42,291 bases of DNA from Byssovorax sp. Lineage in GTDB: Bacteria > Myxococcota_A > Polyangia > Polyangiales > Polyangiaceae. Position 1 is the stretch's first letter. Each line of letters opens with the position of its first letter. The stretch covers positions 1 through 42,291 of the forward strand of contig JANYGI010000046.1 of NCBI GenBank assembly GCA_025362495.1, in the 5' to 3' direction. The notes beneath the pieces were generated by a model. That model saw only the letters and a list, made by a program, of their open reading frames with translations. It was not told the DNA's origin and did no database searches. Positions 1-42,291 of this stretch are shown here, piece after piece. The position numbers and the translations under genes are program-made.

Positions 1-344
<344 letters not shown>

Positions 345-369
345 GTGGCTCTGGGAAAGAGCGACGCAA

Positions 370-397
370 ACCATACGGCAAGGAGGCGCCACGTCAA
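370..397 (-). promoter_or_regulatory. Sigma-70-type promoter of ssrA
   Basis: On the minus strand TTGACG (397-392) and TATGGT (375-370) are separated by 16 bases. They lie about 26 bases upstream of the mature tmRNA 5' end, as expected for a short leader removed by RNase P. Inferred from consensus only. Confidence 0.6.
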
Positions 398-482
398 GGC
401 CGGCTTGGTGCTCCAGCCTCTTCCGTGACGACAGGGTCAGCCCTCGACGGCCCCCGGCTCCTCGGCTAGAAGCCGACGAACC

Positions 483-764
483 ATGGGCAAAATGATCCAG
501 TGCATCAAGCTCGGCCGCGAGGCCGAGGGGTTGGAAAAGCCGCCGATCAAGGGGCCGCTCGGGCAGCGTGTGTTCGAGAGTGTCTCGAAAGAGGCGTGGA
601 AGCTCTGGCTCGAGCACTCGAAGATCCTCATCAACGAGTACCGGCTCGACCTGATGTCCGAGTCCGGGCAGCGGATCTGGATGACCGAGCTCGAGAAGTT
701 CTTCTTCGGCGAGGGCGCGGCGCTCCCCGCCGAGTTCGTCGCCCCCGAAGCCAAGAAAGACTGA
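483..764 (+). CDS. yggX: Oxidative-damage / Fe(II)-trafficking protein YggX
   Basis: The 93-residue product matches the YggX family in length and along its whole sequence. It has the conserved N-terminal Cys7 in MIQCIKLGREAEGL, the stretch SKEAWKLWLEHSKILINE, and a short acidic-basic tail. Family members are small cytosolic proteins linked to protection of labile iron-sulfur clusters and to iron handling under oxidative stress. The ATG at 483 gives the family-standard N-terminus. The gene runs alone, separated from ssrA (opposite strand) by about 140 bases, and ends 2 bases from the end of the convergent P450 gene. Nothing appears truncated. Confidence 0.95.
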   Translation: MGKMIQCIKLGREAEGLEKPPIKGPLGQRVFESVSKEAWKLWLEHSKILINEYRLDLMSESGQRIWMTELEKFFFGEGAALPAEFVAPEAKKD

Positions 765-766
765 GC

Positions 767-2119
767 TCAGGCCGAGGCGGCTCGCCGCTGCGCGCGCATC
801 GGCAGGCCGCCGCGCGGGCGCAGCGTGATCAGCGGCTCGGTGTCGACGCGGCGCGCGCCCGGGAGTGGATCGAAGCGGAGCCGCTGCGCCAGCGCCGTGA
901 GGACGAGCTGGCCCTCCATCAGCGCGAAGTGGTTGCCGATGCAGACGCGCGACCCCGCGCCGAACGGCATGTACGTTTGACGCTGCATCGCCTTCTCGGC
1001 CGCGGGCGTGAAGCGATCGGGATCGAAGCGATTGGGCTCGGCGAAGTAGCGGCTCGCGCGGTGGATCCCCGCGACGTTGAAGAGCACCATCTGCCCCTTC
1101 GGCACGGCGTGGCCACCCAGGGTGACGTCATGGAGCGCGCGGCGCGCGAAGACGTACACCGGCGGGTAGAGCCGCATGGCCTCCTTCATGATCTGGAGCG
1201 CGTAGGGCAGCTTCGGGAGATCGGCGAGCGTCGGCGAGCGGCCGGCGAGCACGCCGTCGACCTCGGCCTCGAGGCGCGCGCGCACCGCGGGGTACTGCGC
1301 GAGAAGGTAGAACGTCCACGCGAGGGCGTTGGCCGTCGTCTCGTGGCCCGCCAGGACGATGGTCATCGCCTCGTCGCGGACCTGCTTGTCCGTCATCGTG
1401 CTGCCGTCGTCCTCGTCCTGCGCGAGGAGCAACATCGAGAGGAAATCGCCGCGATCCCGGCCGCCTTCGCGGTGCTCGCGGATCATCCCGTAGACGATCT
1501 TGTCGAGCCGATCGATCGACCCCTGGTTGCGACGGTTGCGCGGCGTGGGCCACGTGGGCGGGATCGGAACGAGCGAGCTGAGCGAGCCGATGATGTGCTG
1601 CATCGCCAGCGTGAGCGCCTCGCCGATCTCGGCGGACTCGTGCCCGATCTCGGCGTCGAAGAGCGTCTTGCCCACGATTTCGAGGGTGAGACGCATCATC
1701 GCCTCGGCGACGTCGACCGTCTCGCCGTCGCGCCAAGGCGCCTGCGCGGCCTCGGTGCGGGCGCTGATCTCGGTCGCGTACTCGGCGATGCGCTTCTGCA
1801 CGAAGGCCGGCGCCATCAGCTTGCGCTGCTTGCGGTGCACCGAGCCCTCGCTCGTGAGGAGCCCGTTGCCGAGGAGCGGCCTCCCGAAGACGCTCAATCC
1901 GAAGCCTTTCATGAAGTCGGCGTCCTTCTCGACGAGGGCCTCGTGCGAGATCTCGGCGGACGTCACCAGCACGAGCGGGAAGGCGCCCATGCGCGCGCGG
2001 AGGATCGGCCCGCGGTCCGCGAGGTCCGTGAGGAAGCGGAAGCGATCCTCGCGGTAGCGGAGGATGCTGCCGAAGATCGCGCTGTCGAGGAGGTGGGGAA
2101 TGGCGTTCGAAGGGCTCAT
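767..2119 (-). CDS. Cytochrome P450 monooxygenase
   Basis: The 450-residue protein has all P450 signatures: the I-helix oxygen-activation motif AGHETT (257-262), the K-helix ExxR (Glu313, Arg316), the PERF-region FDPDRF (365-370), and the heme loop FGAGSRVCIG with the thiolate ligand Cys393. There is no N-terminal membrane anchor, so it is a soluble bacterial P450 that needs a separate ferredoxin and reductase; none is encoded here. The ATG at 2119 is preceded by GAGGAAG at a good distance. A lipoprotein gene ends 13 bases upstream on the same strand and may be co-transcribed. The substrate cannot be deduced; the closest feel is of CYP110/CYP102-like hydroxylases of fatty acids or terpenes. 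Confidence 0.95.
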   Translation of the reverse strand: MSPSNAIPHLLDSAIFGSILRYREDRFRFLTDLADRGPILRARMGAFPLVLVTSAEISHEALVEKDADFMKGFGLSVFGRPLLGNGLLTSEGSVHRKQRKLMAPAFVQKRIAEYATEISARTEAAQAPWRDGETVDVAEAMMRLTLEIVGKTLFDAEIGHESAEIGEALTLAMQHIIGSLSSLVPIPPTWPTPRNRRNQGSIDRLDKIVYGMIREHREGGRDRGDFLSMLLLAQDEDDGSTMTDKQVRDEAMTIVLAGHETTANALAWTFYLLAQYPAVRARLEAEVDGVLAGRSPTLADLPKLPYALQIMKEAMRLYPPVYVFARRALHDVTLGGHAVPKGQMVLFNVAGIHRASRYFAEPNRFDPDRFTPAAEKAMQRQTYMPFGAGSRVCIGNHFALMEGQLVLTALAQRLRFDPLPGARRVDTEPLITLRPRGGLPMRAQRRAASA

Positions 2120-2132
2120 GATCTTCCTCGCT

Positions 2133-2876
2133 TCAGGGCAGCTTCGCCGGGCTCGGGATGTCGCCGCCGCCGCGCACGAAGTCGACGACGGCGTTGGCGA
2201 GGCCCTCGTCGGCCTTGACGCATTTGAGGCTCACGTCTCCGCTCGTGGCGCCCTTGCACTCCTTCTTGCGATCGGCGGCGATCTTGCCGATCTTCGCGTC
2301 GTTGAGGAGCGTCTCCTTGATCTTGTCGTCGAGGCTCTTCCACGGGATCTTGGCGTGCTTGGGCGCGGGCGCGGCCTTGGTGGTGACCTCTTCGCCCATG
2401 AGCGACGCGCAGGTGCCGTCCCAGCGAAGGACGTCGTAGCTGCCCGTCGATCCCGACACCTGCATGCCGCCGGTGTCGGCGCTGCGGTGAGCGACGATCA
2501 GCACCTCTTCGTCGAAGACGAGCTTGTCGCTCGAGCTCATGCCGCCCGACGCGTTCCACGCTTCGACGTTCATGCGCAGGTAGCCGCGCGTCCACGGCGT
2601 GCCCTTCTTGAACATGGCGAGCGCCGCGTCGGGGAAGAAGCCCGCGCAGAGGCGCTTCACGAAAGGCTTCGGGGGAAGGCAAACCTTGTCGTCGGTGCCC
2701 GCGCACGCGGAGGGCAGGGAGGTGCTGGGCGCGTCGTCGGGATCGATCGGCGCCGCGCTCGCGACCTCGGGCGCCGCGGTGGCGGTGGGGGGCGGCGCCG
2801 GCGGAGGCTCCTTCGCGCCGCCGCACGCGGCGAGGGTCAGAGAGACGAGGGCCATCGACGCGCAGGCTCGGAGCAT
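2133..2876 (-). CDS. Putative lipoprotein, function unknown
   Basis: A 247-residue protein starting MLRACASMALVSLTLAACGG has a signal peptide ending in a clear lipobox (LAAC). It is followed by a Pro/Ala-rich linker (about residues 22-45) and a globular part with several cysteines (in CAGT, VCLP, RLCAGF, TCAS, ECKG and KCVK). Such Cys pairs suggest disulfides outside the cytoplasm. I do not recognise the domain. The reading frame can be extended upstream to 3131, but those 85 residues are Arg/Ser-rich and overlap the next gene, so the ATG at 2876 just before the signal peptide is chosen. It lies 10 bases downstream of the large kinase gene and may share its transcript. Confidence 0.8.
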   Translation of the reverse strand: MLRACASMALVSLTLAACGGAKEPPPAPPPTATAAPEVASAAPIDPDDAPSTSLPSACAGTDDKVCLPPKPFVKRLCAGFFPDAALAMFKKGTPWTRGYLRMNVEAWNASGGMSSSDKLVFDEEVLIVAHRSADTGGMQVSGSTGSYDVLRWDGTCASLMGEEVTTKAAPAPKHAKIPWKSLDDKIKETLLNDAKIGKIAADRKKECKGATSGDVSLKCVKADEGLANAVVDFVRGGGDIPSPAKLP

Positions 2877-2886
2877 GGAGCGAACG

Positions 2887-5800
2887 CTAGTGGCCGAGGC
2901 CGCCCGCTGCATCAACAATTGCGCGCGCAGCAGTGAGCCGTCGCGCGAGGCGCGGACCCATGACGTTGGGGATCCGCGCCGCCGCCGCGATCGTCGCTTC
3001 GAGCCTGCGGATCGCCTCTCCGGCGTCGCCGCGGCGCAGCGCCGCGAGCGCGCGCGCCTCGAGGACCTCGACGTGCTCTTGACCGAACGAGACCCGCGCC
3101 GAGCGCTCCACGAGGGCGTCCCATGCGGCATCGTCGGCGTCGCTCGTCGCCAGCTCGATCATGGCGCAGAGCACGTCGTCCGAAGGAGAAGGTCGCGCGT
3201 CGGATCGCGACGGCTCGCGCGCCTGCTCCGCGCGGACGCGAGCGGCGGCGTCGCGCGCGCCGACGACGTCGCCGTCGTGGAGGCGGAGGCGCGCCTCGAG
3301 GAGCGTGACGAAGGGCCGGAGCGGGCCGCCGCTGCGCTGCGTTTCCAGGGCGAAGACGCGCGCGATGTGGGGCTCGGCGGCGCGGGGATCGTCCATCAAG
3401 AGCAGGAACTCGGCGAGGTTGAAGTGACCGACCTGCTCGAGGCTGCTCTGGCCGAGCTCGCGGGCGATGGCCGGGACGCGCGCGAAGTCGGAGAGCATGC
3501 CGGCCCGGTCCCCCGCGGTCGCGCGGAGCATGGCGCGGTTGCTCATGCACGGACCGAGGTGGAGCTTGTCGCCGTGAGCCTCGCAGAGGACGATGGCCCG
3601 ATCGAGCGCGGCCTCGGCGTCGGCCACGCGGCCGAGCGCGGGGAGGATGAAGCCCAGCATCAGCAGGGCGACGACGAGCGTCTCGTAGCCGTCGTCGTCG
3701 AGGACCTCGGCCTTCGCCACGGCGCTCTCGAGCAGCGCCGCGGACTCGGCGTGTCGGCCCTGGCGAAGGTGCGCGCGCGCGATCGCGAGGTCGAGGCTGG
3801 CCTCGATCACCGGCGACGTCGCCACGACCGAGCGCGCCCGAGCCCGCGTCGCGAGCGCTTCGGCGGCAGGGAACTCGTCGAGCCAGTCGAGGGCCATCGC
3901 CTCGTCGAGGAGCAGCTCGACCTCCGCCTCGGCGTCGCCGAGCGCGCTCGCCGACTCGCGCGCGATGGTCAGATCGCCGAGCGCGTCGTGGTGGCGCCCG
4001 AGGCGGGATCGCATGCGGCCGCGGCCGCGGAACGCCGCGACTGGAGGCGCCGCCGAGGCCTCGATCGCGCAGGTGTAGAGCCGCTCCGCGTCGAGGTACG
4101 CGTGCTGCGTGCGCGCGCGCTCGGCCAGCGTGAGGTACGCGCCCTCGGCGATCGATCCGAAGCCCGCGGCCGCGGCATGGTGCGCGATCTGGGCGAGCCG
4201 GCGATCCTCGGCGACGCCGATCGCGTCGCGGTAAAACTCGAACGTCGCGCGGTGGATCCGCGCGCGCAGCGGGGCCGGCGTCGCCTGGGCGATGGCCTCG
4301 CGCACCAGCGCGTGACGGAAGCCGACGCGCCCGCGATGATCGCGCCCGAGCACGCCGGCCGCGACGAGCCGCTGCGTCCCGATGCTGGCCACGAGCGGCA
4401 GCTCGGCGGCCTCACCGTGCTGATCGAGGCGCCGGAGCACGCCCTCGACCTCGGCGATCGCCACGTCGGCGCCGAGCAGCGCGATCAGGCGCGCGTGGGC
4501 CCGGAGCGCCGGGGCGAGGGCGTCGAGCTCGCCGTGAGCGAGCCAGTCGAGGAGCGACCGATCGGGGAGGCGATCGAGCTCGTCGGTGGCGAGATACCAG
4601 GCGTTTTCAGGGAGATTTCGGCGGACGATCCCGTCGCGCACCAGGCCGCGCGTCAGCTCGACGATCAGCAGCGGCACCGCGTGCGCGCGCTCGACGAGCC
4701 GGCGCAACACGGCCGCAGGGATGCCCTCGGCGGGCGCGAGCAGGCGACGGCACAGGGCCTCGGCGCTCGCGGGATCGAGGGGCCCGAGCCGATGAACCGT
4801 GTGCTTCGTGGCGCGGTCGCCCCACGCCGGATGGGCCTCCGCGAACGAGGGGCGACCGAGCGCGCAGATCCACAGAGGCGCGTTCGCCTCGGCCAGCGCC
4901 GCGTAGTCGAGCGCCGCCAGCGTCGGCTCCTCGGCGAACTGCGCGTCGTCGAGGACCACGAACAGCGGCGCCTGCGCGGCTCGACGGCGCAAGGCCTCGC
5001 CCGCGGCCGCCGTCAGCGCCGAGCGGAGCGCGCCCGGCGCCGTGCGCAGCGGCTTGAGCTCGGGCGCGTCGGCCGGCAGCCACCCGAGCGCGAGCGCGAG
5101 GATCGGCTCGATTTCAGGGATTTTTGTGCCGATCACGTCGTCGGTCGGTCGCGCCGCCGGCAGGCCGAGCGCGCGCTGCAGCAGCTCGCGCAGCGTGCGA
5201 TCGACGCCGCCCGTCGCGGGATCGCGCGCCCGCAGCTCGATCACCTGCGCCCGCGGATCGATCGCTCGCAGCCGCTGGATCAAGGCCCGCGCGAGGTGGC
5301 TCTTGCCGTTGCCCGCCTCGCCGACGATGCCCGTCACCGTGGCGGGCCCGCCGGCGCTGACGCTCGACGCTTCATCGACGAGCGTGTCGAGCAGCCGCTC
5401 GCGCCCCACGATCCACTCGGGCCCGGCGTCGGTGTCGCCCGCGGGAGGCAGCATGCTCCCGCCGACGAGCCGCGCGCGCCCGCCCGGGAGCGGCGTCGAG
5501 AGCGCGCCCGGCAGCAGCGCCGCGACCGCCGCGGTGAGGCACACGCCGCGCGGATCGTCGACGATCGGATACCGATCGTGGCGCGCGAAGAGCAGGCTGA
5601 GAAAGCGCGGGGAGCCGTCGCGGCGCGTCCGCACCGACACCAGCGCGAGATCGACCAGCGCGCGCTCGCAGGTCCCGCGGCGACAGAGCTCGGCCGCGGC
5701 GCGGACAGCGCGGCGCGCAGGGTTCTCGCCGACCTCGTGCGCGTACACGCCCACGTAGCGTCGGCCCGAAGCGTGGGCGAGCTGCGCGCCCAGCGACGCG

Positions 5801-6924
5801 AGCTGCTGGCGCACGGCGACCACGTCGGCGTCGCTCTCGAAGAAGAGCAGCCCCACGCGGCGCCGCTCGCTCGGGACCACGACCCCGGGCGGCTCGGTGT
5901 CGCCGGCGCTCGTCGTCGGCGCGTCGCGCGCCCCCGACGCCGCGAACGCCGCGCTCAGCGCCACGCGGAGCTCCTCGGCGCTGGCGAACCGTTCGGACCG
6001 CTCTTTCGCGAGGCAACGCAGCACGATCGCCTCGACCTGCGGCGGGGCCGCGACGGCATCGACGAGGCGCGGCGGACGCCGATCGAGGTGACACTGGCGC
6101 ACCACCGCTGGCGGCCCCCAGAAGGGCGGACGGCCCGCGAGCAGCTCGTAAAGCATGATCCCCACCGCGTAGAGATCCGACCGCGCGTCGACGCCGCCGA
6201 GGCCCGCGCACTGCTCGGGCGACATGTACTCGGCGGTGCCGGCGATCATCCCCTCGGCGGTGCGATCCGCCTCGACCTCCACGCGCATCACCAGGCCGAA
6301 GTCGACCAGCGTCACCTGCCCGGCGTCGTCGACGAGCACGTTCTCGGGCTTGAGATCGCGGTGCACGTAGCCGCGCGCGTGCACCGCCGCGAGCGCGTCG
6401 AGCATCGCCGCAGCGAGCGCCGCGATCTCGACGAGGGGCATCGGCTCGGCCCGCGCCACCAGGCGATCGGCGAGCGTCGGCGCGTCCACGTGCTCCATCA
6501 CCAGGTAGAGCGAGCCGTCGTCGAGCCGCCCCACCGCGTGGAGCACGGGGACGTGCGGCGCCCCGATCGATCGCAGCGCCCCGAGCTCCTGCACGAGGCG
6601 CCGCCCAGCGGTCGCGTCGTCGTGGTGGGCGAGCTTGATCGCCACCGGGAGCTGGTCGTCCTCGCGCACCGCTGCGAACACCTCGCCGAAGCCGCCGCGC
6701 CCGAGGACGCCGCGCGTCTCGTAGCCTGGAAATACCGGGGTCCGGCGCGTGTCCGTCGCGGGGTGGGCTCGCTCCGACGTGGCGACTCCGGGGATCGGTC
6801 CGTGCACCGCGCAGCCTGGATCCGCGCGCGCCGCCCGCCGTCCACACGCCGGACAGCGGCGCTGCGCGGGCGCGATCGTCACCTCTGTCGACGCGTCGAC
6901 AGCCGCGCGAACGGGTTGATTCAT
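2887..6924 (-). CDS. Ser/Thr protein kinase fused to AAA ATPase and TPR-like region
   Basis: A 1345-residue cytosolic signalling protein. Order: a small Cys motif (CPAC at 24-27, then C38 and H41), a complete Hanks kinase (Gly loop GRGGFGEV near 75-82, Lys97, HRDLKPEN at 188-195, DFG 209-211, EYMSPEQ 232-238), a region at about 354-475 resembling a degenerate nucleotidyl-cyclase homology domain, then an AAA/STAND-type ATPase with Walker A GEAGNGKS (535-542) and Walker B LFVVLDDAQ. The C-terminal 500 residues are Ala/Leu-rich helical pairs of TPR type. This resembles PknK/guanylate-cyclase-linked kinases common in myxobacteria. The first in-frame start is a GTG at 6960, but the ATG at 6924 is preferred. 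It is divergent from a second kinase gene at 7152. The target is unknown. Confidence 0.93.
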   Translation of the reverse strand: MNQPVRAAVDASTEVTIAPAQRRCPACGRRAARADPGCAVHGPIPGVATSERAHPATDTRRTPVFPGYETRGVLGRGGFGEVFAAVREDDQLPVAIKLAHHDDATAGRRLVQELGALRSIGAPHVPVLHAVGRLDDGSLYLVMEHVDAPTLADRLVARAEPMPLVEIAALAAAMLDALAAVHARGYVHRDLKPENVLVDDAGQVTLVDFGLVMRVEVEADRTAEGMIAGTAEYMSPEQCAGLGGVDARSDLYAVGIMLYELLAGRPPFWGPPAVVRQCHLDRRPPRLVDAVAAPPQVEAIVLRCLAKERSERFASAEELRVALSAAFAASGARDAPTTSAGDTEPPGVVVPSERRRVGLLFFESDADVVAVRQQLASLGAQLAHASGRRYVGVYAHEVGENPARRAVRAAAELCRRGTCERALVDLALVSVRTRRDGSPRFLSLLFARHDRYPIVDDPRGVCLTAAVAALLPGALSTPLPGGRARLVGGSMLPPAGDTDAGPEWIVGRERLLDTLVDEASSVSAGGPATVTGIVGEAGNGKSHLARALIQRLRAIDPRAQVIELRARDPATGGVDRTLRELLQRALGLPAARPTDDVIGTKIPEIEPILALALGWLPADAPELKPLRTAPGALRSALTAAAGEALRRRAAQAPLFVVLDDAQFAEEPTLAALDYAALAEANAPLWICALGRPSFAEAHPAWGDRATKHTVHRLGPLDPASAEALCRRLLAPAEGIPAAVLRRLVERAHAVPLLIVELTRGLVRDGIVRRNLPENAWYLATDELDRLPDRSLLDWLAHGELDALAPALRAHARLIALLGADVAIAEVEGVLRRLDQHGEAAELPLVASIGTQRLVAAGVLGRDHRGRVGFRHALVREAIAQATPAPLRARIHRATFEFYRDAIGVAEDRRLAQIAHHAAAAGFGSIAEGAYLTLAERARTQHAYLDAERLYTCAIEASAAPPVAAFRGRGRMRSRLGRHHDALGDLTIARESASALGDAEAEVELLLDEAMALDWLDEFPAAEALATRARARSVVATSPVIEASLDLAIARAHLRQGRHAESAALLESAVAKAEVLDDDGYETLVVALLMLGFILPALGRVADAEAALDRAIVLCEAHGDKLHLGPCMSNRAMLRATAGDRAGMLSDFARVPAIARELGQSSLEQVGHFNLAEFLLLMDDPRAAEPHIARVFALETQRSGGPLRPFVTLLEARLRLHDGDVVGARDAAARVRAEQAREPSRSDARPSPSDDVLCAMIELATSDADDAAWDALVERSARVSFGQEHVEVLEARALAALRRGDAGEAIRRLEATIAAAARIPNVMGPRLARRLTAARAIVDAAGGLGH

Positions 6925-7151
6925 CCCGACGTCACAGCGCCGGCTCGGAGTGGATCCCACGATTCATCGGCGGCTCACGGGAAGAGGCCATTCCGTACGG
7001 TCCGCGCGAGGATCGCGCTGGAGAACGAGCAGGAGAGTCGATAGGCTACACGCAATTCACCGGGGGCCGCATCGGGCAAAGCACGCTCTCTCGACGCCCG
7101 GAAGCGGGGCTGTCGGTCGGGCGCCGGCGGAGGTGCGTCGACATCGAAACC

Positions 7152-8588
7152 ATGGCGCAAGTCCGCGAAACACAGGCCATTTTGCCGTGGGAAACCTCGC
7201 TCCCCGCGGGCGAGTTGATCCCTGGCGACACCGTCGGTGAGTACCTGATCGAGAGCCTCGTCGCGCAGGGCGGCTGCGGCACGGTCTACGTGGCTCGCCG
7301 CGGCGCGCGCGAGAAGCGGGTGGCGATCAAGGTCCTTCGCGGCGCTCTCGCGTCGTCGCCGCGCATGGTCGAGCGCTTCGTGCGCGAGGTCGATCTCGTC
7401 AACCTCCTCCGGCACCCCAGCATCGTCGAGATCCACGAGCTCGGGCAGCTCGCCGACGGCCGCCCGTACTACGCGATGGAGCTCCTCGAAGGCGCGACGC
7501 TCGACGCCATCCTCCGCGCCGAAGGGCGCATGCCGCCGGCCGAGGCGCTGGAGATCCTGGAGCCGGTCTGCAGCGCGCTCCGGGCCGCGCACGCCGCGGG
7601 GATCGTTCATCGCGACGTGAAGGCGAGCAACATCTTCCTCTCGCGAACGGGCGGCGCCGCGGGCATCAAGCTCCTCGATTTCGGCATCGCCAAGCTCACC
7701 GATCCCGGGCATCGCGCCGCCGGCCTCACCACGTTCGGTCACCCCGTGGGCACGCCGACGGCGATGGCGCCCGAGCAGATCCTGGGCGAGCCGCTCGACG
7801 AGCGCGTCGACATCTATGCGCTCGGCGTGCTGCTCCATCGCATGCTCGTGGGCCTCCTCCCGTTCCGCTCGGAGGACGCGCTCGAGCTCGCCCGCCAGCA
7901 CCTGGAAGATCCCGCGCCGCGCCCGAGCCGCACCGCGCCGCTGTCGCCGGCGATCGACGACGTCGTCCTGAAATGCCTGGAAAAGCGGCCCGAGCAGCGC
8001 TTCGACTCGGTGAAGAGCTTCCTGCGCGCGCTGCGCCTCGCCGCGGGCGCGCCCGCCGTCGACAGCGTCGTCGAGCCCGCGGCCGCGACGACGATGCGCG
8101 CCGCCGGCATCTGCGTCGAGGTCTTCGCCGCGAGCCCCGACGACGATCTCGACGACGCGATGGCCGACGACTTCGGGAGCATCCTCGACCTCGCCGAAGA
8201 CGTCCTCGTCGCCCGCGGGTTCAGCGTCGTCGTGGTCAGCGGCAACGCGATCCTCGCGGCGCGCGTCCTCGAAGGCGATCACGATCCCGGCTTCGATCAC
8301 CAGCGCGCGCTGGAGATCGGCGAGGCGGTCCACCTCACGATCGAGCGGCGCCCCGGCGCTGATCACCGCGCCCGCGTCGCGACCTGCGTGCACGTGGACG
8401 ACGCGCTCGTGCGCGGCGTCACGCCGCTCGAAATCGTCGGCGGCGGCATCGTTCGCATCGCCTCCTGGGCGCCGCCCTCGACGGCGTGGGGCCTCTTCGC
8501 GACGCCATGCGCCTTCGTCGGCGTGGTGGGCTTCGACGCAACGACAGAGCCTGGCCAGCTCGCGATGCGCGTCCGCTCACGCGAATGA
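7152..8588 (+). CDS. Ser/Thr protein kinase with degenerate cyclase-like C-terminus
   Basis: The 478-residue protein has a Hanks-type kinase in residues 30-295: Gly loop QGGCGTVY (39-46), catalytic-pair Lys60, HRDVKASN (153-160), DFG (176-178) and APEQ (206-209). All catalytic residues are present. There is no transmembrane segment, so it is cytosolic. Residues 318-478 form a separate domain whose pattern (a strand, a long helix, GFSVVVVSG, HLTIERRP, then IVRIASWAPPS and AT) is like the degenerate cyclase-homology tails seen in many myxobacterial kinases; no metal-binding Asp pair is evident. The ATG at 7152 begins MAQVRETQA. A 227-base region separates it from the divergent ATPase-kinase gene, and the two could share regulation. 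Confidence 0.92.
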   Translation: MAQVRETQAILPWETSLPAGELIPGDTVGEYLIESLVAQGGCGTVYVARRGAREKRVAIKVLRGALASSPRMVERFVREVDLVNLLRHPSIVEIHELGQLADGRPYYAMELLEGATLDAILRAEGRMPPAEALEILEPVCSALRAAHAAGIVHRDVKASNIFLSRTGGAAGIKLLDFGIAKLTDPGHRAAGLTTFGHPVGTPTAMAPEQILGEPLDERVDIYALGVLLHRMLVGLLPFRSEDALELARQHLEDPAPRPSRTAPLSPAIDDVVLKCLEKRPEQRFDSVKSFLRALRLAAGAPAVDSVVEPAAATTMRAAGICVEVFAASPDDDLDDAMADDFGSILDLAEDVLVARGFSVVVVSGNAILAARVLEGDHDPGFDHQRALEIGEAVHLTIERRPGADHRARVATCVHVDDALVRGVTPLEIVGGGIVRIASWAPPSTAWGLFATPCAFVGVVGFDATTEPGQLAMRVRSRE

Positions 8589-8660
8589 CGGCGAGAAGCG
8601 GTTGACACGACACCTGGAGAAGCGGACGCTCCCGCGCTCCAGATCGCGGTGAGGGCATCC

Positions 8661-9791
8661 ATGCGCTTTCTTCCCGGACTCGACGTATCCAGCCACGGCA
8701 CATCGCCCCGCGGCGCGCGCCCGATCCATGCGGCGTTTGCCGCGGTGCTCGCGCTGGCCGTCAGCGGCGCCGCGTGCGGATCGTCCGGGCAAACCATCGA
8801 TGAGGCCGCCTCGGGCACCACCGGGGGCGTGATCACCGGCGCAGGCGGCGGCCCTCAGGCCACCTCCACGGCCGTCACCACCGGTGCTGGCGTCGGCGGC
8901 GAGGGTGGCAGCGGCGGAATGGACCCGGGCGCCCCGTATCCCTTCGTCTTCGCTCACGGCTTCTTCGGCTTCGAGAAGTTCGCCGGGGCCGATTTCCTCA
9001 CCTACTATTACAAGGTCAAGGAGACGCTCGCCCAGCAGGGCGAGGTCATCGATACCCCCTCTGTCGATCCCTTCAACGACTCCGAGTATCGCGGCACGCA
9101 GCTCATCGCCCGGATCGAGACGTTCCTCGCCACGACCGGGGCGAAGAAGGTCAACATCATCGCTCACTCGCAGGGTGGCCTCGACGCCCGCTTCGTCGCC
9201 CACGAGCGGCCCGATCTCGTGGCCTCCGTCGTCACCATCGCCACGCCGCACCAGGGCACGCCCGTCGCCGACGTGGCCATGAAGCTCCTCGGCGACCCCA
9301 ACGCGGCCAAGATCATCGACGATCTCGGCAAGCTGCTCGGCGCGCCGCTCTACGACCAGATTGGCAATCAGACCAGCGTCACCAAGCCGCTCCAGCTCTT
9401 CTCTACGGCCGGCATCGCCGCCTTCAACGCCAAGTACCCCGACGCGCCCGGCGTCTTCTACGCGTCAATCGCCGGCCGCTCGTCCTACCACGCCTCCGAC
9501 AACGACTGCGCGGGCGATCTCCAGCTCCAGTTCATGACGCAGTGGAACAAGAAGCTCGATCCCGTCGATCCGCTCCTCGGCGCCACCTCTTTCTTGCTCG
9601 GATCCAGCGCGAACGACGGCCTCGTCGGCGACAAATCGGCCCACTGGGGCGAGTTCTGGGGCTGTGTCCCCGCCGACCACCTGGACGAGATTGGCCAGCT
9701 CTTCGGCGATGGCCCCGGCCTCGGCAACGACTGGGACCACCTGAAGTTCTATTCACTGCTGGTGAAGTACATCCGCGAGCGCGGCTTCTGA
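8661..9791 (+). CDS. Secreted triacylglycerol lipase (family I-like)
   Basis: A 376-residue alpha/beta-hydrolase. An N-terminal signal peptide ends near VSGAAC39 (a weak lipobox) and is followed by a Gly/Thr-rich linker (40-88). The catalytic domain opens with FVFAHGFFGFEKFAG (oxyanion loop), has nucleophile Ser170 in AHSQGG, Asp319 in NDGLV and His340 in DHLDEIGQ. That arrangement, including the DHLDEI segment near the bound calcium, matches Burkholderia/Pseudomonas family I lipases, which hydrolyse long-chain triglycerides. Those enzymes need a Lif foldase; none is encoded in this window. The ATG at 8661 has GAGGG 6 bases upstream and directly precedes the signal peptide, so an upstream GTG (8649) is rejected. 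Likely monocistronic. Confidence 0.9.
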   Translation: MRFLPGLDVSSHGTSPRGARPIHAAFAAVLALAVSGAACGSSGQTIDEAASGTTGGVITGAGGGPQATSTAVTTGAGVGGEGGSGGMDPGAPYPFVFAHGFFGFEKFAGADFLTYYYKVKETLAQQGEVIDTPSVDPFNDSEYRGTQLIARIETFLATTGAKKVNIIAHSQGGLDARFVAHERPDLVASVVTIATPHQGTPVADVAMKLLGDPNAAKIIDDLGKLLGAPLYDQIGNQTSVTKPLQLFSTAGIAAFNAKYPDAPGVFYASIAGRSSYHASDNDCAGDLQLQFMTQWNKKLDPVDPLLGATSFLLGSSANDGLVGDKSAHWGEFWGCVPADHLDEIGQLFGDGPGLGNDWDHLKFYSLLVKYIRERGF

Positions 9792-9995
9792 TTCGCACGG
9801 CGCGGGGTGGTCGCGCTCCGACCGCGCCGTGAAGCCGCTCGTCTCTCGCTCTTGATCTCGATCCCGGGCGGGGCCGGACGTTCACGCGTCCAGGACTGGC
9901 ACGCTCATCGTCACGGCGACTCCGGCGCCCGACGCGCGGCCGCGAATTTTTCTCTCGACAGGCGGCGCCTCTCCACCGACCCTTTCGCCGCGATC

Positions 9996-11006
9996 ATGTC
10001 GAAGAAACCGGACGATCTCAAGGCCGCGATCGAGGCTCACCTCACCGCGGCGACGGGCGGCCCCGCCATGGTGCGGGCCCTCGAGCCGCTCGGCGGCGGC
10101 GCGTGCCAGGACAATTACCGCGTCGACCTCACGCTCGCGGCAGGGGAAATCGCGGGGGATCGCACCCTCGTCCTCCGCAGCGACGCCGTGCGATCGCTCC
10201 CGGGCAGCGTCAATCGCGCCGAGGAGTTCGCGGTGATCAACGCCGCGGTGCGCGCCGGCGTGAAGACGCCGACGGCCCGGTATCTCGCGCGCGATCTCGT
10301 GCGCCCCGGCGCTCACGCCTACTTCCTCGACTGGGCCGAAGGCATCGCGATCGGCCGCCGCGTCCTCCGCGACGCCGACCTCGAGGGCGCCCGCAAAGGC
10401 CTCACCACCGCCGTCGCGATCGAGCTCGCGAAGATCCACAGCATCACCCCGGCGGACCGCTCGGTGCCGCTGCCGGCGGCGCCGCCCGACATCCTCGCCT
10501 TCACGCGCACCATGGTCGAGTCGATGCGCGAGCCGCGCCCGGCGCTCTTCCTCGCGCTCCAGTGGCTCGAGCAGAACCCGATGGAAGGCCACGAGACCAC
10601 GCTGGTCCACGGCGATTACCGCACTGGCAACTTCATGGTCACGCCACACGGCCTCTCGGCCATCCTCGACTGGGAGTTTGCCCACTGGGGCCCTCCGTCA
10701 TGGGATATCGCCTGGATCACCATGCGCAACTGGCGCTTCGGCGCGAACAAGCTCCCTGTCGGCGGCTTCGGCCGGCGGGAAGAGCTTCACGAGATCTACG
10801 AGCAGCACAGCGGCCGCAAGGTGAGCCACAAGGACGTTCATTACTGCGAGATCCTCGCCAACGTGCGCTGGGCGGCGGGCTGCGCCCATCAGGGCGAGCG
10901 CTACCTCTCCGGGCAGGAGACGGATCTCGAGCTCATCGCCATCCCGCGCCGCGGCGTCGAGATGGAATTCGAGGCCCTGCGCCTGATCGAGAAGGGAGCG
11001 CGCTGA
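9996..11006 (+). CDS. APH-like phosphotransferase (ACAD10/11-type kinase)
   Basis: The 336-residue protein has the aminoglycoside-phosphotransferase/choline-kinase fold signatures: HGDYRTGN (Brenner motif with catalytic Asp) and ILDWEFAHWGPPSWDIAW (metal-binding DxD-like segment). In bacteria this subfamily sits next to acyl-CoA dehydrogenases and corresponds to the kinase part of ACAD10/ACAD11, which phosphorylates 4-hydroxyacyl-CoAs during their breakdown; antibiotic resistance is not the likely role. The ATG at 9996 gives MSKKPDDLKAAIEAH; the upstream in-frame stretch is low in recognisable content. Its TGA overlaps the ATG of the next gene (TGATG), indicating translational coupling. It is the first gene of a three-gene operon. 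Confidence 0.9.
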   Translation: MSKKPDDLKAAIEAHLTAATGGPAMVRALEPLGGGACQDNYRVDLTLAAGEIAGDRTLVLRSDAVRSLPGSVNRAEEFAVINAAVRAGVKTPTARYLARDLVRPGAHAYFLDWAEGIAIGRRVLRDADLEGARKGLTTAVAIELAKIHSITPADRSVPLPAAPPDILAFTRTMVESMREPRPALFLALQWLEQNPMEGHETTLVHGDYRTGNFMVTPHGLSAILDWEFAHWGPPSWDIAWITMRNWRFGANKLPVGGFGRREELHEIYEQHSGRKVSHKDVHYCEILANVRWAAGCAHQGERYLSGQETDLELIAIPRRGVEMEFEALRLIEKGAR

Positions 11007-11422
11007 TGCAACAGAGACCGGACAAGACCGAGCTGCTCGCCGCCGTCGCCCGCTTCCTGGAGCGCGAGGTCAAGCCCGCGATCAAGGATCCTGCCCTGGC
11101 GTTCCGCGTCCTCATCGCGGCCAGCCTCACGGGCATCGTCGCGGGCGAGCTCATGGCCGAAGACGCCGCCACCGCCGCCGAGCTCGATCGCCTCGTGCAG
11201 ATCGTCCCCGACGCCGCGACGGCGATCGGCCTCGAAACCAAGCTCGCCACGCGCGAAGGCCGCAAAGAGGCCCTCATCGCCCTGAACCGCGCCCTCTGCG
11301 ATCGGATCCGCGCTGTCGATTTCGTGAAGGATCCGGTGGTGTGGAGCCACGTCACCCTCACGCTCCGCGGCGAGCTGTTCACGTCGAGCCCGCGCTTCGA
11401 CACGTCCCTCGACATTGAATGA
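11006..11422 (+). CDS. DUF6285 family protein
   Basis: A 138-residue, mostly helical, soluble protein beginning MQQRPDKTELLAAVARFLER. This N-terminal pattern and the setting between an APH-like kinase and an acyl-CoA dehydrogenase are characteristic of the DUF6285 family. The family's biochemical role is not established; constant association suggests an accessory or chaperone-like partner of the kinase or dehydrogenase. The start codon overlaps the stop of the preceding gene by one base, and the acyl-CoA dehydrogenase gene follows 9 bases later. No catalytic motif is visible. Confidence 0.85.
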   Translation: MQQRPDKTELLAAVARFLEREVKPAIKDPALAFRVLIAASLTGIVAGELMAEDAATAAELDRLVQIVPDAATAIGLETKLATREGRKEALIALNRALCDRIRAVDFVKDPVVWSHVTLTLRGELFTSSPRFDTSLDIE

Positions 11423-11431
11423 GGCCCCCGC

Positions 11432-12625
11432 ATGGACTTTGATCTCTCGCCCGAGCTCGCCGATCTCCGCCGCCGCGTCCGCGCCTTCATCGACACCCAC
11501 GTCATCCCGGTCGAGCGCGTCATCGTCGAGGAAGACTCTCGCCTCGATCACACCACGTTGAAAGGCCTCCAGGCCCGGGCTCGCGCCGAGGGCCTGTGGA
11601 CTCCGCACCTCCCCGTCGAGCACGGCGGCAAGGGCCTCGGGATCATGGGCATGTGCGCCCTCTTCCGCGAGATGGGCCGCTCCATGGTCGGCGCCCGCGT
11701 GTTCAACTGCGATGCTCCCGACCAGGGCAACATGGATCTCCTCCTGAGCTCGGCGAGCGAAGTGCTTCAGAAGAGGTACCTCGCGCCCCTCGCGGCGGGC
11801 GAGATCACCAGCGCGTTCTGCATGACGGAGCCCGCCCCGGGCGCCGGCGCCGATCCCTCGAACCTGAAGACGATGGCCACGCAAGACGGCGACTCGTGGG
11901 TCATCGACGGTCACAAGTGGTATTCCACCGGAGGTGGACTGGCGTCGTTCCTGATCGTCATGGCGCGAACCAGCGACGATCCGCGGCTCGGAGCGTCGAT
12001 GTTCCTCGTCGATCGCCACGCGCCCGGGGTCGAGCACGTGCGCGACATCCCGGTCATGGGCCCTCCGCTCCTCGCCCACCGCGAGGCCGAGATGAAGTTT
12101 CATCAGGTCCGCGTCGGCAAAGACGCCATCCTCGGCAGCATCGGTGAAGGCTTCCGCCTCGCGCAGAAGCGCCTCGTCCCGGCGCGACTCACCCACTGCA
12201 TGCGCTGGCTCGGGCTCGCCGAGCGCACCCTCTCGATGTGTCGCCAGTACCTCGGTACGCGCCTCAGCTTCGGCAAGGTGCTCGCGCACCACCAGCTCAT
12301 CCAGAAGATGATCGCCGACAACGCCCTCGCCATCCACGCCGGTAACCTGATGACGCTCCACTGCGCCTACCTCCTGGAGAAGGGGTTGACGAAGGAGGCC
12401 AGACCGTACTCGTCGATGGCCAAGAACCATGTCGCGCGCCTGCTCTGTCAGGTGCTCGACGACGCGATCCAGATGCATGGCGGCCTCGGCTATAGCGAGG
12501 ACGCCCCCTTCAGCCTCTGGTATCGCGGCGCCCGCGCGGCCCGCATCGCCGACGGCCCGGACGAGGTGCATCAGGTGGTGATCGCCCGGGAGTTCCTGCT
12601 CGGAAACCTCGATCTGCTGGTCTGA
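11432..12625 (+). CDS. Acyl-CoA dehydrogenase (ACAD11-like)
   Basis: The 397-residue protein is a full-length acyl-CoA dehydrogenase: N-terminal helical domain, the FAD/substrate stretch FCMTEPAPGAGADPSN, the beta-domain segment with WVIDGHKWYSTGG, and the C-terminal helical domain with QMHGGLGYSEDAPFSLWYR. Near the end the usual YEGTSEI catalytic segment is ADGPDEVH, placing Asp374 where many family members have the catalytic Glu; this form is known from ACAD10/11-like enzymes. It would oxidise an acyl-CoA to the 2-enoyl-CoA and pass electrons to ETF. With the upstream kinase it fits degradation of hydroxy-fatty acids. It is the last gene of the operon, 9 bases after the DUF6285 gene. Confidence 0.93.
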   Translation: MDFDLSPELADLRRRVRAFIDTHVIPVERVIVEEDSRLDHTTLKGLQARARAEGLWTPHLPVEHGGKGLGIMGMCALFREMGRSMVGARVFNCDAPDQGNMDLLLSSASEVLQKRYLAPLAAGEITSAFCMTEPAPGAGADPSNLKTMATQDGDSWVIDGHKWYSTGGGLASFLIVMARTSDDPRLGASMFLVDRHAPGVEHVRDIPVMGPPLLAHREAEMKFHQVRVGKDAILGSIGEGFRLAQKRLVPARLTHCMRWLGLAERTLSMCRQYLGTRLSFGKVLAHHQLIQKMIADNALAIHAGNLMTLHCAYLLEKGLTKEARPYSSMAKNHVARLLCQVLDDAIQMHGGLGYSEDAPFSLWYRGARAARIADGPDEVHQVVIAREFLLGNLDLLV

Positions 12626-12681
12626 GCGCGACACTCGCTGCAAAGGTTCCTGCGCGGCGACTCAACTTGACACAACTCCAG

Positions 12682-12698
12682 CGCGGGAAAATCCCGCG
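12682..12698. promoter_or_regulatory. Inverted repeat upstream of the propeller-lipoprotein cluster
   Basis: CGCGGGA and TCCCGCG flank AAA, a perfect 7-base palindrome 38 bases upstream of the first lipoprotein ATG. TTGACA lies just upstream at 12667, so the repeat falls where a -10 element would be expected. It could be an operator or a short hairpin in the leader. Function is inferred from position only. Confidence 0.35.
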
Positions 12699-12735
12699 AC
12701 GGCGCTCGGGCATCATCCTTGCGAGAGGCACCTTC

Positions 12736-14238
12736 ATGCGCATTTCTGCTAGCAGCGTCTTCGCCCTCGTCCTCGCCCTGGCGTGCCCGATCGGGGCCGG
12801 CTGCAAGGGAGGCTCTGCCGACACGTCCTCCGACGGCGCCGGCGGCACGACGGACTTCTCCACCGGCGACGTCCCGGAGTTCGGGCAGAGCTCGGGCTTC
12901 GCGGCAGTCAGCACGGGCGGCAGCGTGCCGCCGGGGGTGTGGCTGAAGCACTTTGGCGATGCGGCGGACCAGCACACCGGCGCCGTCGGCATCAACGTCG
13001 TCGGCGAGATCGGCATCGTCGGGACCGTCAAAGGCACCATCGACTTCGGGAACATCCCCTGGACGGGGACCACGACGGACACCGATGTGGTCGTCGCCAA
13101 GCTGAGCACCGACGGTATCTCGCAGTGGAGCCGGCGCTTCGGCGACTCGTGCGATCAGCGCGGCGCCGCCGTCGCCGTGGCGCCGACAGGCAACGTCGTC
13201 GTCGCGGGCGATTTCTGCGGCACGATGGACTTCGGCGCCAGCACCGTGACGACCAAGGGCGGCGACATCGATGCTTACGTCGCCATCTTCGACGCGCTCG
13301 GCGAGGACCTCTACTCGCGCAGCTTCGGCGGCAAAGGCTCCCAGATCGCCCGCGGCGTGGCCATCGACGCCAAGGGGGACATCGTCATCGTCGGATCCTT
13401 CGACACCGCCTTCGATGACGGCAGCGGCGCCGTGGCCAGCACAGGAATGGACGACGCGTTCGTCGTCGAGCTCGATCCGAAGGGCAAGGTGCTCTGGAGC
13501 CTCACGTTCGGCGGTACCGAGGCCGATCAGGCCCGCAGCGTCGCCCTCGACGAGGCCGGTGACATCGTCGTCGGAGGCACGTTTGGCGGCAGCGTGGACT
13601 TCGGCGGAGGGCCGCTGGTCGCGACTCCGGGCCACGACAGCGGCTTCGTGCTGAAGCTCGATCCGGGCGGCAAGCCGCTCTGGAGCCAGGCCTTCCTCAC
13701 CGACGACGCCACGGTCATCACCGGCGTCGCGACCACGCCGGATGGCTACGTGGCCGCGTCGGGCTACTTCCGCGGAACAGGTGATCTCGGCAGCGGCCCG
13801 GTCACCAGCGCCGGCGACGACGACGCGTTCGTGACGAGGATGGATGGCACCGGAAAGCGCGAGTGGGCGCAGACGGTCCAGGGCACCCAGAACCAGCGCG
13901 CCACCGGGGTCACCCTCGCCATCAACGGCGACGTGATCATATCTGGCACCTCCACCGAGCCGATCGATTTCATCAAGGTCGGTCCGACGGTCATGGTGAC
14001 CAAGCCGTTCGCGTCGAGCGGGCTCAACCTGATCTACGCGCTACGGTTCGACAAGGCCGGCTCCGCGCTCACGGCGCAGGTGTTCGACAGCGTGGTCCCC
14101 ATCGAGAGCGCGGGTATTGGTGTCGATGCGAAGTACTCGACCGTCCTCGCGGGGTCGTTCCAGCAACAGATGAGCTTCCAGTTCGGCAACGTCAACGCCG
14201 CGGGCGCGTCGGACATGTTCGTCTTGCGCCAGTTCTGA
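12736..14238 (+). CDS. Seven-bladed propeller lipoprotein, paralogue 1
   Basis: A 500-residue exported protein. The signal peptide MRISASSVFALVLALACPIG is followed by AGC (lipidated Cys23), a Gly/Ser/Thr linker to about residue 65, then seven repeats of about 60 residues to the C-terminus. Each repeat follows the pattern FGGxxxDxAxxVAVDxxGxIVVxGxFxGxVDFGGGP...DAFVxxLDxxGxxLW, the SBBP-like beta-propeller type. Blade 2 holds two cysteines (139 in GDSCDQ and 161 in DFCG) that can form a disulfide; both are kept in all four paralogues. The start is the ATG right before the signal peptide, not the upstream TTG at 12667. It is the first of four tandem copies. The ligand is unknown; such proteins often act at the cell surface. 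Confidence 0.88.
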   Translation: MRISASSVFALVLALACPIGAGCKGGSADTSSDGAGGTTDFSTGDVPEFGQSSGFAAVSTGGSVPPGVWLKHFGDAADQHTGAVGINVVGEIGIVGTVKGTIDFGNIPWTGTTTDTDVVVAKLSTDGISQWSRRFGDSCDQRGAAVAVAPTGNVVVAGDFCGTMDFGASTVTTKGGDIDAYVAIFDALGEDLYSRSFGGKGSQIARGVAIDAKGDIVIVGSFDTAFDDGSGAVASTGMDDAFVVELDPKGKVLWSLTFGGTEADQARSVALDEAGDIVVGGTFGGSVDFGGGPLVATPGHDSGFVLKLDPGGKPLWSQAFLTDDATVITGVATTPDGYVAASGYFRGTGDLGSGPVTSAGDDDAFVTRMDGTGKREWAQTVQGTQNQRATGVTLAINGDVIISGTSTEPIDFIKVGPTVMVTKPFASSGLNLIYALRFDKAGSALTAQVFDSVVPIESAGIGVDAKYSTVLAGSFQQQMSFQFGNVNAAGASDMFVLRQF

Positions 14239-14338
14239 GGCTGCATTCCCCGCAATTCGTCGCTCCACCGGTTCGTGACTCGGCTCCTGCTCTCGCCGAT
14301 CGGAGGCGGCAGAGCCCTTGCTCGCCAGGCCTTTTTCA

Positions 14339-15823
14339 ATGCGAATTCCCCGCCGCCTCATCCTCTGTTGCTTCTCCCTCTCGTTCGCGGCGCCCCTCGG
14401 GGCGGGCTGCAAAGGGGGTGCTGGCCAGGAGGGCTTCGGCGGCGGTAGCGACCCTTCGACGAGCGATCTCCCCAACGAGGTGAGCGTCGTCGCCACCGGC
14501 GGCTTCACGTTCCCGCCCGGCGTCTGGCTGAACCACTATGGCGACGTCGAGGATCAGCACGCCACGGCCATGGCGGTGAATGACGACGGCGAGATCGCGC
14601 TCACGGGTACGGCCAAAGGCACCATCGATCTCGGCAACATCCCCTGGCCGGGCGGTACGAAGGACACCGACGTCTTCGTCGCCAAGATCTCCCGTGAAGG
14701 TCAGGCGCAGTGGAGCCGTCGTTACGGCGACTCGTGCGATCAGCACAGCGGCGCGGTGGCCCACGCGCCGGCGGGGAGCGTGCTCGTCGCCGGCGATTTC
14801 TGCGGCAAGATGAGCTTCGGAGCCACCTCGGTCGAGACCAAGGCCGGAGAGGTCGACGCCTTCGTCGCCATGATCGACACCCTCGGCGAGGACATCTATT
14901 CGCGGAGCTTCGGCGGCGCGGGCGCCCAGATCGTGCGCGCCGCCGCCGTGGACCCCGACGGTGACGCCATCATCGTCGGATCGTTCGACACCGCCTTCGA
15001 CGACGGCAGCGGCGCCAGCGCCGTGCCGAGCACAGGCATGGACGACGTGTTCGCGATCAAGCTCGATCCGAAGGGCAAGCTGCTCTGGAGCCTCACCCTC
15101 GGCGGCTCGGAGTCCGATGTCGCCTCCAGCGTCGCCGTCGGCGCCAAAGGCACTGTCGTGCTCGGCGGGAGCTTCGCAGGCACCGTCGATTTCGGCGGCG
15201 GCCCGCTCGTCGCTACCGCGGGCCACCGCAGCGGGTTCGTCGTCGAGCTCGATCCCACGGGCAAGCACGTCTGGAGTCAGGCCCTCGCCGCCGACGACGA
15301 CGCCGTGGTCACCGGGATCGCCGTCCGCCCCGCGGGCACCATCGCTGCGACAGGCTATTTCCGCGGGACGATCGATCTCGGCATGGGCCCCCAGGCGAGC
15401 TCGGGAGACGACGACGTGTTCCTCACGACGATGGCCGCCGACGGGACGCCGGCCTGGAGCACCACCTTTGGCGCCAAAGGGTCTCAGCGCGCCACCGCCG
15501 TCACGTTCGGCTCCTTCGGCGACGTGGCGATCTCCGGCACGACTGACACGATCCTCGACATCGCGCTGGGCAACGTCGGGCTCGCGACGCCCGCCGCCGG
15601 GATGAATCCGTACCTGACCTACGCCGTGAAGTTCAACAGCGCCGGCACGCCCGCCGGCGCGTGGACGATCGACAGCGCGACCGAGCTCGAGAGCGTGGGT
15701 ATCGGGTTCGACAAGAGCATGGCTACCTACCTGGCAGGCTCGTTCGAGTCGCCGATCAGCTTCCAGAGCCCGTACGTGAGCCCCGAGGGAGGCTGGGACG
15801 TGTTCGTCGTGCGCAACAATTGA
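14339..15823 (+). CDS. Seven-bladed propeller lipoprotein, paralogue 2
   Basis: A 494-residue paralogue of the gene just upstream, with signal peptide MRIPRRLILCCFSLSFAAPL, lipid-attachment Cys24 in GAGCKGG, a short linker with DPSTSDLPNE, and seven blades. The blade-2 cysteine pair (GDSCDQHSG and DFCGKMSFG) is conserved. The last blade ends EGGWDVFVVRNN, like the copies downstream. The spacer from paralogue 1 is 100 bases and contains GGCTCCTGC, a short motif that recurs before paralogue 3, which suggests the duplication unit included the leader. The ATG at 14339 is chosen because it opens the signal peptide. Confidence 0.87.
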   Translation: MRIPRRLILCCFSLSFAAPLGAGCKGGAGQEGFGGGSDPSTSDLPNEVSVVATGGFTFPPGVWLNHYGDVEDQHATAMAVNDDGEIALTGTAKGTIDLGNIPWPGGTKDTDVFVAKISREGQAQWSRRYGDSCDQHSGAVAHAPAGSVLVAGDFCGKMSFGATSVETKAGEVDAFVAMIDTLGEDIYSRSFGGAGAQIVRAAAVDPDGDAIIVGSFDTAFDDGSGASAVPSTGMDDVFAIKLDPKGKLLWSLTLGGSESDVASSVAVGAKGTVVLGGSFAGTVDFGGGPLVATAGHRSGFVVELDPTGKHVWSQALAADDDAVVTGIAVRPAGTIAATGYFRGTIDLGMGPQASSGDDDVFLTTMAADGTPAWSTTFGAKGSQRATAVTFGSFGDVAISGTTDTILDIALGNVGLATPAAGMNPYLTYAVKFNSAGTPAGAWTIDSATELESVGIGFDKSMATYLAGSFESPISFQSPYVSPEGGWDVFVVRNN

Positions 15824-15922
15824 GTCCGACGCGGAGCGTGCATTCACGCTATACATCTGTTCGACAGGCTCCTGCGCTCTTTCCGATCGAGAGCTGAACC
15901 CCCCGGCACGAGGTGCTGATCC

Positions 15923-17392
15923 ATGCGAATTTCCCGCGGCTTCGCCCTTTGCTTCACTCTCGTCCTCGCGGGCTCGATCGGCGTCGGCTGCGCCGGAGAT
16001 CCCACGGTGACGACCACCGGTAGTGGCGGCTCCTCCGATGTATCCACCAGCAATGGCGCTCCGTTTCCCGAGGACACCACGTCCGTTGGCACCGGGCCTT
16101 CGTTCCAGCCAGGCACCTGGAGCAAGCAGTATGGCGGCGACTCGGAGCAGGTCGCATCGGCCCTCGCTGTGAACGACGCCGGCGACATCGCGCTCGTCGG
16201 CACCGCCAGCGGGACCATCGATTTCGGCAACATCGCCTTGATGGGGCCCGTCACCGACACCGACGTGGTGGTCGCCAGGATCTCGCAAGAAGGGCAGACG
16301 CAGTGGAGCCGTCGTTACGGCGACTCGTGTGATCAGCACGGCGGGGCGGTCGCCAACATGCCTTCGGGCAACGTGCTCATCGCCGGCGATTTTTGCGGCA
16401 AGATGAGCTTCGGCAAGACGTCAGTCGAGGCCAAAAAGGGCGAGGTCGATCTCTTCGTCGCCCTGATCGACACCCTCGGCGAAGACGTCTACTCGAAGCG
16501 ATTCGGCGGCGCCGGCGACCAGATCGCGTTCGCCGCCGCCGCGGATCCGCAGGGGAACGCCGTCATCGTCGGCGCGTTCACCGGCGCCTTCGACGACGGC
16601 ACCGGCGAAGTCCCGAGCGCCGGAGTCTACGACGCGTTCGTGCTCAAGCTCGATCCCAAGGGCAACCTGCTCTGGAGTCGGCACTTCGGAGGGCAGGGGG
16701 CCGACCTCGCTCGTGCGGTGGCGATCGACGCCGCCGGCAACATCGTCGTCGGAGGGAACTTCACGGGCAGCGTCGACTTCGGCGGGGGCCCGCTCGTCGC
16801 GCCCTCGGGGCACCCCGGCGCGTTCCTCATCGAGCTCGATCCGGACGGCAACCACCTGAATAGCCAGAGCTTTGGCTCCGACTATGCCGCGGTCCGGGGC
16901 GTGGCGGTCGGGGCCGACGGGCGCATCGCGGCGACAGGGTCGTTCTCGGGGACCATCGATGTTGGACAGGGCCCGATCTCCAGCGCCGGTGACGAAGACA
17001 TCTTCGTCGTCGAGCTCGACAGCACAGGAAAGGTCGAATGGGGCCACACCTTCGGCGGCGCGGGCACCGAGGTCGGGAAAGGCGTTGCGTTCGGGGTGGG
17101 CGGCACGCTGGCGATGACGGGCACCTCCAGCGTCGATCTCGACTTCGAAGGGCTTGCCGTCACGGGCAACCCCGACCCGTACATCAGCTATGTGATCGAC
17201 CTCGACGCGGCCGGCAATGTCGTCTCGGGCTGGTCGATCAACAGCCCATCTCCGTTGCAAAACGTGGGTGTCGGCTTCTCCGGCAAGCTCGAGACGACCA
17301 TCGCCGGCTCGTTCAATGGCGTGCTGTTCAATGGATTCGGGTCGTTCGAGCCCCAGACCGGCTGGGACATGTACATCGTGCACCGGCCGTGA
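15923..17392 (+). CDS. Seven-bladed propeller lipoprotein, paralogue 3
   Basis: A 489-residue member of the tandem set. The signal peptide MRISRGFALCFTLVLAGSIG runs to VGC, and the mature part begins with a Thr/Gly/Ser linker followed by seven propeller blades. Blade 2 keeps GDSCDQHGG and DFCGKMSFG. Compared with paralogues 1 and 2, it has NSQSFGSDYAAVRGVAVGADG in blade 5 in place of a blade with adjacent Asp residues. The spacer upstream is 99 bases with GGCTCCTGC. It is most alike to paralogue 4 in blades 2-4, which points to recent duplication or gene conversion between neighbours. Confidence 0.87.
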   Translation: MRISRGFALCFTLVLAGSIGVGCAGDPTVTTTGSGGSSDVSTSNGAPFPEDTTSVGTGPSFQPGTWSKQYGGDSEQVASALAVNDAGDIALVGTASGTIDFGNIALMGPVTDTDVVVARISQEGQTQWSRRYGDSCDQHGGAVANMPSGNVLIAGDFCGKMSFGKTSVEAKKGEVDLFVALIDTLGEDVYSKRFGGAGDQIAFAAAADPQGNAVIVGAFTGAFDDGTGEVPSAGVYDAFVLKLDPKGNLLWSRHFGGQGADLARAVAIDAAGNIVVGGNFTGSVDFGGGPLVAPSGHPGAFLIELDPDGNHLNSQSFGSDYAAVRGVAVGADGRIAATGSFSGTIDVGQGPISSAGDEDIFVVELDSTGKVEWGHTFGGAGTEVGKGVAFGVGGTLAMTGTSSVDLDFEGLAVTGNPDPYISYVIDLDAAGNVVSGWSINSPSPLQNVGVGFSGKLETTIAGSFNGVLFNGFGSFEPQTGWDMYIVHRP

Positions 17393-17489
17393 TCCCCGGA
17401 TGGCCGAGCGTCGACGTGCTACCCTGTCGTCGACTCGGTCCCTTCGGTCCTCCGGCGCGACGTCGATCCGGGCATGAGGTGTACATCCA

Positions 17490-18959
17490 ATGCGATCTTT
17501 CTCTGGCCTCTTCACCTGCGCTGTCGCCGTCGCCCTCGCGTGCTCCAGCGGCGCCGCCTGCTCGAGCGAGCGTGCTCTGCCACCGGGCACGGGCGGCGCC
17601 TCGGACCTGGTTCCGGCGGTCGTGGCCGATGTCGGCGTCGGGCCGAGCGTGCCGCCCCAGCCGCCTGTCCCGACCTCCTGGGATGTGCACTACGGCGACA
17701 TCGCGGATCAGACGGTATCGGCCGCCGCGGTCGACGCCGCCGGTGAAATCGCGCTCGTGGGCACGGCCAAGGGCACGATCGATTTTGGCAACATCGCCTG
17801 GCCGGGCTCCACGACGGACACCGACGTCGTGGTCGCCAAGCTCGCCAGCGACGGCCAGGCGCAGTGGAGCCGTCGTTACGGCGACTCGTGTGATCAGCAC
17901 GGCGACGCCGTCGCCAACCTGCCCGCGGGCGACGTGCTCATCGCCGGCGATTTCTGTGGCAAGATGAGCTTCGGCAAGACCGCCGTGGAGACGCAGGGAG
18001 GCGAGGTCGATCTCTTCGTCGCCGTCATCGACGCTCTCGGTGAAGACGTCTATTCGCGGCGCTTCGGCGGCAAAGGCGCCCAGATCGCGCGTGCCGCCGC
18101 GGCGGACGCGCAGGGCAACACCGTCGTCGTCGGCTCGTTCGACCAGGCCTTCGACGACGGCTCCGGCGAAGCGCCGAGCGCCGGCAAGGACGATATCTTC
18201 GTGCTGGACCTCGATCCCAAGGGCAACGTGCTCTGGAGTCAGCGCTTCGGAGGCCCCGAGTCCGACCTCGCCCGCGCGGTCGCGATCGACACCAAAGGAC
18301 ACATCGTGATCGGCGGCAGCTTCGGCGGCAGCCTCGATTTCGGCGGCGGTCCGCTCACCGCCCCGCCGGGGCACCCGAGCGCCTTCCTCGTCGAGCTCGA
18401 CTCTGCCGGCAAGCACCTCTGGAGTCAGACGTTCTCCAGCGACGACGCCGTCATCAACAGCGTCGCGTTTCGACGCGACGGTCCCATCGCGGTGACGGGA
18501 TCGTTCGCCGGGAGCATCGACGTCGGCAATGGTCCCGTCCCGACCCTCGGCGGGAACGACGCGTTCGCGGCCACGCTCGACGGCGCCGGAAAGGTGATCT
18601 GGGGGCGAGTCTTCGGCACCCCGAAGTCGGAGAGCGGCAGCGGCGTCGCCTTCTGGGCGAATGGCCTCCTCGCGCTCGCCATCACCAGCGAAGGCGGAGT
18701 GGATTTCGGCAGCCTGTCCGGCGACGTCAGCTTCGAGGAGGGGCTGCACACGGTCTATGTCACCACGCTCGACCTGACCGGGTTGCCGGTGCACGGGTGG
18801 TCGGTGGCGAGCGACGAGCCGATCCAGGTCGCCGGAGTCGGCTTTGTCGGCCAGGTCGAGATCACCCTCGCGGGCTCGTTCCAGAGCATGCTCCGCACCG
18901 GTCGCGCGAAGCTCTGGTCCGCCGGTGGGTGGGACATCTTCGCGATCCATCGCCTGTGA
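17490..18959 (+). CDS. Seven-bladed propeller lipoprotein, paralogue 4
   Basis: A 489-residue last member of the set. The signal peptide MRSFSGLFTCAVAVALACSS is followed by GAACSS and a Pro-rich linker (VPPQPPVPT, about residues 53-61), unlike the Ser/Thr linkers of the others. Seven blades follow, ending GGWDIFAIHRL. The cysteine pair in blade 2 is present. Blade 6 is the most divergent between the copies (here GVDFGSLSGDVSFEEG), so ligand specificity might differ there. The gene follows paralogue 3 after 97 bases and is followed by a strong inverted repeat at 18998. Confidence 0.87.
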   Translation: MRSFSGLFTCAVAVALACSSGAACSSERALPPGTGGASDLVPAVVADVGVGPSVPPQPPVPTSWDVHYGDIADQTVSAAAVDAAGEIALVGTAKGTIDFGNIAWPGSTTDTDVVVAKLASDGQAQWSRRYGDSCDQHGDAVANLPAGDVLIAGDFCGKMSFGKTAVETQGGEVDLFVAVIDALGEDVYSRRFGGKGAQIARAAAADAQGNTVVVGSFDQAFDDGSGEAPSAGKDDIFVLDLDPKGNVLWSQRFGGPESDLARAVAIDTKGHIVIGGSFGGSLDFGGGPLTAPPGHPSAFLVELDSAGKHLWSQTFSSDDAVINSVAFRRDGPIAVTGSFAGSIDVGNGPVPTLGGNDAFAATLDGAGKVIWGRVFGTPKSESGSGVAFWANGLLALAITSEGGVDFGSLSGDVSFEEGLHTVYVTTLDLTGLPVHGWSVASDEPIQVAGVGFVGQVEITLAGSFQSMLRTGRAKLWSAGGWDIFAIHRL

Positions 18960-18997
18960 CGACGGCGCCGCGCGCCCTTCCACCGCCCCCCGATCTA

Positions 18998-19019
18998 TCC
19001 TGACACAAGGCTGTCAGGA
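18998..19019 (+). terminator. Hairpin after the propeller cluster
   Basis: TCCTGACA and TGTCAGGA form a perfect 8-base stem around a 6-base loop (CAAGGC), 38 bases after the stop of the fourth paralogue. There is no T-run, so it may be a processing or factor-dependent end signal, or an operator for the downstream GST gene. Confidence 0.4.
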
Positions 19020-19096
19020 GCCCCCGGTAGGCTCCAGGTCATCGAGCTCGTCGACGCCGCCGCTCGCGGCGCCCGGGATCCCCAGGAGATGCCCTC

Positions 19097-19855
19097 ATGA
19101 ACACGCCGCCCGCCCCGCTCACCCTCTGCGAATTCGTCGATGCCGGGATCCCCGGCCTGGAGAGCTACTCTCCGTTCTGCGTGAAGGTGCATCGCGCTCT
19201 CCGCGCCGCGGACCTCCCGTACACCCGCCGTCATGGCGCGCACCCGGGTGTCTTCAAGAAGCTGAACCCGACAGGCCAGCTCCCGGTGCTCCTGGTAGGC
19301 GACGAGCCGGTGGCCGATTCGACGGCGATCCTGCGGCGGATCGAGGCGATGGTGCCTGGCAGCCTCACGGGCACGGGTCCGCGCGAGGCCGCCGAAGCAT
19401 GGCTGTGGGAAGACTACGCCGACTCGTGCCTCAATGGCTATCTCGTCGCCTCGCGCTGGGCCGACGAGCGCAACTGGCCCTCGGTGAAGATTGCCTATTT
19501 CAACGCGATGCCCGCGCTGATTCGCGCCGTGCTGCCCGGCCGGATGCGCGCCAAGGTGGTGGGCGCGCTCGTCGCGCGCGACGTCTGGCGGGCCGGCGCG
19601 GCGAAGTGCTGGGATCGATTCGAGGCCTCGCTCGATCAGCTCGAGGTGCGCGCGCCGCGCGACGGCTTCTGGGTGGGATCGAAGATCACCGCGGCCGACG
19701 TGGCGATCTTCGGCCAGCTCCACGGGCTGCGCAGCGCGCTCACGCCCTGGCAGCGCGAGCAGCTCGCGCAGCGCAAAGGCCTCTCGGCGTACCTCGATCG
19801 CGTCGACGCGCGCACCCGCCTCGCCGCGCCGGAGGTCGTCGCTCGCGCGGCGTGA
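19097..19855 (+). CDS. Glutathione S-transferase family protein
   Basis: The 252-residue protein has a thioredoxin-fold N-terminal domain with SYSPFCVKVHRAL (active-site Ser/Cys region), the cis-Pro glutathione-binding segment TGQLPVL and DSTAILRRIE (the SNAIL-like motif). The C-terminal all-helical domain contains the GST N-capping-type segment ITAADVAIFG. There is no signal peptide, so it is cytosolic. The substrate is not predictable; such proteins detoxify electrophiles or act as dehalogenases or isomerases. The ATG at 19097 gives MNTPPAPLTLCEF and leaves a normal N-terminus. Its end converges on a HEAT-repeat gene with a 3-base gap. Confidence 0.88.
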   Translation: MNTPPAPLTLCEFVDAGIPGLESYSPFCVKVHRALRAADLPYTRRHGAHPGVFKKLNPTGQLPVLLVGDEPVADSTAILRRIEAMVPGSLTGTGPREAAEAWLWEDYADSCLNGYLVASRWADERNWPSVKIAYFNAMPALIRAVLPGRMRAKVVGALVARDVWRAGAAKCWDRFEASLDQLEVRAPRDGFWVGSKITAADVAIFGQLHGLRSALTPWQREQLAQRKGLSAYLDRVDARTRLAAPEVVARAA

Positions 19856-19858
19856 GCG

Positions 19859-21964
19859 TCAGGGCGCGGGCGCGATCTTCAGCGACGCCACGCCCGGCGG
19901 CAGCCCGGGGACGAGCAGCACGCCGTCGGGATCGGCCACCACCGGGATCGCCAGACCGTCGCTGCGCGTGAGCCGCGCCGCTCGCGCCGCGGTGCTCGGC
20001 GTGCCGTCGTTCGGCTTCACCACGATCCAGGCGATCGGCCGCGTCGCCTCGATCCCGCCGCCCGCGAGGACGATCGGATCGAGGTTTCGGCCTTCGATCG
20101 CCGAGCGGGCGAGGGCGCGGACCTCGTCGTCGGGATCGAGATCGCGCGCGAGAGCGAGCGTCGCCGCGCGCTGCACCTCGGTGCGTCGCGAGAGCGCGCG
20201 AACGATCGCGCGCCGCACCGACGCGTCGTCCTCGAAGCGGTACGCCGCCGTCAGCAGCGACACGGCCGACGGCTCCGGATCGTGGCCGAGGCCGAGCGCC
20301 GTGTGCGCGCGCACCACCGGATCGGTCCCTTCCAGCAAGCTGCGGATCCGCCCGCGGATCGCCTCGTGATCGCGCGTCGGCAGCGCGCGCGCGGCGAGCG
20401 GCGCGACCGGGCCGCCGGCCTCGGCCCAGGCGGCGAGCGTCAACGTCGATAGCTCTCCGCCGTCGGGGCGCGCGAGCAGCGCGATCGCGGCGATCGTGGC
20501 GATGTCGCTCGGTCCTTCCGCGGTCGCCTCGCGCGCGAGGATCGCCGAGAACGCGTCGAGATCGCCGGGCCGCGCCGCGAGCGCGCCTCGCGCGGCGCCG
20601 GCGAGCACGCCCGCATCGCAGCGATTCGCGGGGCACGCAGCGGCGATCGCCTCGTCCGCCGACAGCGCGCGCGTGGCGACGCGACCGAACGCCGCGAGCG
20701 CGCGATCGACGGGATCCTTCGACTGGCTCGCGGTGAGCAGCGCGTCGCGGAGGTGAGGGGGCGCGTCGCCGAGCGAGAGCGCGCGCACGAGCGCCGCCCG
20801 GATCAAGAGCCGCGTTCGATCGCCCTTCGGCGGCGCCGCGAGCCCCACGTCGATCGCCTCGCGAGCCGCGGCGTCCGGCATCATCGCCAGGGCGTGGGCC
20901 GCGCTCGTCGCGTCGGCGGGCGTGTCGAGCAGCGTGAGCAACGTCGCGGTGGCCCTGGCTCCGCCGGCGCGTCCGATCGCCGCGATCGCGCGCGGCCGCG
21001 CGGCCTCGCTGAAGCTCGCGAGCTGATCGATGATCGCCTTTGCGAGCTCGGGCGACGGCGCGCGCAGCGCCAGGCGCAGCCCGTCGTCGCGCGTCGCGTC
21101 GCTCGCGAAGAGCGCGGCGAGCGCGGCGGGGCCCTCGGGCGCGCCGAGGTACGTCAGCACCTCGGCGGCCGCGCGACGCAGGCGCGGCTCGCTCTTCGTC
21201 AGCCACTCGCGCGCGATCGGCAGCGCCGCCTCGTCGCGCAGGTGCGAAAGAGCGATCGCCGCGGCGGTCTGCGCCGCGGGATCCGGATCGTGGAGCATCG
21301 CCCGCAGGCGCTCGACCACGCGCAGATCGCCGAGGTCGCCGAGCAGCGTGGCCAGCGCCGGCGGGAGCGCCTTGCGCGACTCGAGGAACGCGTCGAGCGA
21401 CTCGGGCGGGTACGCGCGGAGCGCCCGCACCGCCGCCTCGGCCCCGGGACCGCCCTGGAGCACGACGGCGACGAGGCTCTGCAGCGCCTTCTTTTCCCCA
21501 TCTTTCGCGAGCGCGAGGGCCGCTGTCCCGCGGATGAGCGCGCCGAGCGCGGTGAACGATCCGCGCCCCTCGGCCGAGCTGGCGTCCGTCGTCTCGCGGA
21601 GCAGGAGCTGACGGACGCTGTCTTTCTTCGTGAAGCTCGCCAGCGCGCGCACCGCGGCGAGGCGCGCTCGCGGATCGCGCGCGGCCGGCGATCCCTGCTC
21701 GATCTGCTCGACCATCGCGTCGATGGCCTCGGGCGTGCCGATCGTCGCGAGCCGCTCGATCCCGCGGAGCCGGGTCGCCGCGTCGTCCGACTGCGTGAGC
21801 CGGACGGCCACCGGGACCCCGAACAGCTCGTTCAGCGCCGCGACATGGCCGCGGGGCTCGTCGCGCGGCGCGCCGTTCACGACCACCCGCGGCTGCGCGG
21901 ACGCGGCCGGCGCCGCCAGGAGGACCAGGGTGGAGACCAAGAGCGAGGCGCGGATCGAACGCAT
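19859..21964 (-). CDS. Exported HEAT-repeat protein
   Basis: A 701-residue protein with a Sec signal peptide (MRSIRASLLVSTLVLLAAPAASA, cleavage before QP). Almost all of the rest is helical repeats of about 30-35 residues of HEAT/PBS-lyase type, e.g. VVERLRAMLHDPDPAAQTAA followed by LSHLRDEAALPIAREWL. The last 70 residues are strand-rich (PIAWIVVKPNDG, AIPVVADPDG) and may form a small beta domain. HEAT arrays are protein-binding scaffolds; the partner is unknown. The frame stays open upstream to 22090, but the ATG at 21964 opens the signal peptide and is chosen. It is divergent from the radical SAM gene, with a 215-base region between them. Confidence 0.85.
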   Translation of the reverse strand: MRSIRASLLVSTLVLLAAPAASAQPRVVVNGAPRDEPRGHVAALNELFGVPVAVRLTQSDDAATRLRGIERLATIGTPEAIDAMVEQIEQGSPAARDPRARLAAVRALASFTKKDSVRQLLLRETTDASSAEGRGSFTALGALIRGTAALALAKDGEKKALQSLVAVVLQGGPGAEAAVRALRAYPPESLDAFLESRKALPPALATLLGDLGDLRVVERLRAMLHDPDPAAQTAAAIALSHLRDEAALPIAREWLTKSEPRLRRAAAEVLTYLGAPEGPAALAALFASDATRDDGLRLALRAPSPELAKAIIDQLASFSEAARPRAIAAIGRAGGARATATLLTLLDTPADATSAAHALAMMPDAAAREAIDVGLAAPPKGDRTRLLIRAALVRALSLGDAPPHLRDALLTASQSKDPVDRALAAFGRVATRALSADEAIAAACPANRCDAGVLAGAARGALAARPGDLDAFSAILAREATAEGPSDIATIAAIALLARPDGGELSTLTLAAWAEAGGPVAPLAARALPTRDHEAIRGRIRSLLEGTDPVVRAHTALGLGHDPEPSAVSLLTAAYRFEDDASVRRAIVRALSRRTEVQRAATLALARDLDPDDEVRALARSAIEGRNLDPIVLAGGGIEATRPIAWIVVKPNDGTPSTAARAARLTRSDGLAIPVVADPDGVLLVPGLPPGVASLKIAPAP

Positions 21965-22179
21965 GCGGTGCCCGGCACTATCGCGCGGGCGCGCCGGGGT
22001 GTCGACTGCCGGGAAAAGCCGGCCCGTGCGCCCGTCGCATCCCTGCCGTCGCCTTGCCCGAAGCGCTGGCCCGCGCCATTCGGGATCCACGGAACTGCGC
22101 GAATAGAGTAGTTTCCTGTGGGGCTCCTTCGTAAGGTCCCGTTCTCGCGCTCACTTATCGCAACGGAAGGTATCTCTCG

Positions 22180-24075
22180 ATGGATGTCGTGCGTAGCCTC
22201 GAAAAGGTTGTTTCGTTCTCCGCCGACAAGCTCTGGCCGCTGATGCAGCGAATCAACCGGGTCGGCCCGGTGGCCAAGCCATTTCACCCGAAGTGGAGTG
22301 ACGCGCCCATCCCGCGCGGCAAAGAGCGAACGTCGCCGCCCCTCGGCTGGCCGCGCGAGACCGACAGCCTCTGCCCCGAGTGCGTGAAGGAGGCCCGCGG
22401 CGAGATCCTCCGCGGCGACGCCGACTGGACCTCGCTCATCAACGACAAGCCCGGCGAGATCCGCGCGCGAATCGTCGAGCAGGACGGCAAGATCATCATG
22501 GAGAAGACGTGCCCCCAGCACGGCCGCTTCGAGGACGTGATCTCCATCGATCCGAAGTTCCTCGCCCGGATCGAGGGTCTCTTCGGCGGCCGCGACGTCG
22601 CGATGACGAAGGACGCGATCCACAACCACGGATCGAGCACCATCAAGTACGGCCGCGGCTCGGTCCTCACCGTCGACCTCACCAACCGCTGCAACATGAT
22701 GTGCGACCCGTGCTTCATGGATGCCAATCAGGTGGGCTATGTCCACGAGCTCCAGTGGGACGAGATCGCCAAGATCCTCGACGACGCGGCCGAGGTGAAG
22801 CCCCGGCGTCAGATGTCGATCCAGTTCTCGGGCGGCGAGCCCACGCTCTCTCCGCACTTCCTCGACGCCATCCGCTACGCGCGCAAGAAGGGCTATTTCG
22901 CCGTCCAGTGCGCGACCAACGGCCTCCGCTTCGCCGAGGAGCCGGGCTTCGCGCAGAAGGCCAGGGACGCCGGCCTCCGCATGGCGTACCTCCAGTTCGA
23001 TGGCGTCACCAACTACTCGAACAGCCACCGCAAGATCTCCAACCTCTACGACGTGAAGCTCCGCGCCATCGAGGAGATGGCGAAGGTCGGCATCGACGTC
23101 ATCCTCGTGGTCACCATCGTCAACGGCGTCAACAACGACCAGGTGGGCCCGATCGTCGAGTTCGCGGTCCAGAACGCCGACAAGATCACCGTCGTCAGCT
23201 TCCAGCCCGTCAGCTTCACCGGCCGCGACGAAGACGTGACGCCCGAGGTCCGCGCCCAGCAGCGCTACACGCTCAGCCACCTGGCGCGGGACATCGCCGC
23301 GCAGACGGGGATCACCAGCCCCCACCGCGACTGGTTCCCTCTCTCGTCGCTCTCGCCCTTTGGCAACGTGGTCGATCTCCTCGACGGGCCCGACAAGGAC
23401 TGGGGCCAGCTCAACTGCGGTTGCCACCCCAACTGCGGTATCGGGACTGCTCTCCTCGTCAACAAGCAGACGAAGCAGATGGTCCCGATCATGGACTTCC
23501 TCGACGTGGAGGGCCTGCTCCGGGACTTCGCGACGATCTTCGAGGCCGGCCGCGGCCGCGATTGGTCCCGCGCCCAGGTCGTGGCCTCGCTCCTCCGCCA
23601 CTACAAGCCCGACGGGGCCCCCGCGGGCTTCAACATCATGACGCTGCTCAAGCAGTTCATGAGCCAGTCGGGCGCGGCGCACGCGGGGGAGGCCGACGCG
23701 AAGAGCTACGAGTGGCGCATCCTCTTCGTGGCCGGCATGTGGTTTCAAGACCTCTTCAACTACGATTTTCGCCGTACCGAGATGTGCATCATCCCCTACG
23801 GCACGCAGATGGGCGAGATCAGCTTCTGCGCTTACAACACCGGTGTCGGCTGGCGCAACATCATCGAGAAGATGAAGGCCAACGCCACCGTCGCCGAGTG
23901 GTACAAGGCCCAGGGGCGCCACCCCGTGCACGCCAAGAACAAGGACCTCGAGCTCCCCGGCTACGAGGGTCCGCTCACGGTGGTCGAGCACGATCTGGCG
24001 CGGCGCGAGCGCGAGGAGACGGCGACCACGGGCCGGCGCGTGCGCAAGCTCAAGCACCTTCCCATCGTGAGCTGA
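22180..24075 (+). CDS. Radical SAM protein, MJ0619/tetraether-synthase-like
   Basis: A 631-residue enzyme. The N-terminal part has CPEC (65-68) and CPQHG (111-115), a rubredoxin/zinc-ribbon-like metal site. The radical SAM core follows: VDLTNRCNMMCDPCF with cluster ligands C171, C175, C178 (CxxxCxxC), then SGGEP (217-221). Further cysteines at 413, 415, 419, 536 and 550 could bind auxiliary iron-sulfur clusters. This layout is that of archaeal MJ0619 (tetraether lipid synthase, formerly thought to be a pterin methyltransferase) and its bacterial relatives, which couple lipid tails by C-C bond formation. The lipid assignment is inference; a role in another methylation or coupling is possible. 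GGAAGG lies about 11 bases before the ATG. It stands alone on its strand. Confidence 0.85.
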   Translation: MDVVRSLEKVVSFSADKLWPLMQRINRVGPVAKPFHPKWSDAPIPRGKERTSPPLGWPRETDSLCPECVKEARGEILRGDADWTSLINDKPGEIRARIVEQDGKIIMEKTCPQHGRFEDVISIDPKFLARIEGLFGGRDVAMTKDAIHNHGSSTIKYGRGSVLTVDLTNRCNMMCDPCFMDANQVGYVHELQWDEIAKILDDAAEVKPRRQMSIQFSGGEPTLSPHFLDAIRYARKKGYFAVQCATNGLRFAEEPGFAQKARDAGLRMAYLQFDGVTNYSNSHRKISNLYDVKLRAIEEMAKVGIDVILVVTIVNGVNNDQVGPIVEFAVQNADKITVVSFQPVSFTGRDEDVTPEVRAQQRYTLSHLARDIAAQTGITSPHRDWFPLSSLSPFGNVVDLLDGPDKDWGQLNCGCHPNCGIGTALLVNKQTKQMVPIMDFLDVEGLLRDFATIFEAGRGRDWSRAQVVASLLRHYKPDGAPAGFNIMTLLKQFMSQSGAAHAGEADAKSYEWRILFVAGMWFQDLFNYDFRRTEMCIIPYGTQMGEISFCAYNTGVGWRNIIEKMKANATVAEWYKAQGRHPVHAKNKDLELPGYEGPLTVVEHDLARREREETATTGRRVRKLKHLPIVS

Positions 24076-24182
24076 TCACGGCGAGAGCGGGTGGGGGAGG
24101 GGCAAACAGGCCGCCTCCCGCGTCCGCCTCCGTCCACAATCCCTCGAGAGCGAGAGTCTCGCCGCTCATCGAAGCAAGATCA

Positions 24183-25376
24183 CTACCGCCCGATCCTCAC
24201 GATCGATCCAGCGGTCGCGGTCGCCGCGCCGCCGACGGCCACGTAAACGTACTTCGAGTCCGCGGCGATGCCGTAAGGATAGGTGTAGCCCGAGCCGAGC
24301 ACGGTGGCGGTCCCACCGGCCTTGGGGACCTTGACCACGCTGCCGTCGCCGACGCCCGTCCCGGCGTCGGTGAAGAACACGTCGGCTCCACTGGCCACGA
24401 TGGCCGAGGGACGGCTCTGCCCGGAGGCCACGTCCGTCGTCGCTCCGCCGGCCGCAGAGATGCTCTTCACCTTGGAGCTGATCACCTCCGTCCAGTAAAC
24501 CGTGCCGGAATCGAGCGTGATACCCAGCGGTCCACCCGTCGAGGGCGCGAGCTGAGTCGAGGCGCCTCCGGCGAGAGGGGCCTTCTGGATGCCTCCGCCG
24601 GAGGACACCGTCCAGTACGCGGAGGTCGCGTCGACGGCCACGTAGTAAGGCAAGAACTGGGCGCCGGCGATGGTCGTCACCGGTCCTCCCGCGACAGGAA
24701 CGCTGGAGATGGAGCCGTCGGCGTAGTTGCCCGCGCTGGTTCCGATGCTGGTGAAGAACACGGTGGCTCCGTCGGTCACGACGCCGAGCGGGCCGGCCTG
24801 GCCGGTCGCCAGCGCCGTCACCGGGCCGCCGCTCGTCGAGGTCTTGTTGACCGTACCGTTGGCGCCGCCGCCGCTGCCACCGCCGGTCCAGAAGACGTTG
24901 CGCCCCGCGACGGCGAGGAAGAGCGGATTCGCCACGTTCGCCGCGAGCGTCGTCGGCGCTCCGCCGGAGACCGCCATCTTCATGATCGATCCGTCGCTGA
25001 ACGCCGGCGGCATACCGTGGTTGGTCCAGTAGAGAAAGCCGCCCTCGAGCACCAGGCCGAGCGGGCTCGCGAGCCCGTCGGCGAGCGTCACGGGCCCGGT
25101 GTCGCCGCCGGGGGCCGAGCTGCCCGAGCTGCTGTTGCCGCTCGAATTGCCGCTCGAGCTCGCCACCTCGCCGCCGGGGCCGGCCCCGCTCTGGGTGCCC
25201 GGGCCGCCGGACTCCGCCGCGGAGACGGCGTTGCCGACGCTGCTCGTCGCCTCGTCGGTCGCGCCGGTCACGCCGGATGCCGTGTTTTCCTTCGGACCGT
25301 CGACGCAGCCGCCGAGCGAGCCGAGGAGCGTTGCCGTGATGGTGAAAGCCAGGAAAGAGACCCGATTCGTCGTCAT
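24183..25376 (-). CDS. YWTD/NHL-like beta-propeller lipoprotein
   Basis: A 397-residue lipoprotein. The signal peptide ends in the lipobox LGGC (Cys24), then an Asn/Ser/Gly-rich linker runs to about residue 95. The rest consists of about six repeats of 45 residues with signatures such as LYWTN, VFWTGG, VFFTS, AYWTV and VYWTE, each preceded by G(V/I/L)xxDGxx, resembling the LDL-receptor YWTD or DUF5050 propellers. It is unrelated in repeat sequence to the four-copy cluster at 12.7-19 kb. GGAGG lies 11 bases before the ATG at 25376, and a GTG at 25394 lies inside that leader. The gene ends about 107 bases from the convergent radical SAM gene. Surface binding is likely; the ligand is unknown. 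Confidence 0.83.
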   Translation of the reverse strand: MTTNRVSFLAFTITATLLGSLGGCVDGPKENTASGVTGATDEATSSVGNAVSAAESGGPGTQSGAGPGGEVASSSGNSSGNSSSGSSAPGGDTGPVTLADGLASPLGLVLEGGFLYWTNHGMPPAFSDGSIMKMAVSGGAPTTLAANVANPLFLAVAGRNVFWTGGGSGGGANGTVNKTSTSGGPVTALATGQAGPLGVVTDGATVFFTSIGTSAGNYADGSISSVPVAGGPVTTIAGAQFLPYYVAVDATSAYWTVSSGGGIQKAPLAGGASTQLAPSTGGPLGITLDSGTVYWTEVISSKVKSISAAGGATTDVASGQSRPSAIVASGADVFFTDAGTGVGDGSVVKVPKAGGTATVLGSGYTYPYGIAADSKYVYVAVGGAATATAGSIVRIGR

Positions 25377-25540
25377 GATCAAGGTAACCTCCACGCAAGG
25401 ACCGATGGCGGCACCCTATCCCGCGTGGCACGAACGACGGTATCGCGCGACGATACTTTTTGCAGATTGTGTATCCGAGCCTGGTGCCGTGACCTACAGC
25501 ATTTCGGGGAGTCCCGGAGATGCCATGTTCGCCGGCTGGC

Positions 25541-27022
25541 TCAGGGGCTTGCCGGGCCGTCGAACTCGATCGTCCCGTCGGCCACGTCGCCGAAGCGCAG
25601 GTTGAGGATATCGAGCACGTAGTTCTGGTCGAGCTTCCACGGGCGCTTCGAGCCCTGCCGGGGAAAGCGAGCCGCCGCTCGCTGGACATAGCCTGACGAG
25701 AAGTCGAGGAAGGGCATCGCCTCGACGCTCTCGTCGGGGCGACGGGGGGTGGCCTTGCGCGCGCCCGTGGCCGTCATGTAGCGGAGCAGGCGACACACGT
25801 ACTCGGACGTCAGATCGGCCTTCAGCGTCCACGAAGCGTTGGTGTAGCCGAAGGTGCAGATCAGGTTGGGCACGTCGCACAGCATCATGGCCTTGTACGT
25901 CATGGTCTTTCCCGGATCGACCCGCCGGCCGTCGACCGTGAGCTCCATCCCGCTCAGGAACTGGAGCTCGAGGCCGGTCGCCGTGACCACGAGATCGGCC
26001 GGGATCTCCTCGCCCGATCGGAGCTTGATCCCGGTCGCGGTGAACGCCTCGATGTGATCCGTCACGACAGACGCCTTGCCCCCGCGGATCGCCGCGAAAA
26101 AATCGCCGTCCGGCACGAGGCAGACGCGCTGATCCCAGGGGTTGTACGCGGGGGTGAAGTGCTTCTCCACGTCGTAGTCGGGGCCGAGCTCCTTGCGGAC
26201 GAGATCGATCAGGCGCCTCTTCGCGAGCGCAGGCCGGCGGCGCGAGAGCTGGAAGAAGGCCATGCCGAGCAGCACGTTCTTCCAGCGCGTCAGGCCATAG
26301 GCGAGCTCCGCGGGGACGTGATCACGTAGCCAGTTGGCGATGGCGTCCTCGGCCGGACGGGACACGACGTAGGTGGGCGAGCGCTGGAGCATGACGACGT
26401 GCGCGGCCTTCTTGGCCAGCTCCGGCAAGAGCGTGACCGCGGTCGCGCCGCTGCCGATGATGACGACGCGCTTGCCCTCGTACTCGATGTCTTCCTTCCA
26501 GAACTGCGGATGGACGACGCGGCCCCCGAATCGCTCGACGCCGGGGAGCTCCGGAGTGTAGCCCTTCGAGTAATCGTAGTAGCCTGTGCAGGAGAGGATG
26601 AAGTTGCACGAGAGGCGCACGCGCTCTTCACCCGGGCCGCGGTCGATCTCCAGCGTCCAGGCGGCGTCCGGGCTCGACCACGAGGCGCTGATCACGCGGT
26701 GACCGAAGCGGATCTTCGCGTCGAGGCCGTTCTCCGTCGCGGTCTCGTGCAGGTAGGCGAGGATCGCGCTCCCGTCGGCGATGGCCTTCTGTTCCTTCCA
26801 GGGTTTGAACCGGTAGCCGAGCGTGTACATGTCCGAATCCGAGCGGACGCCGGGGTAGCGGAAGAGGTCCCACGTCCCGCCGATCGCGGCGCGACCTTCG
26901 AGGATGAGGAACGTCTTCGCGGGGCATTTCTCGCGCAAGTGGCGCGCGGCGCCGATGCCGGACAGGCCGGCTCCAATGATGATCACGTCGACGTGCTCGG
27001 TCACCTGGTCGCCTCGCTGCAT
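25541..27022 (-). CDS. Baeyer-Villiger flavin monooxygenase (EthA-like)
   Basis: The 493-residue protein is a type I Baeyer-Villiger monooxygenase: FAD Rossmann motif GAGLSG (17-22), the fingerprint FGGRVVHPQFW (F165, G167, H171, W175), and NADPH Rossmann motif GSGATA (190-195). Stretches such as GGTWDLFRYPGVRSDSDMYT, HFTPAYNPWDQRVCLVPDGD and GYTNASWTLKADL match mycobacterial EthA closely. It would insert oxygen into ketones (ester or lactone formation) or oxidise thioamides and sulfides. The ATG at 27022 begins MQRGDQVTEHVDVIIIG, and the longer open frame upstream to 28051 crosses gene relics on this strand and is not used. No TetR regulator of the EthR type is next to it. Confidence 0.93.
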   Translation of the reverse strand: MQRGDQVTEHVDVIIIGAGLSGIGAARHLREKCPAKTFLILEGRAAIGGTWDLFRYPGVRSDSDMYTLGYRFKPWKEQKAIADGSAILAYLHETATENGLDAKIRFGHRVISASWSSPDAAWTLEIDRGPGEERVRLSCNFILSCTGYYDYSKGYTPELPGVERFGGRVVHPQFWKEDIEYEGKRVVIIGSGATAVTLLPELAKKAAHVVMLQRSPTYVVSRPAEDAIANWLRDHVPAELAYGLTRWKNVLLGMAFFQLSRRRPALAKRRLIDLVRKELGPDYDVEKHFTPAYNPWDQRVCLVPDGDFFAAIRGGKASVVTDHIEAFTATGIKLRSGEEIPADLVVTATGLELQFLSGMELTVDGRRVDPGKTMTYKAMMLCDVPNLICTFGYTNASWTLKADLTSEYVCRLLRYMTATGARKATPRRPDESVEAMPFLDFSSGYVQRAAARFPRQGSKRPWKLDQNYVLDILNLRFGDVADGTIEFDGPASP

Positions 27023-27211
27023 GCGGCCGTTGTATCGCAGGCGGGGGCGGGCGTCGCCCGCTATCGAGCGCCCGGGGTTGGAGCGGCACGGCGGGGAGGC
27101 GCCGTCGACCATGCGCGCCGGGCGAGGCGCAAGAGGAGGTCTATCGGCGTCTCGACCCTCGCGAGCAGCTCTTCGACGTGGCCCGGATCGCGAGGACAGA
27201 GGTACACGACG

Positions 27212-27430
27212 AGCAGAGACGCGAACTTCGAGATCTACCTTCCCGAGTGGCTCGACCGGAACAACAAGTCCGTCTTTGGTGCGCTGTATCTCGTCGGGAT
27301 CCTCGTCGCAGCCGCGCAGTGGGCGCACGCGCGAGGCCAGCGTTCTCGCCGACGTCGACGGCGCGCCCGGGTCCACTCCAGCGAGCTCCACGCGCTGGAG
27401 TGGGGCCGGCGAAACGCACCCGTCTCCTAG
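27212..27430 (+). pseudogene. Possible relic of a plus-strand membrane protein gene
   Basis: Within the 404-base region upstream of the monooxygenase, one plus-strand frame reads DANFEIYLPEWLDRNNKS and continues into FGALYLVGILVAAAQWAHA, one hydrophobic segment, before TAG at 27428. Third positions are strongly G/C and the residues look protein-like, unlike the Arg-rich shadow frames around it. No plausible start codon or RBS precedes it, and its 3' part becomes Arg-rich. It ends 4 bases inside the 3' end of the opposite glycoside hydrolase relic. It may be the broken remains of a gene. No function can be assigned. Confidence 0.35.
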
Positions 27431-28158
27431 TTTGCCGGGTTGCCATGCGCGGCGAGGAACGCCTGGACGGGCGCCGAGAACGCCGTCTTCAGCGCGCCGT
27501 GCGACTGCGTCCAGAAGCCCGCTTCGAGCGCCGAGTCTGCGCCCTGATCGTAGAGCTGATAGATATCGATCGTCTCGATGTCGTACGTCGCCCGGAGGCC
27601 GAGGAGGTTCGTCATGAAGGCGACGTTTCCGGTGGCCGATTGCGCCGCGTTCGCGTCGGTGAGCGGCACACAGCCATTGTCGTGGAACTCGGTCAGCCAG
27701 ATCGGCGGCCCGAGATCGTGGATGATCTGGAGGGCGTTGTGGCCCTTGATGCTGGTGATTTGCCCCATGCAGCCCCCGGTCACGTTGTAGTGGTGGATGG
27801 AGCTGATGTCCCAGTGGAGATCGGCGCCGCCGTCCGGCTGCGGGCCACTGTAGAGGCCGACCATGAAGCCGTAGCCCAGGAAGCCAGAGTAGTTGACGAC
27901 GGCCTTGTTCGCCGGATTGCCGGCGTGGACCGCGTCGATGCAGCCGCGCAGCCACTCGCGCGTCAGGACGATCTTCTTCGGATCGAAGTCGCTGAAGCTC
28001 TGGCCATTCTTGCCCGCGATCAGCGTCTGGTTGTTGTACTCGTTGCCGCACTCCCAGGTGCGATTGCCGGGCGCGGCGGCGACCACCTTCGCGGTGAGCG
28101 TGTTCCCGTCGGCGTACCCGGCCGCCGGCGTCGGGTTCTGGAACAGGATGCTATACGC
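27427..28158 (-). pseudogene. 5'-truncated glycoside hydrolase (clan GH-A-like)
   Basis: About 244 codons remain open after a TGA at 28161-28159. The sequence begins abruptly inside a domain (AYSILFQNPTPAAGYADGN), then shows TWECGNEYNN with a probable acid/base Glu, WDISSIHHYN, and IWLTEFHDNGC with a probable nucleophile Glu, ending AAHGNPAN. This is the C-terminal half of a TIM-barrel glycoside hydrolase (GH5/GH39/GH128-like). The first barrel strands, signal peptide and start are missing. A GTG at 28086 could serve as a start but would leave half a barrel. The residual part has no internal stop, so the truncation is either recent or an assembly effect. The neighbouring plus-strand fragment is cut at the same place. 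Confidence 0.7.
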
Positions 28159-28385
28159 TCACGATCGCCCGTGGTGGCGCCGCGCCGAGCTGGGACTCCC
28201 TGGCCGACACATGCGTGATGCGTGCGTTCGAGGCGCTGGTTGGCCCGATCACGTCCCTGGAAGGGGTGCCCCGCGCGTTCTGGCGGATCTGGCCCATTGC
28301 GCCTCCGGACCTCGGCGCCCAGCCCGCGGCTGCGCCCGACGAGACACCCACTCACCCTCCGGTCGGCAGGTTGCCCCGCGGGTGA
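28149..28385 (+). pseudogene. Possible 5'-truncated plus-strand gene fragment
   Basis: From the same point where the hydrolase relic loses its 5' half, one plus-strand frame reads TLTIARGGAAPSWDSLADTC then MRAFEALVGPITSLEGVPRA and a Pro-rich tail to TGA at 28383. Codon third positions are about 80% G/C. An ATG at 28218 would give 55 residues, without a clear RBS. The family is not recognised. It may be the 3' end of a gene that once faced away from the hydrolase, or chance coding potential in GC-rich DNA. Confidence 0.3.
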
Positions 28386-28446
28386 CCCGCAGTGCGTTGC
28401 GCCGCGACTCCGCTTCAGCCCACCCGCGGATCCTGCAACCCGGCGC

Positions 28447-29913
28447 TCACCCCGGCTCTTCGCGGTGGAGCGCCATCGTCATGCAATGAGGCCCGCCGCG
28501 CGCGCGCCCGAGCTCACTGCCATCCACGGCGACCATCAGCCGCTCTCCCGCCACCATCCATCCTTTGACTCGCACCGCGTCGAGCTCGGCCGCTGGAACC
28601 ACCTGGAACGGCCGTAGATGGTCCTTCGGCGGCACGGCGCCGCCCGGAGTCACCGTGAGCGCCTTCCCCGAAAGTGCGCTCAACGCCGCGAGAGTCCGAT
28701 CATTGCGAGCATACGAGAGCGCCACGCCCGGCCCCACGGCGAAGGCGTTGCACGCGTCACACCACTGCTCACGGTGCTGCGCAGTCCGGACCTCGCCGCC
28801 GCCGGCAATCAGCGTCAGCGGCCGCCCCGGGCTGCTCAATCGCTCTCCCATCGCGCGGCTGAACGGGCCGACCCACCGCATCTCGATCGGCGCTTCCGCG
28901 TCGCCCTCGAGATCGCACGCGTACACGGCCATCTCTTCGCGCGCGTTCGGGAACGTCAGCGGCGGGAACGCCAGCGCGAGCCCGTGATCGACGAGCGTGA
29001 ACACCGTGTCGAGGTGCATCATCGCGCGCCGCGCGGGCAGCTCCACGGCGCACAGCTCCCGGAAAGGAAATGCTGCAGGCCGCTCGGCCTTGAGCTTGCG
29101 CAGCGCGAGCGCGAGGGCCGTCGCGCCCTTCCACGACGTGCGCTCGCTGATGCCGACGACGATCGTCTCGCGCGAGAGGGCCATCACGTCGCCGCCCTCG
29201 ATGCACAGGCGCCCGGGCACGGCGTCGAGCAGCCGTTGGGCGCGCGGGCCAAAGGCCATCTGCTCGAGATCGAAGCACGCGTCGCCGAGGCCGAGCGCCT
29301 CGCGGAACAGGTAGCGCGCGAGGGCCGGCTCCTTGCGGCGCACCTGCTTGGCCATCGACGAGAGGAACGCGGCGCCGCCGAGGACGATGGGGTAATCGCG
29401 CGCGAAGATCACGTTGGGCGAGGGCGCGACGCGGAAGAGCGATCCGCCGGGGCGCGGCCGCTTGGCGAGCACGCCGGCGATCAGATCGTCGACGAGCTGG
29501 CTGTCGCCGTGGAGCAGCTCGGCGCGGAGCGACTCGGCGAGATCCTCGGCGTCAGCGGGGCGTAGATCCGGCTCGATCGAGGCGATCTCGTCGATCAGGG
29601 CCGACGCCGCCGCGCTGCCGCGCTGCGCGGTGAGGGCTCTGCGGAGCTCGTCGCGGAGATCGACGACGGGCGTGATCGCCCGGTCGGCGCCGGGCGCGGC
29701 GCGCATCAGCAGATCGAGCGCGTCGGTGAAGGCGCGGTGCTGCTCGCGCGCGCGCTCGAGCCAGAGCACGTCCTCCACCAGGTAGCGCTCGCGCTGATCC
29801 GGCGGCACGCGTCGGAGCTCTTCGCCCGGCGAGCACACCAGGACGCGGCGGAGGAACCCGACCTCGCTCTCGACGCGGAGCGTGGGTGTCAGGAGATTGT
29901 CAGGAGCGTTCAC
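28447..29913 (-). CDS. arcA: Arginine deiminase
   Basis: A 488-residue member of the pentein superfamily, hydrolysing arginine to citrulline and ammonia in the cytosol. Catalytic set visible: Asp173 in FARDYP, Glu239 in IEGGDV, His300 and Asp302 in MHLDTVFT, and nucleophile Cys477 in GRARGGPHCMTM. The N-terminal EVGFLRRVLVCSPG and VLWLERAREQH are typical. It is about 70-80 residues longer than most deiminases, with extra sequence at about 85-155 and 420-450. The start is a GTG at 29913 whose last three bases form the TGA of the previous gene (GTGA, 4-base overlap). It is the last gene of a four-gene operon. No ornithine carbamoyltransferase, carbamate kinase or antiporter is nearby, so it is not a standard ATP-yielding ADI pathway. 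Confidence 0.92.
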   Translation of the reverse strand: MNAPDNLLTPTLRVESEVGFLRRVLVCSPGEELRRVPPDQRERYLVEDVLWLERAREQHRAFTDALDLLMRAAPGADRAITPVVDLRDELRRALTAQRGSAAASALIDEIASIEPDLRPADAEDLAESLRAELLHGDSQLVDDLIAGVLAKRPRPGGSLFRVAPSPNVIFARDYPIVLGGAAFLSSMAKQVRRKEPALARYLFREALGLGDACFDLEQMAFGPRAQRLLDAVPGRLCIEGGDVMALSRETIVVGISERTSWKGATALALALRKLKAERPAAFPFRELCAVELPARRAMMHLDTVFTLVDHGLALAFPPLTFPNAREEMAVYACDLEGDAEAPIEMRWVGPFSRAMGERLSSPGRPLTLIAGGGEVRTAQHREQWCDACNAFAVGPGVALSYARNDRTLAALSALSGKALTVTPGGAVPPKDHLRPFQVVPAAELDAVRVKGWMVAGERLMVAVDGSELGRARGGPHCMTMALHREEPG

Positions 29914-31562
29914 GAGCTGCCTTTCGGCTCGCGCACCAGCGGCATGGCCAGGCTGCGCGCGCCGCCGCGGGCGCGGCTGAGCTCGGCGCCGGGGATGAGC
30001 AGCGCGACCGGCGCGCCGTTGCCACGAGCCCGCAGCGCGGCGAGCAGCGCGCAGCAACGCAGCCCCGAGAGCGGCCCCGCGAGCACCTCGCGCTCGGCGT
30101 CGACGCAGACCGCGCCGAGCACCTCGCGGTAGAACGCGGCGTGGCGGTCGAAGCCGACGAAGATGCCCTCGTCGATCACGAGCAGGTTGAGCGCGTGCGC
30201 CCAGAGGCTCTGTTGCAAGGCGATCCACGCTTCGCCGCCGCCGCCGTCGGGCGTCTCCCAGGGTACCTTTCCCGGCACCCAGCGCACCGTGACGTCGAGG
30301 CCGGCGCGCGCCGTCGCGTCTTCGAAGTCGCGGCACGAGACGAGATCGACCTTGGGGTTGGGGCGAAACTCTTCGCCGGGAGCGCGTCGCTTCTTCGGGG
30401 CGCCGGGCGCCTCGGGGAGGAAGACGAAGAAGCGCGCGCCCGGCCCCGACGTGGGCTGCACCAGCGTGCGATCGGCGACGATCGTGCGGTGATCGAGCAC
30501 GAGGAGGCGCGTGTCGAGGTGCGTGGGATCCTCGCGCGAGTCGGGCACGTCGACGACGATGACGGCGCCGATCTCGCCGCGGAGCGGGCGCCCGTCGCGG
30601 CGGAGCAAGCGGTACGCGAGCTCGTCGATCGCGTCGGCCGAGGTGCGGGCGTTGTGGCCGAGGATGACCACCGTCTTGCCGTCGGTCCGGCGCAGCGTGA
30701 GCACGTTGCCGCCTTCGAGGATGAAGTGGCGCCCGTCGGCCATGTACGCGCCCTCGAGCTCGATGTGCACGCGCTCGCCGTCGACGCGCTGCGGAGCGCC
30801 CTGGGCTTCGATCCACGGGGCCTCGACGCCCCCGACGCGCACCCGCACGCGCGCGGCGTCGAGCTGCACGTACTCCCACGCCGTGCGCCGCATACGGTGG
30901 CGCGCGCGGAACGAGGGATCGATCCAGAACTCGCCGCTGCCGAGCGGGCCGAAGACGTTGCTGCGGCGGATCACCGTCTCGACGACGACCTCCTCCGGCA
31001 TGCGAACGAGCTGGGACATGTAGCCCTGGATCACGCGGTCGAGGAGCACCACGGCCACGTCCTGCATGAAGATCAGGTTGGCCATCGGCTGCAGGTGATA
31101 GAGCGCGTCCTCGACCTCGGCCGCGAAGCTGCGCGAGGCCTCGACGCCCTCGATCAGCGCGCGCGAGACGACGCCGGGATCCGGCTCCTCGGCGAGCTGA
31201 CGGAGCACGTAGCTCGGCGCGCCCGGGCTGACGTCGTGCACGCTCGCGAGGAACTGCTCGCGGTCGGTGCTCGACATCTGCTCGTAGACGCGCGCCAGCA
31301 GATCGCCGAGCTCGTGCACGCGCGCGCCGAGGCGCTCGAGCAGCGTGCGGAGGACGGCGTGCTCGCGGCGAGCCTCTTCGAGGTGGAGGAGATCGTCGTA
31401 GAGGTGCCAGCGATAGTTGGCGGGGATGAGGCGCTCGATCTCGCGGCCAGGCGCGTGGACCACGCACGCGCGCAGGCGATCGGCCTCCGACGCGAGGAAG
31501 AGATCGCCGACGTGCGGCTCGGGGCAGCCGCAGGGCGGGGGCGCCTTGCGGGTGTTACCCAC
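29910..31562 (-). CDS. Arginine deiminase-like protein lacking the catalytic Cys
   Basis: A 550-residue paralogue of the downstream arginine deiminase. Shared landmarks: REIERLIPAN, LLHLEEARREH, ILEGGNVLTL, DPTHLDTRLLVLD and the end LSRARGGARSLAMPLVRE. The position of the nucleophile Cys holds Ser537 (GGARS where the active enzyme has GGPHC); FxRD is FMQD (Arg to Gln at 167), and EGGD is EGGN (286). His348 and Asp350 are kept. It is therefore probably inactive as a deiminase and may regulate or pair with the active copy, or bind a different guanidino ligand. About 140 extra residues lie mainly between 170 and 275. The GTG start at 31562 overlaps the previous stop by 8 bases. Confidence 0.85.
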   Translation of the reverse strand: MGNTRKAPPPCGCPEPHVGDLFLASEADRLRACVVHAPGREIERLIPANYRWHLYDDLLHLEEARREHAVLRTLLERLGARVHELGDLLARVYEQMSSTDREQFLASVHDVSPGAPSYVLRQLAEEPDPGVVSRALIEGVEASRSFAAEVEDALYHLQPMANLIFMQDVAVVLLDRVIQGYMSQLVRMPEEVVVETVIRRSNVFGPLGSGEFWIDPSFRARHRMRRTAWEYVQLDAARVRVRVGGVEAPWIEAQGAPQRVDGERVHIELEGAYMADGRHFILEGGNVLTLRRTDGKTVVILGHNARTSADAIDELAYRLLRRDGRPLRGEIGAVIVVDVPDSREDPTHLDTRLLVLDHRTIVADRTLVQPTSGPGARFFVFLPEAPGAPKKRRAPGEEFRPNPKVDLVSCRDFEDATARAGLDVTVRWVPGKVPWETPDGGGGEAWIALQQSLWAHALNLLVIDEGIFVGFDRHAAFYREVLGAVCVDAEREVLAGPLSGLRCCALLAALRARGNGAPVALLIPGAELSRARGGARSLAMPLVREPKGSS

Positions 31563-32343
31563 GGCGCACCAGCACGCTCTTTCTGTCGCCCGAGAGGCCG
31601 GGCGGGAGGATCTCGATCCGCTCGCCCGCGGCCGCGCGATCGAGGAGCTCGCGCAGCGCCGCGTGATCGTCGACGGGCACCCACGAGGCCCCTTCGGGCG
31701 GCTCGCGTGAGGCCTTGTGCGATCGTGTCATGGCCTCCTGCCATCGAATGTCGTCGGTGAGATCGACCGCGTAAAGGAAGCTCGACGCGGCCTTCCCGTG
31801 CGCGCTCGGGACGGGCCCGAGGAGCCGCAGCGCGCCCATCCGGGTGTGGACGCGGAGGCTCGGGTTATCCCACTGCGCGATGCCTTGCTGCGTCGTTGCG
31901 CGGAGCATCTTCAGCGTCAGGGCCTTGATGATCGCCGCGGCGCCGATCCCTTCGCGGAGCGAAATCAACGACACGCCTACGACCGTCCCCGGGACGATGC
32001 TGGGCGCGGCGAAGTACGCCGCTGCGACCGCTTCATCGTCGTCGCCGAGGCCCTCGGGGCGCGCGTCGCAGAGGCGCGCCGGGCAGGTGAGCAGGCCGAT
32101 CGCCGCGGGCAGCAGGTAGAAGTCGACGAGCACCCAGCCGGGCAAGGCGAGGGGCTCGGGGAAGCGCGCGCGGTTGGCCGCGTGATAGCGCGCGACCCAG
32201 GTCGCATGCGTCGCGGCGTCGAGGTACTCGACCGGCTGACCGAACGGCGCGAGATCGAGCGCGGCCGCGTTGTCGCGGGCGCCGAGCGCGCGCAGCCGGC
32301 ACTCGGGATGACGCGCGAAGAAGGCGGCGATCGTCTCACGCAT
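31555..32343 (-). CDS. Unknown protein, possibly GNAT-like acyltransferase
   Basis: A 262-residue soluble protein without signal peptide. The central part has GTVVGVSLISLREGIGAAAI, a helix, then GIAQWDNPSLRVHTRMGALR; the run of a strand, a turn with REGIGAAA, a helix and an N-x-SLRVHxxMGA segment resembles motifs A and B of GNAT N-acetyltransferases, but the match is weak. The start (ATG 32343) overlaps the preceding gene's stop by 8 bases, and its TAA overlaps the start of the next by 8. Its place between guanidino-modifying enzymes suggests it acts on the same substrate, perhaps acylating an arginine-derived amine. This is inference; no active-site residue can be named. Confidence 0.7.
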   Translation of the reverse strand: MRETIAAFFARHPECRLRALGARDNAAALDLAPFGQPVEYLDAATHATWVARYHAANRARFPEPLALPGWVLVDFYLLPAAIGLLTCPARLCDARPEGLGDDDEAVAAAYFAAPSIVPGTVVGVSLISLREGIGAAAIIKALTLKMLRATTQQGIAQWDNPSLRVHTRMGALRLLGPVPSAHGKAASSFLYAVDLTDDIRWQEAMTRSHKASREPPEGASWVPVDDHAALRELLDRAAAGERIEILPPGLSGDRKSVLVRRG

Positions 32344-33238
32344 CGGCGAGGATCCTCGGGCGCTGCGCGCGGTAATCGAGCGCGGGCGGGACGGTTACCT
32401 TTGCCGCGTCGACGCGCGCGTGGCTCACGAGGCAACGCGAGGCGCCGCCGGCCTTCTCGCAGAGCTCCTGCATGGGGAGCGAAATCACCCTCAAATTCCA
32501 GCCTCTCATGAGATCGATCACCCGCGCGGGCACCAGGTGCGGCGCGAGGACGTCGCCGCCGATCGGGAGGCCGTTGGTCGCGTAGGATCGGATTTCGTCG
32601 ACGCTGACGGGGACGATCGCCTCGGCGCCAAAGGCCGCTTCGAGGCGCGCGAGCCCGTCGCCGAGCAGCACGTCGGGGCACACGAGGAGCTTGCCCGCGG
32701 CCTCGAGCGGCAGCGCCGCCATGTTGCCGTGGAAGGCCGGCTGGCGGACCTCGAGGAGGATCGCGTCGTCGGGGAAATACCTGGCCGCGCTCGCGACGCC
32801 GGCCGCGTCGGTGCGGCCGCCGAAGAACAGCAACGTTCGCCCGCGGAAGGTGGCGACGTCGCCCTGCGCTTCCCACGTGCCGTCGAGATCGATCGGCTGC
32901 AGACCGAGCGACTCCGCGGCGGGGCGCCACAGCGCGCGCTCGCCCTTGCGATGCGGCGCGAACATGTTCGGGAGCAGGAAGAGGAGCTGCCCCGCGCGCT
33001 CGACGATCTGCCCGCACTCGGCCGCGTAGGGTAGGCCGGTGAGCTCGGTGTCGCGATTGGGGACGAGGCAGATCACGCGACCGTCACGCTCCTCGATCGC
33101 GTCGGCGAGCGCTACCCACTCGCGGAGCGCAGCGCGCGCGTCGACGGGCGCGGCGGCCTCGCTGCGAAAGTTCGCGCGGCCCCGCAGCCGCCACTCGGGC
33201 CCAGGAGGGGACATGAGGTAGAGATCCGTGAGCGCCAT
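32336..33238 (-). CDS. Amidinotransferase/DDAH-like hydrolase
   Basis: A 300-residue pentein-fold enzyme of the dimethylargininase/amidinotransferase group. Motifs: TWEAQGDVATF (Glu123, Asp127), LLFFGGRTD, QPAFHGNMAALPL (His170) and GGASRCLVSHAR with nucleophile Cys269. All catalytic positions are intact, so it should form a covalent amidino-thiol intermediate and either hydrolyse it (giving citrulline or urea-type products) or pass it to an amine. There is no signal peptide. It is the first gene of the operon, and its stop overlaps the next start by 8 bases. A 347-base region upstream must hold the promoter, though no clear -35/-10 is seen. The substrate (arginine, methylarginine or a larger guanidino compound) is open. 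Confidence 0.85.
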   Translation of the reverse strand: MALTDLYLMSPPGPEWRLRGRANFRSEAAAPVDARAALREWVALADAIEERDGRVICLVPNRDTELTGLPYAAECGQIVERAGQLLFLLPNMFAPHRKGERALWRPAAESLGLQPIDLDGTWEAQGDVATFRGRTLLFFGGRTDAAGVASAARYFPDDAILLEVRQPAFHGNMAALPLEAAGKLLVCPDVLLGDGLARLEAAFGAEAIVPVSVDEIRSYATNGLPIGGDVLAPHLVPARVIDLMRGWNLRVISLPMQELCEKAGGASRCLVSHARVDAAKVTVPPALDYRAQRPRILADA

Positions 33239-33585
33239 GGCGGCACGATGGCGCAGCGGCGACGGGGGAGGAAGGGGCGCCTGCGGTGACGTCGCGCGAC
33301 GGCCGTACGACGCCTTTCATGTCTTCGCGTACCCGGCCGCGGCTCTCGGCGATCAACCGATCACCGGGCGCGCGCTCGCGCTGGCGATTCCACGCCTCCT
33401 GCCGCCGGGCGAGCGCGCGGACGTCGGGCCGAATCGAGCCCGGCTTGACCATGCGAGGCGGGGCTTCGAGGCTGGAGGGCGAGCTGCGCTGTCCGTGAAG
33501 GCCAGCTCAGGGCATGAGCGGCAGTCGCCGATACCGGAGGAAGAGAGTGAGGGAAAGGCGGGGATCGACGCAGCTCCCCCTTTCG
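33239..33585. other. Intergenic region, no gene seen
   Basis: These 347 bases separate the pentein operon from the zinc-ribbon gene. Short open frames on both strands are Arg/Ser-rich and lack RBS or domain content. The operon promoter should lie here, but I see no convincing sigma-70 elements. Confidence 0.5.
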
Positions 33586-34119
33586 TCAGTCATCGTCCGG
33601 CCTCTCGCGCAGCGGCCCTTTTGCGGCGCAGAGCGGACACGACGTCTTCAGCTCGGCCACCGTCCCGCACACCTTGCAATCGACGCGGTAGCCGTGAAAG
33701 CCGCGATCGTGCATCTCCACGCTGGTGCGCGCCTTCTCGGCCCGCTTGCCCTCGTAGGCGGCCCTGGCGGGCATGAAGGCGATGTAGCGCACCTCCTCGC
33801 TCTCGCAGCCCGGACAGGCCGTCGGGACAGGATAGCTGTTCTCCGTCGCGAGCGCCGTCGCGAGCCCGCCCACCGCGTGGCAGCGCGGGCAATCGGGCGA
33901 CGTGAACACCACCTTCTTGCACCGCCCACAGGCGATCTCGAAGATGCCATCGAGGAACTTCTCCCCGTTGTAAACCCACTTGAGCTTGCCCACCGGCTCG
34001 CCGGCCATGAGCGGGATCAGGCCGTCGACGTAGGTTTGAAAGGTGAGCGTCGTCTCGCCGCAGGCGGTGCAGCCGGCGGCGATCACTGCGTCGAGCGCGG
34101 CTTTGTCCAGGGTTCCCAT
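33586..34119 (-). CDS. Zinc-ribbon protein with six CxxC motifs
   Basis: A 177-residue soluble protein with six CxxC pairs at 17/20, 64/67, 77/80, 102/105, 148/151 and 161/164, enough for three zinc-ribbon sites. Between pairs 1 and 2 is a strand-rich section (ETTLTFQTYVDGLIPLMAGE). I do not recognise the family; such proteins often bind nucleic acid or scaffold metal-dependent complexes. The ATG at 34119 gives MGTLDKAALDAVIAAGC; an open extension to 34152 is possible but adds residues of no clear character. It is divergent from the small gene at 34279. Confidence 0.8.
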   Translation of the reverse strand: MGTLDKAALDAVIAAGCTACGETTLTFQTYVDGLIPLMAGEPVGKLKWVYNGEKFLDGIFEIACGRCKKVVFTSPDCPRCHAVGGLATALATENSYPVPTACPGCESEEVRYIAFMPARAAYEGKRAEKARTSVEMHDRGFHGYRVDCKVCGTVAELKTSCPLCAAKGPLRERPDDD

Positions 34120-34278
34120 GGTCGTTCTCTGCCGGTCTCCCGAGAGGGCCACTCGTCCGGCGTGGTGTCGCGCCTTCTACCACGTCCCCGGCGGCTCCAC
34201 GTACGCAGCGAAATACCGGCCTCCCGGCGGCGAAAAGTTGAGGCGGAGCCGTGCGCTCGCGTGCTAGCGTCCGCGCCC

Positions 34279-34527
34279 ATGACCGCCACCGCTCCCGTCG
34301 TCAACGTCGCCGAGAAGACCGTCTCCTACATCGGCAAGTCATTCTACATGCGCCCTCTCGGGGAGGACACGTTCACCGTGATCGTCGAAGGCGTCGAGGT
34401 CGGTCGCGCGATCTTCACGTTCGGCGCCGGAAACGGCGTCCCGGAGAAGCTGGCGGAAGGCGCGATCAGCGAAGAAGACCTGACGGCCGTCGCCGAAGCG
34501 TGGTTCGCGGCCATCGAGCCGAGCTGA
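34279..34527 (+). CDS. Small conserved-looking protein, function unknown
   Basis: An 82-residue acidic protein beginning MTATAPVVNVAEKTVSYIGK, with a beta-rich middle (SFYMRPLGEDTFTVIVEGVEVG) and a helical end (ISEEDLTAVAEAWFAAIE). There are no Cys residues, signal peptide or membrane segment. The pattern is that of a small compact alpha/beta domain; I do not recognise it. The stop codon is the first TGA of a four-copy 8-base tandem repeat. The next gene, signal peptidase, starts 78 bases later on the same strand. Confidence 0.65.
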   Translation: MTATAPVVNVAEKTVSYIGKSFYMRPLGEDTFTVIVEGVEVGRAIFTFGAGNGVPEKLAEGAISEEDLTAVAEAWFAAIEPS

Positions 34528-34552
34528 CGAGCTGACGAGCTGACGAGCTGAT
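34521..34552 (+). repeat. Tandem 8-base repeat (GAGCTGAC)x4 at a stop codon
   Basis: Four head-to-tail copies of GAGCTGAC (the last ends in T) span the stop codon of the small gene. Because 8 is not a multiple of 3, the successive TGA triplets at 34525, 34533 and 34541 stop all three forward frames. Likely replication slippage; the copy number may vary between strains. Confidence 0.9.
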
Positions 34553-34605
34553 CCATGGCGCGCCGTTCGCAGGAATAGGCGCTGCCGCCTCCGGGTTTCG
34601 CGCAG

Positions 34606-35253
34606 ATGAGCGCACCCGTTTCGCCTCCCGCTCCTCCTCGCAAACCCTCGCGTCCGCGCGGCCCGCTCCGTATTTTCAAGGACATTCTCTCGATCGGCGC
34701 TGCGGCCAGCATCGCCCTGGTCGCTCGCACGTCGCTCGCGGATCACTACGTCGTGCCCTCGGGATCGATGGAGCCCACGGTCGAGGTGGGCGATCGCATC
34801 CTCGTCGACAAGCTGGCGTTCGGCGTGCGCCTCCCGATCGTCGACCGCTACCTCGTCGATCTCGCGGCGCCGCGGCCGGGCGACGTCGTCGTCCTCGGCT
34901 CGCCCGAGAACGGGATCACGCTGCTGAAGCGCGTCGTCGCGGGGCCGGGCGATGTCGTGACCGTGCGCGGCGGACACGTCGATCTCAACGGCACGGCGGT
35001 TCGCGTCGCGGAGACGGTGAGCGGAGATCTCGAGTACCTCGGCGCCACGCCCCACGCGCTCCGCATCGGCGACGGCGGAGGGCCCGACTTCGGGCCGGTG
35101 CGCGTGCCGGCAGACCATTACCTCGTGATGGGTGACAACCGCGGTAACAGCCACGATGGCCGCTCGTTCGGCTTCGTCACGCGCGACTCGATCCGCGGGC
35201 GCGCCGTGCGCGTCTTCCTCCGCAACGGCGCGCCGACGTGGCGTCCGCTCTGA
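34606..35253 (+). CDS. lepB: Signal peptidase I
   Basis: A 215-residue type I signal peptidase that removes Sec/Tat signal peptides at the outer face of the inner membrane. A short Pro/Arg-rich cytosolic tail is followed by one membrane segment (about 27-45). Catalytic Ser54 lies in PSGSMEPT, general base Lys108 in LLKRVVAGPGD, and box E is MGDNRGNSHDGRSFG. The length and the single membrane anchor fit compact bacterial forms. Myxobacteria usually carry several lepB copies, so this may be one of many. It converges on a lipoprotein gene with 7 bases between stops. Confidence 0.93.
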   Translation: MSAPVSPPAPPRKPSRPRGPLRIFKDILSIGAAASIALVARTSLADHYVVPSGSMEPTVEVGDRILVDKLAFGVRLPIVDRYLVDLAAPRPGDVVVLGSPENGITLLKRVVAGPGDVVTVRGGHVDLNGTAVRVAETVSGDLEYLGATPHALRIGDGGGPDFGPVRVPADHYLVMGDNRGNSHDGRSFGFVTRDSIRGRAVRVFLRNGAPTWRPL

Positions 35254-35260
35254 GCATGGC

Positions 35261-35812
35261 TCACGAGATCCATCGCATCGTGTCCTTCTTCACGATCCAG
35301 CGATCACCCTCTTTCACCAGCTCATAAACGTTCCCGGACGAGCTGAGCCCCGCCTCGAAATAGCCACCCTCCACGACGGCCGAGTCGGCGGTGGGGTGCT
35401 CGATCGTGTCGATGCGGAAGATCAGGCCGGGAGCGCCGGACTCGTCCACCACTCCGCCCCTCGACTGGCCGTGCTGGAAGGTGCAGCGCGAGACCTTCTT
35501 CACGCGCGGCTCGGTGCCCTCGAAGCGCCGGAGCAGCTCGGGGGAAGGGTCCTGTTTGCCCTCGATCTGCAGGCAAAACACCTTCGCCGCCTGCTGCTGA
35601 CCCGAGGCGTTGTGATCGAAGAGGTGCCGGAACACGGCCTCTCGGATGTCGTCGTCGGCGCTGGCGACGACGTCGATGCGCGGCTCCGGGACGGGCGGGA
35701 CCATCGCCGGCGGCGCGGTGACGTGAGGAGGTTCGATCCTGGGTGGCGTGACAGGAGCGCAGGCGGCGGCGACCGACGGCGCGAGCAGCAGCGCGATGAC
35801 GAGGTGTCTCAT
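35261..35812 (-). CDS. Putative lipoprotein, function unknown
   Basis: A 183-residue protein with signal peptide MRHLVIALLLAPSVAAACAP (probable lipid-modified Cys18), a Pro-rich linker (about 20-43) and a C-terminal domain that begins DDDIREAVFRHLFDHNASG and ends VYELVKEGDRWIVKKDTMRW. That end is typical of the cone-like NTF2/SnoaL-type or DUF4440-like small exported domains, but the family is not certain. Two cysteines (FCLQ, RCTF) could pair. The start at 35812 opens the signal peptide; an extension to 35869 is rejected. A 256-base stretch without genes lies upstream. Confidence 0.75.
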   Translation of the reverse strand: MRHLVIALLLAPSVAAACAPVTPPRIEPPHVTAPPAMVPPVPEPRIDVVASADDDIREAVFRHLFDHNASGQQQAAKVFCLQIEGKQDPSPELLRRFEGTEPRVKKVSRCTFQHGQSRGGVVDESGAPGLIFRIDTIEHPTADSAVVEGGYFEAGLSSSGNVYELVKEGDRWIVKKDTMRWIS

Positions 35813-36068
35813 CGTACAAGCATAGCGCGTACGTCGCGATTGATTCAGCCTGGAAAGGCGGAGCAGCACGGAATACAGTAGCTGACGTGGTAGCCTGGTC
35901 GGTAATTCCGGGTCTGTCGTTGCGCGCGACTCTCCGCTGGATGAATGATGCGACAGGAATCACAGGATAGTCGCCCACGACAGGCGCTGTTCCTCGTGGT
36001 TTCTGCGGGTCGAGCCCCGGTACATGGCTTGCTGTCGCGCCAGCGCTGGTGGGCGTGTGGCCCGACGT

Positions 36069-37181
36069 CTAGCCGCCGAGCACCGCGGCGATCGTCTCCT
36101 GCAGATAGCGCACCGCGAGGGCCACTGTCCGCTCGCCGCTGTCGGCCTTTGGCCGCAGCATGGGCGCGACTTCCATCACGTCACCACCGATCAACCCGAA
36201 CTCTCGCCCCAGCCTCTGTATCAGCGCAACGACGAAGTCGGGCGTGAGGCCTCCCGGCTCCGGCGTCCCCGTCGCGTCGGCCCAGGCCTCGTCGGTGCCG
36301 TCGATGTCGTTCGAGAAATACACCCCGGTGACCCCGCGGGCCTTCAGGTGCGCGACGAGATCGTCAATCACGCCCTCGGGCCTCTCCAGGCATTCCGTGG
36401 CCCAGAATTGCCGCACGCCGAGGGTGCTCTCCCAGTGTCCGCGATCGTGGCGTGTCGCGCGGATCCCCACCTGCACGAGGCGCCCGTCGCGGTCGAAGAG
36501 CTCGTTGGCGTGGTACGACCACGTGGCGAAGCAGTATTTCACGCCGAGCCTCTCCGCGAGCAGATCGGTGTGCGCGTCAGACTGCACGATCGCCCAGCGC
36601 TCGTGGTGGCGCGCGCGTCCCAGCGCAGCGGCGACAGGCCAAGCGGTGGAGTGGTCGCCGCCGATCACGATCGGCGCGACCTTCGGGTTCAACACGAAGA
36701 CGAGATCGAGCGCGCGCTCCGCGATCGAGAGCGGCGAGACCGGCAGCGTCGCGGCGATGTCGCCCGGCAACGTGGGGTAGAGCGCGCGGCGCGACGCGGC
36801 CTTCTGCGCGTCGCCGATCATCTCGTCGTGGAGGAGCTGCGGCACCACGAACACGTCGCCGAGGTCGACGATGCCGTCGCGTTCGGCGCGCGCGGGGAAG
36901 CCAGGATCACCGTCCAGGAGAGCGGTGCGGATCGCCTGCGGGCCGAGGTTCGCGCCCCGCTGAAAGCCGGCGCCCACATCGGAGGGGACACCGAGGATCA
37001 CCGCGCGCGCCGCGGGGATCCGCGCGAGCGCCGCGAGCCATTTCGCGTGCACCTCGTCGTCGTTGGCCGCGCCGTAGAGGCGGCGCTGTAGCGCGAGCTG
37101 CTCGGCGCGCCCGGTCGATACGAGGTAGAGGCCGCCGCCGGCGGGACGGAGGAGGACCGCGAGCTCTTCGAGGGGCGTCAT
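36069..37181 (-). CDS. Ureohydrolase (arginase/agmatinase/formimidoylglutamase family)
   Basis: A 370-residue binuclear-manganese hydrolase. The metal ligands are His177 in GGDHS, Asp202-x-His204-x-Asp206 in SDAHTDLL, and Asp292 and Asp294 in SNDIDGTDEAWAD. The last motif departs from the usual SxDxDxxDP, with EA in place of the Pro region, and the chain has an N-terminal extension of about 60 residues, so its substrate may not be arginine or agmatine. The family cleaves guanidino or formimino groups, releasing urea or formamide. The ATG at 37181 starts MTPLEELAVLLRPAGG. It lies 3 kb from the pentein operon but separately transcribed. Confidence 0.87.
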   Translation of the reverse strand: MTPLEELAVLLRPAGGGLYLVSTGRAEQLALQRRLYGAANDDEVHAKWLAALARIPAARAVILGVPSDVGAGFQRGANLGPQAIRTALLDGDPGFPARAERDGIVDLGDVFVVPQLLHDEMIGDAQKAASRRALYPTLPGDIAATLPVSPLSIAERALDLVFVLNPKVAPIVIGGDHSTAWPVAAALGRARHHERWAIVQSDAHTDLLAERLGVKYCFATWSYHANELFDRDGRLVQVGIRATRHDRGHWESTLGVRQFWATECLERPEGVIDDLVAHLKARGVTGVYFSNDIDGTDEAWADATGTPEPGGLTPDFVVALIQRLGREFGLIGGDVMEVAPMLRPKADSGERTVALAVRYLQETIAAVLGG

Positions 37182-37240
37182 GGCTGCGAGGGTTCCACCG
37201 CGGCGCTGTCGAGGCACGCAAAAACGCGAGGGCGGCTGGC

Positions 37241-38035
37241 TCAGCGGTAGGCGCTCTCGCGCGCGCGCGCCTCGAGATCGGCCGCGAAGTCTTCGTCGCC
37301 GACGGCGCGCGCCTCGCTCGAGAGCGCGCGCGCTTCGGCCGCGCCGACGCCGTCGAGCAGGCGCTCGTCGATGCGCAGGCGCGTGAGCCGGTGGAGTCGC
37401 CCGAGCGTGCCCTCGTGATCGGGGGTGATCCCCCTCGCGCGCCAGTCGGCCTCGATCGCGCGGAGCAGCTCGGGCGCCTTCCACGCGTCGGAGATCACGG
37501 CGCGGCCGAGGCGCGTGTCGATGTCTTCGCTGCCGGTGGGGAGCGCGGCGACGGCGAGCTGCGCGGCGGTGTGCGTGTCGCCGAGACCGATGGAGATCAT
37601 CGCGCGGCTGCCTTCGAGGAGGCGGATCTCTTCCGGGCGAAGGAGCGCGCGATCGACGCGGGGCATCGCCTCGCTGGCCGCGGTGTACCGCTCGCGGCGA
37701 ACGTCATCGACGACGGCGCCGAGGCCCCGGAGCGCCACCGCGGTCGGCGTGAGCGTCACCGCGGGATCCACCGGTAAAGCGGGCTGGCGCGGATCGTCGA
37801 GCGGCAGCTGCGCGGCGCGCCACAGGGCGTCTCGAGCCACGCTCACCGTGCGCGCGGCTACCGCGGCGGCGACGAACACCAGGCCCGGGAAGAGCCATCC
37901 CACCGGGCCGACGCGCTGCTCGAGCGCGAGGCCGAGGATGAAGATCGCGCCGCAGCACACGCCGAGGCCCAGCTTGCCGCCGCGCACAGTGACGCCGAAC
38001 ATGCTCGCGCAACACTCGAGGAGGAACCGCTGCAC
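37241..38035 (-). CDS. Membrane protein with cytosolic helical domain
   Basis: A 264-residue protein with two N-terminal hydrophobic segments (about 21-37 and 45-61) followed by about 200 residues of Ala/Leu/Arg-rich helices with TPR-like spacing (EEIRLLEGSRAMISIGLGDTHTAAQLAVAAL). No enzymatic motif is seen. The frame opens with a GTG at 38035; an ATG at 38002 (MFGVTVRGG) is an equally possible start. It ends 59 bases from the ureohydrolase start and begins 19 bases after the dehydrogenase stop, so the three may be co-transcribed. Confidence 0.75.
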   Translation of the reverse strand: MQRFLLECCASMFGVTVRGGKLGLGVCCGAIFILGLALEQRVGPVGWLFPGLVFVAAAVAARTVSVARDALWRAAQLPLDDPRQPALPVDPAVTLTPTAVALRGLGAVVDDVRRERYTAASEAMPRVDRALLRPEEIRLLEGSRAMISIGLGDTHTAAQLAVAALPTGSEDIDTRLGRAVISDAWKAPELLRAIEADWRARGITPDHEGTLGRLHRLTRLRIDERLLDGVGAAEARALSSEARAVGDEDFAADLEARARESAYR

Positions 38036-38054
38036 GGGCGCGAGCGTAGCCGGA

Positions 38055-39056
38055 TCAGCTCGCGAGCTTCCGGCTGATCGCGGCGGCGAAATCGTCGGTC
38101 GACGCGGTGCCCGCGAGATCGCGCGTGCGCACGTTGCCCTCGCGGTACACGTCGGTGAGCGCCGTCTCGATGTTCTGCGCGGCCACGTTCTCGCCGAGGT
38201 GCCGCAGCATCATCACGGCGCTCTGGATCAAGGCCGTCGGGTTCGCGAAGCCCTTGCCCGCGATGTCGGGCGCCGAGCCGTGCACCGCCTCGAACACCGC
38301 GCAGCTGTCGCCGATGTTGGCGCCGGGGACGATGCCGAGGCCGCCGACGAGGCCGGCGCCGAGGTCCGAGAGGATGTCACCGTAGAGGTTCTCGGTGACG
38401 AGCACGCCGAGCCGGTTCGGGTCGCGCACCATCGTCATCGCGGCGGCGTCGACAATCATCTCGCGCAGCTCGATCTCCTTGTGCTTCTCGCCGACGCGAC
38501 GCGCGCAGTCGAGCGCGAGGCCGTCCGAGATCTTCATGATGTTCGCCTTGTGCACGATCGTCACGCGCTTGCGGCCGTTCTGCGCGGCGTAGCGGAACGC
38601 GAACTCGGCGATGTTGGTCGAGGCGACCTCGGTCGTGAGCTTGATGCTCTGCGCGACGCCCGGCATGATCATCAGCTCGAGGCCCGCGTAGAGCCCCTCG
38701 GTGTTCTCGCGGACGATGACCATGTCGACGTCGAAGCGCAGTTCCACGTTCGGGAGGCTGCGGATCGGGCGGACGTTGGCGTAGAGATCGAGCGTCTGGC
38801 GCAGGGTGACGTTGACGGAGCGGAAGCCCTTGCCGATCGGCGTGGTGACCGGGCCCTTGAGCGCGATCCGGTTCTTGCGCACGGCCTCGACCACCGACGG
38901 AGGGAGCGGGTTGCCGGTGAGCTTCACGACCTCGAGGCCCGCGTGATGCACCTCCCAGTCGATCTCGACCTTCGCGTCGCGGAGGACTTTCTGCGTTGCT
39001 TCGGTGACTTCGGGGCCGATGCCGTCGCCGGCGAGGATTGCGATCTTGAGCTTCAT
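38055..39056 (-). CDS. NAD-type isocitrate dehydrogenase, possibly chimeric N-terminus
   Basis: A 333-residue beta-decarboxylating dehydrogenase. The body matches NAD-isocitrate dehydrogenase: KGPVTTPIGKGFRSVNVTLR, RENTEGLY, and the coenzyme segment AVHGSAPDIAGKGFANP. It oxidises isocitrate to 2-oxoglutarate. The N-terminus MKLKIAILAGDGIGPEV is of LeuB (isopropylmalate dehydrogenase) style rather than the LIPGDGIGPEV usual for isocitrate dehydrogenases. The first 23 codons use GCA, GAA and AAA, while the rest is nearly all G/C-ending. The leader before the ATG (GGAGTAG as RBS) also has the lower-GC character of the leuA side. The gene may thus be an artificial or natural fusion of two species' genes at the shared GDGIGPEV motif. 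Confidence 0.85.
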   Translation of the reverse strand: MKLKIAILAGDGIGPEVTEATQKVLRDAKVEIDWEVHHAGLEVVKLTGNPLPPSVVEAVRKNRIALKGPVTTPIGKGFRSVNVTLRQTLDLYANVRPIRSLPNVELRFDVDMVIVRENTEGLYAGLELMIMPGVAQSIKLTTEVASTNIAEFAFRYAAQNGRKRVTIVHKANIMKISDGLALDCARRVGEKHKEIELREMIVDAAAMTMVRDPNRLGVLVTENLYGDILSDLGAGLVGGLGIVPGANIGDSCAVFEAVHGSAPDIAGKGFANPTALIQSAVMMLRHLGENVAAQNIETALTDVYREGNVRTRDLAGTASTDDFAAAISRKLAS

Positions 39057-39060
39057 TTGC
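38985..39060. other. Probable junction between two genomes
   Basis: Third-position G/C bias, overall GC and gene style all change here: left is myxobacterial-like, right is acidobacterial-like. The change falls inside a conserved motif of the dehydrogenase gene, as expected for mis-assembly or recombination at a shared stretch. The exact base cannot be fixed by eye. Confidence 0.6.
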
Positions 39061-39093
39061 TACTCCGAAAAAGACAACGACAAATGCTTAACA

Positions 39094-39120
39094 CGGATCA
39101 ATGCGGATACAAGCACGGAT
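39094..39120 (+). repeat. Short CGGAT repeats in the leuA-dehydrogenase spacer
   Basis: CGGAT occurs at 39094, 39104 and 39116, at 10-12 base intervals. Short repeats of this CACGGAT/GCGGAT kind are often seen between genes of soil bacteria outside the myxobacteria. No function is evident. Confidence 0.4.
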
Positions 39121-39145
39121 CGGGAACAGGTGAGGTTACGAGGTT

Positions 39146-40318
39146 TCAAACGGTCATGATTGCGTCTTCGGGCTTCAGCAGGCCGATCAGGTCCTGGTCA
39201 TAGATGGATTTCTTGCGGTCGGCGAGCGCGGTGAACCGGCTATAGACCTCGTCGAGTTGCTGGCGACTGAGCGGGTGGCCGAGTTCTGCGAGACGCTGCT
39301 CCAGCAGGCGGCGGCCGCTGTGCTTGCCGAGGACCATGTTGTTTGCCGGCACGCCGACGGATTCGGGCGTCATGATCTCGTAGGTGAGCGGGTTGGCGAG
39401 GACGCCGTGCTGGTGGATGCCGGACTCATGTGCGAAGGCGTTGGCTCCGACGACCGCTTTGTTGGGCGAGCAGCCGAAGCTGATGAGCTCCGCAAGCAGG
39501 CGGCTGGTGGGGTAAAGCTGCGGCATCACGATGTTGTTGCGATACGGGAACTTGTCGCGGCGAGTCGCGAGTGCAGCGGCGATCTCTTCGAGCGCGGCAT
39601 TGCCAGCGCGTTCGCCAATGCCGTTAATGGTGCATTCGATCTGGCGAGCACCACCCTCGACACCGGCGAGCGAATTGGCGACAGCCATGCCGAGGTCGTT
39701 ATGGCAGTGGGTGGAGAAGATGATGTCTTCGGCGCCGGGGATTTCAAGCTGCATGCGCTGGAAGAGCTGCTTGTATTCGTCGGGCGTGGTGTAGCCGACG
39801 GTGTCGGGCAGGTTGATGGTGGTCGCGCCAGCCTGAATGGCGACTTTGACTATCTCGGTGAGAAACGCAGGGTCGGAGCGGGTGGCGTCCTCTGCCGAGA
39901 ACTCGACGTTGTCCGAGTACGTGCAGGCCAACGCGACACATTCGGCGGCCTGGTCCAGCGCCTGGGCGCGAGTCAGCTTGAGTTTGGCTTCGAGGTGGAG
40001 GTCAGAGCTGGCGAGGAAAACGTGGATCCGGTTGACAGGGGCTGGTTCGACCGCTCGGGCGGCAGCCTCGATATCATCACGCTTGCAGCGGGCAAGCGAC
40101 GCGATCCGAGGCCCTCGAACCTCCTTCGCGATGGCCCGGATGGATTCCAGATCGCCCAGCGATGCGATGGCGAAGCCAGCTTCGAGCACGTCGACGCCGA
40201 GGGCCGCGAGTTGGTGCGCCATCCGCAGCTTTTCGCCGTTGTGCATCGTGCAGCCGGGACTCTGCTCGCCGTCGCGGAGAGTGGTGTCAAAGAATACGAT
40301 CTGATTCGAATTTGGCAT
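39146..40318 (-). CDS. leuA: 2-isopropylmalate synthase without regulatory domain
   Basis: A 390-residue enzyme of leucine biosynthesis joining acetyl-CoA and 2-oxoisovalerate. Catalytic and metal motifs: FFDTTLRDGEQSPG (Arg15, Asp16), HCHND (204-208) with His204 and His206, and NGIGERAGN. The TIM barrel and the subdomain (to LADRKKSIYDQDLIGLL) are complete, but the protein ends there; the LeuA dimer/regulatory domain, bringing usual LeuA to about 510 residues, is missing, so leucine feedback may be absent. A stop right after the subdomain and no coding trace downstream argue against a frameshift. The ATG at 40318 is preferred over a GTG at 40333. It is divergent from a LysR gene. Base composition is unlike the left 39 kb. 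Confidence 0.9.
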   Translation of the reverse strand: MPNSNQIVFFDTTLRDGEQSPGCTMHNGEKLRMAHQLAALGVDVLEAGFAIASLGDLESIRAIAKEVRGPRIASLARCKRDDIEAAARAVEPAPVNRIHVFLASSDLHLEAKLKLTRAQALDQAAECVALACTYSDNVEFSAEDATRSDPAFLTEIVKVAIQAGATTINLPDTVGYTTPDEYKQLFQRMQLEIPGAEDIIFSTHCHNDLGMAVANSLAGVEGGARQIECTINGIGERAGNAALEEIAAALATRRDKFPYRNNIVMPQLYPTSRLLAELISFGCSPNKAVVGANAFAHESGIHQHGVLANPLTYEIMTPESVGVPANNMVLGKHSGRRLLEQRLAELGHPLSRQQLDEVYSRFTALADRKKSIYDQDLIGLLKPEDAIMTV

Positions 40319-40360
40319 AGGTTTCACGCTCACGTGCCGAGTCGCTTTCGACTAGGACTA

Positions 40361-40379
40361 TCATAACCAAACGTTATGA
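40361..40379. promoter_or_regulatory. LysR-type operator (T-N11-A palindrome)
   Basis: TCATAAC and GTTATGA form perfect 7-base arms around CAAAC in the leuA-lysR divergent region, containing ATAAC-N5-GTTAT, a classical LysR box. It lies 43 bases upstream of the leuA ATG and 139 upstream of the regulator. A weaker ATTA-N7-TAAT element at 40394-40408 could be the second (activation) half-site. Confidence 0.75.
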
Positions 40380-40517
40380 AGATGGCATCCAGTATTATCA
40401 TTTCTAATCGCTCTATTGGTCTCTACCCCTTTGATCCGCGTCGGAGCCGGGAGACAGTTAGCAATTGTGAATGATAAATCGCGTGCAGTACGAATGAAAG
40501 CGCAAGGGAGCTAAGCG

Positions 40518-41441
40518 ATGGACCTATTTCAACTGGAGACGTTTCTAGCCGTGGCGCAAGAGCGCAGCTTCTCACGGGCGGCCGCGCGCCTCCACCGCAC
40601 CCAGCCTGCGGTGAGCCAGGCGATCGCCAAGCTGGAATCTGAGCTGGGAGAGGTCCTGCTGGACCGTGCCACCCGCGACGGCACCCTGACCGATGCGGGC
40701 GAGGTACTGCGCGAGTATGCCCAGAAGCTGCTGAATCTGCGCAGCGAGGCCGCCGGAGCGCTGACGGAATTGCGCGAACTTCATCGTGGAAAGCTGACTC
40801 TGGCCGCTAACGAATACACCTGCCTCTATCTGTTGCCGCTGTTGGACGAGTATCGGCGGCAGCATCCGGAGATCAAAGTGGCGGTGCAGCGGTCGCTGGC
40901 CAGCCGCATTCCGGACGAAGTGCTGATTCATTCGGTAGAGATCGGTGTCCTGTCGTTTCGGCCGGAAGATACGCAGGTAGAATCGGTTGTCGTCTATCGC
41001 GATCAACTCAGTCTGGTGATGAATCCGCAGCATCCGCTGGCGCATGCTGGCGAGGTTTCCATTCGGCAGCTTGGGACGCTGAACTTTGTCGCGCACAATA
41101 TCCCTTCGCCGCAGCGGCAGAAGGTCATCCAGACCTTTCGGCGGTATAAGACGACGCTCCGGATGGGCGTTGAACTGCCTTCGCTGGAGGCGATCAAGCG
41201 CTTTGTCGAGATGGGCAATGGCGTAGCGTTGGTGCCCGGGCTAACCGTCCAGCGAGAGATCGCCGATGGATCGCTCGTTCGCGTCCGCATTAAGGAGCTG
41301 CAAATTGAGCGCAAGTTGCGCCTGGTCTATCGGAAACAGGCGACCCTGTCTCATGCTGCCGTGGCATTTCTTAAGGTGGTGGAACGATTTGCGGCGGCCC
41401 ACGGGTTGCCCTATAGCTTTTCCTCGGAGCGAACCGGCTGA
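40518..41441 (+). CDS. LysR family transcriptional regulator
   Basis: A 307-residue LysR regulator. The N-terminal winged helix-turn-helix (residues 1-60) begins MDLFQLETFLAVAQERSFSR and includes the recognition helix TQPAVSQAIAKLE. A linker helix (ALTELRELHRGKLTLAAN) leads into the type-2 periplasmic-binding-like effector domain with hinge segments such as GNGVALVPG. The gene is transcribed away from leuA, the usual arrangement for a LysR controlling its neighbour, and the T-N11-A palindrome between them supports regulation of leuA and of itself. The effector could be a leucine-pathway intermediate. The ATG at 40518 follows AAGGGAGC at good spacing. Codon use is that of the right-hand, lower-GC segment. 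Confidence 0.93.
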   Translation: MDLFQLETFLAVAQERSFSRAAARLHRTQPAVSQAIAKLESELGEVLLDRATRDGTLTDAGEVLREYAQKLLNLRSEAAGALTELRELHRGKLTLAANEYTCLYLLPLLDEYRRQHPEIKVAVQRSLASRIPDEVLIHSVEIGVLSFRPEDTQVESVVVYRDQLSLVMNPQHPLAHAGEVSIRQLGTLNFVAHNIPSPQRQKVIQTFRRYKTTLRMGVELPSLEAIKRFVEMGNGVALVPGLTVQREIADGSLVRVRIKELQIERKLRLVYRKQATLSHAAVAFLKVVERFAAAHGLPYSFSSERTG

Positions 41442-41557
41442 TCTTCCGCGACAATTAATCCACAACCGCAAACAATTCGGGGGCGAGTCTCGTCTGTAGC
41501 GATAGACTGGCACGCCCGGGCGATGGGTCCGGATTCGATACTGAAGGAGAGTTCACC

Positions 41558-41974
41558 ATGACTATTGGATTTCGTAAACTTGCTATTCGCCTCGGCGCAT
41601 TGGCTCTATGTGGCGTCGCATTGAGCACGGCACCCATGCTAGCGCAGGGACCGGGGGGCGGCGGTATGCGCGGCATGTCGCCGGAAGCACAACAGGCACA
41701 GCTGGATGCGATGACCAAGGCTGTCGGGCTGACCGACGACCAAGTTGCCAAGGTGAAGGTCATCAACGCCGAAGCCATGAAGCAGCAGATGGCCTTGATG
41801 GAGTCCGCCGGCGATCCGCAGGAAATGCGCCCGAAGATGATGGCGATCCGCACCGATCAGCAGACGAAAATCAAGGCGCTGCTCACCGACGAGCAGAAGC
41901 CGAAGTACGACGCTTACCTGGCTGCACAGCCGCGTGGCCGTGGACCCGGCGGTCCCCCACCGGCACAGCTGTAG
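41558..41974 (+). CDS. Spy/CpxP-like periplasmic protein
   Basis: A 138-residue exported protein. The signal peptide runs to about APMLAQ (residues 1-29); the mature chain has a Gly-rich start, then three helices with LTDDQVAKVKVINAEAMKQQ and IKALLTDEQKPKYDAY (an LTxxQ-like repeat), and a Pro/Gly-rich tail. This resembles Spy/CpxP-type periplasmic chaperones and the metal-related small proteins common in Acidobacteriota. The ATG follows GAAGGAGAG at good spacing. A strong terminator at 42005 ends the transcript. The role is inferred from fold-type similarity. Confidence 0.8.
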   Translation: MTIGFRKLAIRLGALALCGVALSTAPMLAQGPGGGGMRGMSPEAQQAQLDAMTKAVGLTDDQVAKVKVINAEAMKQQMALMESAGDPQEMRPKMMAIRTDQQTKIKALLTDEQKPKYDAYLAAQPRGRGPGGPPPAQL

Positions 41975-42004
41975 CTTCAGGCGCGTTGAAGACCTTCCAG
42001 CGCG

Positions 42005-42040
42005 AAAAGGCCGGTGCCGAACCCTGGCTCCGGCCTTTTT
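42005..42040 (+). terminator. Rho-independent terminator
   Basis: AAAAGGCCGG pairs with CCGGCC plus the following TTTTT across a 15-base loop. It lies 30 bases after the Spy-like gene. The T-run and GC stem make a standard intrinsic terminator, the only clear one in the window. Confidence 0.9.
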
Positions 42041-42176
42041 CCGTCTGCACCTCCGGCAGGGCGGCGCAACGGGTACAATTGCGTATATACAAATATGCCG
42101 TCCACGGTCGCAACGGAATGACGTTGGGCCGAGTCTAACGGAGGCATCCGCGAATTCCCGAGGGGTTTGAGAACGA

Positions 42177-42291
42177 ATGAAGAAGATGATTTTGTTGGGC
42201 GCACTGATGTTGTCCTCAGCCGCCGTTTACGCACAGGAGAGCAGGCAGGACGTCAGTATTAGTGGCTTTTATCTGGCTGCCCCTCAGGTGA
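42177..42291 (+). CDS. Exported protein, outer-membrane type (cut by window end)
   Basis: Only the first 38 codons are present: MKKMILLGALMLSSAAVYA forms a signal peptide with cleavage before QESRQ, and the mature part begins DVSISGFYLAAPQV, the kind of start seen in outer-membrane beta-barrel proteins of Acidobacteriota. AGGGG lies about 12 bases before the ATG at 42177. The identity of the full protein cannot be settled from this fragment. Confidence 0.6.
   Translation, partial: MKKMILLGALMLSSAAVYAQESRQDVSISGFYLAAPQV

Follow-up and report, generated by a model that had tools for sequence, protein, structure and literature searches.

The four overlapping genes at positions 28447–33238 of the window—the whole 42,291-nucleotide stretch of Byssovorax sp. 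DNA analyzed here (assembly GCA_025362495.1, contig JANYGI010000046.1)—are, by sequence comparison, two joined modules and not one conserved four-gene system. Genes A and B constitute an independently conserved module in which B is, judged from the same comparison, the partner of A. In the second module, gene D is best read as an arginine deiminase, and gene C, a deiminase paralogue, looks to be under constraint rather than decaying and to be co-inherited with D. We give roughly even chances to the following interpretation: D and C are the subunits of a heteromeric arginine deiminase, C being the dead one, A and B act as a separate module, and both modules probably serve one arginine-derived pathway other than the energy-yielding arginine deiminase (ADI) pathway.

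Gene A (32336–33238, minus strand) encodes an ArgZ/dimethylargininase-like protein of 300 aa, in which Cys269, His170, Glu123, and Asp127 are kept and the guanidinium-contact positions, Glu74 and Asn172, are swapped. Gene B (31555–32343, minus strand) encodes a protein of 262 aa without a Pfam, NCBIfam, or credible PDB match. Gene C (29910–31562, minus strand) encodes an arginine deiminase paralogue of 550 aa without the catalytic Cys, and gene D (28447–29913, minus strand), which starts with GTG, encodes an arginine deiminase of 488 aa with all 15 of the compared motif positions. Adjacent genes overlap by 8 bases (A/B, 32336–32343, minus strand), 8 bases (B/C, 31555–31562, minus strand), and 4 bases (C/D, 29910–29913, minus strand, GTGA). 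The initial annotation had described a single direction of transcription with overlaps of 8, 8, and 4 bases, and its coordinates and the minus strand match ours. Its placing of three members of one superfamily (A, C, and D) in one operon, one of them catalytically dead, is also borne out.

A codon-usage gene caller returned identical frames for all four genes; as A–D were in its training set, this agreement is no independent proof, which is provided instead by homology. The C/D overlap was 4 bases in all three C–D loci (the window, Minicystis rosea, and G324, a genome of another class of the phylum). The A/B overlap was 4 or 8 bases in eight of the nine loci with A and B on the same strand, the ninth (L081) hinging on the choice of start. 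The B/C overlap in Minicystis is 8 bases when translation is taken to begin at the ATG at L012:10543; the gene caller took a later start, at 10678. Since all three overlaps recur in other genomes, a chance origin is unlikely.

Relatives of B at E ≤ 0.001 were found in at least 42 of the 317 genomes of the class, and close B proteins (E ≤ 1e-50) in at least 12 genomes with 13 loci: G000 (the window genome), G038 (Minicystis rosea), G276, G149, G148 (two loci), G179, G046, G020, G012, G054, G135, and G279. All 12 of these genomes contained A, which adjoined B on the same strand in 9 of the 13 loci, was its divergent neighbor in one (G279, cut by the contig end), and was located elsewhere in the genome in three (G038, G046, and G179). 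In G179, B shared 4 bases with an adjacent gene that weakly matched (2.1e-6) a methylphosphonate hydroxylase model. A was encoded without close B in G178 and G280 (54% complete), both having no B, and in G059, which had the distant tandem type of B only; in other genomes, more distant B paralogues stood in tandem pairs. All counts of A, B, and C are minimum values, because only some of the first-look candidates in each genome were scored (up to 8 in the B search and up to 7 in the A search), and the A search and the phylum-wide C search covered sampled groups. A search for A and B in viral contigs found none.

The C–D pair was found in at least three genomes belonging to two classes of one phylum: the window genome, Minicystis rosea, and G324. 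The search for C in 97 relatives (up to 14 candidates scored per genome) gave three matches, one of which, a weak match in G052 (L009, E 4.5e-4), was dropped after a later comparison gave no relative. In 183 genomes of the order (up to 7 candidates), three of the five matches were ordinary ADIs, as were 19 of the 21 obtained in 377 genomes sampled from the phylum (up to 3 candidates). In 71 genomes of the class of G324 (up to 20 candidates), C was found in G324 alone. These samples of 97, 183, 377, and 71 genomes overlap each other. A pattern scan of an 84,980-species collection, from which the window record was possibly excluded, retrieved one ordinary ADI besides CP016211.1 (Minicystis rosea DSM 24000). 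L020 from a Rhodobacter MAG, returned as a relative of C, was set aside as an intact ADI in an apparent arc operon, where a transporter, ADI, carbamoyltransferase, and carbamate kinase were read from the translations.

Minicystis rosea, a member of the Polyangiaceae (Myxococcota), the family of the window genome, encoded B, C, and D in the same order with amino acid identities of 68, 68, and 65%, respectively, and its A was located about 1 Mb away. Neither A nor B was detected in G324 at E ≤ 0.001, C–D being the part of the operon found there, and the complete A–B–C–D order was found in the window genome alone among those searched. The initial annotation had treated the four genes as one unit and proposed a search of myxobacterial genomes for this gene order. 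This search was run and did not support one conserved unit: the full order was found in a single genome and A–B and C–D each occurred alone elsewhere, which goes part of the way to the refutation that the annotation itself had specified. The linkage of B–C–D in Minicystis speaks against a full refutation. These data bear directly on the possibility that the modules are merely neighbors, C–D being a self-contained deiminase, A–B an unrelated pair, and the overlap between them an accident of operon rearrangement. Ten of the 12 close-B genomes belong to the order (G276 and G279 are outside it), and C was not found (E ≤ 1e-10) in eight of the ten; the occurrence of C–D in G324 without detectable A or B is also consistent with mere vicinity. 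The main argument against it is that Minicystis keeps B–C–D together (with the 8-base B/C overlap if the first ATG is used), though its A has moved and most of the other neighbors differ. We regard mere vicinity as unlikely, though it keeps real weight.

Protein A gave a match to the NCBIfam model of the dimethylargininase of the Mycobacterium tuberculosis type (NF045659; 1.8e-10, 40.5 bits) far below the cut-off of 300 bits, and for four distant relatives of A the same model was also the best one, at 73–76 bits and likewise below the cut-off. A nine-row A profile matched ArgZ (2.1e-10) and AgrE (1.2e-7) in the PDB. Window A was compared with twelve proteins having 48–75% identity to it; this set of 13 was taken from 16 known close A loci, with G179, G280, and G279 (cut by the contig end) left out. 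The catalytic residues Cys269, His170, and Glu123, and also Asp127, were kept in all 13 proteins. At the same time, all 13 proteins have Glu74 in place of the Asn of the ArgZ TANAG motif, and Asn172 at the second residue past the catalytic His, where ArgZ and ADIs have Asp. The two positions read Asn and Asp, as in ArgZ, in all five of the distant A relatives compared (30–38% identity; five of 10 loci, the dimethylargininase-like row of the window's own genome, L013, having been dropped for 21% identity and poor alignment). In the profile alignments, two deposited ArgZ chains differ at the TANAG Asn position, with either Asn or Ser. The nearest named function to the A branch is that of Rv2323c, which is needed by M. 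tuberculosis for arginine use according to PMC4569260.

Gene B had no match in Pfam or NCBIfam, and no PDB entry was credibly matched by the profile of 20 B members (best E 0.055). Six positions, P68, W70, D74, Q157, W158, and H182, were invariant in the 20-row alignment. B had been labeled GNAT-like, and its stretch QWxNxSLRVHxRxG does resemble a GNAT motif; the label, which may yet apply, drew no support from the profiles: none of the 20 members matched the Pfam GNAT families, and hhalign of B against 22 GNATs of its own genome aligned 18 columns at about 1% probability. The AF2 model of B, built from two sequences, had a pLDDT of 44.9, which is too low for use. Matches to rifampin ADP-ribosyl transferase (Arr-ms) were observed in three of the 20 members (best 6.4e-4).

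A ureohydrolase of the arginase/agmatinase family is encoded 2.8 kb upstream of A (36069–37181, minus strand), and in Minicystis its orthologue (73% identity) follows D at a distance of 1.6 kb. The fetched surroundings of the two loci otherwise share only a LysR-type gene. In Minicystis, argS adjoins B–C–D; this had raised the idea of a tRNA-linked role, to which we give no weight. As the ureohydrolase was present in 60 of the 183 genomes of the order, its membership in the system is doubtful and its standing as a defining part is weakened; the common vicinity may just mark a shared ancestral locus. In G324, the order is PhnW–PhnX–C–D, PhnW and PhnX being an aminoethylphosphonate-degrading pair, and a PLP enzyme is convergent to D; its best NCBIfam model was GntC (guanitoxin gamma-hydroxyarginine cyclodehydratase), with 166.9 bits against a cut-off of 415 bits. 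No arginine-metabolism enzyme was found among ten neighbors profiled in two of the eight A–B loci without C–D.

These surroundings bear on the possibility, in line with the initial annotation, that a specialized metabolite with a guanidino or ureido group is the product of the cluster. Such a role would fit the clustering of guanidino-type enzymes, the ureohydrolase orthologue nearby in both the window genome and Minicystis, and the GntC-like PLP enzyme in G324. As a precedent, PMC2922099 describes predicted peptide-making operons with arginase, glycine amidinotransferase, and dimethylargininase, several of them with a GNAT protein. However, the four genes include neither a synthetase nor a carrier protein, the ureohydrolase is common in the order, and the gene for the GntC-like enzyme, whose score falls far short of the cut-off, is encoded on the opposite strand. 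A metabolite of this kind is a fairly improbable product of the cluster.

Protein C matched the Pfam ADI family (8.2e-29), and its profile matched ADI chains in the PDB (1.1e-16). For the motif comparison, C and D of the three genomes were aligned with 23 other ADIs (three from the order search, 19 from the phylum search, and L020; the partial L016 is counted among the 23 and absent from the tree), and 15 positions, invariant in the 23 ADIs and the three D proteins, were hand-chosen from the deiminase motifs. Eleven of them were kept in all three C proteins: Asn162, Phe165, Asp168, Glu283, Arg306, His348, Asp350, Trp454, Asn459, Arg473, and Arg532. The remaining four were changed in all three: Arg to Gln167, Asp to Asn286, Asp to His, His, and Asn at 456, and the nucleophilic Cys to Ser537. 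C has EGGN in place of EGGD and GGARS at the Cys motif; also lost are the WxDxxN Asp and the Arg that adjoins the guanidinium-contact Asp. By motif, these positions correspond to C406, H278, D280, and D166 of the PDB mutants; the roles named for the residues are general background. With EGGN and GGARS at these motifs, the term pseudo-deiminase previously applied to C is apt.

In the tree of 28 sequences, the C proteins and the D proteins each formed a single clade (100/100 for both), that of C having a long stem of 2.33 changes per column. The sequences of the window genome and Minicystis grouped apart from G324 within both the C clade (98/93) and the D clade (96/68). The tree carries a long-branch warning naming ADI_L020 and D among others, for which reason we draw nothing from the place of D among the ADIs. 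The joint clades, the recurring 4-base overlap, and the constant residue pattern indicate that C–D was apparently inherited as a unit and that C does not look to be decaying.

The AF2 model of C (five-row alignment; pLDDT 58.8, pTM 0.64) is weak, with 219 of the 550 residues, including the stretch 158–284, below pLDDT 50. Its first 26 rows against the PDB were all arginine deiminases (TM 0.60–0.67 by target length, rmsd 10.7–14.3 Å), among them an entry titled as C406A arginine deiminase in complex with L-arginine; judging by this title, loss of the nucleophile need not keep a deiminase from holding arginine. A defense system was considered and rejected, since PADLOC gave one match only, of 14.7 bits, in C.

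Since Ser occupies the nucleophile position in all three C proteins, C was not classed as a deiminase enzyme. C might nevertheless catalyze a reaction of its own by altered chemistry, using Ser for Cys or carrying out a non-hydrolytic reaction on an arginine derivative. This would be in line with the retention of His348, Glu283, Asp168, Asp350, and several Arg and Asn residues in all three proteins, as well as with the conservation of the Ser itself. Against it, Cys occupies this position in all 23 other deiminases and all three D proteins, and two further residues, the EGGD Asp and the Arg preceding the guanidinium-contact Asp, have also been lost; moreover, we know of no Ser nucleophile in the deiminase superfamily. 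An independent enzymatic function of C is quite improbable.

Protein D matched the Pfam ADI family (PF02274) with 2.2e-45, and all three D proteins carried the 15 motif positions in the alignment, as did the 23 other ADIs. D is divergent: it had 27–35% identity with these ADIs by best local match. Against the NCBIfam arcA model (TIGR01078, cut-off 489.1 bits), window D scored 209.9 bits, within a D range of 199–210 bits; six ordinary ADIs of the phylum scored 259–301 bits and the Rhodobacter arc-operon ADI 460 bits. Since all seven of these are also below the cut-off, it is a weak criterion for D.

The initial annotation had noted the absence of arcB, arcC, and arcD from the four-gene operon and its unlikeness to the usual ADI pathway, and both statements agree with our data. 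Among the neighbors examined in the three C–D loci, part of which were profiled, no arcB, arcC, or arcD was seen. Carbamate kinase over the family cut-off was found in none of the three C–D genomes, of which G000 and G324 are drafts (97% complete), and in two of 14 control genomes; Minicystis had one partial match (22.8 bits, below the cut-off). The lack of carbamate kinase over the cut-off means that the system does not look like an energy-yielding ADI pathway, and together with the lack of visible arc neighbors it led us to reject an ordinary arc operon. A variant of the arc energy or acid-tolerance pathway, which the complete set of motif positions in D would suit, is likewise highly improbable in view of these absences and of arcA scores of D lower than those of the seven other ADIs.

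The interpretation to which we give even chances can be outlined as follows. C and D would form a heteromeric arginine deiminase, in which D is predicted to hydrolyze L-arginine, or a close derivative of it, at the guanidino group, yielding a ureido product and ammonia. C would be its structural or regulatory twin, probably binding an arginine-like ligand in the dead pocket without turnover, because Ser stands in for its nucleophilic Cys and Asn for the second acidic residue of the EGGD motif. With the Arg beside the guanidinium-contact Asp and the Asp of WxDxxN lost, ligand binding by C may be altered or gone. In the A–B module, A would be expected to use another guanidino or ureido compound as its substrate, since its guanidinium-contact pair Asn/Asp has changed to Glu/Asn, and B would be its partner. 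The modules are probably translationally coupled in the window genome (B–C–D in Minicystis), and their overlap suggests that they serve one arginine-derived pathway. In G324, the position of C–D after PhnW–PhnX and the lack of detected A and B indicate that the role of the pair may differ there. C–D is known from three genomes and A is unlinked in Minicystis, and both observations count against this explanation.

A bolder version, which we put forward tentatively and consider somewhat doubtful, makes the deiminase an obligate two-subunit enzyme: dead C, its pocket isosterically blocked, would hold arginine or citrulline there and in this way either sense the amino acid or gate D, and the linkage to B in two genera, in one of them also to A, would point to an undescribed arginine-derived pathway. 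More broadly, the A–B–C–D locus may indicate an undescribed piece of arginine chemistry. In the open-licence PMC literature, we failed to find a description of a deiminase with a conserved Cys-less paralogue or of such a cluster.

Several known systems can be compared with the two modules. ArgZ and AgrE of cyanobacteria (PDB 6juy and 6lrf) and the Rv2323c-type model NF045659 resemble A, which aligns with them over most of its length and has the Cys, His, Glu, and Asp in place. In contrast to ArgZ/AgrE, A has Glu for the TANAG Asn and Asn for the post-His Asp in all 13 proteins compared and, with its 300 aa, is without the ornithine cyclodeaminase part; its NF045659 score is far under the cut-off. 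The A–B pair makes up a conserved subfamily whose members occur together and in which two guanidinium-contact positions have changed in concert, a clean lead for a new substrate; B represents a family for which neither fold nor function is known. ArcA (PF02274) resembles D in all of the motif positions and C in its ADI fold, as suggested by the sequence profile and the weak model; unlike ArcA, D is divergent, has no arcB, arcC, or arcD partners seen nearby, and is paired with a Cys-less paralogue. Deiminases of the ADI family are, to our knowledge, homomeric. Heteromers of an active enzyme and its dead paralogue (prozyme) exist in other enzyme families; they differ from the proposed C–D complex in fold and chemistry. 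The likeness is that C and D are neighboring, co-inherited paralogues and that C has conserved inactivating substitutions. A dead C fixed to an active D would be nature's parallel to the C406A mutant made in the laboratory and solved with arginine, and the pair would make amino acid sensing via a dead enzyme directly testable.

A second guanidino-hydrolase-type protein was encoded in the own genome of Byssovorax sp. on contig C206; it was dimethylargininase-like, with a score below the model cut-off. A GNAT gene (Pfam, 2.9e-6) immediately preceded it, and the two genes (L013:5835-7555) are a further putative pairing of an acetyltransferase with a hydrolase.

The ureohydrolase gene belonged to a same-strand run of four genes (window 36069-40318, minus strand). 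The run also comprised genes for a protein resembling 2-isopropylmalate synthase but only 390 aa long, for an isocitrate/isopropylmalate-type dehydrogenase and for a 264-aa protein with no credible match. Elsewhere in the window, a radical SAM protein (22180-24075) had Tes, the tetraether lipid synthase, as its top-scoring NCBIfam model, with 348.6 bits against a cut-off of 450, and the first of four tandem paralogous genes (12736-18959) matched the model of SBBP-repeat beta-propeller lipoproteins below its cut-off.

Distant paralogues of gene B, the family without a Pfam or NCBIfam match, occurred as tandem pairs at four loci (L087, L088, L089, and L090), with no credible Pfam match in any of the members scanned. 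In genome G179, B overlapped by 4 bases a gene weakly matching methylphosphonate hydroxylase (L079:6230-7797), the product of which reads as a probable PhyH-type protein.

The ArgZ/dimethylargininase-like gene A of Minicystis rosea adjoined a putative type VI secretion cluster (L131:1461-9621), with proteins that, by their sequences, are probably VgrG-like and deaminase-like. In genome G324, from another class, the gene pair C-D (D being the arginine deiminase and C its paralogue without the catalytic Cys) followed the genes of PhnW and PhnX (L074:9964-11929) on the same strand with a gap of 38 bases, both proteins scoring above their own NCBIfam cut-offs.
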